This document shows, one piece after another, positions 1-63,145 of a DNA stretch of 63,145 nt (the stretch's first letter is position 1; each line of letters opens with the position of its first letter). A program made the translations under genes and the position numbers. A model generated the notes under the pieces. It ran no database searches and was not told where the DNA came from. It saw only the letters and a program-made list of their open reading frames with translations. The stretch is taken from the NCBI GenBank assembly GCA_947632005.1, contig CANRNU010000012.1, positions 1 to 63,145 of the forward strand. Direction: 5' to 3'. This DNA is from an uncultured Oscillospiraceae bacterium. GTDB lineage: Bacteria; Bacillota; Clostridia; Oscillospirales; Oscillospiraceae.

Positions 1-205
1 GCCTCTGCGGGGGCCTCCTCCTCGGCGGGCTCCTCCTCTTCAGCAGGAGCCTCTTCCTCAGCGGGCTCTTCCTCCTCAGCGGGAGCCTCTTCCTCGGCAG
101 GCTCTTCCTCTTCAGCGGGTTCCTCTTCCTCAGCGGGAGCCTCTTCTTCCGCAGGCTCTTCCTCCTCAGCAGGGGCCTCTTCCGCAGCGGCCTCCTCTTC
201 GGGGG
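1..205. repeat. Imperfect tandem repeats encoding an acidic linker
   Basis: Units of roughly 18 and 36 bases rich in CTCTTCCTC recur through this stretch and encode alternating EEPAEEE and EEAPAEE blocks on the minus strand. Such repeats change copy number easily by slippage, so the linker length may vary between strains. Confidence 0.75.
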
Positions 206-296
206 CTGCCTCTTCTTCCTTGGGGCTGCCGCAGGCAGCCAGGCTGAACACCATCGCAAGGCAGAGAAGCAGCGCGAGCAATCTCTTCAAGTTCAT
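1..296 (-). CDS. Acidic-repeat lipoprotein, N-terminal part (cut by window edge)
   Basis: The reading frame starts at an ATG at 296, preceded by a strong Shine-Dalgarno (TAAGGAGGGC), and runs off the window edge. The first 20 residues form a lipoprotein signal peptide ending in the lipobox LAAC, so the mature protein should be lipid-anchored outside the membrane. It is followed by a long low-complexity stretch of Glu, Ala and Pro (repeats of the type EEPAEEEAPA). In Clostridia such linkers often join the lipid anchor to a solute-binding or other extracellular domain, but that domain lies outside the window, so function is unknown. The gene lies downstream of, and codirectional with, the epimerase gene. 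Confidence 0.8.
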   Translation of the reverse strand, partial: MNLKRLLALLLCLAMVFSLAACGSPKEEEAAPEEEAAAEEAPAEEEEPAEEEAPAEEEEPAEEEEPAEEEAPAEEEEPAEEEAPAEEEEPAEEEAPAE

Positions 297-438
297 GTTT
301 GCCCTCCTTAAAATAATTTTGGATTTTTAATAATTTTACTCCGCAGAAAGCGGACTGCGCTAGTCAAATTCTACAATACGTGAAAGAAAATGTCAATAGA
401 TTGCTTGGCTCGGATTTCAGATTTCTTATTCTTCGGCG

Positions 439-1677
439 TCAGTTTTCCGGGGCAAAGGCCCCCGCGCCGCCGCCCAAAAGCTCCCCCAGCATCACGTCGC
501 ACATGATAAGGCTCCGGGGCAGATGGAAGGGGCCTTTAAAGGTGGAGCCCTTGGTGGAGGGCATGGTGGGCAGGCCGTCCCGGCGCAGGTAACCGTACCA
601 CTCCCCGTTCTCCGGGTCGGCAAAATGCTCCTTACAATAGGCCACGGTCCTGTCGAACCAGGTCAGGTACTTTTCCTCCCCGGTGTCCCGGTAGAGCATG
701 AGGGAGGAGATGAGGATCTCATTGTGGGGCCACCAGAGTTTCATGTCGTGCTCATAGGCCTCGGGGGGCTTGCGCAGGCAGTCGACAAAGTACAGCAGGC
801 CGCCGTATTCCTCGTCCCATCCGGCCTCGATGGCCCAGTTGAAGATCTGTTCCGCCCCCTCATGGAGCTTTTTGTCCCCGATGCGGTCGGCGTACTCCAG
901 CAAAAACCACACGCACTCGATGTCGTGGCCCGGATTGACCGTGCGGCCCTCGGTGTAGTAAAGCCGGGGGTTCCCCTCGGGGTCCACGTTCTCCAGGGTG
1001 CATCGAAGGTCCGGTTTGACATGATACTTGAATATCTCCTGCGCACACTGCCGGGCCCGCTCGTCATACAGCGCCTGCTGCTCCGGGTCCACCCGGCGCA
1101 GCACGGAGGTGATGTTCAGATAGATCATGGGATTGGCCAGGGCACGGCCTGTCCGGGTCTCCGGGATGGTCTTGGGCCCCAGACCCGCCGGGTCGGCGAT
1201 CAGGCCCTGATTGAGCTGCCAGATGAGCTCATAGGCCCGCCGGGCCCGCTCCAGGTGCTCCTTCCGACCGGTCACGCCGTAATACTCGGCGTTGGCCAGG
1301 GCGTAAAAGCCCTCGGAGAAGCAGTAGCGCCGCTGGCGCAGGGGTCTCCCCTCGGCGGTGACGGTGAAGTACATCCGGCCCGCCGCGTCGGGATTGATGC
1401 AGTGGTCCTCCAGAAAGTCGATGCAGCTCTTGGCCGCGTCCAGCCACTCCTGCCGGGGGCCGTACACATGGCAGAGATAGGAGAACGTCCAGCCGCAGCG
1501 GCCCTGCATCCACACGCTCTTGTCGGTGGAGTAGATCTGACCCGTCCGGTCCAGGCAGGTGTATACCCCGCCGTGTTCTCTGTCCATGCCGTGCTTCAGC
1601 CAGAAATTCACGCAGGCGCGAAGCTCCGCCTGCACCCAGTCCCGGTAAGACCGGAGCTGTTCACGATGAGCGTCCAT
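439..1677 (-). CDS. N-acylglucosamine 2-epimerase family protein
   Basis: The 412-residue protein matches the AGE/renin-binding-protein family in length and layout, an (alpha/alpha)6 barrel that interconverts N-acylglucosamine and N-acylmannosamine or epimerises related sugars in the cytoplasm. Conserved histidines at 251 (PGHDIE), 318 (WWPHNE) and 385 (GPFHLPR) correspond in position and context to the family's active-site histidines. The ATG at 1677 follows GGGAG. It is divergent from a ROK-family gene and an SGNH esterase, which points to use of aminosugars or acylated sugars. Related family members act on cellobiose or mannose, so the exact substrate is open. Confidence 0.88.
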   Translation of the reverse strand: MDAHREQLRSYRDWVQAELRACVNFWLKHGMDREHGGVYTCLDRTGQIYSTDKSVWMQGRCGWTFSYLCHVYGPRQEWLDAAKSCIDFLEDHCINPDAAGRMYFTVTAEGRPLRQRRYCFSEGFYALANAEYYGVTGRKEHLERARRAYELIWQLNQGLIADPAGLGPKTIPETRTGRALANPMIYLNITSVLRRVDPEQQALYDERARQCAQEIFKYHVKPDLRCTLENVDPEGNPRLYYTEGRTVNPGHDIECVWFLLEYADRIGDKKLHEGAEQIFNWAIEAGWDEEYGGLLYFVDCLRKPPEAYEHDMKLWWPHNEILISSLMLYRDTGEEKYLTWFDRTVAYCKEHFADPENGEWYGYLRRDGLPTMPSTKGSTFKGPFHLPRSLIMCDVMLGELLGGGAGAFAPEN

Positions 1678-1717
1678 GGGGCAAGTCTCCCTTCAAAAAA
1701 TATGTTCTGACAACCCC

Positions 1718-1746
1718 ATGATATTGTCTTTTCCGGTCCCCGTCAA
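1718..1746 (-). promoter_or_regulatory. Sigma-A promoter of the epimerase gene
   Basis: Read on the minus strand, TTGACG and TATCAT are separated by exactly 17 bases and lie about 40 bases upstream of the epimerase start. The divergent 190-base gap also holds an inverted pair ATATTGTC (1720-1727) and GACAATAT (1771-1778) that could be operator half sites; that part is speculative. Confidence 0.7.
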
Positions 1747-1864
1747 GGAAAATAATTTTCAGATACCACTTGACAATATAGAAAAACCTGTTAGCCTAAT
1801 AGAGTAATGATAATCGCATTTTATGGATTTTCGACAAAAACCGCGCTGTGAAGGAGGATGCGCC

Positions 1865-3250
1865 ATGAACCACCTTGGTATTGAGGTATCCGTCAAGAAC
1901 GTCCCCCCTTTGGACCCGGGATTTCTGCCTCTGAACCTGTTCAACGAGGCATTCAGCAAGACGGCCAGCGAACCTTTTGACATCGCTGTGGAGCGGGCGT
2001 CCGGCCAGATGGCCGTGCACAGGACCCACATCCACGGCACACCGGAGCGCTTCGACGCGGATGTGTACTACATCGAGCGCATCGTGAAGACCCTTCTGTG
2101 GATGAAGGGCGGCTTCCGGGTGTATCTGCACGGGAACGAGGCGGTGTGCGCCGCCATTGAGAAGATCTATTCCCCGGAGGGCCAGCAGTCCTTCGACCAC
2201 CACTTCATGGCCCATGTGTTCGAGCACCCCTTCCAGGTGATCCGGGTGGACAAGATCCCCGAGGCGGCGGATTCTCCCCAGCGCATCGGCGGCCACCTGG
2301 ACGGCTGCCGCATCGGCTTCGACGCCGGCGGCTCCGACCGGAAGGTCTCCGCCGTCATCGACGGAGAGAGCGTCTATTCCGAGGAAGTGGTCTGGTATCC
2401 CAAGATCACCGCCGACCCGGATTACCACTATGAGGGCATCGTCTCCGCCCTGAAGTCCGCCGCGGAGCACCTGCCCCGGGTGGACGCGGTGGGCGTCTCC
2501 TCCGCGGGCATCTACATCAACAACCGGACCATGCGGGCCAGCCTGTTCCTGCAGGTGCCGGACGACCTGTTCAACGCCAAGGTAAAGGACATCTACATCC
2601 GGGCCATCACCGACACCTTCGGCGACGTCCCCTATGCGGTCATCAACGACGGCGACGTGTCCGCCCTGGCGGGCACCATGAGCCTGGGCGAAAACAACGT
2701 GCTGGGCATCGCCATGGGCACCAGCGAGGCCGCGGGCTATGTGGACGCGAACGGCTGCATCACCGGCTGGCTCAACGAGCTGGCCTTCGTGCCCGTGGAT
2801 GCCAGCCCCGCCGCCATGCGGGACGAGTGGAGCGGCGACATCGGCTGCGGCGTGAAGTACTTCTCCCAGGACGGCGTCATCAAGCTGGCCCCCGCCGCGG
2901 GCATCGAGCTGGACGAGGCGCTCTCCCCCGCCCAGAAGCTGAAGGCCGTCCAGGAGCTCATGGAGGCCGGCGACGACCGGGCCGCGAAGGTCTATGACTC
3001 CATCGGCGTGTATCTGGCCCACGCGCTGGCATACTATTACGACCTCTATCAGTTCCGCCATGTGCTGCTGCTGGGGCGGGTCATGTCCGGCAAGGGCGGG
3101 GACCTGATCCTCAGCCGCTGCAAGGAGGTCCTGGCCGACGAGTATCCCGCCGTGAACGAGGCCATCCGGCCCTCCCTGCCCGACGAGAAATTCCGTCGGG
3201 TGGGCCAGTCCGCTGCCGCCGCCAGCCTGCCGGCGATCACGGGGGGCTGA
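1865..3250 (+). CDS. ROK-family protein (putative sugar kinase)
   Basis: I chose the ATG at 1865, which follows GAAGGAGGATGCGCC, giving 461 residues; an upstream in-frame start lacks a ribosome site. The C-terminal two thirds shows an ASKHA/ROK fold: a phosphate loop FDAGGSDRK, a second glycine motif AVGVSSAG, the catalytic-loop-like INDGDVSALAG and a glycine-rich GIAMGTSEAAG. The usual ROK zinc motif (CxCGxxGC) is not evident and the protein is about 150 residues longer than ordinary glucokinases because of an N-terminal extension without a recognised domain. It is followed two bases later by an esterase gene. Sugar phosphorylation fits the divergent epimerase, for example an N-acetylmannosamine-type kinase, but this is inference. 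Confidence 0.75.
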   Translation: MNHLGIEVSVKNVPPLDPGFLPLNLFNEAFSKTASEPFDIAVERASGQMAVHRTHIHGTPERFDADVYYIERIVKTLLWMKGGFRVYLHGNEAVCAAIEKIYSPEGQQSFDHHFMAHVFEHPFQVIRVDKIPEAADSPQRIGGHLDGCRIGFDAGGSDRKVSAVIDGESVYSEEVVWYPKITADPDYHYEGIVSALKSAAEHLPRVDAVGVSSAGIYINNRTMRASLFLQVPDDLFNAKVKDIYIRAITDTFGDVPYAVINDGDVSALAGTMSLGENNVLGIAMGTSEAAGYVDANGCITGWLNELAFVPVDASPAAMRDEWSGDIGCGVKYFSQDGVIKLAPAAGIELDEALSPAQKLKAVQELMEAGDDRAAKVYDSIGVYLAHALAYYYDLYQFRHVLLLGRVMSGKGGDLILSRCKEVLADEYPAVNEAIRPSLPDEKFRRVGQSAAAASLPAITGG

Positions 3251-3252
3251 CC

Positions 3253-3891
3253 ATGAAAAAACACATCGTCTGCTTTGGCGACTCCAACACCCACGGTTAC
3301 TGCGCCGACTCCGGCGACACCGCCGACGGCGGGACCCGCTTCAACGAGGACGAGCGCTGGACATGCGTGCTGCAAAAGCTGCTGGGCGAGGATTACCTCA
3401 TCCTGGAGGAGGGGCTCAGCGGCCGGACCACCGTCTTTGACGACCCCATCCACGGGGACCTGGCCGGCATCGACTACATCAGCCCCTGCCTCATCAGCCA
3501 TGAGCCGGTGGACCTGCTCATCATCATGCTGGGCACCAACGACGTAAAGGAGCGCCTGGGGGTGAACGCCCCCGCCATCGGCGTGGCCATGCAGCGGCTC
3601 ATCCGCCAGGCCCAGAACACCCTGTGCTGGACCCCCAGGGGACAGAATATCCTGGTCGTGGCGCCGCCTCCCATCGGGGAGGGCTTCTTCGACCCGGTCA
3701 TGGGGGACGGCTGCCGGGAGCGGTCCCTGGGCGTGGCCGCGGCGTTGAAAGAGGCCGCCGCCCTCACCGGCGTGCACTTTCTGGACGCCGCCGACTGTGA
3801 ATTCAATCCCATCGACCACATGCACCTGACCCGGAAGGGCCACGGCCAGCTGGCCGGCCTGCTGGCCAAGACCGTGCCCCTGCTGGTATAA
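3253..3891 (+). CDS. SGNH/GDSL hydrolase (putative sugar esterase)
   Basis: A 212-residue SGNH hydrolase with block I GDSN (Ser11), block III GTND (Asn96) and the Asp188-x-x-His191 pair of block V. There is no signal peptide, so it should act in the cytoplasm. The size and the GDSNTHG start resemble small acetyl-esterases such as the Axe2/arylesterase group, which remove acetyl groups from sugars. It begins two bases after the ROK gene stop and is surely cotranscribed with it. De-O-acetylation of an imported sugar before epimerisation and phosphorylation is a reasonable but untested reading. Confidence 0.85.
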   Translation: MKKHIVCFGDSNTHGYCADSGDTADGGTRFNEDERWTCVLQKLLGEDYLILEEGLSGRTTVFDDPIHGDLAGIDYISPCLISHEPVDLLIIMLGTNDVKERLGVNAPAIGVAMQRLIRQAQNTLCWTPRGQNILVVAPPPIGEGFFDPVMGDGCRERSLGVAAALKEAAALTGVHFLDAADCEFNPIDHMHLTRKGHGQLAGLLAKTVPLLV

Positions 3892-3914
3892 GAGAACCTG
3901 CCGCAGTCCCAACT

Positions 3915-3942
3915 CCGGCGCCCGGTATCTGCCGGGCGCCGG
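3915..3942 (+). terminator. Hairpin after the esterase gene
   Basis: CCGGCGCCCGG and CCGGGCGCCGG form a perfect 11-bp stem with a six-base loop 23 bases after the stop codon. A T-tract is lacking, so termination strength is uncertain. Confidence 0.5.
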
Positions 3943-3983
3943 AAGAATTTACATCCCGTTCATTCCTGGACGGGGTTTTGTGT

Positions 3984-4036
3984 TATAATGAATATATGGC
4001 AAAACAGCGCGGCTGTTTTGCCGTCAGATGATCGTT
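3984..4036 (+). repeat. Promoter-proximal hairpin repeat, copy A
   Basis: TATAAT at 3984-3989 is followed by AATGAATATATGG and a perfect GGCAAAACAG/CTGTTTTGCC hairpin, ending in GTCAGATGATCGTTA. The same order of blocks, with an insertion, occurs at 19831-19928 upstream of a flavodiiron gene. Here it forms the leader of the PlsC-like gene. Confidence 0.65.
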
Positions 4037-4075
4037 ACTCTGTCCTGGCATGCATAGCACACAGGGGAAATGAAG

Positions 4076-4852
4076 ATGGAAGAAAAAAAGACCCCTATTT
4101 TTTACAGATTCCTGCGGCGGCTGGTATGGCTGTTCTATCCAAAGACGACTGTGACAGGCACGGAAAACCTGCCGGAGGAGCCCTGCATCGTGGTGGGCAA
4201 CCACACCCAGATGAACGGGCCCATCGTGGGGGAGCTGTACTTCCCCGGCCCCCATTACATCTGGTGCGCCGGGGAGATGATGGAGCTCAAAGAGGTCCCG
4301 GGCTATGCCTATCGGGATTTTTGGTCCTTCAAGCCCAGGTGGGTCCGCTGGTACTATAAGCTTTGCAGCTACCTCATCGCGCCTTTGAGCGTATTCATCT
4401 TCAACAACGCCCACACCATCCCCGTCTACCACGACACCCGCATCCTCACCACCTTCCGCCAGACCGTGAAGCGGCTCCAGGAGGGCGCCAGCGTCATCAT
4501 CTTCCCGGAGCACAACCAGAAATACAACAACATCCTCTACGACTTTCAGGACCGGTTCATCGACGTTGCCAGGGTCTATTACAAAAAGACCGGCCGGGCC
4601 CTGTCCTTTGTGCCCATGTACATCGCCCCCGCCCTGCGGACGGTCTATCTGGGCAAGCCCATCCCCTTCGACCCCGCCGTTCCCATCGCCCGGGAGCGGG
4701 AGCGCATCTGCGGCCGTCTCATGGATGAGATCAGCCGCATGGCCGCGGCGCTGCCCGAGCACACCGTGGTCCCCTACCGGAACATCCCCAAGCGGGAATA
4801 TCCCAAAAACAGACCCCTCGAGGTATATGCCCATGAGCAAGACCCCAGTTGA
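4076..4852 (+). CDS. PlsC-like acyltransferase with altered active-site motif
   Basis: The protein of about 258 residues has the PlsC layout, with an NH...P motif near residue 43 (NHTQMNGP) and a FPEH block in place of FPEG. In canonical 1-acylglycerol-3-phosphate acyltransferases the first motif is NHxxxxDP; here the Asp is replaced by Gly, removing the usual partner of the catalytic His. It may be a divergent acyltransferase or use a different relay. The ATG at 4076 has the better spacing (8 bases) from AGGGG than the ATG at 4070. It overlaps the downstream PAP2 gene by 20 bases, implying translational coupling and a joint role in lipid metabolism at the inner membrane face. Confidence 0.75.
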   Translation: MEEKKTPIFYRFLRRLVWLFYPKTTVTGTENLPEEPCIVVGNHTQMNGPIVGELYFPGPHYIWCAGEMMELKEVPGYAYRDFWSFKPRWVRWYYKLCSYLIAPLSVFIFNNAHTIPVYHDTRILTTFRQTVKRLQEGASVIIFPEHNQKYNNILYDFQDRFIDVARVYYKKTGRALSFVPMYIAPALRTVYLGKPIPFDPAVPIARERERICGRLMDEISRMAAALPEHTVVPYRNIPKREYPKNRPLEVYAHEQDPS

Positions 4853-5504
4853 CTACCGCGGCTTCCGCCTGTCCCGCATCAACGAGCCCCGCTTCTCCCA
4901 CGCAAAGCTCCTGCTGGGCTGGGTGGGATACTTTGTCCTCTACTTCCTCACGGAAAACCTCATCCCGCCCCAGGCGTGCCACCCGGTCCACTGCGCGCTG
5001 GATGACATGATCCCCTTCAATGAGTGGTTCCTGCTCGTCTATACCAGCTGGTATCTTCTGATCGTGGGCTCCCTGGCTTACGGCTTTTTCTTCGACACGG
5101 ACCTTTTCCGGAAGATACAGACCTACATCATCCTCACCCAGGTCATCGCCATGGCCGTCTATATCCTCTGGCCCTCCCGGCAGGACCTGCGGCCGGAGGT
5201 CTTTGCCCGGGACAATGTCCTGACCCGGCTCATGGGATTCATCTACGCCTTCGACACCAACACCGGCGTATGCCCCTCCCTGCATGTAGGGTACTCCCTG
5301 GGCATCCTGTCGGCATTTTTGAAAGAAAAAGACCTCTCCCGGGTGTGGAAAGGTCTTCTGACGGTCTATGTACTGGCCATCTGCGCGTCGGTGTGCTTCG
5401 TCAAGCAGCACTCCGCGGTGGACGTGCTGGCCGCCCTGCCCATGTGCGCCCTGGCGGAATACCTGGTGTACGGCCGGGGCTGGTGGCACAAATGGGCCAA
5501 TTGA
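4833..5504 (+). CDS. PAP2-superfamily membrane protein (Aur1/inositol-phosphotransferase-like)
   Basis: The 223-residue protein starts inside the end of the PlsC-like gene. It has about six hydrophobic segments and the two PAP2 signatures CPSLHVGY and KQHSAVDV, giving the catalytic His-His-Asp set of the lipid phosphatase/phosphotransferase superfamily. The layout resembles the PAP2_3 branch, which includes inositol-phosphoryl-ceramide synthases, rather than soluble phosphatases. It likely transfers or removes a phospho-headgroup at the outer membrane leaflet. Coupling to the preceding acyltransferase-like gene suggests a two-step lipid modification. The ATG at 4827 is an alternative start. 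Confidence 0.75.
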   Translation: MSKTPVDYRGFRLSRINEPRFSHAKLLLGWVGYFVLYFLTENLIPPQACHPVHCALDDMIPFNEWFLLVYTSWYLLIVGSLAYGFFFDTDLFRKIQTYIILTQVIAMAVYILWPSRQDLRPEVFARDNVLTRLMGFIYAFDTNTGVCPSLHVGYSLGILSAFLKEKDLSRVWKGLLTVYVLAICASVCFVKQHSAVDVLAALPMCALAEYLVYGRGWWHKWAN

Positions 5505-5543
5505 ACATAGAACACAGATATAAGATCAACGGAGGGCTCGAAC

Positions 5544-5939
5544 ATGGGATTGTTTGACAGGTTCAAAAAGAAAAATGACGCTTCACGCCGCATGCATTAT
5601 GATGAGCAGCTTCAAAGCTATATCATTGAGATCAAAAATATCCTTTTCGTCAGCGAGGACGAACAAGACAGCAGTTATATTGCCAAGCTGGAGATCATCG
5701 CAGAGAATTATCACCGCGGCCTTGAGGGGATCATTGCATTTATGCTCCCTGACCTAACGGAAATGTATGGTGATATAGACGCCGAAACGGTGAGAGAAAA
5801 ACTTGGCAGGCCCGTCATAGACTATGATAACGGTACTGTCAGGTATTTTGAGCAATCATTCGATGACACACATATTTTTGAGTTTGAGTTTTTGGATGAC
5901 ATCTTTCAGGATATCCAATACTTCTCCATCGATGGATGA
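5544..5939 (+). CDS. Hypothetical protein, 131 residues
   Basis: A clear ribosome site (GGAGGG) precedes the ATG at 5544. The protein is soluble and acidic, with a start of the type MGLFDRFKKK and a C-terminal half rich in Asp, Phe and Glu; no family or catalytic motif is recognised. Base composition is AT-richer than its neighbours, which may indicate later acquisition. It follows the PAP2 gene by 39 bases and could be read through from it. A hairpin at 6004-6040 closes the unit. Confidence 0.65.
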   Translation: MGLFDRFKKKNDASRRMHYDEQLQSYIIEIKNILFVSEDEQDSSYIAKLEIIAENYHRGLEGIIAFMLPDLTEMYGDIDAETVREKLGRPVIDYDNGTVRYFEQSFDDTHIFEFEFLDDIFQDIQYFSIDG

Positions 5940-6003
5940 TCTGCCAAATGCGATCATCCATCTCTGCCGATACGGTGTATCCGACGGGAGGGAGCTCATG
6001 GAT

Positions 6004-6040
6004 GAGGGCGGCTTTCCGGCAAACGCCGGGAGCCGCCCTC
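6004..6040. terminator. Hairpin between convergent genes
   Basis: GAGGGCGGCT and AGCCGCCCTC pair around a second CCGGC/GCCGG helix, giving a long stem between the hypothetical gene and pfkA, which converge here. No strong T-tract is seen on either strand. Confidence 0.55.
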
Positions 6041-6058
6041 TAGCATTTATACGTATCC

Positions 6059-7042
6059 TTACAGGTTCTTCGCGTGCATAGCCTCCAGGACCTCGTAGCG
6101 GTCCATGGGCAGGTGCTTCGTCTCCGCCAGGGCCTTCTCGATGGGTTTGGTGACCAGGTGGCCGTCGTGGGTACAGACGATGCAGTTGCCCTTGCCCTCC
6201 ACCAGGGTCATGACGGCCCGGTAGCCCATGCGGGCGGCCATCTCCCGGTCCCGGGCGGTGGGGGAGCCGCCCCGCTGGATGTGGCCCAGGATGGTGACCC
6301 GCGGGTCCATGCCCAGCTCCTTGTGGATGCGCTTGCCGATCTCCGTGGCACTGCCGGCGCCCTCGGCCACCACGATCATGAAGTGGGTATTGCCCATCAT
6401 CCGGGACTGGCGGATGCGCTCCGCCACGTCCGTGTCAAAATCCACCTCCCGCTCGGGGATGAGCACGGCGGTGGCGCCCACGGCCAGGCCCACATACAGG
6501 GCCAAGTACCCGGCATGGCGGCCCATGACCTCCACCACCGAGCAGCGCTCATGGCTCTGCATGGTGTCCCGGAGCTTGTCGATGCACTCCACGGCGGTAT
6601 TGCAGGCGCTGTCGAAGCCCAGGGTATAATGGGAGCAGCCCACGTCGTTGTCGATGGTGGCGGGGATGCCCACCACGTCCACGCCCAGCCGGGACAGCTC
6701 CAAAGCTCCCCGGAAGGTGCCGTCGCCGCCGATGGCCACCACCGCGTCCAGACCCAGCATCTTGCAGGTAGCCACGGCCTTGTCCCGGCCCTCCGGCGTG
6801 AGGAACTCCTCGCTCCGGGCCGTGTACAGAATGGTGCCGCCGGCGGCCAGGATGTGGCTCACCGAGTCGGAATCCAGCATGGTGAAATCACTGAACACCA
6901 GGCCGTTCCAGCCCCGACGGATGCCCACGCACTCGATGCCCTGGCCGATGGCCGTGCGCACCACCGCGCGGACCGCCGCGTTCATGCCCGGGGCGTCGCC
7001 GCCGCTGGTCAGCACACCGATCCGCTTGATCTCCTTTTTCAT
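6059..7042 (-). CDS. pfkA: ATP-dependent 6-phosphofructokinase
   Basis: A 327-residue PfkA that phosphorylates fructose 6-phosphate to fructose 1,6-bisphosphate in glycolysis. It shows the N-terminal LTSGGDAPGMN nucleotide loop, IGGDGTF (Gly after GGD indicates ATP rather than pyrophosphate as donor), the catalytic TIDND, MGRHAGY and the GHIQRGG sugar-phosphate motif. Length is typical of bacterial PfkA. The ATG at 7042 follows AAAAAGGAGAAACTGCC. It lies 50 bases downstream of a DUF624 gene in the same direction, with an AT-rich spacer that may hold its own promoter. Confidence 0.96.
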   Translation of the reverse strand: MKKEIKRIGVLTSGGDAPGMNAAVRAVVRTAIGQGIECVGIRRGWNGLVFSDFTMLDSDSVSHILAAGGTILYTARSEEFLTPEGRDKAVATCKMLGLDAVVAIGGDGTFRGALELSRLGVDVVGIPATIDNDVGCSHYTLGFDSACNTAVECIDKLRDTMQSHERCSVVEVMGRHAGYLALYVGLAVGATAVLIPEREVDFDTDVAERIRQSRMMGNTHFMIVVAEGAGSATEIGKRIHKELGMDPRVTILGHIQRGGSPTARDREMAARMGYRAVMTLVEGKGNCIVCTHDGHLVTKPIEKALAETKHLPMDRYEVLEAMHAKNL

Positions 7043-7092
7043 GGCAGTTTCTCCTTTTTATATCCTATTGTATTTTTATATTTTGATCTCGA

Positions 7093-7767
7093 TCATGGAC
7101 CGTTCTCCCGGTCTGTGTCTTCCGGTGTGTCTTCCTCGTTGCTCTCTTCGTCCGGCAGATAGGGGGAGAAGATACGCTCCATAAACAGCGAGCAGAGGAG
7201 CGCCGCCAGACCCGGCGTGAAAAATCCCGGCAAAAATACCTTCTGATAGGTAAACAGCGCCAGCTCCTCCACCAGCAGCGCCACCACCGCCGCCGAGGGC
7301 AGATGGGCCAGCACGAGCTGTACCGCCGTCCTGATCAGCGCCCCGGGGCGAAAAGTGAAGCGGCTCAGGGTGAACATGGCAAACAGCCACACCGCCAGAG
7401 GCACCAGCAGCAATATGCGGCAGGCATACAGCCACACCACCGCCGCCGTGCTGCCTCCCTCCGCCATGACGAAGGCCACATACCACATGAAATAGAGGGC
7501 CGCGGCCAGGACGAGGAAGGGGACGGTCACCGCCGACGCGGTGCGGAAGCTGTCCCGGAAGGTGCGGAAAAAGCGGGCATAATCCCCCATCTCCCCCTTC
7601 CGGACTCCATGAAACACCGCGTCATACAGCGCGGTCGTGGCCGCGCCCAGGGTGAACACCGGCAGAGAACAGAGCATCCAGCATATGCTCAGCCCCACGA
7701 CATCGCAGGCTCTGGCAAATCCCCGCCAGAACCCGTTCAAGGGATTGAACACGCTCCGAAACACCAT
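7093..7767 (-). CDS. YesL-like DUF624 membrane protein
   Basis: The protein has several hydrophobic segments and the family signature near its N-terminus: NPLNGFW, then CWMLCSLPVFTLGAATTALY. DUF624/YesL proteins are small integral membrane proteins often found with sugar transport or carbohydrate genes; their biochemical role is unknown. The ATG at 7767 (224 residues) is preferred because a -10 box TATAAT lies at 7798-7803, too close for the upstream TTG at 7794 to be the usual start. The C-terminal tail is acidic (EESNEEDTPEDT). It is followed by pfkA. Confidence 0.75.
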   Translation of the reverse strand: MVFRSVFNPLNGFWRGFARACDVVGLSICWMLCSLPVFTLGAATTALYDAVFHGVRKGEMGDYARFFRTFRDSFRTASAVTVPFLVLAAALYFMWYVAFVMAEGGSTAAVVWLYACRILLLVPLAVWLFAMFTLSRFTFRPGALIRTAVQLVLAHLPSAAVVALLVEELALFTYQKVFLPGFFTPGLAALLCSLFMERIFSPYLPDEESNEEDTPEDTDRENGP

Positions 7768-7876
7768 CCCGCCCCCCATCTCTGCCCATTGCAATGATTA
7801 TAGCACATACCGCACAAAAATGGTATCTAATACGAAACTTCTCTTTTTTACTCTTTTGTTTTGCCGTTTCACAGTG

Positions 7877-7882
7877 TATAAT
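7877..7882 (+). promoter_or_regulatory. -10 box of the 7911 gene
   Basis: TATAAT lies 28 bases before the ATG at 7911, with TTTTGT 17 bases further upstream as a weak -35. The GGAGG ribosome site follows at 7898-7903. Confidence 0.55.
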
Positions 7883-7910
7883 GGAGAAAAACAGGTCCGG
7901 AGGTAGAAAA

Positions 7911-8402
7911 ATGGCCGCACGTGCAAGATTCATCACCTATGACGGAGGCATCGCGTTTTCAGAAAACGCCGTAAAGATCCAAAAGCAGGACGGCCTCAGC
8001 AAGGTCATCCCCCTTGACAGCATCGCCTCGCTCAACGTGAGACGGCCTCAGGAGAACTCCGACGGTTTCATCCGCCTGCAGGTGTCGAACGGCCCCCAGT
8101 ACAGGCTCTATTTCGAGCCGGACCAGCTGGAGGAGGCCATTCAGTTCAGGCGGCGGTTCCAGGCGACCCTCGCCGGTGGGGGCGAGTACATCCCGGCGCC
8201 GCCCGCCCGGACCGGCGCAGACCGTCCCGCAAAGCGCGTCCCCCGGGAGACCGTCCGCCCGGAGGAACGGGAGAGAGAATACCCGGAAGAGGACGACGGG
8301 GTCATCCCCCTGTCCAAGCTCTGGTGGCTTTGGGTCCTGGCCGCCGTCGCCATCATCGGCGCCATCGCGCTGGTCTTCATGGCCCGGAATCTGGGCGTCT
8401 GA
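7911..8402 (+). CDS. Small membrane-anchored protein with DUF4429-like N-terminal domain
   Basis: A 163-residue protein. Residues 5-80 begin RFITYDGGIAFSENAVKI and contain a beta-rich pattern (PLDSIASLNVRRP, DGFIRLQV) resembling the bacterial PH-like DUF4429 fold; this match is by eye only. A charged, disordered stretch of Arg, Pro and Glu follows, then one transmembrane helix near the C-terminus (WWLWVLAAVAIIGAIALVFM) and a short tail. The ATG at 7911 has a good GGAGG site. It is divergent from the DUF624 gene and ends before a strong terminator. Function unknown. Confidence 0.7.
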   Translation: MAARARFITYDGGIAFSENAVKIQKQDGLSKVIPLDSIASLNVRRPQENSDGFIRLQVSNGPQYRLYFEPDQLEEAIQFRRRFQATLAGGGEYIPAPPARTGADRPAKRVPRETVRPEEREREYPEEDDGVIPLSKLWWLWVLAAVAIIGAIALVFMARNLGV

Positions 8403-8448
8403 AGGAAAAGCGGGCGCCCGCCCCCGGCAGCGCAGGAACAAAAGAAGA

Positions 8449-8483
8449 AAATGCCCGGAAACCTGAGGTTTCCGGGCATTTTT
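8449..8483. terminator. Bidirectional intrinsic terminator
   Basis: AAATGCCCGGAAACC, a TGA loop and GGTTTCCGGGCATTT form a 15-bp perfect stem with A- and T-runs on the two sides. It ends the 7911 gene on the plus strand and the tRNA transcript on the minus strand. Confidence 0.9.
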
Positions 8484-8484
8484 C

Positions 8485-8560
8485 TGGAGCTAGTGGCCAG
8501 ACTCGAACTGGCGACCTGCTGATTACGAATCAGCTGCTCTACCGACTGAGCTACACTAGC
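8485..8560 (-). tRNA. tRNA-Thr, anticodon CGT
   Basis: Read on the minus strand, the cloverleaf begins GCTAGTG and pairs with CACTAGC, followed by discriminator T and an encoded CCA. The D-loop (AGCTCAGTCGGTAGAGC), anticodon arm GCTGA-TTCGTAA-TCAGC and T-arm (GCCAGTTCGAGTCTGGC) are all intact. The anticodon CGT reads ACG threonine codons. Confidence 0.96.
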
Positions 8561-8586
8561 GCGATCTGCCTGTATCGCACCCAGAT

Positions 8587-8616
8587 ATTGTAGCATAGCC
8601 CCGCCTATGAAGTCAA
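8587..8616 (-). promoter_or_regulatory. Promoter of tRNA-Thr
   Basis: On the minus strand TTGACT and TACAAT are 18 bases apart, and the -10 lies 27 bases from the mature tRNA 5' end. This is a typical strong housekeeping promoter. Confidence 0.85.
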
Positions 8617-9031
8617 CAGAAAAAATCTTTCATTCTCCGCGATTACAAATCGTATTATGCCCGTCACTTTGAACAGCTTTTCTCATTCTTTCACGCAATT
8701 ATTCTCATTCCTGTCCTTTCGGGACCCGTTCCCCGTCCCCGGAAACCCGCCTGTTTTCGGCATTTTCCAGATTTCACCGGTCCGGGTCTTAAGTCGACAT
8801 AAATCCGTACTCATTTTTAATGCGGAAAGTTATCGACATTTTCAACAGGGATTTCAACAGCCTTATATTCCCCAAATCCTCCGGTTTTTCCTAATAATTG
8901 GAAAATATTTCAAATTCTGCAATCGTGTCCAGAAACAAATAGTTTCAATTTTTGATTTAACATAATTCCCTGATTTTCATGTCATTATGTCTCCTGACCG
9001 GGCTCTGCCGCCGAAAAATGAAAGGTAACCG
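8617..9031. other. AT-rich non-coding stretch
   Basis: About 415 bases without a convincing gene. An open frame at 8657-8965 has no ribosome site and an unlikely composition. The stretch contains an inverted repeat TTTTCC/GGAAAA (8886-8905) and a single near-DnaA box TTATCGACA with a TTTTCAACAGG neighbour. Base composition is much lower in GC than either side. No function is assigned. Confidence 0.5.
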
Positions 9032-9730
9032 TCACAAGGGCGGCAGATAACCGCTGTCAGCCATGGAGACGAAGTCGTCCCCCGCCACCACGATGTGGTC
9101 GGTCAGGGTCACGCCCACCTCGGCCAGGACCTGCCGGACATGGAGGGTTACGGCCACGTCCTCGTTGGAGGGCAGCGCGATGCCGCTGGTATGGTTGTGG
9201 GCCAGCATGGCATAGGTGGCGTTCTGTCCCAGGGCCGTCTGCACGATGTTCCGGATGTTCACGTTCACGGACACGGTCCCGCCCCGGCTCATCTCCCGGC
9301 AGTCCAGCACTTTCAGCTTCGCGTCCATGCACACCAGGTACAGCCGCTCCTCCCGGCAGGTCAGAAACCGGGGCAGCAGATACCGACCGGCGGCCTCGCT
9401 GTCGTTCAGGACCCGGCCAGGGCCGGCCTTGGCCATGAGGTACCGGCGGGCGGTCTCCGGGATCAAGTGTATCAGCACCGCCGCGCTGTCCCCCACGCCC
9501 TCCACGGTCTTCAGGGCCTCCGGCGCCGCGTCGAACACGCCCTCCAGTCCCCCGAACACGTCCAGCAGCCGGTGGGCGGTCAGGTTGGTGTCCTTGCGCG
9601 GCTGGGCATAGAACAGCAGCAGCTCCAGGATGTTGTGGTCGCTGAAATTGTCCAGCCCATGCTCCATGAACCGCTGCCGCATCCGCTCCCGGTGGTTGGC
9701 ATGTACATTGCTCTTGTTTTCCATCGTCAC
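9032..9730 (-). CDS. radC: RadC family protein (JAB/MPN domain)
   Basis: A 232-residue RadC-type protein. An N-terminal helix-hairpin-helix part (VEGVGDSAAVLI) is followed by the C-terminal metallopeptidase-like JAB1/MPN domain with AHNHTSGIALPSNEDV, matching the HxHx(n)SxxD zinc motif; the usual Pro after HNH is Thr here. RadC was linked to DNA repair, but the biochemical role of the family is unsettled. A GTG start at 9730 follows GAGGG at good spacing; the ATG at 9724 is the alternative. It is divergent from rodA. Confidence 0.9.
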   Translation of the reverse strand: MTMENKSNVHANHRERMRQRFMEHGLDNFSDHNILELLLFYAQPRKDTNLTAHRLLDVFGGLEGVFDAAPEALKTVEGVGDSAAVLIHLIPETARRYLMAKAGPGRVLNDSEAAGRYLLPRFLTCREERLYLVCMDAKLKVLDCREMSRGGTVSVNVNIRNIVQTALGQNATYAMLAHNHTSGIALPSNEDVAVTLHVRQVLAEVGVTLTDHIVVAGDDFVSMADSGYLPPL

Positions 9731-9753
9731 ACCCGATCCCTCACAGATTCTTG

Positions 9754-9793
9754 CGGAGTGGTCATTGCCACTCCGGTTTTTTTGTGTTATACT
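9754..9793 (+). promoter_or_regulatory. rodA promoter with overlapping hairpin
   Basis: TTGCCA (9765-9770) and TATACT (9788-9793) are 17 bases apart. The -35 lies inside a CGGAGTGG/CCACTCCG hairpin followed by eight Ts (9754-9783), which by itself looks like an intrinsic terminator. It may insulate rodA from any transcript coming from upstream, or be coincidental. Confidence 0.65.
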
Positions 9794-9841
9794 CCTATCC
9801 GTGCATCGACCACATCCGACCGCTCGAAAGGAGGACGGCCT

Positions 9842-10999
9842 ATGAAGCTGAAGTTATCCGACATCCGCAGTTTTCTCAAGCGGGCGGACCTGCTGTTGTT
9901 TTTCCTGTGCCTGGCGGCAGCCATCATGGGCCTGGTGGAGATCTCCAGCGCCACCGCTACCATGGGCCGGTCCTATATCTATGTGCAGTCCTTCGCGCTG
10001 CTGATCGGCATCGTGCTGTACTTCCTGTTCACCCTCATCGACGCGGACATCTTCGCGGACCAGTGGCCGCTGCTGCTGGTGGTGGAATTCGGCCTGATCC
10101 TGCTGCTGGCCCTGGTGGGCTCCGAGGACGACACCGGCAACCGGGCCTGGATCCGCTTTTTCGGCATCGGCATCCAGCCCGCCGAGGTGGTAAAGGTCAT
10201 CTACATCGTGCTCACGGCCAAGCACCTGACCTACCTGAAGGAATACCGCAACCTGAGCTCGCCTCTGTCCGTGTTCCAGCTGGTGGGGCACCTGGGCCTT
10301 CTGTTCGCCATGTACATGGTCATCTCCGGCGACCTGGGAAACGCCCTGGTGTTCATCTTTGTGTTCGCCGTGCTGATATTTGCCGCGGGGGTAAAGATGT
10401 ACTGGTTCCTGTTCGGCGCGGCGGCCATGGCCCTGGCCGTGCCGCTGGCCTGGAACTATGTGTTCAGCGACAACCAGAAAAACCGCATCCTCCTGCCCTA
10501 CATCCAGGACCAGATCGACCCCTCCGGCTATGGCATCAGCTGGGAGCCCACCCGGGCCAAGCTGGCGCTGTCCTCCGGGCGGCTGTGGGGGACGGGGCTG
10601 TACCAGGGCACCCAGACCCAGACCGCCGAGGGCGGCCTGCGAAGCAAGCACGCCGACTACATCTTCGCCTGCATCGGCGAGGAGATGGGCATGATCGGCT
10701 GCATCGTCGTCATCCTGCTGCTGGTGGCCATCATCATCCGGTGCGTGTATGTGGGGCTCCACTGCCACAGCACCTTCGGCATGCTGGTATGTCTGGGCGT
10801 GGCGTCCATGATCTGCTTCCAGATGTTCAACTCCGTGGGCATGTGCACGGGCCTGACCCCGGTCATCGGCCTGACGCTGCCGTTTTTCAGCTACGGAGGC
10901 TCATCCCTGTTCACCATGTTCGCGGCCATGGGCATCGTATCGGGCATCCGATACCGACCAAAACCCGCGCAGTTCCGCTCGTACTCTCTGGAATACTAA
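9842..10999 (+). CDS. rodA: FtsW/RodA/SpoVE family peptidoglycan glycosyltransferase
   Basis: A 385-residue polytopic SEDS protein with about ten membrane helices. SEDS enzymes polymerise lipid II into glycan strands and work with a class B penicillin-binding protein. Family motifs seen: NRAWIRFFGIGIQPAE after the fourth helix, SGDLGNAL, GIGEEMG-like ACIGEEMGMIGC and the C-terminal LPFFSYGGSS. The start ATG follows AAAGGAGGACGGCCT. It stands alone between its promoter and a terminator, and no partner PBP is adjacent. RodA versus FtsW/SpoVE cannot be settled by eye; a second SEDS gene at 13.6 kb is fused to FHA. Confidence 0.9.
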   Translation: MKLKLSDIRSFLKRADLLLFFLCLAAAIMGLVEISSATATMGRSYIYVQSFALLIGIVLYFLFTLIDADIFADQWPLLLVVEFGLILLLALVGSEDDTGNRAWIRFFGIGIQPAEVVKVIYIVLTAKHLTYLKEYRNLSSPLSVFQLVGHLGLLFAMYMVISGDLGNALVFIFVFAVLIFAAGVKMYWFLFGAAAMALAVPLAWNYVFSDNQKNRILLPYIQDQIDPSGYGISWEPTRAKLALSSGRLWGTGLYQGTQTQTAEGGLRSKHADYIFACIGEEMGMIGCIVVILLLVAIIIRCVYVGLHCHSTFGMLVCLGVASMICFQMFNSVGMCTGLTPVIGLTLPFFSYGGSSLFTMFAAMGIVSGIRYRPKPAQFRSYSLEY

Positions 11000-11003
11000 C
11001 GGC

Positions 11004-11033
11004 AAAAAGCAGCAGAACGTTCTGCTGCTTTTT
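11004..11033. terminator. Bidirectional terminator after rodA
   Basis: AAAAAGCAGCAGAACGTTCTGCTGCTTTTT is palindromic, with A and T runs at the two ends. It can stop both rodA and the convergent DUF975 gene. Confidence 0.9.
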
Positions 11034-11047
11034 GATTTGTGCCGGGC

Positions 11048-11851
11048 TTACGCCGCCGGGGGCTCCATCGGCGGGGCATGGAGGGCCATGAATTCTCCCA
11101 TGACCTTCTCATAGTATCCCGCCATGGAGATATGCATATAGGCCGAGACCCACACCGCCAGCAGCAGTCCCACCAGCGGCAGCACCACGCTCAGGAACAC
11201 CCAACCCAGAAAGCTCAAGTCCAGCACGAACAGTTCCCACCTGCGCCCCTGCATGACCGCCCTGCTCAGGGCCACGCACTGGAAGCAGTTCATCCCGGGA
11301 TTGTCCAGCATGATATAGACGGCCTGCCGGTAGGAGTAGGACGCCGCCACGGCGGGGATGAGCAGCGGCAGGCCCGCTACCATCCACCACGACTGGCCCG
11401 TCATCACGATGAGCGCCGTCACCGGCATCACATACAAAAGGCTCCACAAAGTCACGAACAGAGAGGGCAGGAGCTGGATCCAGATGGAGCGGAAAAACAC
11501 GCCGAACCCGTCGAACAGGTCGCCGCAGCCGGCCTTTTCCCGCCGCCAGACCCGCAGCGTGTACACCGCCAGGCCCACCGTCAGCTCGGCGCTCATGACC
11601 TCCAGGGCCAGCTGCAATATCCAGCCCAGGACGCCGCCGGCGGCCCTCGGCTCCACGACGACCGCCTGCCCCTCCAGCGCGGCGGCGTACATGGCCCGGT
11701 ACGCCTCCAGCGTCCCGTTCAGGCTCATGCCCAGCACAGTCAGCACGGCCGTGATGACCGTCAGAAGGAGCACCACCCAATAGGGAGAGGGCTTGGCCTG
11801 GCGCATGGCGGCCTTTGCCTGTGCCTTCAACTCTTTTCGATCCACTTTCAC
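11048..11851 (-). CDS. DUF975 family membrane protein
   Basis: A 267-residue integral membrane protein with about six hydrophobic segments. The start (RKELKAQAKAAM) and the late signature WELFVLDLSFLGW, followed by a helix and the YMHISMAGYYEK segment, are characteristic of DUF975. Members are widespread in Firmicutes and their function is unknown. It follows the Gx-transporter gene by 16 bases in the same direction and is probably cotranscribed with it. Confidence 0.8.
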   Translation of the reverse strand: MKVDRKELKAQAKAAMRQAKPSPYWVVLLLTVITAVLTVLGMSLNGTLEAYRAMYAAALEGQAVVVEPRAAGGVLGWILQLALEVMSAELTVGLAVYTLRVWRREKAGCGDLFDGFGVFFRSIWIQLLPSLFVTLWSLLYVMPVTALIVMTGQSWWMVAGLPLLIPAVAASYSYRQAVYIMLDNPGMNCFQCVALSRAVMQGRRWELFVLDLSFLGWVFLSVVLPLVGLLLAVWVSAYMHISMAGYYEKVMGEFMALHAPPMEPPAA

Positions 11852-11867
11852 GTTACTGCTCCTTTCG

Positions 11868-12380
11868 CTATGGCCTCCGCCCGGCCTGATACTTCCTCAG
11901 CGCCCGCACCAGATACATGGCGCCCAATCCGGTGAACGCCCCCGTCACGATGGCCGAGGCCAGCAGCGCCGGCCCATACCAGAACAGGGACGCCGTCTTC
12001 GTCACCGCAGCCGCCGCCAGCAGCTGCCCCGCGTTGTGGCCTATGGCCCCGAACACGCTCACCACCCACAGGAGCTTTTCCGGGAACAGGCCCAATATAC
12101 ACGCCATCACCGCCCAGGACAGGACCCCGCCCGTCAGGGAGAACAGGATGGCGGAAAAGCTCCCGGCAAACAGCGCTCCCAGGAGGATGCGGGCCAGCAG
12201 GATGCACCCGGCCTCCCGGCGGCCCAGCAATACCATGGCCGTGAGCGTCACCACACTGGCCAGGCCCAGCTTCACCCCCGGCACAGGGATGGGGGCGGGG
12301 ATCTGGCCCTCGATGACCCAGATGGTCAGCTCCAGCGCCGTCAGCAGCGCCATGAACACCAGTTTTCGCGTCTTGCTCAT
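11868..12380 (-). CDS. Gx transporter family protein
   Basis: A 170-residue hydrophobic protein with about five membrane helices and glycine-rich segments (VPGVKLGLASVVTL, GALFAGSFSAILFSLTGG). It fits the Gx-transporter/heptaprenyl-diphosphate-synthase component I family (COG4769), predicted S-component-like importers of unknown substrate. The stop of the upstream NusG-II gene is one base before its start, a pairing seen in many Firmicutes. Substrate cannot be read from the sequence. Confidence 0.82.
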   Translation of the reverse strand: MSKTRKLVFMALLTALELTIWVIEGQIPAPIPVPGVKLGLASVVTLTAMVLLGRREAGCILLARILLGALFAGSFSAILFSLTGGVLSWAVMACILGLFPEKLLWVVSVFGAIGHNAGQLLAAAAVTKTASLFWYGPALLASAIVTGAFTGLGAMYLVRALRKYQAGRRP

Positions 12381-12381
12381 A

Positions 12382-12720
12382 TCAGTCTTCGATCTCTATG
12401 ACCAGCTTATGGGGCAGACACACGATGGGGATGACCCCCTCGGAGATGGCCCCCTGCTTCACGCAGTCCTGGTTGGGGCAGTCCGCGTCGACGACCTGGA
12501 TGCTTCCCGGACACACCAGGATGGTGTTCCAGCCATATTCCGTCTCCACCGTGAACTCATAGGACGCCGCCACGGCGCCCAGGTCCACCGTCCGGTATTC
12601 CTGCCCGTCCACCGACACCACCGCCTGCTGTCCCGGCCTCCCGTGGAGCAGGTATATCCCCGCGCTCACCGCGGCCAGCGCCGCCAGCAGCACGGCCCAA
12701 AAAACTGTTTTGCGCTTCAT
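12382..12720 (-). CDS. NusG domain II-containing exported protein
   Basis: A 112-residue protein with an N-terminal membrane anchor (VFWAVLLAALAAVSAGIYLL) and an extracytoplasmic beta domain. The segment VDADCPNQDCVKQG followed by IPIVCLPHKLVIEI is the signature of the NusG_II (DUF1312) family. The family is typically found next to Gx-transporters and redox-related genes; its cysteines suggest a redox or metal role, but this is not established. It heads the three-gene minus-strand unit ending with DUF975. Confidence 0.85.
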   Translation of the reverse strand: MKRKTVFWAVLLAALAAVSAGIYLLHGRPGQQAVVSVDGQEYRTVDLGAVAASYEFTVETEYGWNTILVCPGSIQVVDADCPNQDCVKQGAISEGVIPIVCLPHKLVIEIED

Positions 12721-12925
12721 AGCTCACAAAAATACTTCAACACATTTCCAAAATGCGGGAACACCGCACGTTCCCGGGCCATATCCCGTGCTCCGGACCC
12801 GGCATCCCCGTACGATCGTATTATACTCTTTTGCGGTCTTTCCGTCAATCGCGTCCTCATGTCCGCAGTTTCCCCGCCTCCCGCCTGTCGCGGTGTGCAC
12901 ACACCGGGCGCCCGGACAAAGCAAC

Positions 12926-12947
12926 GCGGCGGGGCATCCCCCGCCGC
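12926..12947 (-). terminator. Probable terminator of the zinc-ribbon lipoprotein gene
   Basis: GCGGCGGGG and CCCCGCCGC form a nine-base stem with a short loop, 48 bases downstream of the lipoprotein stop on the minus strand. The following GTTGCTTTG is only a weak T-tract. Confidence 0.5.
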
Positions 12948-12995
12948 TTGTGTTTGATTGTACTTCAATACCATATAGCAAAGACTGCTGCTTGT

Positions 12996-13214
12996 CTAGT
13001 TTATACTTGTTTTAGCGCCGCAATAATCGCATACGACAACGCCACCATTCCAAATCGACTTACAGCGAATTCTAACGCCACCCAAAATGATCGTCTTGCC
13101 GCAAGAATTGCAACGAACCGTTCCGGCTGTGGAGTCGTCTGTTCTTCCGCCACATGATGTTACACAAGTGAGCAGCGATAACATTATTAGGATCGCAAGG
13201 ATCACTTTCTTCAT
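12996..13214 (-). CDS. Small zinc-ribbon lipoprotein
   Basis: A 72-residue protein starting at the ATG at 13214, 6 bases after a perfect GGAGG(T). Residues 1-21 form a lipoprotein signal with lipobox VTSC. The mature part carries two Cys pairs, CNSC and CDYC, separated by 20 residues, a zinc-ribbon arrangement like those in small metal-binding domains. The open frame continues upstream into the leader RNA, but the ribosome site, lipobox and composition favour the 13214 start. No family is recognised. Its expression should be controlled by the terminator directly upstream. Confidence 0.75.
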   Translation of the reverse strand: MKKVILAILIMLSLLTCVTSCGGRTDDSTAGTVRCNSCGKTIILGGVRIRCKSIWNGGVVVCDYCGAKTSIN

Positions 13215-13226
13215 AGACTTACCTCC

Positions 13227-13389
13227 AAAAAAAGGGCGTGCGGCAAGAAACCACACGCCCTGGAAAAACGCATAGCTCCCTGCCGCCAAGCCAAACTTTG
13301 CAATCCCATACGGGTACACAAAGGGGAGATACGTCTTCCCCGAGGGGAAACGTACCCATACTGAGACTGCAATATTCGTTTGACTTGGC
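13227..13389 (-). ncRNA. Structured leader RNA or free small RNA ending in a terminator (candidate riboswitch or 6S-like RNA)
   Basis: Transcription from the promoter at 13396-13424 should start near 13389, exactly at a long helix. GCCAAGTCAAAC (13378-13389) pairs with GTTTGGCTTGGC (13285-13296). Inside it are TTGCA/TGCAA, a nine-base TATGGGTAC/GTACCCGTA helix and a tip hairpin TTCCC/GGGAA. A strong terminator follows (GGGCGTGTGG, loop TTTCTTG, CCGCACGCCC, seven Ts, 13227-13260), ending right at the ribosome site of the zinc-ribbon lipoprotein gene. GCGGCA downstream of the closing helix can pair with TGCCGC of the terminator as an antiterminator. I match it to no known riboswitch class; 6S RNA is an alternative. 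Confidence 0.6.
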
Positions 13390-13395
13390 ATTGTC

Positions 13396-13424
13396 ATTAT
13401 ATCATGCTCTTTTGTCTGCGGCAA
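13396..13424 (-). promoter_or_regulatory. Promoter of the structured RNA
   Basis: On the minus strand TTGCCG and TATAAT are separated by 17 bases. The predicted start lies seven bases after the -10, at the first base of the closing helix of the RNA. Confidence 0.8.
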
Positions 13425-13525
13425 GAGGAGAAAGATGCGGCCCTCCGCCCCTCTCCGGCAAACACCCCTGCGGCTTCGCCGCACTCCATTGAAAATGATG
13501 AAAAATTAAAAACCGCCACTGACAG

Positions 13526-13554
13526 TTTACATTTTAGTTACAAGAATGTATAAT
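13526..13554 (+). promoter_or_regulatory. Promoter of the FHA-FtsW/PBP operon
   Basis: TTTACA and TATAAT are separated by 17 bases and lie 78 bases before the start of the FHA-FtsW gene. Confidence 0.8.
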
Positions 13555-13631
13555 GTAAGTAAGATTCTGAAGGGGACCGGCCACATTCTTTCCCCGGTCG
13601 GTCCGTATCCCTTGGAGAGGAGGAACAGAAT

Positions 13632-15494
13632 TTGGATATCGTGACATTGATCTTCGGGAAGACCGGGCCCATGCTGGCCGGCGTCTCCCGCTATATCCTG
13701 CCCCTGGTGGCGCTGGTCATCGTGCTCCGGTGCGTGCGCAGCATGCTCCGGGAGCGGTACGAGCCGGAGACCTGGGCATATCTCTATCTGACCGGGAATG
13801 TGATGATACCCCTGCGGCACTGGGAGTGTATCCTGGGCCGGGCCAAGAGTGTGGACGCCCAGATAGAGGACCCCTCTGTGGAGAAAATGCACGCCTGCCT
13901 CATCCGCAGCGCCAGCGGTGAGTGGACGGTGTACAACCTGGGCAAGGGAGAGACATACGTCAACGGCGAGCTGGTCGAGACCGGCGGCGCGCCCATCCAG
14001 GACGCGGATGTGCTGACCCTGGGCCAGGTCTCCTCCCGGTTCGTGGACCTGACGGAGGAGGAGCGGTCCAGTCTGCTGAAATACCGCCACGCCCCCGGCC
14101 GGCGGGTCCGGCCCGGCGTGACCATGCTGCTGCTGACTTTCTTCCAGCTGCTGCTCCTGCTGCAGCAGCTCGTATACAATCCGGAGGCGGGCATGGGCGT
14201 GGCCATTGGCTTCGGCATCCTGGCGGCGGTCCAATGGGCCTACTTCATCGTGCTGCGGGCCTCGGGCCAGACGGGCTTCGAGCCGGAGATCCTGGCGCTG
14301 TTTCTGTCCACGGTGGGCATGAGCATCGCCGCCTCCAAGACCCCGGACGAGATGTTCAAACAGATCATCCTCTTTGTGATCTCGGTGGGGCTGTTCATCT
14401 TCATGTGCCTGTGGGTGCGGGACCTGCGCCGGGTAAAGAAGGTGCGGCTGTACGCCTTCATCGCCGCGGTGGGGCTGCTGGCCGTGACGCTGCTGCTGGC
14501 CCGGGAGCGGTACGGCGCCAAGAGCTGGATCGAGTTCGGCTCCTTCACCATCCAGCCCTCCGAGTTCGTGAAGGTGCTGTACATCTACGCCGGAGCGGCG
14601 ACCCTGGACCGGCTGTTCGTGAACCGAAACCTGATCTTCTACATCGGCTTTTCCGCCTCCTGTGTGGGGCTGCTGGCCCTGATGGGCGACTTTGGCACGG
14701 CGCTGGTGTTTTTCGTGACGTTCCTGGTCATCTCCTTCATGCGCTCGGGCAGCTTCGCCACGGTGTTCCTGGCGGTGGCCGGGGCGGTGCTGGGCGTGAT
14801 GCTGGTACTGTCCGTGAAGCCCTACATCATGGACCGGTTCGCCACCTGGGGCCATGTGTGGGAGGACGTGTACGACTCCGGCTACCAGCAGGTGCGCTCC
14901 ATGAGCGCCGCCGCCAGCGGCGGTCTGTTCGGCCAGGGGGCCGGCAACGGCTGGCTCATCGACGTGGTGGCCGCTGAGACGGATATGGTCTTCGGGGTCA
15001 TCTGCGAGGAGATGGGCCTCATCACCGGACTGTGCTGCGTGGGCTCCCTGCTGGCCCTGGCGGGCTTCGTGGTGAAGAACGCCTCCTCCGGCCGGTCCAG
15101 CTACTTTGTCATCGCGGCCTCCGCCACGGTGAGCATGATGATGGTCCAGGTGATGCTGAACGTGTTCGGCGCCATGGACATCCTGCCCTTCACCGGCGTC
15201 ACGTTCCCCTTCTCCTCCGTAGGCGGCAGCAGCCTGCTGGCCTGCTGGATGATGCTGGCCTTCATCAAGGCGTGCGACATGCGTGCCAACGCCAGCTTTG
15301 CTGTAAAGCGGCCGGAGAAGTTCTCCGGCGGCGCGGGCGTGGACGACGCCCTCGTCAGCGACGACGCCCCGGAGGGCTATTACGACGGCGACGGCCAGTA
15401 TTATGACGGCGACGGCGAGCCGTACTACGGCGATGACGACGGCGGCGACGGGTACTACGACGACGGGTATTATCCCCGGGGAGGGCGCGCATGA
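13632..15494 (+). CDS. FHA domain-FtsW/RodA fusion protein
   Basis: A 620-residue SEDS-type protein with an added N-terminal module. Residues 1-30 hold one membrane helix, 55-135 an FHA domain (a phosphothreonine-binding fold: IPLRHWECILGRAKSVD, VEKMHACLI, YVNGELV), and about 155-560 the polytopic FtsW/RodA core with SWIEFGSFTIQPSEF, GDFGTALVFF and FPFSSVGGSS. The C-terminal tail is rich in Asp, Gly and Tyr. The FHA part suggests control by Ser/Thr kinases of the PASTA type. A TTG start follows GGAGAGGAGG. It overlaps the downstream penicillin-binding protein by four bases, forming a glycosyltransferase/transpeptidase pair. Confidence 0.9.
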   Translation: MDIVTLIFGKTGPMLAGVSRYILPLVALVIVLRCVRSMLRERYEPETWAYLYLTGNVMIPLRHWECILGRAKSVDAQIEDPSVEKMHACLIRSASGEWTVYNLGKGETYVNGELVETGGAPIQDADVLTLGQVSSRFVDLTEEERSSLLKYRHAPGRRVRPGVTMLLLTFFQLLLLLQQLVYNPEAGMGVAIGFGILAAVQWAYFIVLRASGQTGFEPEILALFLSTVGMSIAASKTPDEMFKQIILFVISVGLFIFMCLWVRDLRRVKKVRLYAFIAAVGLLAVTLLLARERYGAKSWIEFGSFTIQPSEFVKVLYIYAGAATLDRLFVNRNLIFYIGFSASCVGLLALMGDFGTALVFFVTFLVISFMRSGSFATVFLAVAGAVLGVMLVLSVKPYIMDRFATWGHVWEDVYDSGYQQVRSMSAAASGGLFGQGAGNGWLIDVVAAETDMVFGVICEEMGLITGLCCVGSLLALAGFVVKNASSGRSSYFVIAASATVSMMMVQVMLNVFGAMDILPFTGVTFPFSSVGGSSLLACWMMLAFIKACDMRANASFAVKRPEKFSGGAGVDDALVSDDAPEGYYDGDGQYYDGDGEPYYGDDDGGDGYYDDGYYPRGGRA

Positions 15495-16810
15495 AAAAAG
15501 TAACGAAACGCGCCTTCGCGGTGCTTCTTTTGGTCGCCATGGTGATCGGCGGTATGGGGGTATACCTGTTCCGGCTGGTCCGGGACGGGGGCGACTGGGC
15601 CTCCTTCTATGCCAACGACAGCGTCTATACCCAGGGCACCCTGAACCGGGGCTCCGTGGTGGACCGGAACGGCGTGGTCCTGGCCGCCGCAGGCGAGGAC
15701 GCCTTCCACTATGCCAGCGACGCCGCCGTCCGGCGGGCCTGCCTGCATGTGGTGGGGGACCTGGGGGGCAACATCGGCACCAGCATCCTGTCCATCTTCC
15801 GGCCCAAGCTCATCAATTACTCCTTCTTCACCGGCACCACCACCGAGGGCGGCGCCATCAAGCTCACCATCGACGCCAACGTATCCGCGGCGGCCTATAA
15901 CGCCCTGAACGGCAAGAAGGGCACCGTGGTCGTGTACAATTACAAGACCGGCGAGATCATCTGCATGGTCTCCAACCCCGGCTGGGACCCGGAACAGGGC
16001 ATCACCTTCGACCCCAACGACTCCGCCTATGAGGGCGCCTTCATCAACCGGGCCATCAGCTCCTCCTTCACCCCCGGCTCCGTGTTCAAGCTGGTGACCA
16101 TGGCCGCGGCCATCGAGAACATCCCCGACATCTTCCAGCAGACCTTCACCTGCACCGGCTCCGACGTGATCGGCGGGCAGAAGATCAAGTGCTCCGGCGT
16201 CCACGGCACCCTGACCATCGAGCAGGGACTGGCCTGCTCCTGCAACGTGGTCTTCGGCCATGTGGCCTCCCAGCTTGGGGGCACGCTCATCAGCCAGTAC
16301 GCGGAGAAGTACGGGCTCACCTCCGAGCACACCCTCAACGGCGACATCCCCACCGCCGCAGGCAGCGTGCCCGCCGCCTCCGGAGACGGCGACGCCGCCT
16401 GGGAGGGTATCGGCCAGTATGAGGACCTGGTCAATCCCTACGCCTTCCTGCGCTTCATCGGCGCCATCGCCAACGGCGGGACCGTGGTGGAGCCCACCAT
16501 CCTGGCCGGCAAAAAGTGCGGTACGACCCGGCTCATGGACCCCATCACCGCCGAGGCCATGTCGGAGATGATGAGCTACAACGTGTCCTATGAATACGGC
16601 ACCGGTACATATCCCGGCCTGGAGATGCACGCCAAGACCGGCACCGCCGAGACCAACGGCGGCACCCACGCCTGGTTCGCGGGCTTCATCACCAACGCCA
16701 ACGCCCCCCTGGCCTTCGTGGTCATGGCGGAACGGGCCGGCGGCGGCTACGCCGTGGCCTCCCCCATCGCCAACACGGTGCTGCAAAAGGCCGTCGAAGC
16801 GCTGGGGTGA
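15491..16810 (+). CDS. Class B penicillin-binding protein (transpeptidase)
   Basis: A 439-residue PbpA/FtsI-type transpeptidase that cross-links peptidoglycan at the outer face of the membrane. One N-terminal membrane helix is followed by a small non-catalytic region (RGSVVDRNGVVLA) and the transpeptidase domain with SVFK (SxxK), SCN (SxN) and KTGTAE (KTG). At 439 residues it is short for class B PBPs. The start overlaps the FHA-FtsW stop (ATGA), so the pair should form a stoichiometric SEDS-PBP complex. Confidence 0.92.
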   Translation: MKKVTKRAFAVLLLVAMVIGGMGVYLFRLVRDGGDWASFYANDSVYTQGTLNRGSVVDRNGVVLAAAGEDAFHYASDAAVRRACLHVVGDLGGNIGTSILSIFRPKLINYSFFTGTTTEGGAIKLTIDANVSAAAYNALNGKKGTVVVYNYKTGEIICMVSNPGWDPEQGITFDPNDSAYEGAFINRAISSSFTPGSVFKLVTMAAAIENIPDIFQQTFTCTGSDVIGGQKIKCSGVHGTLTIEQGLACSCNVVFGHVASQLGGTLISQYAEKYGLTSEHTLNGDIPTAAGSVPAASGDGDAAWEGIGQYEDLVNPYAFLRFIGAIANGGTVVEPTILAGKKCGTTRLMDPITAEAMSEMMSYNVSYEYGTGTYPGLEMHAKTGTAETNGGTHAWFAGFITNANAPLAFVVMAERAGGGYAVASPIANTVLQKAVEALG

Positions 16811-16858
16811 TATCGCCGCGAGGCACTTATCAATACGCGGCGAAGCCGCACATTATCG

Positions 16859-16995
16859 GAGGCTCCCTTGTGCAAAGGGAGCTATCGAGCGCAAGCGAGG
16901 CTGAGGGATTGTCACCAAGCTGGGTATCTCCAAGGCTGGTAACAACCCCTCCGAGCGCCGCAAGCGGCGCCCACCTCTCCTTACACAGGGGAGGC
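16859..16995. repeat. MITE-like palindromic intergenic repeat, copy 1
   Basis: The element starts GGCTCCCTTGTGCAAAGGGAG and ends CCTCTCCTTACACAGGGGAGGC; the ends are imperfect inverted repeats of about 22 bases. Internal hairpins (GAGCGCAAGCGAGGC, GCGCCGCAAGCGGCGC) lie between. A second copy is at 33793-33917 and a partial head at 33745-33770. I recall similar short repeats from many Oscillospiraceae genomes. Confidence 0.75.
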
Positions 16996-17059
16996 ATACG
17001 AAGTGCTCCTTCAGCACGGATGACATGCGGCACGAATTTGAACAAGGCAGTTTCATCTT

Positions 17060-18925
17060 ATGATCGACATCTCCCTGCAAAATGTGAAAAAAGGCTTTGG
17101 AGGAACGGAGATCCTCAAAGACGTGAGCTTTGACGTCCAGGCCGGAGAACGGGTGGCTTTGCTTGGCCCCAACGGGGCGGGCAAGACCACCCTTCTGCGG
17201 GTGCTCACCGGGGCGCTGGAACCGGACGAGGGGACCGTGGTCCTGGCAGCAGGAAAGCGCGTCGGCCTCATCAGCCAGATACCCGTCTATCCGGAGGGAT
17301 ACACCACCGAGGACGTGCTCCGCTCCGCCTTCCGGCACCTGGACGCCATCCGGGAGCAGATGACGGCCCTGGAGACGGCCATGCAGACGGACGACACGCC
17401 CCAGACCCTGGCCCGGTACGACAGGCTGGCCGCGGAATACGACCGGCTGGGCGGCTACAGCACCGACTTTGAGCGTGACCGGATCGCAAACGGTCTGGAC
17501 ATCTCCCCCGCCATGCGCGCCCAGAGCTTCGACTCCCTCTCCGGCGGCGAGAAGACCCGGGTCAACCTGGCCCGGCTCCTGCTGGAGGACACGGACATCC
17601 TGCTGCTGGACGAGCCCACCAACCATCTGGACCTGAAGAGCACCCAGTGGCTGGAGGACTTCCTGCTGCGCTTCAAGGGCACGGTCCTGGCCGTGAGCCA
17701 CGACCGGTGGTTTCTGGACACGGTGGTCCAGCGGACGATCGAGCTCACAGACGGCGTGTGTCAGTTCTATGCGGGCAATTACAGCTTTTACATCACCGAG
17801 AAGCAGCGCCGGTATCAGGAGCTGCAAAAGCAGTATGAGAAGAGCCAGCGGGAGATCGCCCACCTGGAGCAGGCGGCAAAGGACCTGCGGCTGTGGGCAT
17901 TCCTGGGCAATGACAAGCTCTACAAGCGGGCGTTCTCCATGGAAAAGCGCATCGCCCGCCTCCAGTCCGCCCCCAAGCCCCAGCGGGAACGGAAGCTGAA
18001 CGCCCGGTTCAAAGAGCGGGACTTCTTCGGCGATGAGGTCCTGGTCATCGACGATCTGGGCAAGCGCTTCGGGGAGAAAAAGCTCTTCGAGCACCTGGAA
18101 CTTCTCATCCGCCCCGGGGAGCGGGTGGCCATCATGGGCGACAACGGGGCGGGCAAGTCCACCCTGGTAAAGCTCATCCTGGGCGAGGAGACGCCGGACG
18201 CGGGCTATACCCGTCTGGGCCCCGCCATCCGCACGGCATACCTGCCCCAGCTGGTGACCTTCTCCCACCCTGAACGGACCTTGGTGGACACCCTCATCTA
18301 CGACGACAAGGCCCAGCCCCAGGAGGCCCGGGACAGGCTGGCCGCCTTCAATTTCACCGGCGAGGACGTATTCAAGACCGTGGGCAGTCTCTCCGGCGGG
18401 GAGCAGAGCCGGCTGCGGCTGTGTATGCTCATGAAGTCGGACGTGAACTTCCTCATCCTGGACGAGCCCACCAACCACCTGGACATTGCCAGCCGGGAGT
18501 GGATCGAGCAGGCTCTGGACGATTACGGCGGCACGCTGCTGTTCGTCAGCCATGACCGCTGGTTCACGGACCGGTTCGCCACCCGTATCTGGGAGCTGAA
18601 AGACGGCGCCCTCACCGACTTTGCCGGGGGATATGCCGAATACCAGACCTATAAGGCCCGGCAGACCCAGCTGACCCACGCCGCCAAGCGCCATGAGCCC
18701 AAGGCGCCCAGGGCGCCCCGGACTTCGGACCCGGCCAAAAAGCTAGCCCGGCTGGAAAAGGACATCGGGAAGCTGGAATCCGCTCTGGCGGACCTGACCG
18801 CCCGGGAGGAGGAAAACGCCACCGATTACCAGAAGCTCATGGAGCTGTCGGAGGAGCGGGCCGCCCTGCAGGAGAAGCTGGATGGACTCTACGGGGAGTG
18901 GGAGGTGCTGGCAGAGGATGCGTGA
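17060..18925 (+). CDS. ABC-F family ATPase
   Basis: A 621-residue soluble protein with two ABC domains and no membrane part. Domain 1 has GPNGAGKTT, LSGGEKTR and LLLDEPTNHLDL; domain 2 has GDNGAGKST, LSGGEQSRLR and LILDEPTNHLDI. The linker between them (RRYQELQKQYEKSQREI) is the arm region that reaches the ribosomal peptidyl-transferase centre in ABC-F proteins, and a C-terminal coiled coil occupies about 550-615. ABC-F proteins act on ribosomes as translation factors or antibiotic-resistance proteins; which applies here cannot be told. An 8-base overlap couples it to the YdcF gene. A repeat element lies directly upstream. Confidence 0.93.
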   Translation: MIDISLQNVKKGFGGTEILKDVSFDVQAGERVALLGPNGAGKTTLLRVLTGALEPDEGTVVLAAGKRVGLISQIPVYPEGYTTEDVLRSAFRHLDAIREQMTALETAMQTDDTPQTLARYDRLAAEYDRLGGYSTDFERDRIANGLDISPAMRAQSFDSLSGGEKTRVNLARLLLEDTDILLLDEPTNHLDLKSTQWLEDFLLRFKGTVLAVSHDRWFLDTVVQRTIELTDGVCQFYAGNYSFYITEKQRRYQELQKQYEKSQREIAHLEQAAKDLRLWAFLGNDKLYKRAFSMEKRIARLQSAPKPQRERKLNARFKERDFFGDEVLVIDDLGKRFGEKKLFEHLELLIRPGERVAIMGDNGAGKSTLVKLILGEETPDAGYTRLGPAIRTAYLPQLVTFSHPERTLVDTLIYDDKAQPQEARDRLAAFNFTGEDVFKTVGSLSGGEQSRLRLCMLMKSDVNFLILDEPTNHLDIASREWIEQALDDYGGTLLFVSHDRWFTDRFATRIWELKDGALTDFAGGYAEYQTYKARQTQLTHAAKRHEPKAPRAPRTSDPAKKLARLEKDIGKLESALADLTAREEENATDYQKLMELSEERAALQEKLDGLYGEWEVLAEDA

Positions 18926-19679
18926 GCTGACAAAAATGCAGAAATGGCTTTACGCTGCCGCGGCGCTGTGCCTGGCCCTGAGCATATTTTACGAGTTCGT
19001 CCCCATCGGCTACCGGATGACCGCGGTGGTATTTCTGTTCTGTGCGGTGTGGCTGGCCCTGTACGCCATGTTCTCCCGGCGGAACACAAAACTCTCCCGG
19101 CGGATGCGTCTGGCGCTGGTGCTGTTCGTGACGCTGGGCTTTCCCTGTTTCCTCGCGGCAGAGATCCCCGTATTGCGGGACGCCCGCTCGGACGAGGATA
19201 CCTCCGCCCCCTATCTCATCGTCTGCGGCGCAGGGGTGAACGGCACCACGCCCTCCCGGTCCATGACCGACCGGCTCCGGGAGGCGGTGACCTGGCTGGA
19301 CGAGAACCCATCCGGCGTCGCCGTTCTCTCCGGCAGCCAGGGACAGGATGAAGACATCTCCGAGGCCCGGGCCATGTTCGATTGGCTCACGGCGCAGGGG
19401 ATCGACCCGGCCCGGCTGCGCATGGAGGACCAGGCGAAAAACAGCAGCGGGAACCTCCGGTACTCCCTGGAACTCATCGAAAAAGAGGGCGGGGACCCGT
19501 CCGGGCGGGTGGCCATCCTCTCCAGCGAATACCATCTGCACCGGCTGGGCTGGATGGCCCGGAAGCTGGGCTGCCAGCCTGTGCTGGTGGCCGCAAAGAC
19601 CACCAAAGTGAGCCTTTTCATCAACTACGCCATCCGGGAAGCCTTCGCCATGTGGAAACTCTGGGTCTTCGGGATGTGA
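18918..19679 (+). CDS. YdcF family (DUF218) membrane protein
   Basis: A 253-residue protein with two or three N-terminal membrane helices (to about residue 80) and a C-terminal DUF218 domain. The domain carries LIVCGAGVNGTTPSRSMTDRL, an SGSQGQDE loop and the late SSEYHLHRLGWMARKLG. DUF218 proteins include SanA and YdcF, linked to envelope processes in E. coli, without a settled reaction. The ATG at 18918 lies inside the end of the ABC-F gene. Confidence 0.85.
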   Translation: MRELTKMQKWLYAAAALCLALSIFYEFVPIGYRMTAVVFLFCAVWLALYAMFSRRNTKLSRRMRLALVLFVTLGFPCFLAAEIPVLRDARSDEDTSAPYLIVCGAGVNGTTPSRSMTDRLREAVTWLDENPSGVAVLSGSQGQDEDISEARAMFDWLTAQGIDPARLRMEDQAKNSSGNLRYSLELIEKEGGDPSGRVAILSSEYHLHRLGWMARKLGCQPVLVAAKTTKVSLFINYAIREAFAMWKLWVFGM

Positions 19680-19700
19680 TGCGGGCCTTTCCGTTTGTCC

Positions 19701-19729
19701 TTGCATCTTCCGCCGGATACGGGTATAAT
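19701..19729 (+). promoter_or_regulatory. Promoter upstream of the flavodiiron gene
   Basis: TTGCAT and TATAAT are separated by 17 bases. Starting here, the transcript would carry a leader of about 240 bases made almost wholly of hairpins. A second TATAAT occurs at 19924-19929, nearer the gene, with no good -35. Confidence 0.7.
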
Positions 19730-19741
19730 GATTATCGCATA

Positions 19742-19928
19742 GCGAAAACGATCGTTTTGAACCGTTTTCGCTGCCAAACGGATCGTTTGGCAGCAAATGA
19801 TCTTTGGATCATTTGCGCGATGATCATTGCAATGAACATCTGGCAAAACAGTGCAGCTGTTTTGCTTCAGCCGCAAAGCGGCTCGGCGCAGCGCCTTACG
19901 GTGCTTCGCCATCAGATGATCATTATAA
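19742..19928 (+). repeat. Run of six hairpins containing repeat copy B
   Basis: Consecutive stems: GCGAAAACG/CGTTTTCGC (19742-19771); CTGCCAAACG/CGTTTGGCAG (19771-19793, 10 bp); GCAAATGATC/GATCATTTGC (19793-19816, 10 bp); GCAAAACAG/CTGTTTTGC (19843-19865); GCCGC/GCGGC (19870-19882); GGCGCAGCGC/GTGCTTCGCC with a mismatch (19885-19910). The block 19831-19865 plus CATCAGATGATCATTA at 19910-19925 matches copy A at 3988-4036. It forms the leader or promoter region of the flavodiiron gene. Confidence 0.7.
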
Positions 19929-19975
19929 TGGATAAGATGACCGTTCTGGAAAATACTGCCTGAGGAGGAAACCGT

Positions 19976-21838
19976 ATGTACTGCGCGAAAAAGCTCACCG
20001 GATCCATCAGCTGGATCGGCGGCAACGACCGGCGCATCAGCCTTTTTGAAAACGTCTATCCTGTTCCCCACGGGGTCAGCTACAACTCCTATTTCGTCAG
20101 GGACGAGCAGAACGTGGTGGTGGACACGGTGGACCGGGCCGTCCGGGACGTGTTTTTCGAGAACATCGCCCACCTGCTCCAGGGCGGGGACCTGCACTGG
20201 CTCATCGTGAACCATATGGAGCCGGACCACGCCGCCACCATCGAGGAGCTGGCCCTGCGCTATCCCAGCGCGAAGATTGTCTGTAACGCCAAGATCGCCG
20301 CCATGATGAAGCAGTTTTTCACCTTCGACGTGGACAGCCGGGTCCATTTGGTGAAGGAGGGAGACACCCTCTGCACCGGCAGCCACACCTTCACCTTCGT
20401 CATGGCCCCCATGGTCCACTGGCCGGAGGTCATGATGACCTACGAGACGACGGAAAAGGCCCTGTTCTCCGCCGACGCCTTTGGCTCCTTCGGCGCCCTG
20501 GACGGGGGCATCTTCGCCGACCACGCCGCCCAGGACCAGGTCTATATGGACGAGGCCCGGCGGTACTACACCAACATCGTGGGCAAGTACGGCAGCCAGG
20601 TCCAGGCGGTGCTGAAAAAGGCCGCGGGGCTGGACATCGCCCTGCTGTGCCCCCTGCACGGCTATGTCTGGCGGCGGAACATCGGAGACCTGGTGGAGAA
20701 GTACGCCAAGTGGAGCGGTTACACCCCCGAGGACCGGCAGGTGCTCATCGCCTACGCCTCCGTTTACGGCCACACGGAGAACGCCGCCGAGATCATCGCT
20801 TCCCGGCTGGCCGAACAGGGCGTCCGCAGCGTGCTGTATGACGTGTCTGTGACCCACCCGTCCTACATCGTGGCCGAGGCGTTCCGCTGCAGTCACATCG
20901 TCTTCGCCTCCACCACCTACAACGCCGGCATTTTCGTGAACATGGAGAATCTCCTGCACGACATCGCCGCCCATAATCTCCAAAACCGGACCGTGGCCTT
21001 CGTGGAGAACGGCTCCTGGGCCCCCACGGCGGGCAAGCTCATGCGGGAGATCCTCTCCCCCCTGAAGAACATGACCTTCCTGGACACCGGCCTCACCCTT
21101 CGCTCCTCGCTGAAGGAGGACCAGCTGGCCCAGCTGCAGGCTCTGGCCGACGCGGTGGCCGCCTCCATCCGGGAGCAGGAGGAAGCCGCTCAGCCCAAGG
21201 GCCACAAGCCCGCCAAGGGCGATACGGCCGTCGACTCCGCCGCTCTGCGGGGCCTGACCTACGGTCTGTTCGTGCTGACGGCCAGGGACGGGGACAAGGA
21301 CAATGGCTGCATCATCAACACTGTCCAGCAGGTCACCGGCACGCCTCTGCGGGTCTCCATCGCGGTGAACAAGGAGAACTTCACCCACGATATGATCGCC
21401 AGGACCGGTCTTTTCAACGTCTCGGTGCTCGCCACCAGCGCGTCCATGGACCTTTTCAAGCACTTCGGCTTCCAGTCCGGCCGGGACACGGAGAAGCTGG
21501 CCAACTGGCCCGATGACTGCCGCAGCGAAAACGGCCTGTGCTACATCCCCGGCTGTACCAACGCTTTCATTTCCGCCAAGGTGGTGAACACCGTGGACTG
21601 CGGCACCCACACCCTGTTCATCGCGGACGTGACCGAGGCCCGGAAGCTCTCCGGCGAGCCCAGCGTGACCTATCAGTACTACTTCGACCACATCAAGCCC
21701 AAGCCCCCGGTGCTGGAGAAAAAGAAGGGCTTCGTGTGCAAGATCTGCGGCTATATCTACGAGGGCGACGAGTTGCCCGCAGACTTCGTCTGCCCCCTTT
21801 GCAAGCACGGTCCCGAGGACTTTGAGCCTCTGGCCTGA
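19976..21838 (+). CDS. Flavodiiron protein fused to flavin reductase and rubredoxin domains
   Basis: A 620-residue multidomain O2/NO reductase. Residues 1-250 are the metallo-beta-lactamase-like diiron domain with ligands His80, Glu82, Asp84, His85, His148, Asp167 and His228, all present. Residues 255-395 are a flavodoxin domain binding FMN (AYASVYGHTENAAE). Residues about 415-565 match flavin-reductase-like FMN-binding proteins (GLFVLTARDGDKDNGCIINT). Residues 580-620 are a rubredoxin with CKIC and CPLC. The extra modules may let NAD(P)H-derived electrons reach the diiron site within one chain. The start follows TGAGGAGGAAACCGT. A separate rubredoxin gene follows after 31 bases. Confidence 0.93.
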   Translation: MYCAKKLTGSISWIGGNDRRISLFENVYPVPHGVSYNSYFVRDEQNVVVDTVDRAVRDVFFENIAHLLQGGDLHWLIVNHMEPDHAATIEELALRYPSAKIVCNAKIAAMMKQFFTFDVDSRVHLVKEGDTLCTGSHTFTFVMAPMVHWPEVMMTYETTEKALFSADAFGSFGALDGGIFADHAAQDQVYMDEARRYYTNIVGKYGSQVQAVLKKAAGLDIALLCPLHGYVWRRNIGDLVEKYAKWSGYTPEDRQVLIAYASVYGHTENAAEIIASRLAEQGVRSVLYDVSVTHPSYIVAEAFRCSHIVFASTTYNAGIFVNMENLLHDIAAHNLQNRTVAFVENGSWAPTAGKLMREILSPLKNMTFLDTGLTLRSSLKEDQLAQLQALADAVAASIREQEEAAQPKGHKPAKGDTAVDSAALRGLTYGLFVLTARDGDKDNGCIINTVQQVTGTPLRVSIAVNKENFTHDMIARTGLFNVSVLATSASMDLFKHFGFQSGRDTEKLANWPDDCRSENGLCYIPGCTNAFISAKVVNTVDCGTHTLFIADVTEARKLSGEPSVTYQYYFDHIKPKPPVLEKKKGFVCKICGYIYEGDELPADFVCPLCKHGPEDFEPLA

Positions 21839-21869
21839 ATAGAAAAGACCAATATAGGAGGATAAAGCC

Positions 21870-22025
21870 ATGAAGTATGTTTGCGACGTGTGCGGCTGGA
21901 CCTATGACGAGGCTGTGGGTGACGAGGAACACGGCATCGCCCCCGGCACCAAGTGGGAGGACCTGCCTGCGGACTTCGAGTGCCCCCTGTGCGGCGTAGG
22001 CAAGGACGATTTCAAAGCGGAATAA
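21870..22025 (+). CDS. Rubredoxin
   Basis: A 51-residue rubredoxin starting at the ATG at 21870 after TAGGAGGATAAAGCC. The iron ligands are the two pairs CDVC and CPLC, with the family's WTYDEAVGD and APGTKWEDLPADF segments intact. Rubredoxins carry single electrons to flavodiiron proteins and rubrerythrins. It lies 31 bases after the flavodiiron-rubredoxin fusion and is cotranscribed with it, so it may supply that protein or the flavodiiron protein encoded convergently. Confidence 0.96.
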   Translation: MKYVCDVCGWTYDEAVGDEEHGIAPGTKWEDLPADFECPLCGVGKDDFKAE

Positions 22026-22037
22026 GCCAGCAAAAAG

Positions 22038-22063
22038 CCCGCCGGACCAAATGGTCCGGCGGG
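22038..22063 (-). terminator. Terminator of the minus-strand flavodiiron operon
   Basis: CCCGCCGGACCA and TGGTCCGGCGGG form a 12-bp stem with a two-base gap. On the minus strand it is followed by CTTTTTG, and it also separates the convergent rubredoxin gene. Confidence 0.85.
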
Positions 22064-22083
22064 TTCGCCGTATTTCAGATGTC

Positions 22084-23298
22084 TTACCCCTTGACCGACT
22101 CCACCAGGGCGGCGGCCAGGCTGTCCAGCTCTGCGGCCTTGCTCTCGTTGAGAGAGGAGGCCAGGCTGAGACGCTCGTTCAAAAGCGTCATGTTCTTCAG
22201 CTGGTCGGTGATGAACGCGCTCATCAGGTCGCCGCTCTTCACAGCCCAGGAGCCGTTTTCGATGATGGCAAAGGTCCGATTCTGGAGGTTGAGGGCCTTC
22301 ATGTCCATCAGGAAGTTGTGCATGACCGGGTAGATGCCCAGGTTATAGGTCACGCTGGCCAGGACGATGTGGCTGTACTTGAACGCCTCGGAGATGAGGT
22401 AGCTGACATGGGTGTTGGACACGTCGTACACCGCCACATTGGTAAGGCCCTGCTCACAGAGCTTGGCGGCCAGGCACTGGGCGGCAGCCTCGGTGTTGCC
22501 GTACATGGAGGCGTACACGATGAGCACGCCCTTCTCCTCCGGCTCATAGCGGCTCCACTTGTCGTACTTGTCGATAAAGTAGCCCAGGTCCTTGCGCCAG
22601 ACCGGCCCGTGGAGAGGGCAGATGAACTTGATCTGGTCCAGGATGCCGGCGGCCTTCTTCAAAAGCAGCTGAACATGGGGGCCGTACTTGCCCACGATGT
22701 TGGTCAGATACCGGCGGGCCTCATCCAGCCAGTCCCGGTCAAAGTTGACCTCGTCGGCAAAGAGCTTGCCGTCCAGGGCGATGAAGGAGCCGAAGGCGTC
22801 GGCAGAGAACAGCACACCGTTGGTGGTGTCGAACGTCACCATGGCCTCGGGCCAGTGGACCATGGGGGCCGCCACAAAGGTGACGGTGTGGTCCCCGAAG
22901 GAGAAGGTGTCCCCTTCCTTCACGCTGATGAGCTCATGGCTGTCCACATGGAAGCCGAACTGGCGCATGAGCAGGAACGCCTTGTCGTTGGAGATGATCT
23001 TCACCTGAGGCCAGCGGATCAGGACCTCCTCGATGGTGGCGGCGTGGTCCGGCTCCATGTGGTTGATGAGCAGATAGTCCAGGGGCCTGTCCCCCAGCAG
23101 ATACTCCATGTTCTGCAGAAGCTGGCGGCAGGCGGACCAGTCCACCGTGTCAAAGAGGACGGTCTTTTTGTCCAGCAGCAGATAGGCGTTGTAGCTGACG
23201 CCCTTGGGGATGGGATGGATGTTCTCAAAAAGGGTCAGGCGGTGGTCGTTGGCGCCCACCCAGTAAAGATTATCGGTCACTTCGCGCACGCAGTGCAT
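22084..23298 (-). CDS. Flavodiiron protein (two-domain type)
   Basis: A 404-residue flavodiiron protein of the minimal two-domain form. Diiron ligands His80, Glu82, Asp84, His85, His148, Asp167 and His230 are present, followed by the FMN-binding flavodoxin domain (IVYASMYGNTEAAAQ). Such enzymes reduce O2 to water and/or NO to N2O and need an external rubredoxin as donor. The ATG at 23298 follows AAAGGAGAGACGACAT. It begins 21 bases after the stop of an acyl-CoA dehydrogenase that carries its own rubredoxin domain, a strong sign that the fusion is its electron donor. Confidence 0.93.
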   Translation of the reverse strand: MHCVREVTDNLYWVGANDHRLTLFENIHPIPKGVSYNAYLLLDKKTVLFDTVDWSACRQLLQNMEYLLGDRPLDYLLINHMEPDHAATIEEVLIRWPQVKIISNDKAFLLMRQFGFHVDSHELISVKEGDTFSFGDHTVTFVAAPMVHWPEAMVTFDTTNGVLFSADAFGSFIALDGKLFADEVNFDRDWLDEARRYLTNIVGKYGPHVQLLLKKAAGILDQIKFICPLHGPVWRKDLGYFIDKYDKWSRYEPEEKGVLIVYASMYGNTEAAAQCLAAKLCEQGLTNVAVYDVSNTHVSYLISEAFKYSHIVLASVTYNLGIYPVMHNFLMDMKALNLQNRTFAIIENGSWAVKSGDLMSAFITDQLKNMTLLNERLSLASSLNESKAAELDSLAAALVESVKG

Positions 23299-23319
23299 AT
23301 GTCGTCTCTCCTTTCCGTT

Positions 23320-25233
23320 TTACGCTTCGATGAACTGGGCCTTGCTCTCGCCGCACTCCGGGCACACCCACTCCTCCGGCAGCTTGTCGAAGGTGGTGCC
23401 GGCGGGCACCTCCGCGTCCGGGTCGCCCTTTTCGGGGATGTACTCATAGCCGCAGCCGCCGCACACATACCGGGGGCCGATGGGCTCCGGCTTGGGAGGC
23501 GCGGGCCGTTTGATCTTCACCATGGGGCCGGCGGGCTTCTTCTCGCCGGTGTCCAGCGCCTGGGCCAGCAGGGGCAATATCTCGTTGACGTCCCCCACAA
23601 TGCCGTAGTCACAGTTTTTGAAGATGGGCGCCCCGGCGTTTTTGTTGATGGCCACGATGGTGGAGGCGTCCTTGATGCCCTTCAGGTGCTGGATGGCGCC
23701 GGAGATGCCGCAGGCGATGTACAGATTGCCGGTGAACTTCTGGCCGGACATGCCCACATACCGGTTCAGGGGCACGTATTTCAAGGTCTCAGCCACGGGG
23801 CGGGAAGAGCCGATGGCCGCGCCGGCGGCTGCCGCCAGGTCCTTGATGAGCTTCATATTCTCCTTTTCGCCGATGCCCTTGCCTGCAGACACCACCCGTT
23901 CCGCCTGGGCGATGGGGGTGTCCATGGGGATGCCCACGGTGAAGTCGTAGCCGTCCTTTTTGAGGGCCGCCACCAAAGCGTCCACCCGCTCCTTGGCGTC
24001 GCCCTCCCGGAAGATGGTCCGTTTCCGCACGCCGGTGATGGGGGCGGGCTTCTTCGGGGCGCTGCCGCCGCCTCCGCCTGCGCTCTTGGGGGCCTTGCCC
24101 AAAATGGCCGAGGAGATGACCACTCTTTGAATCTCGTTGGTGCCCTCATAGATGGTGGTGATCTTGGCGTCCCGGTAGGCGCGCTCCACCTCCATGCCCT
24201 TCATGAAGCCCGCGCCGCCGTGGATCTGCAGGGCGTCGTTGGTGACCTGCAGGGCGATGTCGGAGGCGTACATCTTGGCCATGGCCGCCTCCATGGCGTA
24301 GGGCTCGTGGTGCTCCTTCAGCTCCGCGGCGGAGTAGACCAAAAACCGGGCGCAGCGCAGCTTGGTGGCCATGTCCGCGATCTTGAAGCTCAGAGCCTGC
24401 TGGAAGGCGATGGGCTTGCCGAACTGGATGCGCTCCTTGGCGTAATTGACCGCGTTCTCATAGGCCCCCTGGGCGATGCCCAGGGCCTGGGCCGCGATGC
24501 CGATGCGGCCGCCGTCCAGGGTGGCCATGGCGATCTTGAAGCCCTGGCCCTCCTTGCCCAGCAGGTTCTCCTTGGGCACCTTCACGTCGTTGAAAATGAG
24601 CTCCGCCGTGGTGGAAGAACGGATGCCCATCTTGTCGTAATGGTCACCGAAGTCGAAGCCCTTCCAGCCCTTCTCCACGATGAACGCACTGATGCCCCGG
24701 GTACCGATGTCCGGGGTGGTCACGGCAAAGACCACGTATGTATCCGCCTTGGGGGCATTGGTGATGAAGATCTTCCCGCCGTTGAGAAGGTAATAGTCTC
24801 CTTTGTCCACGGCGGTGGTCTCGGTACCGCCGGCGTCAGAGCCCGCGTTGGGCTCGGTCAGGCCGAAGGCGCCGATCTTCTCCCCCTTGGCCAGGGGGAC
24901 CAGGTACTTCTTCTTCTGCTCCTCCGTGCCAAAGGCAAAGATAGGATAGCTGCCCAGAGACACATGGGCGGACAGGATGACGCCCGCGCCGCCGTCCACC
25001 CGGGCCAGCTCCTCCACGGCGATGGCATAGCTCAGCACATCCAAGCCCACGCCGCCGTATTCCTTCGGATAGGGGATGCCCATGAGCCCCATCTCGCCCA
25101 GCTTCTTCACGGCCTCCGTGGGGAACTCATTGGCCTGGTCCAGGGCAAAGGCGATGGGTTTGATCTCCTCCTCCGCGAATTTCCGGATCCTGGCCCGCAG
25201 GGCCTCGTGGTCCTGCGTCGTCTGATATAACAT
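23320..25233 (-). CDS. Acyl-CoA dehydrogenase-EtfA FAD domain-rubredoxin fusion
   Basis: A 637-residue three-part protein. Residues 1-380 are a complete acyl-CoA dehydrogenase of the short-chain/butyryl type, with GAFGLTEPNAGSD and the catalytic Glu363 in IYEGTNEIQR. Residues about 440-556 are the C-terminal FAD-binding domain of electron-transfer-flavoprotein alpha (SSRPVAET, VGMSGQ, ACGISGAIQHL, AINKNAGAPIF, DYGIVGDV). Residues 588-637 are a rubredoxin with Cys591/594 and Cys624/627. Flexible linkers rich in Gly and Pro join them. Electrons from an acyl-CoA could pass FAD, Etf FAD and rubredoxin iron to the flavodiiron protein encoded 21 bases downstream. The ATG at 25233 follows AAAAAGGAGGAGCGCGT. 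Confidence 0.92.
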   Translation of the reverse strand: MLYQTTQDHEALRARIRKFAEEEIKPIAFALDQANEFPTEAVKKLGEMGLMGIPYPKEYGGVGLDVLSYAIAVEELARVDGGAGVILSAHVSLGSYPIFAFGTEEQKKKYLVPLAKGEKIGAFGLTEPNAGSDAGGTETTAVDKGDYYLLNGGKIFITNAPKADTYVVFAVTTPDIGTRGISAFIVEKGWKGFDFGDHYDKMGIRSSTTAELIFNDVKVPKENLLGKEGQGFKIAMATLDGGRIGIAAQALGIAQGAYENAVNYAKERIQFGKPIAFQQALSFKIADMATKLRCARFLVYSAAELKEHHEPYAMEAAMAKMYASDIALQVTNDALQIHGGAGFMKGMEVERAYRDAKITTIYEGTNEIQRVVISSAILGKAPKSAGGGGGSAPKKPAPITGVRKRTIFREGDAKERVDALVAALKKDGYDFTVGIPMDTPIAQAERVVSAGKGIGEKENMKLIKDLAAAAGAAIGSSRPVAETLKYVPLNRYVGMSGQKFTGNLYIACGISGAIQHLKGIKDASTIVAINKNAGAPIFKNCDYGIVGDVNEILPLLAQALDTGEKKPAGPMVKIKRPAPPKPEPIGPRYVCGGCGYEYIPEKGDPDAEVPAGTTFDKLPEEWVCPECGESKAQFIEA

Positions 25234-25295
25234 ACGCGCTCCTCCTTTTTTCATTTTCCGCCCTCCCGCCGCAGACGCCGGGAGTTTGATAATAT

Positions 25296-25323
25296 AGTAT
25301 ACTGCATTGTTTAAATTTGTCAA
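25296..25323 (-). promoter_or_regulatory. Promoter of the acyl-CoA dehydrogenase fusion operon
   Basis: On the minus strand TTGACA and TATACT are 16 bases apart and lie about 65 bases upstream of the start codon. Confidence 0.75.
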
Positions 25324-25520
25324 TAATCCCGCTGTCTATTTTGTATTTCCGGTCAAATTGCATAAAGTCATCCCGTTTCCGCCAACGGTGTGCCCATATC
25401 ACGGCGGGATGCTCAGGCAAAAATGCATTGACCTATAGCATTTTCCTGAAAAGTGTTTTATAATTTGTGAGAAGCATCCAAGACCCCAAACATATCAACA
25501 TTGAGGAAAGGAAAAGGAAC

Positions 25521-26642
25521 ATGAAAAAGCTGATCGCATTGATGATGTGCGCCATGCTGCTGCTGAGCGGCTGCTCCGCCGTGACGGCGAACGGCCCCGG
25601 CACGGGCATCCAGATCCGGGATCTGGTCGTCGGCAGCTCCGATGGCAGGACCACAGACCTGACCGGCATGTCTGTCACCGTTGAGAGCGCCGAATCCGAC
25701 ACCTCCCTGGGCGCCCGTATCTCCGTCGCCGCCGGCGGCCAGGAGAGCGCCGACCTGATCCTGGGCATGGTGGGGCAGTATCTGTACCTCTCCGCGGACG
25801 GCATCGACGGCACCCATACCCTCGCCCTGGACCTGGACCGGGTGATCCAGGTCCTGAACGGCGCGTATAACTCCATCCTGAGCACCATCACCGGCATCCT
25901 CCCCGCCATCTTCTCCGGGGAAGACCTCCCCGAGGGCGCCGCCTTCCGGGACTTCCCCGAGGAGATACCGGAGGATGATCTGGACGCCCTCCTGGCCGAA
26001 CTGGAGGAGGTCGGATCTCCGCTGGAGGATTACCTGGAGGACGCGGACCCCGCTCCTTCCGTCACGACGGACCCGGCAGCCGAAAAGATCGATGAGATCA
26101 TCAACCGGTGCGTGACTGCTGAAGAGCAGCAGATCGAAGGCGAGGCCTTCCAGACCCTCACGCTGAATTTCGCCGAGGCGGATATGGCGGAGCTGTTCGA
26201 CACCATCATGATGTCCGACTTGAGCGGCGTGACGCTCGGGCAGTTCCTGGCGTCCCGGAACATCTCCTGCGCCCTGACCGGCACCGTCACCGGCAACGAG
26301 GATTTCTCCCGGTTCCTCATCGACCTGACGCCTGTCATCTCTGCCGAGGGCGATATGCTCACGCTGCCCTGCGTCATTGACGGGATGTCGGCAGACGGTT
26401 CCGTGGGTGTCTCCGTCAGCAGCGCTCAGGACGGCCAGGACCTGGCTTCCCTCTCCCTGACCTACGTCCGCACCACGGTGGTGAGCGCCGACTGGCTGCC
26501 TGCGGAGCCGGGCCCGGAGACCGTCATGCTCACCGAGCTGTCCCCGAATGGGGCGCTGGACGCCTTCACCGGCGCGCTGGACGCCTACCTGGAGCAGATC
26601 GGCAACATGGCGGAGACCGTATCCCAGGCCAACGCCGGCTGA
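25521..26642 (+). CDS. Hypothetical lipoprotein, 373 residues
   Basis: The ATG at 25521 follows AAAGGAAAAGGAAC. Residues 1-18 are a lipoprotein signal ending in LLSGC. The mature protein is acidic, rich in Asp, Ser and Thr, with a Pro/Glu-rich middle (EEIPEDDLDALLAELEEV), and no catalytic motif or family is recognised. A -10 TATAAT lies at 25459-25464. A strong terminator follows, so it is monocistronic and unrelated to the leu operon downstream. Confidence 0.75.
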   Translation: MKKLIALMMCAMLLLSGCSAVTANGPGTGIQIRDLVVGSSDGRTTDLTGMSVTVESAESDTSLGARISVAAGGQESADLILGMVGQYLYLSADGIDGTHTLALDLDRVIQVLNGAYNSILSTITGILPAIFSGEDLPEGAAFRDFPEEIPEDDLDALLAELEEVGSPLEDYLEDADPAPSVTTDPAAEKIDEIINRCVTAEEQQIEGEAFQTLTLNFAEADMAELFDTIMMSDLSGVTLGQFLASRNISCALTGTVTGNEDFSRFLIDLTPVISAEGDMLTLPCVIDGMSADGSVGVSVSSAQDGQDLASLSLTYVRTTVVSADWLPAEPGPETVMLTELSPNGALDAFTGALDAYLEQIGNMAETVSQANAG

Positions 26643-26662
26643 CAGCCCACGCATATCTTCCG

Positions 26663-26700
26663 GACACCAGGTCCCCTCTCCGGGACCTGGTGTCTTTTTT
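26663..26700 (+). terminator. Terminator of the lipoprotein gene
   Basis: GACACCAGGTCCC and GGGACCTGGTGTC form a 13-bp stem with a short loop, followed by a run of Ts. Confidence 0.93.
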
Positions 26701-26770
26701 TCTGTGACATTTGGGGTGCTGTTCACAAAATCTGGGGGATATCTCCTGCGTTTTTTATGAATCCTGGCGT

Positions 26771-26800
26771 TTGACAGGAGGGCGGGAACTGGGTTATAAT
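26771..26800 (+). promoter_or_regulatory. Promoter of the leu/ilv operon
   Basis: TTGACA and TATAAT, both perfect consensus hexamers, are 18 bases apart. Transcription should start near 26807, giving a leader of about 240 bases before leuA. Confidence 0.9.
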
Positions 26801-26832
26801 ATGGAAAATCCAAGCCTGAGTGAGGATATAGC

Positions 26833-26937
26833 ATGCGATTTCTCTTCGTTGGCGGCCTGATGATTATCAGCGTTATTATTGTTCGACTGTGCAGGGGCAA
26901 TAATAGCGCGAAAAGTCATGCTGTCAACGCTGGGTGA
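26833..26937 (+). CDS. Leu/Ile/Val leader peptide (attenuator)
   Basis: A 34-codon open frame starts at the ATG at 26833, six bases after TGAGGA. Its middle reads LMIISVIIVRLC, that is one Leu, four Ile and two Val before a second Leu, in the style of enterobacterial ilv leader peptides (ISVVVIIIPPC). The Ile/Val codons at 26863-26883 overlap the first arm of a pause hairpin. Ribosome stalling on scarce charged Ile, Val or Leu tRNA would shift the downstream RNA folding. This peptide is regulatory rather than functional as a protein. Confidence 0.8.
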   Translation: MRFLFVGGLMIISVIIVRLCRGNNSAKSHAVNAG

Positions 26938-27009
26938 GTTTACCGGAGAATCGGAAAACCGTATTCACGCCGTATGGTCTGACTTTTCAGGCCATACGGC
27001 TTTTGATTT
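26868..27009 (+). promoter_or_regulatory. Transcription attenuator of the leu/ilv operon
   Basis: Alternative helices are visible. Pause stem: CGTTATTATTG (26871-26881) with CAATAATAGCG (26898-26908). Competing pairing: CAGCGTT (26868-26874) with AACGCTG (26926-26932). Antiterminator: GAAAAGTCA (26910-26918) with TGACTTTTC (26980-26988). Terminator: GCCGTATGG (26969-26977) with CCATACGGC (26992-27000), extended inward by CTGA/TCAG and followed by TTTTGATTT. The antiterminator uses bases of the terminator's inner stem, so the two exclude each other. Confidence 0.82.
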
Positions 27010-27044
27010 ACTGTAATAAATCCAGAAAGGAAGGCTGATAGAAT

Positions 27045-28586
27045 ATGGACCGCATCATCGTGTTTGACACGACCCTCCGCGACGGCGAACAGTCCCCCGG
27101 CTGTTCCATGAACCTGCGGGAAAAGATCGAGGTGGCCCGCTGCCTGGAGAAGCTGAAGGTAGACGTGATCGAGGCGGGCTTCGCCATCTCCTCCCCCGGG
27201 GATTTTGAGAGCGTGAAGACCATCGCCGGGGCGGTGAAGGAGTGCACCGTGGCCTCTCTGGCCCGGGCCAACACCAAGGACATCGACGCGGCCTGGGAGG
27301 CGGTGAAGGGCGCCGCCGACCCCCGCATCCACCTGTTCATCGCCACCAGCGACCTGCACATGCAGTACAAGCTGCGCATGACCCCGGACCAGGTCCTGGA
27401 GGCCGCCTCCACCATGACCGCCTACGCCAGGAAGTTCTGCTCCAACGTAGAGTTCTCCGCCGAGGACGCCACCCGCAGCGACTGGGAGTTCCTGGCCAAG
27501 GTCATCTCCGCCGCCATCGCCAGCGGCGCCACCACCGTGAACATCCCCGACACCGTGGGCTACACCACCCCGGCGGAGATGCGGGCGCTGTTCGAGTACC
27601 TGCGCCAGCATGTGAAAGACGCGGACAAGGCCATCTTCTCCACCCACTGCCACGACGACCTCGGCATGGCCACCGCCAACACCCTGGCGGGCATCCAGGG
27701 CGGCGCCCGGCAGATCGAGTGCACGGTGAACGGCCTGGGAGAGCGGGCCGGCAACACCGCCATGGAGGAGGTCGTCATGGCCATGCGCACCCGTCCCAAC
27801 GCCTATCCCTACGAGTGCCGCATCGACACCACCCAGTTCGCCCGGGCCAGCCGGACCGTCTATTCCATCATCGGCCAGAGCGCGCCGCTCAATAAGCCCA
27901 TCGTGGGCCGCAACGCCTTTGCCCATGAGGCCGGCATCCATCAGCACGGCGTCATGGCCAACAAGCTCACCTATGAGATCCTGACCCCTGAGTCCGTGGG
28001 CGTGTCCACCAACAACCTGGTCCTGGGCAAGCACTCCGGCAAGCACGCCGTGGATGACCGGCTCAAGGCCCTGGGCTACACCCTCTCCCGGGAGGACCTG
28101 GAGGCATGCTTCGAGGAGTTCAAGGTCCTGTGCGACAAGAAAAAGGTGGTCACCGACGCAGACCTGGAGGCCATCGCCGAGCACCGGGCCGTCGTCAGCG
28201 AGAGCGCGGACGAGCACGGCTACCGGCTGGACTGGTTCTCCGTCCACACCAGCAACTTCACCACCGCCACCTGCACCGTCAGCCTTATCAAGGACGGAGA
28301 GAAGTTCGAGGACGTATGCCTGGGCGACGGCCCCATCGACGCGGCCTTCAACGCCATCGACAAGATCGTCAAGCCCATCGAGCACTCCTTTGACATCTAC
28401 AACATCCACTCCATCTCCGAGGGCAAGGATACCCTGGGCGACGTGACCATCAAGCTGACCGCCGCCAACCGGACCTATACCGGCAAGGGCCTTTCCACCG
28501 ACATCATCGAGGCCAGCATCGTGGCCTACATCAAGGCCGTGAACAAGCTCTGCGCCGCCACGGCAGGACAGAAGGAGAGTGCATGA
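27045..28586 (+). CDS. leuA: 2-isopropylmalate synthase
   Basis: A 513-residue LeuA, which condenses acetyl-CoA with 2-oxoisovalerate as the first step of leucine synthesis. The N-terminal TIM barrel has [12 protein letters not shown], the metal-binding HCHDDLGMA and the family motif NGLGERAGN; the GKHSGKHA stretch and the C-terminal regulatory domain that binds leucine (from about residue 385) are complete. Length is typical. The start follows AGAAAGGAAGGCTGATAGAAT. It is the first structural gene after the attenuator, and leuC begins one base after its stop. Citramalate synthase is a close paralogue, but the leuCDB context favours LeuA. Confidence 0.95.
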
Positions 28587-28587
28587 T

Positions 28588-29859
28588 ATGGGCATGACCA
28601 TGACCCAAAAGATCCTGGCCGCTCACGCGGGGCTGCCCGCCGTGAAGGCCGGGGACCTGATCGAGGCAAAGCTGGACCTGGTGCTGGGCAACGACATCAC
28701 CACCCCCGTGGCCGTGACGGTCTTTGACAAAGCCGGACTCACCGGCATCTTCGATAAGGATAAGATCGCCATCGTCCTGGACCACTACACCCCCTGCAAG
28801 GACATCAAGTCCGCCGAGCTGTGCAAGCAGGCCCGGGAGTTCGCCCAGCGCTTCGGCATCACCCACCTGTACGATGTGGGACAGGCGGGCATCGAGCACG
28901 CCCTGCTGCCGGAAAAGGGACTGGTAGCCCCCGGGGAGTGCGTCATCGGCGCGGACAGCCACACCTGCACCTACGGGGCCCTGGGCGCCTTCTCCACCGG
29001 CGTGGGCTCCACGGACATGGCCGCCGGCATGGCCATCGGGGAGAACTGGTTCAAGGTCCCCGCCGCCATCCGCGTCACCCTGACCGGCGAGCTGCCCCCC
29101 TATGTGAGCGGCAAGGACGTGATATTGCATCTCATCGGGATGATCGGCGTGGACGGGGCCCTCTACAAATCCCTGGAATTCACCGGTCCCGGCGTGGCCT
29201 CCCTCACCATGGACGACCGGTTCACCATCGCCAACATGGCCATCGAGGCCGGGGCGAAAAACGGCATCTTCCCTGTGGACGCCAGGACCATAGAGTATGT
29301 CACCGGCCGGGTGGACCGGCCCTGGACCGTCTATGAGGCCGACGCGGACGCGGTCTATGACAGCGAAGTCGCCATCGACCTGTCCGCCCTGCCTCCCACC
29401 GTGAGCCTGCCCCACCTGCCCAGCAACGCAAAGCCCATCGACCAGGTGAAGGGCATGGCCATCGACCAGGTGGTCATCGGCTCTTGCACCAACGGGCGCA
29501 TCTCCGACCTGCGGGCCGCGGCGGAGATCCTGAAGGGGAAAAAGGTGGCGGACGGCATCCGCTGCATCGTCATCCCCGCCACCCAGGACGTATCCCTCCA
29601 GTGCATCCGGGAGGGACTGGCAGAGATCTTCCTCAGCGCCGGATGTGTATTCTCCACGCCCACCTGCGGCCCCTGCCTGGGCGGCCATATGGGCTGCATG
29701 GCCGGAGGCGAGCGGGCCGTATCCACCACCAACCGGAATTTCGTGGGGCGCATGGGCCACACGGAGAGCGAGGTCATCCTCGCCTCTCCCGCCGTGGCCG
29801 CGGCCAGCGCCGTGGCCGGATGCCTGGCCTCGCCCCTGGACGTCATGAAGGAGGACTGA
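28588..29859 (+). CDS. leuC: 3-isopropylmalate dehydratase large subunit
   Basis: A 423-residue aconitase-family subunit that isomerises 2- to 3-isopropylmalate with LeuD. The [4Fe-4S] ligands are in GSCTNGR and TCGPCLGG, and the [11 protein letters not shown] motif is present. The short form (about 420 residues, LeuC/homoaconitase-like type common in Clostridia and archaea) differs from the 470-residue enterobacterial enzyme. I prefer the ATG at 28588 because GAAGGAGAG precedes it at suitable distance within the end of leuA. Its stop is four bases from leuD. Confidence 0.94.
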
Positions 29860-29863
29860 GACC

Positions 29864-30358
29864 ATGGCGACTGGAACTGTTTTCAAATACGGCGACAACG
29901 TGGACACCGACGTGATCATCCCCGCCCGGTACCTGAACGCCCCCTCCCCGGCGGAGCTTGCCAAGCACTGCATGGAGGACATCGACGCCGCCTATGCCTC
30001 CTCGGTAAAGCCCGGCGACATCATCGTGGGCGGCTGGAACTTTGGCTGCGGCTCCTCCCGGGAGCACGCCCCCATGGCCATCCAGGCCAGCGGCGCGGCA
30101 TGCGTCATCGCCGCCAGCTTCGCCCGCATCTTCTATCGCAACGCCATCAACATCGGCTTCCCCATCCTGGAGTGTCCGGAGGCCGCCGCCGGTATCCAAA
30201 ACGGCGACAAGGTGACCGTGGATTTCGCCGCCGGTCTCATCACCGATGAGACCACCGGCGCCTCCTTCCAGGCCGCCGGCTTCCCGGCGTTCATCAACAG
30301 CATCATCGACAACGGCGGCCTTCTGCCCTATCTGAAGGCCCGGCAGAAAGGCGAGTGA
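29864..30358 (+). CDS. leuD: 3-isopropylmalate dehydratase small subunit
   Basis: A 164-residue LeuD, the swivel domain that completes the active site with LeuC. The signature [13 protein letters not shown] and the substrate-binding [10 protein letters not shown] loop are present. The length matches the short archaeal/clostridial type, consistent with the partner LeuC. It is separated by four bases from leuC, and leuB starts five bases after its stop. Confidence 0.95.
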
Positions 30359-30363
30359 GCTCT

Positions 30364-31434
30364 ATGGAATACAACATTGCCCTGGTGAAGGGCGACGGCA
30401 TCGGCCCGGAGATCGTGGATGGGGCCGTGACCGTCCTGGAAAAGGTGGGAGAGAAGTTCGGCCACACCTTCCATTTTACCTCTTATCTGGCCGGCGGCTG
30501 CGCCATCGACGCCACCGGCGTGCCCCTGCCCCCGGAGACCGTGGAGGGGTGTCTCGCCAGCGACAGCGTGCTCCTGGGCGCAGTGGGCGGTCCCAAGTGG
30601 GACACGCTCCCCGGAGACATCCGGCCGGAGAAGGCCCTGCTGGGCCTGCGGGCCAAGCTGGGGCTCTACACCAACCTGCGCCCCGCCCGGCTGTATCCGG
30701 CCCTCGCCGGCAAGTGCCCCCTCCGGGCGGAGACCGTGGCGGAAGGCTTCGACCTGCTGATGGTCCGGGAGCTCACCGGCGGCATCTACTTCGGCGACCG
30801 GGGCCGCCGGGACGGCAAGTACGGCCCTGAGGCATACGACACCGAGGCATACTCCGTCATGGAGATCGAGCGCATCGCCCATGTGGCCTTCTCGGCCGCC
30901 CGGAAGCGGAACCACAAGGTCATCAGCGTGGACAAGGCAAACGTGCTGGAGACCTCCCGGCTCTGGCGGGAGACGGTCCACCGGGTGGCGGAGCAGTATC
31001 CGGACGTGACCGTGCAGGACATGCTGGTGGACAACGCCGCCATGCAGCTGGTCCGCTGGCCTGCCCAGTTTGACGTGATCGTCACCACCAACATGTTCGG
31101 GGATATCCTCTCCGACGAGGCCAGCCAGATCACCGGTTCCATCGGCCTGCTGCCCTCCGCCTCCCTGGGAGACGGGACCCGGGGCCTGTACGAGCCCATC
31201 CACGGCTCCGCCCCGGACATCGCCGGCACCGGCAAGGCCAACCCCATCGCCACCATCCTGTCCGCCGCCATGATGCTGCGCTACTCCTTCGACCTTCCGG
31301 AGGAGGCCGCCTGCATCGAAGCCGCCGTGGACAAGGCCCTGGATGACGGCTGCCGCACGGCGGACATCGCCGCCCCGGGCGACGGGATCCTCAACTGCGC
31401 CGGGATGGTACAGGCCATCCTGGACCGCATCTGA
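30364..31434 (+). CDS. leuB: 3-isopropylmalate dehydrogenase
   Basis: A 356-residue LeuB, which oxidises and decarboxylates 3-isopropylmalate with NAD. It shows GDGIGPEI at the N-terminus, the substrate-binding LRPARLYP and [11 protein letters not shown] blocks, the metal-binding [10 protein letters not shown] and the NAD-binding [12 protein letters not shown]. The ATG at 30364 is better spaced from AAAGGCGAG than the upstream GTG that overlaps the leuD stop. ilvB follows after 13 bases. Confidence 0.96.
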
Positions 31435-31447
31435 AAGGACTGACCAC

Positions 31448-33154
31448 ATGAAGATCACAGGCGCGAAAATACTGCTGGAATGCCTTTTGGAACAGGGCGT
31501 GGACACCGTCTTCGGCTATCCCGGCGGCACCATCCTCAACGTCTACGACGCCCTGTACGACTACCGGGACAAGATCCGCCACATCCGCACCGCCCATGAG
31601 CAGGGCGCGGCCCATGCCGCGGACGGCTATGCCCGGTCCACCGGCCGGGTGGGGGTGTGCCTTGCCACCTCTGGCCCCGGCGCCACCAACCTGGTCACCG
31701 GCATCGCCACCGCCTACATGGACTCCTCCCCCGTGGTGTTCATCACCTGCAACGTGGGAGAGAACCTCATCGGCAAGGACTCCTTCCAGGAGGTGGACAT
31801 CACCGGCATCACCATGCCCATCACCAAGTGCAACTACCTGGTCCGGCACGCCAACGAGCTGGCCGACATCGTCCGGGAGGGCTTTGCCATCGCCCGCAGC
31901 GGTCGACCGGGTCCGGTGCTCATCGACATCCTGAAAAACGCCACCGCCGAGGAGGCGGAATACAACTCTCTGCCCCAGGCGCTGCACTACAAGTACGGTC
32001 GCCTGGCCGCCCTGCTGGGCCGGTCCAGCCACGACATGACGGCTCCCGAGCCGGACAGCGAGGATATCGACACCCTGGTCCAGCTCATCAAGGAGTCGGA
32101 GCGGCCCCTTCTCATCTGCGGGGGCGGCGTGGTCCGGGGCCGGGCCCATGAGGAGCTGGCGGTGTTCGCCCAGCGGGCGGACGCTCCCGTGGCCATCACG
32201 GTCATGGGCGCCGGCGGCTTCAACGGACGCAACCCTCTGACCACCGGCATGATCGGCATGCACGGCTCCCAGGCCAGCAACATGGCCGTGGACAGCTGTG
32301 ACCTGCTCATCGCCCTGGGCTGCCGGTTCTCCGACCGGGTGGCCCTGGACCCCAAGACCTTCGCCAGCCAGGCGGTCATCGTCCAGGTGGACATCGACCG
32401 GTCCGAGATCAACAAAAACGTTCAGACCCGCCACCACATCGTGGGGGATGTGAAGCGGGTGCTCCAGCTGCTCAACGAGCGGGTGGAGCAGAAGGACAAC
32501 ACCGACTGGAAAAACTACGTCTTCTCCTTCCCCACCGAGACCGAGTATTCCCTGGCCGGGGACGCCCTGACCCCCAAGCAGATCTCCGACGCCGTGGCCC
32601 GCATCGCCCCCTGGGACACCATCGTGGCCACCGACGTGGGCCAGCACCAGATGTGGGTCACCCAGCACTTCCACTACGACTACCCCGGGCAGCTGCTCAC
32701 CTCCGGCGGCTTCGGCTCCATGGGCTTCGGCCTGGGGGCCGCCATCGGCGCCAAGGTCAGCCACCCGGACAAGACGGTGCTGCACATCACCGGCGACGGC
32801 AGCTTCCGCATGAACTGCAACGAGCTGGCCACCGTGGCCTACTACAACATCCCCATCGTCACCATCATCTTCAACAACCGCACCCTTGGCATGGTCCGTC
32901 AGTGGCAGACCCTGATCTACGACCAGCGCTACAGCGAGACGGACATCGCCGTGGAGCCGGATTTCGTGAAGCTGGCGGAGGCATACGGCCTGAGCGGCAA
33001 GCGGGTCAACAACGCCGCGGACTTCGAGGACACCCTGAAGGAGGCCCTCTCCTGCGGTCACGGCTACGTCATCGACGCGGTCATCGACATCGACGAGAAG
33101 GTCCGCCCCATGGTCAACGGCGGCGACCGGATCACCCAGTTCCTGTTGAATTAA
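31448..33154 (+). CDS. ilvB: Acetolactate synthase large subunit
   Basis: A 568-residue ThDP-dependent synthase that makes acetolactate or acetohydroxybutyrate, the first common step to valine, leucine and isoleucine. The catalytic Glu lies in TAHEQGAAHAADGYAR; the ThDP/Mg motif GDGSFRMNCNELATV ends in NN (IIFNNRTLGMV), and the FAD-region signatures are intact. The regulatory subunit gene ilvN follows after 13 bases, indicating the anabolic, feedback-inhibited enzyme rather than the catabolic AlsS. The start follows AAAGGACTGACCAC. Confidence 0.96.
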   Translation: MKITGAKILLECLLEQGVDTVFGYPGGTILNVYDALYDYRDKIRHIRTAHEQGAAHAADGYARSTGRVGVCLATSGPGATNLVTGIATAYMDSSPVVFITCNVGENLIGKDSFQEVDITGITMPITKCNYLVRHANELADIVREGFAIARSGRPGPVLIDILKNATAEEAEYNSLPQALHYKYGRLAALLGRSSHDMTAPEPDSEDIDTLVQLIKESERPLLICGGGVVRGRAHEELAVFAQRADAPVAITVMGAGGFNGRNPLTTGMIGMHGSQASNMAVDSCDLLIALGCRFSDRVALDPKTFASQAVIVQVDIDRSEINKNVQTRHHIVGDVKRVLQLLNERVEQKDNTDWKNYVFSFPTETEYSLAGDALTPKQISDAVARIAPWDTIVATDVGQHQMWVTQHFHYDYPGQLLTSGGFGSMGFGLGAAIGAKVSHPDKTVLHITGDGSFRMNCNELATVAYYNIPIVTIIFNNRTLGMVRQWQTLIYDQRYSETDIAVEPDFVKLAEAYGLSGKRVNNAADFEDTLKEALSCGHGYVIDAVIDIDEKVRPMVNGGDRITQFLLN

Positions 33155-33167
33155 GGAGGGCGGCGCT

Positions 33168-33719
33168 ATGAGAAAGATCCGATATACCCTTGCCGTCCTG
33201 GTGGACAACGAGGCCGGCGTGCTGAGCCAGGTCTCCCGCCTGTTCTCCCGGAAGGGCTACAACATCGAGTCCCTGGCCGTGGGCACCACTGACAATCCCG
33301 CCGTGAGCCGTATCACCATCGAGGTCATGGCCGAAGGGGATGCCCAGGTGCTGCTGCTTTCAAACCAGCTCCGGAAGCTCTTTCCCGTCCACTCGGTGAA
33401 GCTGCTGGACTCCGGCCACTCCATCCGCCGGGAGCTGGTGCTCATCAAGGTCAAGGCCGACACCAGCGAGGCCAGAAACGAGATCATCCAGGTGGCCAAT
33501 GTGTTCCGGGCCAGCATCATCGACGTGGCCCCCTCCTCCCTCACCATCGCCGTCATCGGCCAGGAGGAAAAGACCGAGGCCATCCAGAACCTGATCGAGA
33601 AGCACGGCATCCTGGAGCTGGTCCGCACCGGCGTGGTGGCCCTGGAGCGGGGCGCCTTCACCATCGACGAGGACACCAAGGTCAAGGGCGAGTTCAACTA
33701 CGGCAAAAACGTGCTGTAA
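33168..33719 (+). CDS. ilvN: Acetolactate synthase small (regulatory) subunit
   Basis: A 183-residue IlvN/IlvH subunit. The N-terminal ACT domain (LAVLVDNEAGVLSQVSRLFSRKG) binds valine for feedback control, and the C-terminal ALS domain (VFRASIIDVAPSSLTI, EKTEAIQNLIEKHGILELVRTG) contacts the catalytic subunit. Full-length and close to ilvB. A ribosome site AAGGAGGG precedes the ATG. The operon is then interrupted by 237 bases holding palindromic repeats before ilvC. Confidence 0.95.
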   Translation: MRKIRYTLAVLVDNEAGVLSQVSRLFSRKGYNIESLAVGTTDNPAVSRITIEVMAEGDAQVLLLSNQLRKLFPVHSVKLLDSGHSIRRELVLIKVKADTSEARNEIIQVANVFRASIIDVAPSSLTIAVIGQEEKTEAIQNLIEKHGILELVRTGVVALERGAFTIDEDTKVKGEFNYGKNVL

Positions 33720-33744
33720 CTGCGCCAAAGGCGCCCTCCTCTTA

Positions 33745-33917
33745 GGCTCCCTTGTGCAAAGGGGTCTGTCACGGCAAAGCCGCACCGCTCAAGGCTCCCT
33801 TGTGCAAAGGGAGCTGTCGAGCGAAGCGAGACTGAGGGATTGTTACCATTTCCAAGACTGGTAACGACCCCACCACCGCGCTTCGCGCGGCCCCCTCCCC
33901 CCTTACACAGGGGAGGC
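33745..33917. repeat. MITE-like palindromic repeat, copy 2, with a partial head copy
   Basis: A full copy spans 33793-33917 with the same ends as the 16859-16995 element (GGCTCCCTTGTGCAAAGGGAGC and CCCTTACACAGGGGAGGC) and the shared interior TGAGGGATTGT. Directly upstream, 33745-33770 repeats only the left end (GGCTCCCTTGTGCAAAGGG). The pair sits between ilvN and ilvC inside the operon, leaving the ilvC ribosome site intact. Confidence 0.75.
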
Positions 33918-33956
33918 TGCAAAGAAAAAACTATTTTATTTAAAGGAGTTACTACC

Positions 33957-34985
33957 ATGGCAAAGATGTATTATGAACAGGACTGCGACCTCAACGTACT
34001 GAACGGCAAGAAGATCGCCATCATCGGCTACGGCTCCCAGGGCCACGCCCATGCCCAGAACCTGCGGGACTCCGGCTGCGACGTGATCGTGGGCCTTCGC
34101 AAGGGCAAGAGCTGGGACAAGGCCACCCAGGACGGCTTCACCGTGCTGACCGTGCCCGAGGCCGTGAAGGCCGCCGACATCGTGGTGATGCTGGTCAACG
34201 ACGAACGGGCCGCCGCCATCTATCAGGAGTCCGTGGCCGCCAACCTCACCGCCGGCAAGGCCCTGGCCTTCGCCCACGGCTTCAACATCCGCTACCAGCA
34301 GATCGTGCCCCCCGCGGACGTGGACGTGTTCATGGCGGCCCCCAAGGGCCCCGGCCATACCGTCCGCTCCCAGTATGTGGCCGGCAAGGGCGTGCCCTGC
34401 CTGGTGGCCGTGGAGCAGAACGCCTCTGGCCGGGCTCTGGAAATCGCCCTGGCCTACATCGCCGGCATCGGCGGCGCCCGGGCCGGCATCATGGAGACCA
34501 CCATGCACGACGAGACCGAGACGGACCTGTTCGGCGAGCAGACCGTTCTCTGCGGCGGCGTGGTGGACCTGATGCAGTGCGGCTTCGAGGTCCTGTGCGA
34601 GGCGGGCTATGCCCCCGAGAACGCCTATTTCGAGTGCATCCATGAGATGAAGCTCATCATCGACCTGATCAATAAGGGCGGCATCGCGGCCATGAACTAC
34701 TCCATCTCCGACACCGCCGAGTTCGGCGAGTACATCTCCGGTCCCCGGGTACTGCCCCACGACCAGATCAAGGCCAACATGCGCGCCGTGCTGGCCGACA
34801 TCCAGGACGGCTCCTTTGCCGGCCGCTGGATCGCCGAGAACAAGAATGGCCGCACCTTCTTCAACTCCAAGCGGGCCCTGCTGGCCAAGCACCCCATGGA
34901 GGTCGTGGGCAAGCAGCTTCGGGACAACATGCTCTGGAAGGACAGCGCCGACGGCGACAAGGGCCTGGATTCTGCGTCCAACTAA
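33957..34985 (+). CDS. ilvC: Ketol-acid reductoisomerase
   Basis: A 342-residue class I enzyme that isomerises and reduces acetolactate to dihydroxyisovalerate. The Rossmann motif [18 protein letters not shown] is followed by the cofactor loop [10 protein letters not shown]; its basic and Ser residues are compatible with NADPH. The metal ligands lie in [13 protein letters not shown] and the knotted C-terminal domain includes [10 protein letters not shown]. The ATG at 33957 follows TAAAGGAGTTACTACC. It stands 237 bases from ilvN and may be transcribed from the same operon promoter. Confidence 0.96.
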
Positions 34986-34994
34986 GACCGATTC

Positions 34995-35025
34995 GTTTGG
35001 AAGGCGCGCTCAGCGCCTTCCAAAC
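34995..35025 (+). other. Intra-operon hairpin between ilvC and ilvD
   Basis: GTTTGGAAGGCGC and GCGCCTTCCAAAC form a perfect 13-bp stem with a five-base loop but no T-tract. It may stabilise the upstream message or cause partial termination, rather than ending the operon. Confidence 0.65.
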
Positions 35026-35083
35026 GAGAAGGATGCGGCCTGCGGAGGCGAACTCTCCGAGGCAAACTGAGGAGGAATGATGC

Positions 35084-36745
35084 ATGCGCTCTGAGCAAGT
35101 CAAAACGGGGGTGGAGCGGACGCCCAACCGCAGTCTGCTCTATGCCCTGGGCTATACAGACGAGGAGCTGAACCGCCCCCTGGTTGGGGTGGTCAGCTCC
35201 TACAATGAGGTCGTCCCCGGCCACATGAACATCGACAAGATCGCCGAGGCCGTTAAGGCCGGCGTCCGGGCCGCGGGCGGCACCCCTATCATGTTCCCCG
35301 CCATCGCCGTGTGCGACGGCATCGCCATGGGCCACATCGGCATGAAGTACTCCCTGGTGACCCGGGACCTGATCGCGGACTCCACCGAGGCCATGGTCCT
35401 GGCCCACCAGTTCGACGGCCTGGTGATGATCCCCAACTGTGACAAGAACGTGCCCGGCCTTCTCATGGCTGCGGCCCGGCTGAACATCCCCACCATCTTC
35501 GTCTCCGGCGGCCCCATGCTGGCGGGGCATCTCTCCGATGGCCGGCGCACCTGCCTCTCCCACATGTTCGAGGCCGTGGGCGCCTACCACGCCGGGAAGC
35601 TGGACGAGGCGGGGGTGGCCGAGTACACGGAAAATGCCTGCCCCACCTGCGGCAGCTGCTCGGGCATGTATACCGCCAACTCCATGAACTGCCTGACCGA
35701 GGCCATCGGCATGGCCCTTCGGGGCAACGGCACCATCCCCGCGGTGTACTCCGCCCGGCTGCGTCTGGCCAAGCACACCGGCATGAAGATCATGGAGCTC
35801 ATCGAGAAGGACCTGAAGCCCCGGGACATCATGACCCCCGCCGCCTTCCACAACGCCGAGACCGTGGACATGGCCCTGGGCTGCTCCACCAACACCATGC
35901 TGCACCTGCCCGCCATCGCCCACGAGGCCGGGGTGGACATCGACCTGCACATGGTCAACGACATCAGCTCCAAGACCCCCAACCTGTGCCACCTGGCCCC
36001 CGCCGGGGACACCTTCATGGAGGACCTGGACCAGGCCGGCGGCGTGTGGGCCGTCATGCATGAGCTGACCAAGGCGGGGCTCCTGGACACCTCCTGCCTC
36101 ACCGTCACCGGAAAGACTGTGGGCGAGAACCTCCAGGGCGTCACGAACCGTGACACCGCCCTCATCCGCCCCCTGGAGGACCCCTACTCCCCCACCGGCG
36201 GCATCGCGGTGCTCTACGGCAACCTGGCCCCGGACGGCTGCGTGGTGAAGCAGAGCGCCGTGGCCCCGGAGATGATGGTCCACACCGGACCCGCCCGGGT
36301 GTTCGATTCGGAGGACGAGGCCATCGCCGTCATCTACGCCGGGGGCATCCACCCCGGGGACGTGGTGGTCATCCGCTATGAGGGCCCCAAGGGCGGCCCC
36401 GGCATGCGGGAGATGCTCAACCCCACCTCCGCCATCGCCGGCATGGGTCTGGGGGAGAGCGTGGCGCTCATCACCGACGGGCGTTTTTCCGGGGCCACCC
36501 GGGGCGCGTCCATCGGCCATGTGAGCCCGGAGGCCGCCTCCGGCGGTCTGATCGGCCTGGTGGAGGAGGGCGACACCATCTCCATCGACATCCCCGCTCA
36601 CAGCATCACCCTGAACGTGCCCGAGGATGTGCTGGCCGCCCGGAAGGCCGCCTGGGTCTGCCCGGAGCCCAAGATCAAGACCGGATATCTGGCCCGGTAT
36701 GCCAAGCTGGTCTCCTCCGCCGACAAGGGCGCCATCCTGCAGTGA
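35084..36745 (+). CDS. ilvD: Dihydroxy-acid dehydratase
   Basis: A 553-residue Fe-S dehydratase that converts dihydroxyisovalerate to 2-oxoisovalerate (and the isoleucine equivalent). Cluster cysteines are seen in NCDKNVPG and [18 protein letters not shown]; the C-terminal [20 protein letters not shown] is the family signature. The start follows GAGGAGGAATGATGC. Its Fe-S cluster is likely oxygen-sensitive, which fits the many oxygen-defence genes nearby in this anaerobe. The DUF815 gene begins two bases after its stop. Confidence 0.96.
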
Positions 36746-36747
36746 CC

Positions 36748-38016
36748 ATGCCGGGCGTACGAGAACTTTTGGACCGGCTGGTCCTGTACCGGCCCGGCCC
36801 GGACAGTCTGCTGTCCGCCCTCGCCCCCGCGCTGGACGGGGCGGCCCCCGCCGCCCCCGCCCTGGGAGCTCTGTTGTCCGAGGCCGCCCAGAGCGGCTGG
36901 GAGGGCGACCTGTGGCACTGTGCCCTGGCCCAGGCCCTGGCAGAAAACGAGAACCCCTTCTCCCTGGACAGCGAGCGCCGCACGGCCCGGCATGACAGCC
37001 TGTGGCAGGTGGCTCTGGAGGACATGGAGGTCTTTCGGGCCCTGTTCGCGCTGGACCTTCCTGACCGCTTCAAGGCGGCAAAATACTTCTCCCACGAGGC
37101 CCCCAACGCCCCCCGGAGGGAGGCCGGCGACCGCGTCCAGGCCCTGGCCCGGGAATTGGCCCGGACCGCGGACCCGGAGCTCATGCTGGGGACGCTCACC
37201 CGGTTCTATAAAGTCCACGGTGTGGGGCTGCTGGGTCTGGGAGAGCTGTTCCGGATCCGGGAGGAAGACGGCCATGCCGTTCTGTTCCCTGTGGAGGGCC
37301 GGCGGGATGTGCGCCTGGCAGGTCTGGTGGGCTACGAAGACCAGAAGAAGAAGCTCCTGGAGAACACCCTGGCCTTCCTCGCCGGCCACCGGGCCAACAA
37401 CGCGCTCCTCTACGGCGACGCCGGCACAGGCAAATCCACCAGCGTCCAGGCCCTGGCCAACGAGTATGCCCCCCAGGGGCTGCGGCTCATCGAGCTTTAC
37501 AAGCACCAGTTCTCCCTCATCCCCGACCTTCTGGGCCGCATCAAGGGCCGGAACTACCGCTTCATCCTCCTGCTGGATGACCTGTCCTTCGAGGAGAACG
37601 AGGTGGAGTACAAGCATCTGAAGGCGGTCATGGAGGGCGGCGGCGAGGCCGCGCCGGAAAATGTGCTCATCTACGCCACCAGCAACCGGCGGCATCTCAT
37701 CAAGGAGACCTGGTCCGACCGGAACGACATGCAGCACGACGGGGACATCCACCGCTCCGACACCATGGAGGAAAAGCTGTCCCTGGCCGGGCGCTTTGGA
37801 CTGCAGATATACTATCCCAACCCCACCTTTGAGGAATACCACACCATCGTCCGGACCCTGGCCCGGCAGACACAGACCCTGGACAGCATGACCGACGAGG
37901 AGCTCCGGGCCGCCGCCGCGGCCTGGCAGGTCCGCCGGGGCAGCCGCTCCGGCCGCACGGCCCAGCAGTTCGTCCAAAGCCTTCTGTGCCGCGCCCCGGA
38001 AGAAAGAGAGACGTGA
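36748..38016 (+). CDS. DUF815 AAA+ ATPase
   Basis: A protein of about 422 residues with a central AAA+ domain: Walker A YGDAGTGKSTS near residue 225, Walker B FILLLDDLSF and sensor-like VLIYATSNRRHLIKE. The N-terminal 190 residues are helical and unassigned. This architecture is the DUF815 family, whose function is unknown though it is widespread in bacteria. It lies between ilvD and ilvA, with its stop codon overlapping the ilvA start (TGATG), so it should be translated with the isoleucine enzymes. A GTG at 36742 overlapping the ilvD stop is an alternative start; no clear ribosome site is seen for either. Confidence 0.85.
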   Translation: MPGVRELLDRLVLYRPGPDSLLSALAPALDGAAPAAPALGALLSEAAQSGWEGDLWHCALAQALAENENPFSLDSERRTARHDSLWQVALEDMEVFRALFALDLPDRFKAAKYFSHEAPNAPRREAGDRVQALARELARTADPELMLGTLTRFYKVHGVGLLGLGELFRIREEDGHAVLFPVEGRRDVRLAGLVGYEDQKKKLLENTLAFLAGHRANNALLYGDAGTGKSTSVQALANEYAPQGLRLIELYKHQFSLIPDLLGRIKGRNYRFILLLDDLSFEENEVEYKHLKAVMEGGGEAAPENVLIYATSNRRHLIKETWSDRNDMQHDGDIHRSDTMEEKLSLAGRFGLQIYYPNPTFEEYHTIVRTLARQTQTLDSMTDEELRAAAAAWQVRRGSRSGRTAQQFVQSLLCRAPEERET

Positions 38017-39236
38017 TGAACATGCTCACACTGGACAAGATCTATCAGGCGGCCTTCACCCTGAAAGGCGTGGCCCGCAGGACCGACCTTCTGCACGCGG
38101 TCAACCTCCCCGGCGAGGCGGAGATATATCTGAAGAGCGAGAACCTGCAGGTGACCGGCTCCTTCAAGCTCCGGGGCGCCTACAACAAAATATCCTCCCT
38201 GACCGAGGAGCAGAAGGCGGCGGGCATCATCGCCTGTTCCGCCGGGAACCACGCCCAGGGCGTGGCCCTGGCCGCCACCCGCATGGGCATCCGCAGCGTG
38301 GTCTGCATGCCCGACGGTGCCCCCATCAGCAAGGTGGAGGCCACCAAGCGCCTGGGCGCAGAGGTAGTCCTGGTGAAGGGCGGCTATGACGACGCCCACG
38401 CCTATGCCATCGAACTGCAAAAGAAGACCGGTGCCACCTTCATCCACCCCTTCAACGACGAGCTGGTCATCGCCGGTCAGGGCACCATCGGCCTGGAGAT
38501 ACTGGACCAGCTGCCGGACGTGGACGCGGTGATCGTGCCCGTGGGCGGCGGCGGGCTCATCTCCGGCGTGGCCTGCGCCGTGAAGAACCTGAATCCCAAC
38601 GTGAAGGTCTACGGCGTCCAGGCGGCGGGAGCACCCAGCATGGCCAACAGCCAGCGGGACGGACGGATCGTCACCCTGGACAGCGCCGCCACCTTCGCCG
38701 ACGGCATCGCCGTGAAGACGCCGGGAGACCTGACCTTTGCCATGACCAGGGCGTATGTGGACGACATCGTCACCGTCTCTGAGGACGAGACCGCCGCGGC
38801 CATCCTGGCCCTCATCGAGCAGCAGAAACTCATCGCCGAAGGCGCCGGGGCCGTGAGCGTGGCGGCGGCCATCTTCAACAAGCTGCCCCTGGCGGGAAAG
38901 AAGACCGTGTGCATCGTCTCCGGAGGCAACATCGACGTGAACATCCTCTCCCGGGTCATCACCCGGGGCCTGGTCATGGGCGGACGCAACAGCGTGCTGC
39001 AGATCGCCCTGGAGGACAAGCCCGGGCAGCTGCTGGGGGTCAGCGAGATCATCTCCCGCTGCGGCGGCAACGTGGTCTCCGTCCACCACGAGCGGTCCGA
39101 CGCCAACATGGCCATCTCCAGCTGCTTCCTGAAGATCGGCATGGAGACCCGGGACTTCGCCCAGATACAGACCATCAAGGACGAGCTCACCCGGGCGGGC
39201 TTCCACATCGTCACCGACCGCATCCAGGAAAACTGA
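38016..39236 (+). CDS. ilvA: Threonine ammonia-lyase
   Basis: A 406-residue PLP enzyme that deaminates threonine to 2-oxobutyrate, the first step of isoleucine synthesis. The PLP lysine is Lys51 in SFKLRGAYNK, the phosphate loop is VGGGGLISG, and one C-terminal ACT domain (EDKPGQLLGVSEIISRCGGNVVSV) lies at about residue 330-400. Its length is that of single-ACT enzymes (short IlvA/TdcB type) rather than 500-residue enterobacterial IlvA. It is the last gene of the operon, translationally coupled to DUF815, and is followed by a terminator. Confidence 0.94.
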   Translation: MNMLTLDKIYQAAFTLKGVARRTDLLHAVNLPGEAEIYLKSENLQVTGSFKLRGAYNKISSLTEEQKAAGIIACSAGNHAQGVALAATRMGIRSVVCMPDGAPISKVEATKRLGAEVVLVKGGYDDAHAYAIELQKKTGATFIHPFNDELVIAGQGTIGLEILDQLPDVDAVIVPVGGGGLISGVACAVKNLNPNVKVYGVQAAGAPSMANSQRDGRIVTLDSAATFADGIAVKTPGDLTFAMTRAYVDDIVTVSEDETAAAILALIEQQKLIAEGAGAVSVAAAIFNKLPLAGKKTVCIVSGGNIDVNILSRVITRGLVMGGRNSVLQIALEDKPGQLLGVSEIISRCGGNVVSVHHERSDANMAISSCFLKIGMETRDFAQIQTIKDELTRAGFHIVTDRIQEN

Positions 39237-39254
39237 ACCGGCAAACCCACAGAA

Positions 39255-39292
39255 ACGGCCTCCCCGCCGCATCCCGGCGGGAGGCCGTCATT
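39255..39292 (+). terminator. Terminator of the leu/ilv operon
   Basis: ACGGCCTCCC...GCCG and CGGCGGGAGGCCGT form a long GC-rich stem, followed by CATTTTAT, 18 bases after the ilvA stop. Confidence 0.85.
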
Positions 39293-39337
39293 TTATCTCT
39301 CCGCTTCGTGACCCCCTCTTCCTGGGGCTGTCCCGAT

Positions 39338-39400
39338 TTTACGCAGATTTTACACGCTGCCGGTAGCGGATCTTACACGACTCTGGCATAATCGTATCAT
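39338..39400 (+). promoter_or_regulatory. Promoter of the two-component system with PHO-box-like direct repeats
   Basis: TTTACG (39338-39343) and TTTACA (39349-39354) are direct repeats with an 11-base period, and CTTACA (39372-39377) lies about two periods further. The last doubles as a -35, 17 bases before TATCAT (39395-39400). This pattern resembles PhoP/PhoB boxes (TTWACA-N5-TTWACA) and suggests autoregulation by the response regulator encoded next. Confidence 0.55.
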
Positions 39401-39481
39401 AGGAGAGAAGACCGCCCCGGCGCTTGCATCCGGGGCGAAAGGGAAATATAATATTGACCGCGGCTGAAGGGAGGGACCTCG

Positions 39482-40162
39482 GTGAACATGATCTACTGCC
39501 TGGAGGACGACGACGGCGTCCGCAACCTCATCTTATACACCCTGGGCACCGCGGGCTATGAGGCCCGGGGCTTCGCCGAGAGCGGGGCATTCTGGCAGGC
39601 CATGGGGGAGCAGACGCCCCAGCTCATCCTGCTGGACATCATGCTCCCCGGAGAGGACGGCATGCAGGTGCTGGAAAAGCTCCGGGCCCGGCCTGCCACC
39701 GCCCGGATCCCGGTCATCATGACCACCGCCAAGGGCACGGAGTTCGACAAGGTCACGGGCCTGGACACCGGGGCGGACGACTATCTGGTGAAGCCTTTTG
39801 GCATGATGGAGATGATCTCCCGCATCAAGGCCGTCCTGCGCCGGGCGGCGCCGGCGGCGGAGGCAGGCGTGCTGCGCACAGGCGCCCTCACCCTGGACCA
39901 GGCACGGCACACCGTCACGGTTTCCGGACAGCGGGTGGCGCTCACCCTGAAGGAATATGAGCTGCTGCGTCTTCTGATGGCCAACCCCGGCCGGGCCTTC
40001 GACCGGGAGACCCTGCTGCAAAAGATATGGGACACAGACTACGCCGGTGAGACCAGGACCGTGGACGTGCACATCCGCTCCCTCCGGGCCAAGCTGGGCG
40101 CGGCGGGGGACTGCATCGAGACGGTCCGGGGCGTTGGCTACCGCATGGAGGACAGGCCATGA
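39482..40162 (+). CDS. OmpR/PhoB-family response regulator
   Basis: A 226-residue regulator. The receiver domain has the acidic pair near residues 9-11, the phospho-acceptor Asp52 (LLDIMLPGEDG) and the conserved Lys in DDYLVKPFG; the winged-helix output domain covers about 130-225 (VALTLKEYELLRLLM, TVDVHIRSLRAKL, RGVGYRM). The GTG at 39482 follows AGGGAGGG; the ATG at 39488 is an alternative. Direct repeats of PHO-box type lie in its promoter and a PhoR-like kinase overlaps its end, so phosphate control is plausible but unproven. Confidence 0.92.
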   Translation: MNMIYCLEDDDGVRNLILYTLGTAGYEARGFAESGAFWQAMGEQTPQLILLDIMLPGEDGMQVLEKLRARPATARIPVIMTTAKGTEFDKVTGLDTGADDYLVKPFGMMEMISRIKAVLRRAAPAAEAGVLRTGALTLDQARHTVTVSGQRVALTLKEYELLRLLMANPGRAFDRETLLQKIWDTDYAGETRTVDVHIRSLRAKLGAAGDCIETVRGVGYRMEDRP

Positions 40163-41478
40163 CAAGAAAGATCTTCCGCTCCCTGTGTCTGGTGGCGTTC
40201 ACGGTGTTTTTCGCCTCCGTGACGCTCATCATGGGGGTGCTGTACGGGTACTTCTCCCGCATCCAGCAGACCCAGCTGCGCATGCAGACAGAGCTGGCCG
40301 CCCAGGGGGTGGAGAAGAGCGGGATGGCCTACTTCGACGGCCTGGACATCCAGGACTACCGCATCACCTGGATCGCCGCCGACGGAAAGGTCCTGTACGA
40401 CGACAGCGACGCCCCCACCGCCTCCATGGAGAACCACCTGGCGCGGGAAGAGGTCCAGGAGGCCCTCTCCAAGGGCTTCGGCCAGAGCCACCGCTACTCC
40501 GCCACCCTGACAGAGCGGATGCTCTACGCCGCCCAAAAGCTCTCCGACGGCACGGTGCTCCGCCTGGCCATCGCCCAGAGCTCCATCCTGACCATGATGC
40601 TGGGGGTGGGGCAGGGCTTCGCGGCGGTGATCCTCATCGCCCTGGTCCTGTCCGTCTTCCTGGCCAAGCAGCTGAGCCGCCGCATCGTGGAGCCCCTGAA
40701 CGCCCTGGACCTGGACCGGCCCCTGGAAAACGAGGGCTACCAGGAGATACGTCCCCTGCTCAGGCGCCTGGACAGCCAGCAGAAGCTGCTCCGGGACCAG
40801 ACCGAGATGCGCCGGGAATTCACCGCCAACGTGTCCCATGAGCTGAAAACGCCTCTGCACCTCATCTCCGGCTATGCCGAGCTCATCCAAAACGGCCTGG
40901 TGAGAGACGAGGACATCCGGCCCTTCGCCGGGAAGATATACGACGGGGCCCAGCAGATGGTGAAGCTGGTGGAGGACATCATCAGCCTGTCCCACCTGGA
41001 CGAGGGCGCGCAGGACATGCAGTTTGAGGCCACAGACCTGTACGAAACGGCCGCCGCCGTGGTGACGGCGCTGGAGCCGGAGGCAGAAAAGGCGGGCGTC
41101 ACCCTCACCCTCACCGGGCAGCCAGCCCCCATGGAGGGCATCCCCGCGCTGCTGCGGAGCATCGTGCTGAACCTGAGCGAGAACGGCGTAAAATACGGCC
41201 ATCCCGGCGGCAAGGTGGAGGTGGACGTCTCCCCGGAGGCGGACGCCGTCCGGCTCACGGTCCGGGACGACGGCCCCGGCATCCCCCCGGAACAGCAGGA
41301 GCAGGTCTTCGAGCGGTTCTACCGGGGCGAGAAGAGCCACAGCAAGTCTGTTCCCGGCACCGGCCTGGGCCTGTCCATCGTCAAGCACGCCGCCCTGGTC
41401 CACCGGGCAGCGCTGGACCTCAAAAGCGCCCCCGGCGTCGGCACCGCCGTCACCGTGACCTTCCCCCGGGAGAGATGA
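40159..41478 (+). CDS. Sensor histidine kinase (PhoR-like)
   Basis: A 439-residue membrane kinase. Helices at about 8-30 and 145-170 bracket an extracytoplasmic sensor region of about 110 residues; a HAMP-like linker follows, then the dimerisation domain with phospho-His227 (VSHELKTPLH) and the ATPase domain with N box NLSENGVKYG, DDGPGIP, FERFYR and GTGLGLSIV. The N box has Gly where Ala is usual. It overlaps the regulator gene by four bases (ATGA), so the two form a pair. The ligand cannot be inferred from the sensor domain. Confidence 0.93.
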   Translation: MTRKIFRSLCLVAFTVFFASVTLIMGVLYGYFSRIQQTQLRMQTELAAQGVEKSGMAYFDGLDIQDYRITWIAADGKVLYDDSDAPTASMENHLAREEVQEALSKGFGQSHRYSATLTERMLYAAQKLSDGTVLRLAIAQSSILTMMLGVGQGFAAVILIALVLSVFLAKQLSRRIVEPLNALDLDRPLENEGYQEIRPLLRRLDSQQKLLRDQTEMRREFTANVSHELKTPLHLISGYAELIQNGLVRDEDIRPFAGKIYDGAQQMVKLVEDIISLSHLDEGAQDMQFEATDLYETAAAVVTALEPEAEKAGVTLTLTGQPAPMEGIPALLRSIVLNLSENGVKYGHPGGKVEVDVSPEADAVRLTVRDDGPGIPPEQQEQVFERFYRGEKSHSKSVPGTGLGLSIVKHAALVHRAALDLKSAPGVGTAVTVTFPRER

Positions 41479-41481
41479 AAG

Positions 41482-41526
41482 ACCGGGGGAGACGCTTCAC
41501 CCAAAAAGCGTCTCCCCCGGTATGTT
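41482..41526 (+). terminator. Terminator of the two-component operon
   Basis: ACCGGGGGAGACGCTT and AAGCGTCTCCCCCGGT form a 16-bp perfect stem with an eight-base loop, followed by ATGTTTTTTG. Its stem resembles the hairpin at 51780-51809. Confidence 0.9.
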
Positions 41527-41535
41527 TTTTGCTGT

Positions 41536-42375
41536 TTACCCGTTCACGGCACGGATGAGGTCCGGCAGGCAAGTCTCGAACCGGACGCCGTACCAGTGCT
41601 CGGCCTTGTCGGGCATGGTGACCTTGATGCACTCCACGGTATAGTCCACCGCGATGCGCAGCGCGTCTTGCAGGGACTTGCCCAGCACCACCGCCCCGGC
41701 CAGGGCCGAAGTGAAGATGTCCCCAGTGCCATGGAAGGACGCGTCGATGTTCTCCCGGAAATACTGGAAATACTCCCCGCTCCGGGAATCGTAGGCCACC
41801 ACGCCCTGGTGGGCCCCGTCGTACACCACCCCGGTCACCGCCGCCACCCGGCAGCCAAAGGCCGCCAGCCGCTGCAGCACCCCGTGGATATACGCCTCGT
41901 CATAGCCGGCAGGGACATACTCCTCCCCCAGCATATAGGACGCCTCCGTCAGGTTCGGCACGATCACGTCCGCCATGCCGCACAGCTTGGCCATCTCTTT
42001 GGCGTACGCCTCGTCGAAGCCGGCGTAAAGCTTGCCGTTGTCGGCGAACACCGGGTCCACGATCTTCACCATCTCCGGGAACAGCCGGAAGTAATCGGCC
42101 ACCATGCCGATCATCTCGCTGCTGCCCAGATATCCCGTGCTCACCCCGTCGAAGGTCAGTCCTTCCCGCTTCCAGTGCTCCGCAATGGCGGGCAGGTCGG
42201 CGGACAGGTCCCGGAAGGTCCAGCCCGTGAAGCCGCCTGTGTGGGTGGACAGGACGGCGGTGGGGATGGGGCATACCTCCAGGCCCATGGCCGACAGGAT
42301 GGGATGGGCCACTGTCAGTGAGCACTTGCCAAAGCAGGACAGGTCCTGAATGGTCATGATCCTCTTCTGTTTCAT
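41536..42375 (-). CDS. Pyridoxal/pyridoxamine kinase
   Basis: A 279-residue ribokinase-fold kinase that phosphorylates B6 vitamers to make PLP. The ATG at 42375 follows AGAGAGGTGTCCGCG. Family features: the N-terminal TIQDLSCFGKCSLTVAHP with the pyridine-binding Ser, the DPVFADNGKLY block and the anion-hole/catalytic HGTGDIFTSAL. It fits PdxK/PdxY rather than ThiD by length and the SCFGKCSL start. A palindrome over its promoter resembles PdxR-type operators, consistent with B6-dependent control. Confidence 0.9.
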   Translation of the reverse strand: MKQKRIMTIQDLSCFGKCSLTVAHPILSAMGLEVCPIPTAVLSTHTGGFTGWTFRDLSADLPAIAEHWKREGLTFDGVSTGYLGSSEMIGMVADYFRLFPEMVKIVDPVFADNGKLYAGFDEAYAKEMAKLCGMADVIVPNLTEASYMLGEEYVPAGYDEAYIHGVLQRLAAFGCRVAAVTGVVYDGAHQGVVAYDSRSGEYFQYFRENIDASFHGTGDIFTSALAGAVVLGKSLQDALRIAVDYTVECIKVTMPDKAEHWYGVRFETCLPDLIRAVNG

Positions 42376-42416
42376 CGCGGACACCTCTCTGTCAAGATTT
42401 GATAGCTCCACTATAT

Positions 42417-42451
42417 CACAAACTGGCTCTATGAAAAGAGCCAGTTTTGTG
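42417..42451 (-). promoter_or_regulatory. Palindromic operator over the pyridoxal kinase promoter
   Basis: AAACTGGCTCT and AGAGCCAGTTT form an inverted repeat with a short spacer, immediately upstream of a -10 TATAGT on the minus strand. The half site resembles the AAAGTGGWTCTA consensus I recall for MocR-type PdxR regulators. No regulator gene is in the window. Confidence 0.55.
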
Positions 42452-42482
42452 AAAAAATATAATATCAGTTTCCCGCGCATAA

Positions 42483-42514
42483 GCCGTCCCGCCTCCGGTC
42501 GGAGGCGGGACGGC
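42483..42514 (-). terminator. Terminator of the LTA-synthase-like gene
   Basis: GCCGTCCCGCCTCC and GGAGGCGGGACGGC form a 14-bp stem with a four-base loop, five bases after the stop codon on the minus strand. No T-run follows. Confidence 0.65.
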
Positions 42515-42519
42515 ACGCA

Positions 42520-44520
42520 TTACCAGGCATATGGATCGCTCTCGGCCAGGACGCCGGATTTGTTGGCGGCCCGCTGGCGGACCGTCAGCACCGCGCCCGG
42601 CGCCGGCGGCTCCTCCTGTTCCGCCGTGACGGTGTTCTCATCCACGAACACCGTGTCCAGCTCATCCCCGTCAACGGCGATGCGGCTCCAGGACGTGAAA
42701 TTCTCCCCTGTCAGCGTGAGGACGCCGTCCGCCCACGCCGCCTCCCGGAGTTCGATGGGCTCCAGGCCCATCTGCAGGTCCGAGGCGGTATAGGGGTTGG
42801 TCCCGCCGTAGCAGTAAAAGTTCCCGTACAGGGTATCGTACTCCAGGAGCTGCAGGCCGGTCTCATAGTCTGGGCTGCCGGCCATCTGCTGGTGGTACCG
42901 GGTGATGATGCCGCCGCCGATGCCCGCCTCCTCCAGCACTTTGGCGGAGAGCTGGTAGGCACTCAGATCCATGTCCTCCGGCTCCAGGCCCATGTTGTTC
43001 CAAATGACATACTCCGTCTGGAAGATGTCCCCGTTCTCCAACTGGTCGGAGCCGATGTCGAAGTTGGGCAGGTGGTCGCCGTACAGCACCAGCACCGCCG
43101 GCTTTCCCCGGGCCTCCAGGGCGTCCCGCAGCTCACCGATGAACGCGTCCGTCTCCTGCAGCTGGCTGAGATAATAGGCCAGGGCGTCCTGATCCTCCTC
43201 GTCGTCCGCCCAGGTGATATCCAGTTCCTCGGCCTCTGCGCTGTCCACGCCCCGCTGATACTTGCCGTGGCCCTGGACGGTGATGGCGAAGACGAAATGG
43301 GGATCGTCGGAGCTCTGGAGCGCCTTCATGATCTCCCCGGTGAGGATGCTGTCCTTGGCCCAGCCGATGGGGTTGTATTCGATGCCGTTCATGAACTCGA
43401 TGGAGGTGTATGTATCGAAGCCCAGCTGGGCCAGGACCTTGTTGCGCATATAGAAGGTGCCGGTGTTGTTGTGCACCGCGTGGGCGGTATAGCCCAGCTC
43501 CTTCAGGTCCGTGGCCACGGTCTCACAGGCCTCCTCCTGCAGGATGGTCATATAGGGGTACTCCCCCATCCCGAAAAAGTCCAGGCTCATGCCGCTGAGG
43601 ACCTCGAACTCTGTGTTGGCCGTGCCGGCCCCCACGGAGGGCACCGTGAGAAAGCCGGAGGGGTAGTTCTCCTTCAGCTCCCGGAACACCGGGATGGGGT
43701 CCTCGTCACAGGTCACGTCGTCCAGATGGTACACGTCGAAAAACGACTCCAGCTGTACCATGACGATGTCCGGCTTCACAGCCGGCACGGCGCCCTTCTC
43801 CAGGCTCTTCACCAGCCGGTCCACATCCGTCTGGGAGTAGAATTCCGGCTCGTCCACGCCCCGGTCGATGGCGCCGGTGCAAAAGCAGTACACAAAGCCG
43901 TACTGGTCATAGGCGTCGATGATGTTGGAATAGACCTCCGCCCGCTCATCCCGGCCACTGCCCAGCAACGTGGCGCCGTAGCACCCCCCTGCCAGACAGG
44001 CGCTGGCCAGTACGAAGGCCCCCGCCTTCCGATACTCCGGCTGCCGCCGCTCGCTGTGGATGAGCGCAGAGATGACCCAGCCTGCCCCCGCCACCAGCAG
44101 CGCGGCGGCCAGCACGATCATCCACGCGTCCACATACACCCCGATGATGCTCACCGCCGAGGGCAGGATGGCCAGATCCACCGCCCCCAGGGGCGTGGAG
44201 CGGAAGCAGCGCACCACCGCATTGGCCAGTCCCAGCACCAGCCACAGCAACGCGAAAAACGGCAGCAGAAATCCCCGCCGCTTGAACAGCTGGCTGGCCG
44301 CCAGGGTGGTCATGATGATGCCCGCGTTGGCCAAAAACCGCACCGGATGTACACACAGAAATACCAGTCCGTCCCATGGGGAGTGGCGGCCCAGCATCTC
44401 CAATATCAGGGCAAGGAGCAGCGCCAGCGCCACGATGAACAGCACCGGCCGGCGGTCATACCACCGGCGGAGCTGTCCCCTCAGACGCTGGAATTTGGAT
44501 GTCGCTTTCCCGTCCCGCAT
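42520..44520 (-). CDS. LTA synthase family sulfatase-fold protein
   Basis: A 666-residue protein with five N-terminal membrane helices (to about residue 190), then an extracytoplasmic alkaline-phosphatase/sulfatase domain. Catalytic and metal elements are seen: MVQLESFFD, the Thr nucleophile region GAGTANTEFEVLSG, VQGHGKY and LYGDHLP. LtaS-type enzymes polymerise glycerol phosphate from phosphatidylglycerol on the cell surface. The final 100 residues form an extra beta domain of IPT/TIG-like pattern (ELREAAWADGVLTLTGENFTSW), not present in standard LtaS. It starts 9 bases after the solute-binding-protein gene, so it may be cotranscribed with the importer. Confidence 0.88.
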   Translation of the reverse strand: MRDGKATSKFQRLRGQLRRWYDRRPVLFIVALALLLALILEMLGRHSPWDGLVFLCVHPVRFLANAGIIMTTLAASQLFKRRGFLLPFFALLWLVLGLANAVVRCFRSTPLGAVDLAILPSAVSIIGVYVDAWMIVLAAALLVAGAGWVISALIHSERRQPEYRKAGAFVLASACLAGGCYGATLLGSGRDERAEVYSNIIDAYDQYGFVYCFCTGAIDRGVDEPEFYSQTDVDRLVKSLEKGAVPAVKPDIVMVQLESFFDVYHLDDVTCDEDPIPVFRELKENYPSGFLTVPSVGAGTANTEFEVLSGMSLDFFGMGEYPYMTILQEEACETVATDLKELGYTAHAVHNNTGTFYMRNKVLAQLGFDTYTSIEFMNGIEYNPIGWAKDSILTGEIMKALQSSDDPHFVFAITVQGHGKYQRGVDSAEAEELDITWADDEEDQDALAYYLSQLQETDAFIGELRDALEARGKPAVLVLYGDHLPNFDIGSDQLENGDIFQTEYVIWNNMGLEPEDMDLSAYQLSAKVLEEAGIGGGIITRYHQQMAGSPDYETGLQLLEYDTLYGNFYCYGGTNPYTASDLQMGLEPIELREAAWADGVLTLTGENFTSWSRIAVDGDELDTVFVDENTVTAEQEEPPAPGAVLTVRQRAANKSGVLAESDPYAW

Positions 44521-44529
44521 GAACAGAGG

Positions 44530-45324
44530 TCACTCTCCCGTGATGTCAGAGCCGAAGTATTTCTCGGAGAGCTCCGACAGCGTCCCGTCCTCCCGCATGG
44601 CGGCAATGGCCTCGTTGACCGCCTCCCGGAGGCTGGCTGTCTCCTCTCCCTTGCGCATGGGGATGGCGACCAGATTGGCCTCCTCGGTGTAGGCCACGAT
44701 CTTCAAAGGCGCATCCGGCTGCTGGTTGAGGTAGTCCAGCACGGACACCTCCGCGTTCAGGGTGGCATCGGCCCGGCCGGACTGGACCATCTGCATGGTC
44801 TCCCCCAGGGAGTCCACGCCCTCGCAGGTGGCGCCGTATTGCTCCGCCAGATCCATGTAGGTGCTGCCGATGCTGTTGGAGGTGGTCTTCCCCTCCAGGT
44901 CCTCAAAGGACTCGATGTCCTCGTTGTCCTCCCGGACCACCAGGGCTGTGCGGATGTAGGCATAGGGGTCGGAGAAATCGTACTTCTCGCTGCGCTCGTC
45001 GGTCACGTCCACGCCGTTGATGACCAGATCATACCGTTTGGAGTCCATGCCGGCGAACAGACCGTCCCACTCGCCCTCCATGAACTTGGCCTCCACGCCC
45101 AGGTAGTCGGCGATATACTGCCCCACCTCTACGTCGAAGCCCACCAGCTCGTCGTCCTCGTCGTGGTAGGTCCAGGGAGCCCAGGTCCCCTCCATGGCGA
45201 TGGTGAGCACGCCCGCTTCCTGCACGGCTGCCAGAAGGTCATCCTCTTCCGCCGCAGCCGCCGGAACGGCGGCCAGTCCCAGGGCCAGGATCAGCGCCAG
45301 GGCAAAAGTGATCGTTTTTTTCAT
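44530..45324 (-). CDS. Amino-acid ABC transporter substrate-binding protein (cystine type)
   Basis: A 264-residue family-3 solute-binding protein starting at the ATG at 45324. It has a signal peptide ([13 protein letters not shown]) without a lipobox. The segments [43 protein letters not shown] and [14 protein letters not shown] closely follow the cystine-binding FliY/TcyA group, so cystine is the most likely ligand. It is the third gene of a permease-ATPase-binding-protein operon. Confidence 0.87.
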
Positions 45325-45328
45325 CGTA

Positions 45329-46072
45329 TCAGTTTTCCTTTCTTTCCAGAGAGCGGAGGAAGGTCCGGATCCGCTCCACTTTTTGTTCCTCAAAAAAGTC
45401 CGCCGTGGGCTCGTCGGCCAGCACCTGGCCGGCGTCCATGAACAGCACCCGGTCCGATACGCTTCGGGCGAAGTGGATCTCATGGGTGACCACCACCATG
45501 GTCATGCCGTCCTCGGCCAGCTGCTGGATCACGTCCAGCACCCCGCCGATGAGCTCCGGGTCCAGGGCGGAGGTAGGCTCGTCAAAAAAGATCACATCCG
45601 GCTGTCCGGCCACGGCCCGGGCAATGGCCACCCGCTGCTGCTGGCCGCCGGAGAGCTGACTGGGCCAGGCATCCCGCTTGTCGGCAAGCCCCACCCGGGC
45701 CAGTGCCTCCATGCCCCGCTCCTCTGCCTCCGCCCTGGGCATCTTCCGGGCCGTGATGAGCCCCTCGGTGACGTTTTGCAGGGCCGTCTTGTTGGAAAAG
45801 AGGTTGAAGTTCTGGAACACGAAGGCGGTGTGGCGCCGGTAGGCGGCGATCTCCCTTCGGGAGAGGGACGGCATATCCATCCGCTTCCCCTGGAAGACCA
45901 TGGTCCCTCCGTCGGCCCGCTCCAGGAAGTTCATACACCGCAGCAGCGTGGTCTTGCCCCCGCCGGAGGGCCCCAGCACCGCCAGCACCTCTCCTTTTTC
46001 CAGGGACAGGTCCACTCCCTTAAGTATCGGGCGGCCGTCAAACGTCTTGGAAAGTCCCTGTATCTCAAGCAC
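45329..46072 (-). CDS. Amino-acid ABC transporter ATP-binding protein
   Basis: A 247-residue ATPase of the polar amino-acid uptake family: Walker [10 protein letters not shown], signature LSGGQQQR, Walker [15 protein letters not shown] and the H-loop VVTHE. The substitution of Cys by Gly in GPSGGGKTT is harmless. It overlaps the permease gene by eight bases and is followed four bases later by the cystine-type binding protein. Confidence 0.95.
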
Positions 46073-46748
46073 GGATCACGTTCCCCCCGTTCATGGCGTT
46101 CAGCTTCCGCTCCCCCAGCCGCTGCAGCCAGGTGATTACCGTGCAGAACAGCAGGTAGATCAGCGCCACCTCCGCATACAGCGCCAGGTGCTCATAGGTC
46201 CGGCCCGCCACCCGCTGGGTCTCCATGAACATCTCCGTCACGGTGATGTTCGCGGCCAGGGAGGTGTCCTTCACCATGCTGATGAGGGAGTTGGACAGGG
46301 GCGGGAAGGCCGTGCGGAAGGCCTGGGGCAGCACGATGCGCCGCATGATCTGGCTGTAGCTCATGCCCACGCAGTAGCCCGCCTCCATCTGGCCCCTGGG
46401 CACCGCCTCGATGGCCGCCCGGACCGTCTCGGCGCAGTAGGCTCCCTCGTTCAGGGCGAATACCGCCACCGCACTGGGAAACGCCGGCAGGGCAATGCCC
46501 AGGTCGGGAAGGCCGAAATACACCAAATACAGCTGGACCAGCAGGGGCGTGCCCCGGATGATCCAGATATAAAACCGCACCAGCTGCTTCAATCCCTTGA
46601 TGTCCGCGATCTGGACCATGGCGCAGGCCACCGCGATGCCCAGCGCCAGAGAAAAGGAGATCGCCGTCAGCGGGATGGTGACGGCAAGCCCCTGTCCCAG
46701 AATGCGGGGAAAGGACGATACCAAAATGTCAACGACGCGCTCGTTCAC
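46065..46748 (-). CDS. Amino-acid ABC transporter permease
   Basis: A 227-residue permease with five helices and the HisMQ-family signature: an N-terminal TIPLTAISFSLALGIAVA helix, IIRGTPLLVQLYLVYFGLP, and the EAA-like loop EAVPRGQMEAGYCVGMSYSQIMRRIVLPQ. A GTG start follows AGAGGTGAGAGC. It heads the minus-strand importer operon with the ATPase and cystine-type binding protein. Confidence 0.93.
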   Translation of the reverse strand: MNERVVDILVSSFPRILGQGLAVTIPLTAISFSLALGIAVACAMVQIADIKGLKQLVRFYIWIIRGTPLLVQLYLVYFGLPDLGIALPAFPSAVAVFALNEGAYCAETVRAAIEAVPRGQMEAGYCVGMSYSQIMRRIVLPQAFRTAFPPLSNSLISMVKDTSLAANITVTEMFMETQRVAGRTYEHLALYAEVALIYLLFCTVITWLQRLGERKLNAMNGGNVIRA

Positions 46749-46773
46749 GCTCTCACCTCTTTATAGTCGTAAT

Positions 46774-46802
46774 ATTATAACGCTGCGGCTTTACAAAATC
46801 AA
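46774..46802 (-). promoter_or_regulatory. Promoter of the cystine-type importer operon
   Basis: On the minus strand TTGATT and TATAAT are 17 bases apart, about 26 bases before the GTG start. Confidence 0.75.
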
Positions 46803-46920
46803 CCGTCCGGCAAGCTGGGCGGTTTTCACAAAAACACCCGGGAACTGTGCGCCCGGAATGGCATTTTTCCATCGGCGCCGGGCGCGGCTTCCAAGTCATG
46901 GCATATATCCAAAAAAGAGC

Positions 46921-46949
46921 TTTGCAATTTGATGGCGCTGCGGTATAAT
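46921..46949 (+). promoter_or_regulatory. Promoter of the hydrogenase-like gene
   Basis: TTTGCA and TATAAT are 17 bases apart, 54 bases before the ATG at 47004. Confidence 0.7.
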
Positions 46950-47003
46950 AGGCCCGGTAAACAGGCTGATAAAGCCTCATCCCAAGCAAACTAGGAGGAA
47001 ATC

Positions 47004-48461
47004 ATGGTTACAAACGACGCCGCCATCGGACAGCTCAAACATGATGTCGTGCAGGAGGTGTGCCGGCTGGCCTGGGAGGGCAAGCTGGACGAGGAACGGG
47101 AGCAGATCCCCTATCGGATGATCCCCGGGCCTCAGGCCACATTCCGCTGCTGCATCTACAAAGAACGGGAGATCATCCGTCAGCGGGTGCGCCTGGCCGA
47201 GGGGAAGAGCCCCACAGGTACCCGCTCCAACAACATGGTACAGGTCATCCAGGCCGCCTGCGAGGAGTGTCCCATCGCCTCCTACATCGTCACGGACAAC
47301 TGCCGCCGGTGCATGGGCCATGCCTGCCAGAACTCCTGTAACTTCGGCGCCATCAGCATCGGCCCCAACCGGGCATACATAGACCCCAACAAGTGCCGGG
47401 AGTGCGGCAAGTGCGCCCAGGCATGCCCTTACAACGCCATCGCCCACCTGGAGCGCCCCTGCAAGAAGGTCTGCCCCGCCGACGCCATCACCTACGACCA
47501 GTACGGCATCTGCAAGATCGACGAGGACAAGTGCATCCGCTGCGGCATCTGCATCCACAACTGTCCCTTCGGCGCCATCGGCACCAAGGCGTCCGTGGTG
47601 GACGTCATCCGCGACATCAAGGCCGGCAAACGGGTGGTCGCCATGCTGGCGCCCGCCACCGAGGGCCAGTTCGGCCCTGACATCACCATGCAGAGTTGGC
47701 GTACCGCCCTGAAAAAGGCCGGCTTCGCCGACATGGTGGAGGTCGGCCTGGGCGGCGACATGACCGCCGCCGCCGAGGCGGAGGAGTGGGCCCAGGCCTA
47801 CAAGGAGGGCAGGAAGATGACCACCTCCTGCTGCCCCGCCTTTGTGAACCTCATCAAGCTGCACTATCCGACGCTGGCCGAGAACATGTCCTCCACCGTG
47901 AGCCCCATGTGCGGTGTGAGCCGGTACCTGAAGCAGCAGGACCCGTCCACCGTCACGGTGTTCGTGGGTCCCTGCATCGCCAAGAAGAGCGAGATCAATC
48001 TCCACGGCATCGAGAACAACGCGGACTATGTGCTGACCTACGGGGAGATACGCTCGCTCATGTACGGCAAGGGCATCGAGCTGGAGCCGGAGCCCGTCGG
48101 AGAGCAGCAGAGCTCTGTGTTCGGCAAGCGGTTCGGAAACGGCGGAGGCGTGGCGGCGGCGGTGCTGCAGTGCTTCCGGGAGATGGGCGAGGACATAAGC
48201 CCCGAGGTGATGAAATGCAACGGCGCGGCGGAGTGCAAAAAGGCGCTGCTTTTGATGAAGGCCGGAAAGCTGCCGGCAGACTTCATCGAGGGCATGGTCT
48301 GCGAGGGCGGCTGCGTGGGCGGCCCCAGCAAGAACATGACCGTCGCCGAGGCCAGAAAATTCCGGGACGACATGATCGGCAAGGCCGATGGCCGGGGCGT
48401 GCTGGAGAACCTGAAAATGCTGGGCGCCGACCAGGTGCCCATGCACCGGATCAGCACCTGA
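47004..48461 (+). CDS. [FeFe]-hydrogenase-type iron-sulfur protein
   Basis: A 485-residue cytoplasmic iron-sulfur protein. The N-terminal half is rich in Cys with several 4Fe-4S ferredoxin motifs (CRECGKCAQACPY, CIRCGICIHNCPF, plus an upstream CRRCMGHACQNSC). The C-terminal half has the H-cluster signatures in variant form: L1 TTSCCPAF, L2 VGPCIAKKSE and L3 EGMVCEGGCVGG. These resemble the monomeric clostridial group often called group B. It probably reduces protons or oxidises H2 with ferredoxin, but the L1-L3 variations leave catalytic activity uncertain. The start follows TAGGAGGAAATC. No maturation genes (HydEFG) are in the window. Confidence 0.85.
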   Translation: MVTNDAAIGQLKHDVVQEVCRLAWEGKLDEEREQIPYRMIPGPQATFRCCIYKEREIIRQRVRLAEGKSPTGTRSNNMVQVIQAACEECPIASYIVTDNCRRCMGHACQNSCNFGAISIGPNRAYIDPNKCRECGKCAQACPYNAIAHLERPCKKVCPADAITYDQYGICKIDEDKCIRCGICIHNCPFGAIGTKASVVDVIRDIKAGKRVVAMLAPATEGQFGPDITMQSWRTALKKAGFADMVEVGLGGDMTAAAEAEEWAQAYKEGRKMTTSCCPAFVNLIKLHYPTLAENMSSTVSPMCGVSRYLKQQDPSTVTVFVGPCIAKKSEINLHGIENNADYVLTYGEIRSLMYGKGIELEPEPVGEQQSSVFGKRFGNGGGVAAAVLQCFREMGEDISPEVMKCNGAAECKKALLLMKAGKLPADFIEGMVCEGGCVGGPSKNMTVAEARKFRDDMIGKADGRGVLENLKMLGADQVPMHRIST

Positions 48462-48536
48462 GCCCCGTCCGCTCCCGCCGGTCCTGTGTGCCCGCGGGGG
48501 CGCGGACCGCATAGTATCTAGGGGCGCGCCGTGCTA

Positions 48537-48564
48537 TTGACATTCCCCGGATATGTGCTACAAT
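48537..48564 (+). promoter_or_regulatory. Promoter of the second amino-acid importer operon
   Basis: TTGACA and TACAAT are 16 bases apart, with GTGC directly before the -10. The same arrangement occurs at 50752-50779 before the binding-protein gene of this importer. Confidence 0.85.
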
Positions 48565-48616
48565 GCATTCCCATATCAAATAAAATCTCACCCTGGAAGG
48601 AGGTGCGTACAGCTTT

Positions 48617-49291
48617 ATGATCGCGAACTGGCTGGACCTGGAGTTCATGAGCGAGTACGCACCGCTGTATGTGGAGGCGGCGGGCCTGACGGTCCGCATT
48701 GCCTTTTTCGGCATCGTGTTCTCCCTGTTGCTGGGCTTTGTCTGCGCCGCGGTGCAGTATTATCATATCCCCGTGGCCCGAAAGGCCGTGGCGGTGTATA
48801 TCGAGCTGAGCCGCAACACGCCGCTGCTGGTACAGCTGTTCTTCCTCTACTTCGGTCTTCCCAAGCTGGGTGTGGTGCTGAGCTCGGAGGCCTGCGCGGT
48901 GATCGGGCTGACGTTTTTGGGCGGCAGCTACATGGCGGAGGCGTTCCGCAGCGGTCTGGAGTCGGTAGAGCGCAGTCAGATCGAGTCCGCGGCCAGTCTG
49001 GGCTTCTCCCGGTGGCTGACCATGAAGGAGGTCGTGTTTCCCCAGGCCATGGCCATGTCCGTGCCGGGACTGTGCGCCAACGTGATCTTCCTCATCAAGG
49101 AGACCTCTGTGGTGAGCATGATCGCCCTGGCAGACCTGATGTATGTGGCCAAGGACCTGATCGGCCTGTACTACGAGACGGACGAGGCCCTCATCATGCT
49201 GGTGATCGCCTATCTGGTCATATTGCTGCCCATATCCATCCTGGCGGCGCTTCTGGAGAGGAGGCTGCGGTATGCAGGATTTGGGCATTAA
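48617..49291 (+). CDS. Amino-acid ABC transporter permease (first)
   Basis: A 224-residue HisMQ-type permease with five helices and IELSRNTPLLVQLFFLYFGLP and ESVERSQIESAASLGFSRW, the loop that contacts the ATPase. The ribosome site GGAAGGAGGTGC lies 13 bases from the ATG, slightly far. It overlaps the next permease gene by 20 bases. Together they form the heterodimeric membrane part of a polar amino-acid importer. Confidence 0.92.
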   Translation: MIANWLDLEFMSEYAPLYVEAAGLTVRIAFFGIVFSLLLGFVCAAVQYYHIPVARKAVAVYIELSRNTPLLVQLFFLYFGLPKLGVVLSSEACAVIGLTFLGGSYMAEAFRSGLESVERSQIESAASLGFSRWLTMKEVVFPQAMAMSVPGLCANVIFLIKETSVVSMIALADLMYVAKDLIGLYYETDEALIMLVIAYLVILLPISILAALLERRLRYAGFGH

Positions 49292-49946
49292 CGTCCTGTT
49301 CAAGGGCATCAACTTCTGGCGTCTGCTGGGGGGCCTGTGGGTGACGATCCGCCTGAGCCTCATCTCCGTGGCCCTCAGCATCGTGCTGGGCATCGCCTTC
49401 GGCATGTTCATGACCTGGAAAAATCCGGCGGCCAGGGTGGTGAGCCGGGTGTATCTGGACACGGTGCGCATCATGCCCCAGCTGGTGCTGCTGTTCATCG
49501 TCTATTTCGGCTTCACCCGGGCCTTCGGGTGGAACCTGTCCCCGGAGCTCAGCGCCGTGATCGTGTTCACCTTCTGGGGCACGGCGGAGATGGGTGACCT
49601 GGTCCGGGGCGCGCTGGTGAGCATCCCCCGGCACCAGTACGACAGCGCCGCCGCCCTGGGCATGACGAAGATGCAGACGTTCCTCTACGTCATCGTCCCC
49701 CAGACCCTCCGCCGGCTCGTCCCGCTGGCCATCAACCTGACCACCCGGATGATCAAGACCACCAGCCTGGTGGTAGTCATCGGCATGACGGAGGTGCTGA
49801 AGGTGGGCAAACAGATCATCGACGCCAACCGGTTCGACTATCCCACCGCCGCCCTTTGGATCTACGGCGTGATATTCTTCCTGTACTTCTTCGCCTGCTG
49901 GCCCATTTCCCTGGCAGCCAGGAAGCTGGAACAGCGATGGAGGTGA
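49272..49946 (+). CDS. Amino-acid ABC transporter permease (second)
   Basis: A 224-residue HisMQ-type permease paralogous to the one it overlaps. It has GLWVTIRLSLISVALSIVLG, YLDTVRIMPQLVLLFIVYFGF and VSIPRHQYDSAAALGMTKMQTFLYVIVPQ. It completes the membrane heterodimer, with the ATPase gene starting nine bases later. Confidence 0.92.
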   Translation: MQDLGINVLFKGINFWRLLGGLWVTIRLSLISVALSIVLGIAFGMFMTWKNPAARVVSRVYLDTVRIMPQLVLLFIVYFGFTRAFGWNLSPELSAVIVFTFWGTAEMGDLVRGALVSIPRHQYDSAAALGMTKMQTFLYVIVPQTLRRLVPLAINLTTRMIKTTSLVVVIGMTEVLKVGKQIIDANRFDYPTAALWIYGVIFFLYFFACWPISLAARKLEQRWR

Positions 49947-49955
49947 TCATCCCAA

Positions 49956-50732
49956 ATGAATGACGTCATTCAGCTGCAGGTGTCCGGGCTGGTAAAGCGC
50001 TTCGGCGGCGAGACCGTCTTCGACGGCATCGACCTGGACGTACACAAGGGCGAGGTGGTCGTGGTACTGGGCCCCTCCGGCTGCGGCAAGAGCACCCTGC
50101 TGCGGTGCATGAACGGCCTGGAGACCCCGGACGCGGGGCAGGTCCTGCTGGACGGGGAGCCCATCTCCTCCACCGGGAAGAACATCACCCTCCAGCGGCA
50201 GAAGATCGGCATGGTCTTCCAGAGCTACGACCTGTTCCCCCACAAGAACATCCTGGACAATGTGATGCTGGCCCCCCTCAAGGTCCAGCACCGGCCAAAG
50301 GACCAGGTCAGGGACGAGGCGGAGCAGCTTTTGAAGCGGGTGGGCCTGTGGGAGAAGCGGGACGCCTTCCCCCGGCAGCTCTCCGGCGGCCAGAAGCAGC
50401 GGGTGGCCATCGTCCGGGCCCTCTGCATGAAGCCGGAGGTCATGCTCTTTGACGAGGTGACCGCCGCCCTGGACCCGGAGATGGTCCGGGAGGTGCTGGA
50501 CGTGATGGTGGAGCTGGCCGAGCAGGGCATGACCATGGTGATCGTCACCCATGAGATGCAGTTCGCCCGGGCCATCGCCGACCGTATCATCTTCCTGGAG
50601 GGAGGCCGGATCGTGGAGCAGGCGCCGCCCGAGCAGTTTTTCACCGCTCCCCAGACCCAGCGGGCCCGGGATTTCCTGCGCACCTTCACCTTTGAAAAAC
50701 ACCGCGGGGCCGATCCAGGGCACGTCGTGTAA
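49956..50732 (+). CDS. Amino-acid ABC transporter ATP-binding protein (second)
   Basis: A 258-residue polar amino-acid ATPase with Walker A GPSGCGKST, Q-loop MVFQSYDLFPH, signature LSGGQKQR and Walker B VMLFDEVTAALDPE. In the Walker-B-adjacent motif the usual EPTSALD reads EVTAALD. It ends before a promoter for the binding-protein gene, which may allow extra binding-protein synthesis. Confidence 0.95.
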   Translation: MNDVIQLQVSGLVKRFGGETVFDGIDLDVHKGEVVVVLGPSGCGKSTLLRCMNGLETPDAGQVLLDGEPISSTGKNITLQRQKIGMVFQSYDLFPHKNILDNVMLAPLKVQHRPKDQVRDEAEQLLKRVGLWEKRDAFPRQLSGGQKQRVAIVRALCMKPEVMLFDEVTAALDPEMVREVLDVMVELAEQGMTMVIVTHEMQFARAIADRIIFLEGGRIVEQAPPEQFFTAPQTQRARDFLRTFTFEKHRGADPGHVV

Positions 50733-50751
50733 AAAAATCTCTCCCCAGGGG

Positions 50752-50779
50752 TTGACAAGCGGAAATAACGTGCTACAAT
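50752..50779 (+). promoter_or_regulatory. Internal promoter before the binding-protein gene
   Basis: TTGACA and TACAAT are 16 bases apart, 61 bases before the ATG at 50841. A separate promoter would raise the binding protein above the membrane components. Confidence 0.85.
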
Positions 50780-50840
50780 ACGAAACATAGTAAACCCACC
50801 GGTTTGGTGGGAAAATAAATAGGAGAAAGGAAATCCCATC

Positions 50841-51674
50841 ATGAAGAAGCTCATCTCTCTCGTCCTGGCCGCCGCGCTGGTGCTGGCCCTGGGCGTCACC
50901 GCCTTTGCCGACGACGGCGCCACCTACCGCACTGTGGAGGAGATACAGGACTCCGGCAAAGTGGTCATCGGCGTGTTCAGCGACAAGGCGCCCTTTGGCT
51001 ATGTGGACGAGAACGGCGAATATCAGGGCTATGACGTGTATTTCGCCCAGCGCATCGCGGAAGACCTTGGCGTGGAGGTGGAATATGTGTCCACCGACCC
51101 GGCCAGCCGGGTGGAAAATGTGGCCACCGGCAAGGTCGATATCATCCTGGCCAACTTCACCGTCACCGAGGAGCGGGCGGAGCAGGTGGATTTCGCCCTG
51201 CCCTACATGCAGGTGATGCTGGGAGTGGTGTCCCCGGAGAACGCGCTCATCACCGACGTGGACCAGCTGGACGGCAAAGACCTGATCGTGGTGAAGGGCA
51301 CCACCGCCGAGACCTATTTTGAGAAGAACTACCCCGACGTCAACCTGGTCAAGTATGACGAGTACGCCGACGCCTACAACGCCCTGCTGGACGGCCGGGG
51401 CGACGCCTTCTCCACCGACAACACCGAAGTGCTGGCCTGGGCGCTGATGAATCCCGGCTTCGAGGTGGGCATCGACGCGCTGGGCAACGCGGACACCATC
51501 GCTCCCGCGGTGCAGAAGGGCAACGAGTCTCTGCTCAACTGGCTCAACGAGGAGATCGAGACCCTGGGCGAGGAGGAGTTCTTCCACGCCGATTATGAGC
51601 AGACGCTGGCCCCCGTTTACGGCGAGGCGGCCGATCCGGACGCGCTGGTCGTGGAGGGCGGCGTGGTCGAATAA
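50841..51674 (+). CDS. Amino-acid ABC transporter substrate-binding protein (cysteine type)
   Basis: A 277-residue family-3 binding protein with a cleavable signal peptide (ALVLALGVTAFA). The segments VIGVFSDKAPFGYVDENGEYQGYDVYFAQRIA, ERAEQVDFALPYMQVMLGVVSP and ALLDGRGDAFSTDN closely follow the cysteine-binding CjaA group of Campylobacter, so L-cysteine or a related amino acid is the likely ligand. It belongs with the permeases and ATPase upstream and is followed by a strong terminator that also ends the host-like region before the mobile element. Confidence 0.87.
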   Translation: MKKLISLVLAAALVLALGVTAFADDGATYRTVEEIQDSGKVVIGVFSDKAPFGYVDENGEYQGYDVYFAQRIAEDLGVEVEYVSTDPASRVENVATGKVDIILANFTVTEERAEQVDFALPYMQVMLGVVSPENALITDVDQLDGKDLIVVKGTTAETYFEKNYPDVNLVKYDEYADAYNALLDGRGDAFSTDNTEVLAWALMNPGFEVGIDALGNADTIAPAVQKGNESLLNWLNEEIETLGEEEFFHADYEQTLAPVYGEAADPDALVVEGGVVE

Positions 51675-51694
51675 CGAAGGTCATAGCGCAGCAC

Positions 51695-51728
51695 GCCGGT
51701 GGGCCCGCAAGGCCCACCGGCGCTTTTG
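51695..51728 (+). terminator. Terminator of the cysteine-type importer operon
   Basis: GCCGGTGGGCC and GGCCCACCGGC form an 11-bp stem with a five-base loop, followed by GCTTTTG. Confidence 0.88.
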
Positions 51729-51779
51729 TCATCCCATCATGGGGGATATGGCTGTCGAAAACAGAGAAAGAGCGCCCGA

Positions 51780-51817
51780 GGGAGACACTTCGCAAAGAAG
51801 TTGTCTCCCCCGGCTTT
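51780..51817 (+). terminator. Second hairpin near the left edge of the mobile element
   Basis: GGGAGACACTTC and GAAGTTGTCTCCC pair with one bulge and are followed by CCGGCTTTTG. It resembles the two-component terminator at 41482-41521 and lies just before the AT-richer element DNA. Confidence 0.6.
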
Positions 51818-51877
51818 TGTAATCAGCCAGAATGATTGGATTGTAGGGTAATTCAAATCATTATGGAGGATTACACA

Positions 51878-52177
51878 GTGGCAAATTTCATTGAGGAATT
51901 CTATTACGGGAACATAGACCCACAGACCATGGGTAAATATGAACGCCAGATCCAAAAAGTGATGAAGCTTCTGGCGGCCGATGAAGAACAGCTCACAGAG
52001 CATCTGCAGGGCCAGGATAAGACGATGTTTTTGGAATACGTTGACGCCTGGGGTGTGGTGATGGGCTCCTGTACTGCGGACAACTTCATAAACGGCTTCC
52101 GCCTGGGCGCAAAGTTTGCTTATGACACATTTGTGGGTGCAGACGATCTGGTGACCGGTTCCGGGAAAGGGGCGTAA
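51878..52177 (+). CDS. DUF6809-like small protein
   Basis: A 99-residue protein starting at a GTG at 51878, eight bases after GGAGG; an upstream in-frame ATG overlaps that ribosome site and is less likely. The start FIEEFYYGNIDPQ is typical of a small family (DUF6809, by recollection) found on clostridial mobile elements. It has no catalytic motif; the rest is helical and acidic. The TnpV-like gene follows by four bases. Confidence 0.72.
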   Translation: MANFIEEFYYGNIDPQTMGKYERQIQKVMKLLAADEEQLTEHLQGQDKTMFLEYVDAWGVVMGSCTADNFINGFRLGAKFAYDTFVGADDLVTGSGKGA

Positions 52178-52181
52178 GCAC

Positions 52182-52550
52182 ATGAAGACGTATGCAGAAC
52201 AAGGCGGAACATATCACGAAGAGAATGGCTATCTTATTCCCGACCTGGTCCTCCCGCCCCAGAAAACACGACCCATCGGCAAATGGGGACGCGCGCGGAT
52301 GGAATTTCTCCAGCACCACAGGCGGGGGACATACACGCATTTGCTTGTGAACTGCCAGTTGAACGGGCACCTGGCGGACGTGAATGAACAAGCAGAAGCC
52401 CTTTTCTTTCAGCTGGTAGAGCAGATGAAAGAGGCGGAGGGCGTCACCGAAGAATTGAAGGCCGCAGACCAAATGCGCTGGGTAGGCCTAATGAACAACA
52501 TCGCCGCCTGCGCGCGGGAGATCGTATATAACGAAGTAGTCTACAGATAA
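52182..52550 (+). CDS. TnpV-like transposon-encoded protein
   Basis: A 122-residue protein with the family pattern TYHEENGYLIPDL near the start, IGKWGRARMEFLQHHRRGTY, then ADVNEQAEALFFQLVEQM and a final helical region. TnpV proteins are carried by Tn4451-type elements; their role is unknown. It is followed by a strong hairpin terminator. The pairing with a TnpW-like gene and TnpX-like recombinase at the right end supports one element. Confidence 0.8.
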   Translation: MKTYAEQGGTYHEENGYLIPDLVLPPQKTRPIGKWGRARMEFLQHHRRGTYTHLLVNCQLNGHLADVNEQAEALFFQLVEQMKEAEGVTEELKAADQMRWVGLMNNIAACAREIVYNEVVYR

Positions 52551-52560
52551 GGATTATTTA

Positions 52561-52594
52561 GAGAGCCAGCAGAACGCTTGCTGGCTCTCGCTCT
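52561..52594 (+). terminator. Terminator after the TnpV-like gene
   Basis: GAGAGCCAGC and GCTGGCTCTC form a 10-bp stem with a nine-base loop, followed by GCTCTTTTC. Confidence 0.85.
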
Positions 52595-52614
52595 TTTCAG
52601 CGTTTAATCTTTAG

Positions 52615-52677
52615 TTGAGATTATTACCATATCATGTTATACTGTAGAAAATTCAACGATTGCTGAATTACATTCAG
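52615..52677 (+). promoter_or_regulatory. Promoter and palindromic operator of the defence island
   Basis: TTGAGA (52615-52620) and TATACT (52638-52643) are 17 bases apart. Right after them lie two overlapping palindromes, AATTCA/TGAATT (52650-52669) and CTGAAT-TAC-ATTCAG (52663-52677). Their position over the transcription start fits binding by the HTH protein encoded next, as in controller (C) protein circuits. Confidence 0.7.
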
Positions 52678-52719
52678 TTTTTCCTTCATTTTGTAACACG
52701 ATGAGGTGGAAGTGAAGAA

Positions 52720-52929
52720 ATGTCTGTTAGTTATAAAAAGCTGTGGAAGCTCTTGATCGACCGTGACATGAAAAAGAAAGATTTATGCGCTGCTGCGGGG
52801 ATAAGCCACGCATCCATGGCAAAGCTGGGCAAAAACGAAAATGTCACCACAGATGTTCTTGTGAAGATATGCACCGCCCTGCAATGTGACATAAGCGACA
52901 TCATGGAAATGATCAGCATAACGGAGTGA
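52720..52929 (+). CDS. Cro/CI-type HTH regulator (putative RM controller)
   Basis: A 69-residue protein that is essentially one helix-turn-helix domain of the Xre/Cro type: KLWKLLIDRDMKKKDLCAAAGIS followed by the recognition-helix region HASMAKLGKNENVTTDVL and CTALQCDISDIME. Short HTH proteins directly before type II restriction genes often act as controller proteins that delay nuclease expression. Palindromes at the predicted transcription start suit autoregulation. It is followed almost without gap by the methyltransferase gene. Confidence 0.85.
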   Translation: MSVSYKKLWKLLIDRDMKKKDLCAAAGISHASMAKLGKNENVTTDVLVKICTALQCDISDIMEMISITE

Positions 52930-52930
52930 G

Positions 52931-54835
52931 GTGGGTACGGTGACTGAAACGACAATCACGAAGCCCACAGTCACACAAGCAAAGCCAATCCTAAAGTGGG
53001 CAGGCGGGAAAACGCAGCTTCTGGATAGTCTCTTGCCGAAGGTCCCTGCGTCATACGGCAAGTACATAGAACCGTTTTTGGGCGGCGGCGCAATGTTTTT
53101 TGCGTTGCAGCCTGAACATGCTGTTATTGCGGATAGCAATCCTGAACTGATTAATGTATATCGTCAAGTTGCAAATCACGTTGATGAAGTAATAGATTAT
53201 CTGTGCAAATATGAAAACTCGGAAGAGGAATTCTACGCTGTAAGAAATCAAAACTGGAACGCGCTCCCCCCTGCCGAGGCTGCTGCGCGGACACTTTTCC
53301 TGAATCACACATGCTTCAACGGATTATATCGCGTGAACAAGCAAGGGCAATTCAACGTCCCTTACGGAAGGTATAAAAATCCGAAGGTCTGCGACGCTGA
53401 GGGGCTTTATGCGGCCTCCAGCGCGTTAAAAAAGGCGGAAATCCTTTGCGGTGATTACTTCCTGGTGCTGGAGCATTACGCACAGCCCGGAGATTTCGTT
53501 TTTCTCGATCCACCATATCTTCCTGTTTCTGCGTATTCTGATTTCAAACGATACACGAAAGAGCAGTTCTATGAGGGAGATCACATCGAACTGGCAAAAT
53601 GCGTGATGCGTCTGCATGAACGCGGCTGTCACGTCTTGCTGACAAATTCAAATCATCCGTTGGTTTATGAGCTGTACGCGCCATTTGCCATTGATGTTGT
53701 GCAGACAAAACGTCATATCTCCTGTAATGGCAACTCCAGGCGGGGTGAAGATGTGATTGTTACTATCCCGCCTAATACAAAAATGCCCCTGAAAGTCCTT
53801 CCCAAACCTCTTTCGGAACAGGTCTCAGCTTACCCTCCGACTCGTTTTATGGGGTCCAAAAGCAAACTTCTCTCCAACATCTGGGCTGTTGCGTCTCAAT
53901 TCAAGGCAGAAACAGTTGTTGATCTGTTCTCTGGTTCAGGTATAGTCGGTTATATGTTCAAAGCCCAGGGGAAAGCTGTTGTGAGCAATGACTACATGGC
54001 GATGTCGGCGGTGTTCTCCAAAGCCATGATCGAAAACAACTCCGTCACTCTTCCGCTGGAAGAAGCAAAAGAGCTACTTGTTTCCAAGAAAGAATCGGAC
54101 CACTTTGTCGCAACTACTTTCCAGGGATTGTATTATACTGATGAAGAGAACGATCTAATTGATACGTTGCGCACAAATATCGCGGCCATCCGCGATCAGT
54201 ACAAACGCGCCATTGCCATGACTGCACTGATTCGGGCTTGCACAAAAAAGAGGCCAAGGGGTATCTTTACATATGTTGGGCATCGATACGATGATGGCCG
54301 CAGCGATCTTCAGAAGTCTCTTTCCCAGCAGTTTCTGGAAGCTGTTGAAGCCGTCAACAAAGCCGTGTTTGACAACGGAAAGATAAACTTCTCTAAACAA
54401 TGCGACGCGATGGATCTTAAGGTCGATAGCCCGGATATGGTTTATATCGACCCGCCGTACTACTCGCCCCTTTCTGACAATGAGTATGTTCGCAGATACC
54501 ATTTTGTCGAGGGCCTTGCCCGCGATTGGAAGGGCGTAGAGATTCAGGAACACACACAGACAAAGAAATTCAAGTCTTACCCCACTCCGTTTTCTACACG
54601 AATGGGCGCGGCAGATGCGTTTGATAAGCTGTTCAAAAAGTTTTCAAAGAGTATTTTAATCGTTTCCTACTCCTCCAACAGTTTGCCTACACAGGATGAA
54701 ATGGTCGCGCTTATGGCAAAGTACAAAGAACACGTCGAGGTTATCCCTGTAGACTATAAATACTCTTTTGGCAACCAGAAAGACGCCAAGACAAACAGAA
54801 ACTCGGTGCAAGAGTATCTCTTTGTCGGTTATTGA
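52931..54835 (+). CDS. Two-domain DNA adenine methyltransferase (FokI-methylase-like fusion)
   Basis: A 634-residue protein with two tandem Dam-type (D12 class) N6-adenine methyltransferase domains. The first has KWAGGKTQLL, PFLGGGAMFF (48-57) and DPPY at 193-196; the second has RFMGSKSKLL, DLFSGSGIVGY (331-341) and DPPY at 507-510. Two complete SAM and catalytic motifs in one chain are typical of type IIS systems such as FokI, where each half methylates one strand of an asymmetric site. The start is a GTG at 52931 or 52940. The restriction gene starts 13 bases after its stop. Confidence 0.92.
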   Translation: MGTVTETTITKPTVTQAKPILKWAGGKTQLLDSLLPKVPASYGKYIEPFLGGGAMFFALQPEHAVIADSNPELINVYRQVANHVDEVIDYLCKYENSEEEFYAVRNQNWNALPPAEAAARTLFLNHTCFNGLYRVNKQGQFNVPYGRYKNPKVCDAEGLYAASSALKKAEILCGDYFLVLEHYAQPGDFVFLDPPYLPVSAYSDFKRYTKEQFYEGDHIELAKCVMRLHERGCHVLLTNSNHPLVYELYAPFAIDVVQTKRHISCNGNSRRGEDVIVTIPPNTKMPLKVLPKPLSEQVSAYPPTRFMGSKSKLLSNIWAVASQFKAETVVDLFSGSGIVGYMFKAQGKAVVSNDYMAMSAVFSKAMIENNSVTLPLEEAKELLVSKKESDHFVATTFQGLYYTDEENDLIDTLRTNIAAIRDQYKRAIAMTALIRACTKKRPRGIFTYVGHRYDDGRSDLQKSLSQQFLEAVEAVNKAVFDNGKINFSKQCDAMDLKVDSPDMVYIDPPYYSPLSDNEYVRRYHFVEGLARDWKGVEIQEHTQTKKFKSYPTPFSTRMGAADAFDKLFKKFSKSILIVSYSSNSLPTQDEMVALMAKYKEHVEVIPVDYKYSFGNQKDAKTNRNSVQEYLFVGY

Positions 54836-54848
54836 GGGGGTGCTTGGA

Positions 54849-56567
54849 TTGAGTGAGCATGAGAATATAGATATTTGGCTGGTCGGAAATACAGGGCTGC
54901 GTAACCCCAACAGAATCCAAGAGGGGTTTGCCGCCTTTGCTGGATCTCCTTTTGTCGGAAATTTGCACGGACGGGATAATGAGCTTGGATTTATGAAATT
55001 TTTGGATGATAAGGGTATCATCCAAAACGAAGAGGGAAAAGATCCATCTGGAAGCCATGCCCGGAAGTGGCGGCTGATGTTTTCCAAGAACGGCCTGATC
55101 TATCCGCAGGTCAAGCAAAAAGACGGCAATCAGGCTGATCTGGGAGCAATGGATGACATTACGCCCTTTGGTCGGGCATTTCTCCGGGCAGATACATATC
55201 CCGCCGTTCAGGAGATGTTTCTTCGCGCTATGAGTGTTGAGCAATTTCCTTTGCCAGATGGGGAACACTTCTTCTCACCGCTGCGTTGGATGCTGGCGAT
55301 CATGCTGGAGTTGGAAAGACGTACAGGCACCTCTGAGATAAGCAGAATTGAATTTGCTCTCTGGGGCCATACAACCAATCCCAGCTATGATCTTATGTCT
55401 GTCGTTGACAGCATTCTGGACTTGCGGGAAAGAAGATCGCGTGCTCCTGCCAAACGCACGTTTGACAAACAAGAAATCGCCAAGCGAGGTGAGAATTACA
55501 ACAAGAAATCGGATAATTTCCTCGACTACAGCGACATGAACATGCGATACCTCCGCATATCCGGCGTTCTTCAGCGCAAGGGCAGGGGCCTTACCATTGT
55601 CCCTTCAAAACATCTGCTTGCGGAGAAACTCGCAAAGCCTGACGCAAGCGTCGGACCGCTGATGGAGCAATTTAAGCTCCTCTGCAGCGGTGCGCCGCTG
55701 CCCACTGATGATCTTTCCGTTGCCAAGGCTCTGCTGGAAGATTTGATTCAGCAGATGAAAGATCGGCATATTGTTTTTGATATTTCCGATCTTCCGCTTA
55801 CCACGCCAACCGAGATAAACATCGCCCGGCAGAGACTTGAAAATATCCTCTCGCAGACGGACGAGATCCGGTATGCAAGTGAACAGTGCAATCAGTGGCA
55901 GGAGATTTCCGATTATATGTCCTTGTTGATTAAGGGCGGCGGAAAGCTGGTGTATGACGAGGATAACGCCATAGAAGTCCCAAAGGACGAGACTCCCGCA
56001 TACCTGGAATGGACGCTTTGGCGGGCGGCGCTGGCAATTGACCACCTGGTCAACAAGCCATATGAGGTTCGCGGCTTCAGGCTGGATTCTGATTTTCTTC
56101 CTGTCTCCGCAGCCGGAGGCGGCAAGGGAGACCTTTATTGTGAGTTTGAAGACTTCACCATTCTCACAGAAGTAACCATGTCCACATCTTCAAGGCAGGA
56201 AGCTATGGAGGGCGAACCTGTAAGGCGTCATGTATCCGATGCTGTCCTCCGATATGACAAGCCTGTGTATGGTCTGTTCATCGCCATCAGGATTGACACG
56301 AACACCGCCGAGACGTTCCGACACGGTGTTTGGTATGCCAAGGACGACGTCAAACAGAACCTTAACATTGTCCCGTTGTCTTTGGAACAGTTTCAAAGGT
56401 TCTTTGTGGCAATGTTCAGCGCAGATCGCGCAACACCTGACAGTCTTAAAGAATTGCTGATCTCATGCGGAGAAGGAAAAGCCACGATGGAAGCACCGGC
56501 TTGGAAACAATTCATTAATCACTCAATTAACAAAGTAATACAGGATTATTTCGTCATGACATGTTAG
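54849..56567 (+). CDS. AlwI-family type IIS restriction endonuclease
   Basis: A protein of about 572 residues. I chose the TTG at 54849, nine bases after GAGGGGG; a GTG at 54840 is possible. The N-terminus WLVGNTGLRNPNRIQEGF and the late catalytic region GKGDLYCEFEDFTILTEVTM followed by EGEPVRRHVSD match the AlwI/PleI/MlyI/BstNBI nuclease family: Asp428, Glu441 (EVT in place of ExK) and the His of RRH. Family members recognise short asymmetric sites such as GGATC or GAGTC and cut outside them. Pairing with a fused two-domain adenine methyltransferase is consistent. The recognition site cannot be read from sequence. Confidence 0.85.
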   Translation: MSEHENIDIWLVGNTGLRNPNRIQEGFAAFAGSPFVGNLHGRDNELGFMKFLDDKGIIQNEEGKDPSGSHARKWRLMFSKNGLIYPQVKQKDGNQADLGAMDDITPFGRAFLRADTYPAVQEMFLRAMSVEQFPLPDGEHFFSPLRWMLAIMLELERRTGTSEISRIEFALWGHTTNPSYDLMSVVDSILDLRERRSRAPAKRTFDKQEIAKRGENYNKKSDNFLDYSDMNMRYLRISGVLQRKGRGLTIVPSKHLLAEKLAKPDASVGPLMEQFKLLCSGAPLPTDDLSVAKALLEDLIQQMKDRHIVFDISDLPLTTPTEINIARQRLENILSQTDEIRYASEQCNQWQEISDYMSLLIKGGGKLVYDEDNAIEVPKDETPAYLEWTLWRAALAIDHLVNKPYEVRGFRLDSDFLPVSAAGGGKGDLYCEFEDFTILTEVTMSTSSRQEAMEGEPVRRHVSDAVLRYDKPVYGLFIAIRIDTNTAETFRHGVWYAKDDVKQNLNIVPLSLEQFQRFFVAMFSADRATPDSLKELLISCGEGKATMEAPAWKQFINHSINKVIQDYFVMTC

Positions 56568-56573
56568 GGTTAT

Positions 56574-56591
56574 TGTTCAATTAATCGAACA
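56574..56591 (+). promoter_or_regulatory. Inverted repeat upstream of the CBASS genes
   Basis: TGTTC and GAACA flank an eight-base spacer in the 58-base gap between the restriction gene and the CD-NTase. It could be an operator or a weak promoter region (TTGTTC, then TTTTAT 17 bases later). Evidence is slight. Confidence 0.35.
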
Positions 56592-56625
56592 CAAGTTTTA
56601 TTGTATTGTGAGGAAACCACAGCCT

Positions 56626-57972
56626 ATGTATGACTTGTCAGCAAAGTTTAATACGTTTTACAGGGAACATGTAGTGCTTCCTGGAGACGAACAGAGCAAT
56701 CTTCGAGATAAGGCAGATTTAAATATAAATAGACTAAAAACTGGGCTGAAAGAGTACAACGCAGAAAACAAAACATCATATTCCGTTATAGAAACATGTG
56801 TTCAAGGCAGTGTTGCTATGCATACTGTAGTGCAAAATGATAATAATGATTATGATATTGATGTAGCAGTTGTTTTTGATGCGGACATATTAAAAGACAA
56901 AGGCCCGCGAGCAGCGCGAAATATAGTGGCAGATGCCCTTAGAAGAAAGACAACGGAGTTTAACACTGAACCAGAAGTGAAAACTGGTTGCGTTCGGGTC
57001 AAATACGCTGACGGCTATCATATTGACTTTGCCGTATATCGGCGTTCAACGGTTAATGGCGCGTACATTTACGAACATGCTGGTGTAGAATGGCAAGAAA
57101 GAGATTTAACTGGAATTACAGACTGGTTTAATGAACGGAATAATGAAACAGAAAAGAAACTGCGCCGCGTAGTTCGCCTTTCAAAGATGTTTTGCAAATC
57201 TCGCGCGAAATGGAGAATGCCTAGCGGATTAATCCAGACTGTTATTATTGATGAAAAGCTTGTGGACTCGTATCCTCGAAATGACGAGTTGTTTTATTAC
57301 ACTATGAAAAGTGTTGTAGCTAGACTTTCATCTAGTACAGAGGTAGCTGCCCCTGTTGATAATGGGAGGGCATTAGTAACTAGACAGAGCGATACGCAAC
57401 GAATGATTAATTGGAAAACTAGGTTAGAAAGCAAGCTGGCAGATTTGGATGTTTTATTTGCTTCCGATTGCACTGAACAAGACGCTATTGCTGCGTGGGC
57501 AGGTTTTTTTAATCATAGTTATTGGAGCGATCAGATTACCAAAGAAGCTACTACAAAGAGTTTTGTTGTTAAGTCTGCATACAATGATACAGAGGAATTT
57601 ATTGAGGATCTGTATCCTGTGAATCTGTTATATGACTTAAAGATTTCTTGCACTGTTAGGGGTGATGGATTCCGCGAGAAACCATTGTTTATGTTTTTAA
57701 CATATTTGAAAACCTTCCTTCCACATCATTTTAAGGTGTTTTGCTCTATACAATCAACTACGACTCCACAGCCGTATGACATTTTGTGGAAAGTACGAAA
57801 TGTTGGCCCTGCTGCAGAGCGCAGGAACGATATTAGGGGCCAAATATGTAATAGAGGCCCTTCAATAACGGAAAATACTCTTTTTTACGGCAATCACTAT
57901 ATCGAATGCTATATCATCAAGAATGGCATGTGTGTTGCTCGAAGCAGAGTTAATATTCCCATTGGGAGATAA
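56626..57972 (+). CDS. CBASS CD-NTase with C-terminal sensor domain
   Basis: A 448-residue cGAS/DncV-like nucleotidyltransferase. I prefer the ATG at 56626, nine bases after TGAGGA; a GTG at 56608 is possible. The catalytic core has QGSVAMHT (Gly61-Ser62), the metal-binding YDIDVAV (Asp77, Asp79) and the third Asp134 in YHIDFAVYR. Residues about 325-446 (YDILWKVRNVGPAAERR, DIRGQI, TENTLFYGNHYIECYI) match the AGS-C sensor domain that accompanies many CD-NTases. On phage infection such enzymes make a cyclic oligonucleotide that activates a cell-killing effector; the gene beginning five bases after the stop is the candidate effector. Confidence 0.9.
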   Translation: MYDLSAKFNTFYREHVVLPGDEQSNLRDKADLNINRLKTGLKEYNAENKTSYSVIETCVQGSVAMHTVVQNDNNDYDIDVAVVFDADILKDKGPRAARNIVADALRRKTTEFNTEPEVKTGCVRVKYADGYHIDFAVYRRSTVNGAYIYEHAGVEWQERDLTGITDWFNERNNETEKKLRRVVRLSKMFCKSRAKWRMPSGLIQTVIIDEKLVDSYPRNDELFYYTMKSVVARLSSSTEVAAPVDNGRALVTRQSDTQRMINWKTRLESKLADLDVLFASDCTEQDAIAAWAGFFNHSYWSDQITKEATTKSFVVKSAYNDTEEFIEDLYPVNLLYDLKISCTVRGDGFREKPLFMFLTYLKTFLPHHFKVFCSIQSTTTPQPYDILWKVRNVGPAAERRNDIRGQICNRGPSITENTLFYGNHYIECYIIKNGMCVARSRVNIPIGR

Positions 57973-57977
57973 TATAG

Positions 57978-58883
57978 ATGCGGTCAAAAATTATAAAATC
58001 TATTTGTTTTTCTATTGTACTAATAGTTGAGATCGGCATCATTGTTCTATTCGAGATAAAAAGATGGTCTATAGGAAACAGTATTAGCGGGCTGTTTGCA
58101 GGAGTAACACTCCCAGTGGTGTTGAAATCTTTTGTTGATTTGTCTGACAATACAGATTGGAAAACCTCAGAAAGAAAACTCTTGCGAGGGAAAATTATTA
58201 ACAAGAGCACAATGGTCCGCATTTCGTTTGCATATCTATATCGCATTAAGATTAGTAATAAATACTTTCTTGTGAAGAATGGGAGAGGGACAGGGAAATT
58301 TCAACCTGTTGGTGGAGTATATAAGTTCAACGAGGACGAACTACTATTTCTAAAAAACAACTTTCATGTAGTAGATGATGACAGAATTCCGATTGATAAC
58401 TCATCAAAAATGGATTATCGACTGCAATTACCAGATCGGTATCTTCGGGCATTTGTTAGGCGGTTTAACAGTTCAAAATGTCAAAGAGAACGCATTGAGA
58501 ATCTTTCCAGAGAACTAGTGGAAGAAGTCATCCGGCCCGCCTGCTTCAAATGGTCAGAAGTTAGATACCGCTATTGTGGCCGTCATATGACTAGCTTAAG
58601 ATTTGAGGAACATTTCCGGTGCTATGAACTTTTGCTGGCTGATATAGTTGAATTAGATCTCACCGACTCACAAAAAAGGGACTTAGAAGAATTGGCTGAA
58701 AAGGAGAAGGATAAGTATATTTTTGCAACTGCTGATGACATCAAGTCATTAGGTGTTATTGGTGGAACAAATACCCTTATGGAATCAATTGGAGACCATA
58801 CTGTTAATATTCTTCAAGAAAGCGAACAGAATTTGATGAAGGTAAAAAGAATTGACAACATATTCTCAGTAAAACTAGTTTAA
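57978..58883 (+). CDS. CBASS effector: two transmembrane helices plus Nudix-like domain
   Basis: A 301-residue protein. Two hydrophobic segments at about 8-27 and 33-50 are followed by a cytoplasmic region. Residues 80-265 match the SMODS-associated Nudix domain: YRIKISNKYFLVKNGRGTGKFQPVGGVYKF and, after a long insertion, the box-like SRELVEEVI (Glu179, Glu182, Glu183). This is the TM-Nudix effector layout called Cap16 in CBASS, thought to sense the cyclic nucleotide and disrupt the inner membrane. It starts five bases after the CD-NTase stop with GGGAGA as ribosome site. No other effector or Cap2/Cap3 accessory is present, so it is a minimal two-gene system. Confidence 0.85.
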   Translation: MRSKIIKSICFSIVLIVEIGIIVLFEIKRWSIGNSISGLFAGVTLPVVLKSFVDLSDNTDWKTSERKLLRGKIINKSTMVRISFAYLYRIKISNKYFLVKNGRGTGKFQPVGGVYKFNEDELLFLKNNFHVVDDDRIPIDNSSKMDYRLQLPDRYLRAFVRRFNSSKCQRERIENLSRELVEEVIRPACFKWSEVRYRYCGRHMTSLRFEEHFRCYELLLADIVELDLTDSQKRDLEELAEKEKDKYIFATADDIKSLGVIGGTNTLMESIGDHTVNILQESEQNLMKVKRIDNIFSVKLV

Positions 58884-59186
58884 CTATTTTAGAACTCCCG
58901 TCCTCTGTTCCGACAGACTTCGACACGGCCTGTGTGCTAAGGTGGGCATACCCACATGGCGCACAATCGAAGATGGCAGACACAGAGACCAACGCCGTTT
59001 TATATCACTGCGAATCCTGAAGCGACAAACCGCTTCTTTCGCGTTGGTATAGGGCGGCGATTTGCTTTCTCTCCCCCATGACACTGAGAACGTGCGTCCA
59101 CGGGTTTAGCGAGCATCGGATTGTGGCACGCCACGATCCATAACCCAGGGGGCAAGCCCCCTGAATACCCCCGCCTGGAGGCCGCT
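58884..59186 (+). other. Candidate origin of transfer region
   Basis: About 300 bases without a gene between the CBASS effector and mobC. It holds several inverted repeats: GTGGG-CATA-CCCAC (58942-58955), GTGG-CACG-CCAC near 59125-59136, and GGGGGC-AA-GCCCCC (59150-59163) followed by TGAATACCCCC. Such a cluster directly upstream of mobC and relaxase genes is where oriT is expected. The nick site cannot be assigned. Confidence 0.55.
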
Positions 59187-59474
59187 ATGACTGACACAGA
59201 GTACATACGTCTGTCCCTATCACTGACCGAAAAAGAAAAGGCCGACCTGGATCGGTACGCCAAGTGCTGCGGTCTGTCCCGCAACGAATTCATCCGCCAA
59301 CTGATCCTGGGCAAAACGCCGCGCCCAAAGCAGCCGGAAGAGTTCTGGGCTTTCATGGATGTTCTGTATGACATCCACAACAAGCTCCGGGAAAACGGCA
59401 AGGATGATCCAGACATCTTAGATCTGTGCAGGAAGATAGAGCGGTTGGTTCTTGTGCTGCAGGAGAATATATAA
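59187..59474 (+). CDS. MobC-like mobilization accessory protein
   Basis: A 95-residue protein starting at the ATG at 59187 after TGGAGG. It has a ribbon-helix-helix start (YIRLSLSLTEKEKADLDRYAKCCGLSRNEFIRQLILG) and a helical C-terminus, the pattern of MobC proteins that bind oriT and assist the relaxase. Its stop overlaps the relaxase start (TAATG), so the two are made together. It follows directly on the inverted-repeat cluster proposed as oriT. Confidence 0.85.
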   Translation: MTDTEYIRLSLSLTEKEKADLDRYAKCCGLSRNEFIRQLILGKTPRPKQPEEFWAFMDVLYDIHNKLRENGKDDPDILDLCRKIERLVLVLQENI

Positions 59475-60823
59475 TGGCGGTCACGAGTTTATGGCATATA
59501 AAAGGAAGCCTCAAAGATTTTGTGGAATATGTAGAGAACCCGGAAAAGACAGCTCCCACAGCAAAAGAACTACGAGATTTCTTTGACGTGTTTTCCTATG
59601 TACAGCGCCCGGAGGCCACGCGGGACGGAGAGTATGTGACCGCCATAAACTGTCTGCGGGAAACGGCCTTGCAGCAGATGATACTCACCAAGAAACAGTA
59701 TGGAAAAGAGGATAAATATATCGCTTGGCATGGGTATCAGAGTTTCAGGCCAAACGAGGTCACGCCGGAGATATGTCATAAAATCGGCATAGAGACAGCC
59801 AAGGAAATGTGGGGCGACAGGTTTCAAATCATCGTTACCACACATCTGGACAAAGACCATTTACACAATCATTTTTGTTTTAACTCCGTATCCTTTCGGG
59901 ACGGAAAGAAATATAACTATTCCAAATCCGAGCGCCAGCGGTTCATGGATATATCTGACCGTATTTGCCGGGAACATGGCTTGTCTATCATAGAAAAGGC
60001 TCATAAAGCTCCCTCGCGTCCTGTCTGGCTGGATGAGAAAAGCGGCAAGCCGACGCGCTATAATATTTACCGCGAGGATGTACGCGACGCCATCAATGGC
60101 AGCCGGACGCCGGAATATATGGAACGGTATTTAAATCGCCGGGGATATATCACGGATTTTACCGGTGAGCATTGGAAGATACGTCTGCCCCAATATGAAC
60201 ACTTTACCCGACTGGATACGCTGGACGAGCATTGGACGCCGCAGGAAATACGGCGTACCATGGGCAGGGGTGCTTACTACGGAAACCGGCGCCCTATGGT
60301 ATTTGTGCCGCAGAATATACCGGAAGAGTATCGAACCCCCTATAAGCCAAAGGAAAAGAAGAGCAATTTCTATCGTCTGTATATGCACTACTGTTATCTT
60401 CTTGGCATCCTCCCGGACAAGAAAGTACCACAGACGGTCAGTCCCTATTTGAAAGCCGATATACGAAAGATGGAGCAGATCTCGGACGAGGCCAGATATA
60501 TGGCGAAGTATAACATCCATACGTTGGAAGAGTTATATGCCGACCGGGAAAACCTGCAAGGTCAGCTTTCCGAACTGATCGCGGCCAGAACGAGACTACA
60601 GAATATAATCAGGCGGGCGCCAGCAGAACAAAAGGAGTCCCTGCGAAAAGAGAAGGCCAACATCACCGCGCAGATCACGGATATAAGAAAGCGTCTGAAA
60701 TGGAACGAGGGCATTGAGACCCGTTCTGTGAAAATGCAGAAAGACATCGACCTTTTCTACGCCAACGAGGACCGCGCGAGAGAAGCCGCCAAACAAAAGC
60801 AAAGGGCAGGACGTGAACGATGA
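59474..60823 (+). CDS. Relaxase/mobilization nuclease
   Basis: A 449-residue MobA-like relaxase. The metal-binding histidine motif is seen as HLDKDHLHNHFCFNS (the 3-His motif) at about residue 130, after a conserved AWHGYQSF region; the Tyr expected to form the DNA-protein link is in the N-terminal 60 residues. The C-terminal 150 residues form a helical coiled-coil-like region. It nicks oriT and leads the strand to a conjugative machine supplied by a helper, since no type IV secretion genes occur here. The start follows AGGAGA, and the TnpW-like gene overlaps its end by four bases. Confidence 0.9.
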   Translation: MAVTSLWHIKGSLKDFVEYVENPEKTAPTAKELRDFFDVFSYVQRPEATRDGEYVTAINCLRETALQQMILTKKQYGKEDKYIAWHGYQSFRPNEVTPEICHKIGIETAKEMWGDRFQIIVTTHLDKDHLHNHFCFNSVSFRDGKKYNYSKSERQRFMDISDRICREHGLSIIEKAHKAPSRPVWLDEKSGKPTRYNIYREDVRDAINGSRTPEYMERYLNRRGYITDFTGEHWKIRLPQYEHFTRLDTLDEHWTPQEIRRTMGRGAYYGNRRPMVFVPQNIPEEYRTPYKPKEKKSNFYRLYMHYCYLLGILPDKKVPQTVSPYLKADIRKMEQISDEARYMAKYNIHTLEELYADRENLQGQLSELIAARTRLQNIIRRAPAEQKESLRKEKANITAQITDIRKRLKWNEGIETRSVKMQKDIDLFYANEDRAREAAKQKQRAGRER

Positions 60824-61119
60824 GCCAGAAAGCATATTATGAGTTTGACGAGCACCTCATGGATGCGTTAGATCAGACGCTCGGCTATACCTCGGAAAAC
60901 ATCCACCAAAGGATCGACGCCCGGCTCGCCTGGCTTGCGGCCATGCCGGACGAAGAGCGCGCCGCTTATCTGCGCCGGACGATGTACCCCATGCCTCTGG
61001 ACTTCACAGAAAAGATAGACGGCACGACCTACGCTGTCAATGCCGTCTTCAATGATCGGTCGGATGTGACTATCCAGGAAAAAACAGAACGATTTATTGC
61101 CAATCAGCAGAAAGAATAG
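60820..61119 (+). CDS. TnpW-like transposon-encoded protein
   Basis: A 99-residue acidic protein. The C-terminal half carries the family-like pattern FTEKIDGTTYAVNAVFNDRSDVTIQEKTERFI, seen in TnpW-type proteins of clostridial mobilizable elements. Its function is unknown. It overlaps the relaxase gene by four bases (ATGA). The recombinase has its own promoter downstream. Confidence 0.75.
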   Translation: MSQKAYYEFDEHLMDALDQTLGYTSENIHQRIDARLAWLAAMPDEERAAYLRRTMYPMPLDFTEKIDGTTYAVNAVFNDRSDVTIQEKTERFIANQQKE

Positions 61120-61131
61120 CGATTTAAAGCG

Positions 61132-62901
<1,770 letters not shown>

Positions 62902-62938
62902 CCAAAATCAAATTATGACGTTACAAAGGCCGCCCGCT

Positions 62939-62968
62939 CGGGACACCTTCCTTACGGAGGGTGTCCCG
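62939..62968 (-). terminator. Terminator-like hairpin of the LsrF-like gene
   Basis: CGGGACACC-TTCC and GGA-GGGTGTCCCG form a 13-bp stem with one wobble pair and a TTAC loop, 31 bases beyond the stop of the minus-strand gene. The T-tract (GGCCTTTG) is weak. It probably marks host sequence outside the element. Confidence 0.55.
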
Positions 62969-62998
62969 ATCCGGCGCTCTTTCTTTCTGTTCTGCCGC

Positions 62999-63145
62999 TT
63001 ATTTCTTCACGGTGTCCCGGTAGAACTCCAGGGCCTCCTTGTCGGTGGCGCCCTTGTGCACGATCATAGCCACCGCCTGGGCCATGGCCTCCGGATGCTC
63101 GCTCTGGAAGATGTTGCGGCCCATGTCCACGCCGTGGGCGCCCTT
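62999..63145 (-). CDS. LsrF-like DeoC/LacD-family aldolase/thiolase, C-terminal part
   Basis: The last 48 codons of a gene that continues beyond the window edge. They read KGAHGVDMGRNIFQSEHPEA followed by AMAQAVAMIVH, the C-terminal phosphate-binding region of the LsrF (3-hydroxy-5-phosphonooxypentane-2,4-dione thiolase)/class I fructose-bisphosphate aldolase family. LsrF acts in AI-2 degradation, but clostridial homologues may serve other aldol reactions. The mobile element is inserted downstream of its stop, leaving the gene end intact as far as seen. Confidence 0.82.
   Translation of the reverse strand, partial: KGAHGVDMGRNIFQSEHPEAMAQAVAMIVHKGATDKEALEFYRDTVKK

Follow-up and report, generated by a model that had tools for sequence, protein, structure and literature searches.

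We examined a 63,145-nt stretch of DNA from an uncultured Oscillospiraceae bacterium (the window) and found two adjacent genes on its minus strand, which the initial annotation had left unstated: an acyl-CoA dehydrogenase-EtfA-rubredoxin fusion (BCR-type; 23320..25233, 637 aa) and a class A flavodiiron protein (22084..23298, 404 aa). Translation, Pfam, NCBIfam extents and individual residues divide the fusion into an acyl-CoA dehydrogenase (residues 1-378), an EtfA C-terminal FAD domain (approximately 436-562) and a rubredoxin (588-634). The Pfam families, each above its curated cut-off, are Acyl-CoA_dh_N (6-118), Acyl-CoA_dh_M (122-217), Acyl-CoA_dh_1 (229-377), ETF_alpha (441-521) and Rubredoxin (588-634). 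Together with the presence of Glu363 and Cys591/594/624/627, they bear out the three-part fusion with a complete dehydrogenase proposed in the initial annotation. The predicted start is most likely the ATG at 25233, which has AAAAAAGGAGG ahead of it and yields the 637 aa length and the residue numbering used here. The mechanical open reading frame begins at a TTG at 25323; we set this start aside, given the strong ribosome-binding site ahead of ATG 25233 and the overlap of the extension with a promoter-like site.

Alignment with the EtfA of the host itself showed that the N-terminal part of EtfA is missing from the fusion and that the C-terminal FAD domain alone is kept, with retained residues that we take to be the FAD site. 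In a PDB search this domain matches ETF alpha chains. The top match of the dehydrogenase domain, among the best 60 of 205 whole-chain matches, is 5ol2_C, labelled acyl-CoA dehydrogenase; we take 5ol2 to be the C. difficile Bcd-EtfAB complex and 5ol2_C to be its Bcd. No solved structure spanning both the dehydrogenase and the EtfA parts occurs among the best 60 of 205 whole-chain matches or the best 60 of 79 matches to the tail.

The flavodiiron gene lies 21 bases downstream of the fusion, and the gap (23299..23319, minus strand) contains AAAGGAGA, the ribosome-binding site of its ATG. As initially annotated, the product has two domains, a metallo-β-lactamase-like diiron domain and a flavodoxin (translation; Pfam ODP and Flavodoxin_1). 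It carries H80, E82, D84, H148, D167 and H230, which we presume to be the diiron ligands, and its PDB relatives are labelled nitric oxide reductase, flavorubredoxin or rubredoxin:oxygen oxidoreductase. Sites identified by consensus scan only flank the gene pair on both sides: a promoter-like TTGACA-16-TATACT upstream (25296..25323, minus strand, 11/12 matches) and a terminator-like hairpin of 11 pairs followed by a T run 3' of the flavodiiron gene (22038..22063, minus strand). The promoter scan returned 4 sites in 3.9 kb where 0.7 were expected, and the terminator scan 8 where 3.3 were expected.

Convergent to this pair is a second flavodiiron gene (19976-21838), the only other one in the host assembly. 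Pfam assigns to it a flavodiiron core, a flavin reductase-like domain and a short rubredoxin with Cys588/591/606/609. These are the components of class H, and we assumed the class H domain order in making the assignment; the neighbor is presumably NAD(P)H-fed. The class H description that we used is that of PMC6033852. Classes F and H as described there share with the pair here a flavodiiron core with a rubredoxin-type centre, but their electrons come from a built-in NAD(P)H route, whereas those of the pair would come from acyl-CoA. With the flavin reductase part as query, a class H-type gene was found beside none of 96 related fusion loci, 73 of which hold at least 3 kb downstream of the fusion.

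The pairing of fusion and flavodiiron gene was surveyed in relatives, a comparison that could have told against the initial annotation and instead found the adjacency conserved. A flavodiiron gene lies directly downstream on the same strand in 13/13 other order-level genomes with the fusion (197 searched) and likewise in 3/3 further fusion genomes among 398 phylum-level genomes. The same holds for 78 of 80 loci in a second set, the remaining 2 of which stop at contig edges; these are the best 80 of at least 559 confirmed stretches, so that the count is skewed to close relatives, and they overlap the 16 genomes (13 order-level and 3 phylum-level) of the first comparison. No Fusobacterium titles occur among these best 80 of at least 559 stretches. 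An adjoining flavodiiron gene was present at 0/45 control loci: 24 that matched a plain dehydrogenase, 16 that matched EtfA (these 40 with at most about 1.5 kb per side), a further 4 etf loci from the host, and the locus of a rubredoxin-less fusion in a related genome, G287. Chance adjacency was rejected on the comparison of 0/45 controls with 78/78 readable loci of the 80-locus set. Glu363 and the four cysteines are invariant in both of the overlapping sets (80/80 and 16/16), and because these residues are invariant and the adjacency is conserved, the architecture is not a product of chance. In a tree, the dehydrogenase domains of 25 fusions form one group (support 100/99). The survey with its controls adds that no rubredoxin-bearing fusion whose downstream sequence could be read lacked the pairing.

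A gene pair of the same architecture, FN1424-FN1423 of Fusobacterium nucleatum, was characterised in 2024 as a butyryl-CoA oxygen oxidoreductase, BOOR (Bystrom and Wolthers, doi 10.1021/acs.biochem.4c00279, as relayed in a 2025 review, PMC12288474, and in PMC12630350). The question of what such a fusion beside a flavodiiron gene does thus has a published answer, this copy is almost certainly an ordinary case of it, and the initial statement that a dedicated function had not been settled is outdated. In the review's summary, F. nucleatum BOOR oxidises butyryl-CoA, reduces O2 to water and forms an α4β4 complex, and BOOR is encoded by many Firmicutes, butyrogenic gut bacteria among them (PMC12288474). 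Like that system, the locus here has Bcd, the EtfA C-terminus and rubredoxin, in that order, in one chain (Pfam, residues), and a class A flavodiiron gene beside it in a predicted operon (21-base gap, adjacency in relatives). The hosts are also alike in having Rnf and a further flavodiiron gene. They differ in phylum, and here the second flavodiiron gene is a convergent neighbor of the class H type. From architecture and synteny, we assign the pair with high confidence to the BOOR-type butyryl-CoA:oxygen oxidoreductases.

BOOR homologues of the gut Clostridia Roseburia inulinivorans, Faecalibacterium prausnitzii and Eisenbergiella tayi, as presented in a preprint (PMC13404960), have the same two genes and Pfam architecture as the pair here. 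Those homologues adjoin an Rrf2 regulator, whereas the window has no match to such a gene. With a BOOR-adjacent gene as query, an Rrf2 gene lies directly upstream of the fusion in 32/80 readable loci, the window counted. A CymR/IscR-like gene of the host used as query matched at 7/96 loci, 6 of them just upstream on the strand of the fusion, a count that the 32/80 reveals to be an underestimate.

If this copy acts like the F. nucleatum pair, the dehydrogenase domain, using Glu363 as the base, would oxidise a short-chain acyl-CoA (butyryl-CoA or one like it) to the enoyl-CoA. In the order of steps that we infer, the dehydrogenase FAD would hand the electrons to the FAD of the EtfA domain fused to it, which would pass them to the rubredoxin iron; the flavodiiron partner would then take them up through its FMN and diiron centre and reduce O2 to water. 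The initial annotation had drawn this route from acyl-CoA to O2, in agreement with the F. nucleatum pair as the review presents it (PMC12288474). Butyryl-CoA is a weak reductant, so O2 would be removed without a direct NADH cost, and the resulting crotonyl-CoA may go back to a Bcd-ETF and Rnf system. Should the function carry over, these gut anaerobes would remove O2 with butyryl-CoA instead of NADH, with butyrate as the price, which bears on the survival of strict anaerobes near the gut wall.

Electron bifurcation was rejected for this complex, in keeping with the argument of the initial annotation. Bcd-EtfAB (PDB 5ol2) has in common with the fusion a homologous dehydrogenase and the EtfA FAD domain; in contrast, the fusion is a single chain without EtfB, without the EtfA N-terminal domain and with rubredoxin added. 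A bifurcating Bcd-EtfAB has EtfB, with the bifurcating FAD, in the same operon, and here no EtfB was found at the fusion locus, PF01012 matches in the assembly being confined to contigs 19, 28, 36 and 70. The EtfB flavin required for bifurcation being absent, the predicted chain is a simple downhill one, in line with the F. nucleatum pair in the review's description (PMC12288474).

Many hosts of BOOR reportedly have, though not as a strictly defining trait, a bifurcating Bcd-ETF and Rnf. In the host here, rnfC scores 500.5 bits (cut-off 246), thiolase 460.8 bits (cut-off 240.6) and butyryl-CoA:acetate CoA-transferase 762.5 bits (curated cut-off 674.8). Contigs 19 and 28 each carry a dehydrogenase-EtfB-EtfA cluster, and a third EtfB-EtfA pair begins at the edge of contig 70. 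The contig 19 and 28 dehydrogenases, the candidate Bcds, reach no NCBIfam cut-off. Because they are only 49% identical to the dehydrogenase domain of the fusion and sit on a long branch apart from the other tree rows, we could not securely identify a true Bcd in the host assembly, which is 77.6% complete.

The same machine might use another physiological acyl-CoA, for example of the propionyl-, isobutyryl- or acryloyl-type. Among the 25 best NCBIfam models of 31, none has its cut-off reached by the fusion and the top one is AcrC (acryloyl-CoA reductase; 497 against 640), a match that is non-discriminating since the contig 28 dehydrogenase also scores best with AcrC (447). The butyryl-CoA:acetate CoA-transferase of the host is above its curated cut-off and some of the nearest PDB chains (best 60 of 205) bear the name butyryl-CoA dehydrogenase or short-chain acyl-CoA dehydrogenase, so we consider a different substrate quite unlikely. 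Near 0 mV, acyl-CoA dehydrogenases can work in both directions, and the potentials of rubredoxins are similar. The fusion might thus operate in the opposite direction, taking electrons from reduced rubredoxin and acting as a non-bifurcating enoyl-CoA reductase, with the flavodiiron protein as no more than a protective neighbor. A separate crotonyl-CoA reductase is unproven in the assembly, as the other dehydrogenases of the host are not securely Bcd. Such a reductase is nonetheless very improbable here: the strict flavodiiron pairing is unexpected for a free-standing enzyme, and the direction described for F. nucleatum in the review is from butyryl-CoA to O2 (PMC12288474).

The electron chain could also be as predicted for BOOR and the physiological acceptor in this lineage be NO, or NO together with O2. 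Class A flavodiiron proteins are able to reduce NO, and 1ycf, the top PDB sequence match of the flavodiiron protein here, is labelled nitric oxide reductase. The BOOR-adjacent Rrf2 regulator resembles NsrR in the preprint's account (PMC13404960), but it is this regulator that has no match in the window. According to the review, the F. nucleatum complex displayed no NO reductase activity (PMC12288474). We therefore regard NO as an unlikely acceptor, and the NO branch of the route first annotated is not retained.

Returning to the BOOR-type reading, we suggest, only tentatively and as a rather doubtful extension, that in this lineage a BOOR lacking the Rrf2 gene and lying tail to tail with a class H-type gene might form a compact two-donor defence module against O2 or NO, whose gas selectivity or acyl-CoA preference may differ from that of the F. 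nucleatum enzyme. As a variant of this suggestion, the rubredoxin-less fusion of G287 might be a separate acyl-CoA oxidising unit, BOOR having been built from such a form. The G287 fusion has neither rubredoxin nor an adjoining flavodiiron gene, and in the tree this acyl-CoA dehydrogenase-EtfA fusion is sister to the 25 BOOR-type fusions.

The acyl-CoA dehydrogenase-EtfA-rubredoxin fusion (637 residues, window 23320-25233) and a flavodiiron gene encoding a two-domain protein (22084-23298) both lie on the minus strand, and Pfam bears out the domains and the neighbour that the initial annotation had described. Translation of the fusion most likely starts at an ATG preceded by AAAAAAGGAGG, and the flavodiiron gene, with its own ribosome-binding site, begins 21 bases past the fusion's end. 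Above the curated Pfam cut-offs, the fusion comprises a complete acyl-CoA dehydrogenase with N, middle and C-terminal domains (residues 6-377), an EtfA FAD-binding domain (441-521) and a rubredoxin (588-634); Glu363 and Cys591/594/624/627 lie where that annotation located them. The flavodiiron protein keeps H80, E82, D84, H148, D167 and H230, which we take to be the diiron ligands. A consensus scan found a promoter-like site (25323-25296) and a terminator-like hairpin of 11 pairs (22063-22038) on the same strand, an arrangement that would fit, but does not prove, a single two-gene transcript. The divergent gene just upstream (25467-26642, plus strand) looks by eye like a predicted lipoprotein, and its product has no Pfam match at E 0.001.

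Alignment with the host's own EtfA showed that the fusion covers the C-terminal FAD domain alone and lacks the EtfA N-terminal part. The ETF N-domain family, which includes both EtfB and EtfA, has no match at the pair locus and matches in the genome on contigs 19, 28, 36 and 70. The EtfB partner is therefore absent here, as originally noted, and a bifurcating EtfB flavin has no place in the complex.

The window pair very probably belongs to an already known system, although the initial annotation had considered its function unsettled. A 2025 review (PMC12288474) describes Fusobacterium nucleatum FN1423 as a flavodiiron protein bicistronic with a butyryl-CoA dehydrogenase-EtfA C-terminus-rubredoxin fusion, the same arrangement as in the window. 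A JBC 2025 paper (PMC12630350) assigns genes FN1423-FN1424 to this system, the butyryl-CoA oxygen oxidoreductase (BOOR); we cite the original description (Bystrom & Wolthers 2024) second hand from the review. The window pair's proposed place in BOOR is based on its architecture and synteny; host context adds weaker backing.

In the proposed mechanism, butyryl-CoA would be oxidized at the dehydrogenase FAD. Electrons would move first to the FAD of the EtfA domain, next to the iron of the rubredoxin and finally to the FMN and diiron centre of the flavodiiron partner, which would turn O2 into water. Each cofactor site of this chain is present in the sequence, and we infer the order of transfer from the domains. 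Butyryl-CoA as substrate and O2 as acceptor are most likely by analogy with F. nucleatum. The initial annotation guessed well in proposing a route from acyl-CoA to O2; the F. nucleatum work lends no support to its suggestion of NO as acceptor. As to substrate specificity, the best NCBIfam model for the fusion, AcrC, scores below its cut-off.

The fusion was found in 14/197 same-order genomes (the host and 13 others, the 13 with tail identities of 73-85% to the window), after which the next match listed falls to E 2e-32, on an EtfA stretch. The flavodiiron gene is next downstream on the same strand in 13/13 of the other genomes. In a phylum search scoring at most three candidates per genome, five of 398 genomes gave a full-length match: the host, G012 (already in the same-order count), G490, G266 and G222, and the flavodiiron gene likewise follows the fusion in all three newly found. 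Among named-genome loci, the best 80 of at least 559 confirmed stretches, it lies directly downstream in 78 (fusion identity 80-96%, flavodiiron identity 73-96%), and the remaining two are cut off by a contig edge. These adjacency counts are not additive, because the 80 loci overlap with other surveyed genomes and are close relatives. None of 45 control loci has a flavodiiron gene beside it (24 plain dehydrogenase and 16 EtfA matches, these first 40 reaching no more than about 1.5 kb to either side, four other host etf loci and the G287 locus). The adjacency is conserved. All fusions compared retain Glu363 and the four cysteines (80/80 named loci and 16/16 from the order and phylum searches). 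Flavodiiron ligands are kept at every readable position in the 77/80 named loci with strong alignment (2, 3 and 4 unreadable at H148, D167 and H230, respectively) and are complete in 16/16 genomes from the order and phylum searches.

Several observations weigh against the BOOR reading: the adjacency sample is mostly close relatives, genome G287 holds one related exception to the rule of rubredoxin plus flavodiiron, the AcrC score stays below its cut-off, and no host dehydrogenase is securely Bcd. A tree built from 52 dehydrogenase domains places the 25 chosen fusions in a single group (100/99), whose sister (100/99) is a rubredoxin-less dehydrogenase-EtfA fusion of 561 aa in G287 (L083 9386-11071), flagged as long-branched and uncertain in position. 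No flavodiiron gene adjoins it, and G287's own flavodiiron-type genes are on other contigs. This single example could be either an ancestral form or a loss; the 13 genomes of its family, G287 included, hold no second rubredoxin-less fusion. By eye, its neighbours resemble amino-acid ABC transporter genes.

Regarding host context, the review states that the pair, Rnf and Bcd-Etf are encoded in many obligate anaerobes of Firmicutes, dominant butyrogenic bacteria included. The host assembly (77.6% complete, 5% contaminated) contains RnfC and, on contig 36, a butyryl-CoA:acetate CoA-transferase (762.5 bits vs cut-off 674.8) and a thiolase (460.8 for TIGR01930 vs cut-off 240.6). Contigs 19 and 28 carry dehydrogenase-EtfB-EtfA clusters; after the one on contig 28 comes an enoyl-CoA hydratase-type gene, which does not reach the cut-off of its best NCBIfam model. 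Apart from the fusion, only the dehydrogenases of these two clusters match the acyl-CoA dehydrogenase N-domain in this assembly. They are not confidently Bcd because they share 49% identity with the fusion's domain, sit on a long branch of the tree and meet no NCBIfam cut-off. A third EtfB-EtfA pair starts at the edge of contig 70, and contig 36 has a fragment of EtfA at its edge, close to the CoA-transferase; a Bcd beside either may be absent from the assembly. The host therefore has butyrate-type genes and Rnf, and the review's full set of BOOR, Bcd-Etf and Rnf is not securely shown. The two clusters (L049 5020-8105 and L050 4889-7941) are near-identical behind differing upstream genes that resemble 2-oxoacid:ferredoxin oxidoreductases by eye, reflecting either a genuine duplication or an assembly that mixes strains; contigs 36 and 70 have a similar doubled look.

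The remaining interest lies in the rubredoxin-less relative and two features of the neighbourhood: a class H-type flavodiiron gene facing the pair and a missing Rrf2 gene. Tail to tail with the pair, window 19976-21838 (plus strand) encodes a second flavodiiron protein with a core, a flavin reductase-like domain and a short rubredoxin (Cys588/591/606/609), domains that would fit the class H description. The assembly has no ODP-family match besides these two flavodiiron genes, and no class H-type gene like this one was found in 96 related loci, 73 of which have at least 3 kb downstream of the fusion. An Rrf2-family-like regulator (for example L120 3285-3740) lies directly upstream of the fusion on the same strand in 32 of the 80 loci whose upstream sequence could be read (one-query phmmer, E 1e-4), in agreement with a 2026 preprint (PMC13404960) in which the pair adjoins an Rrf2 regulator in gut Clostridia. 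This query found no such gene upstream of the fusion in the window or in the 9 readable nearest kin among L087-L098. Elsewhere in the window, at about 52000-62000, G+C falls from about 0.61 to 0.42-0.53, and this stretch may be an acquired region.
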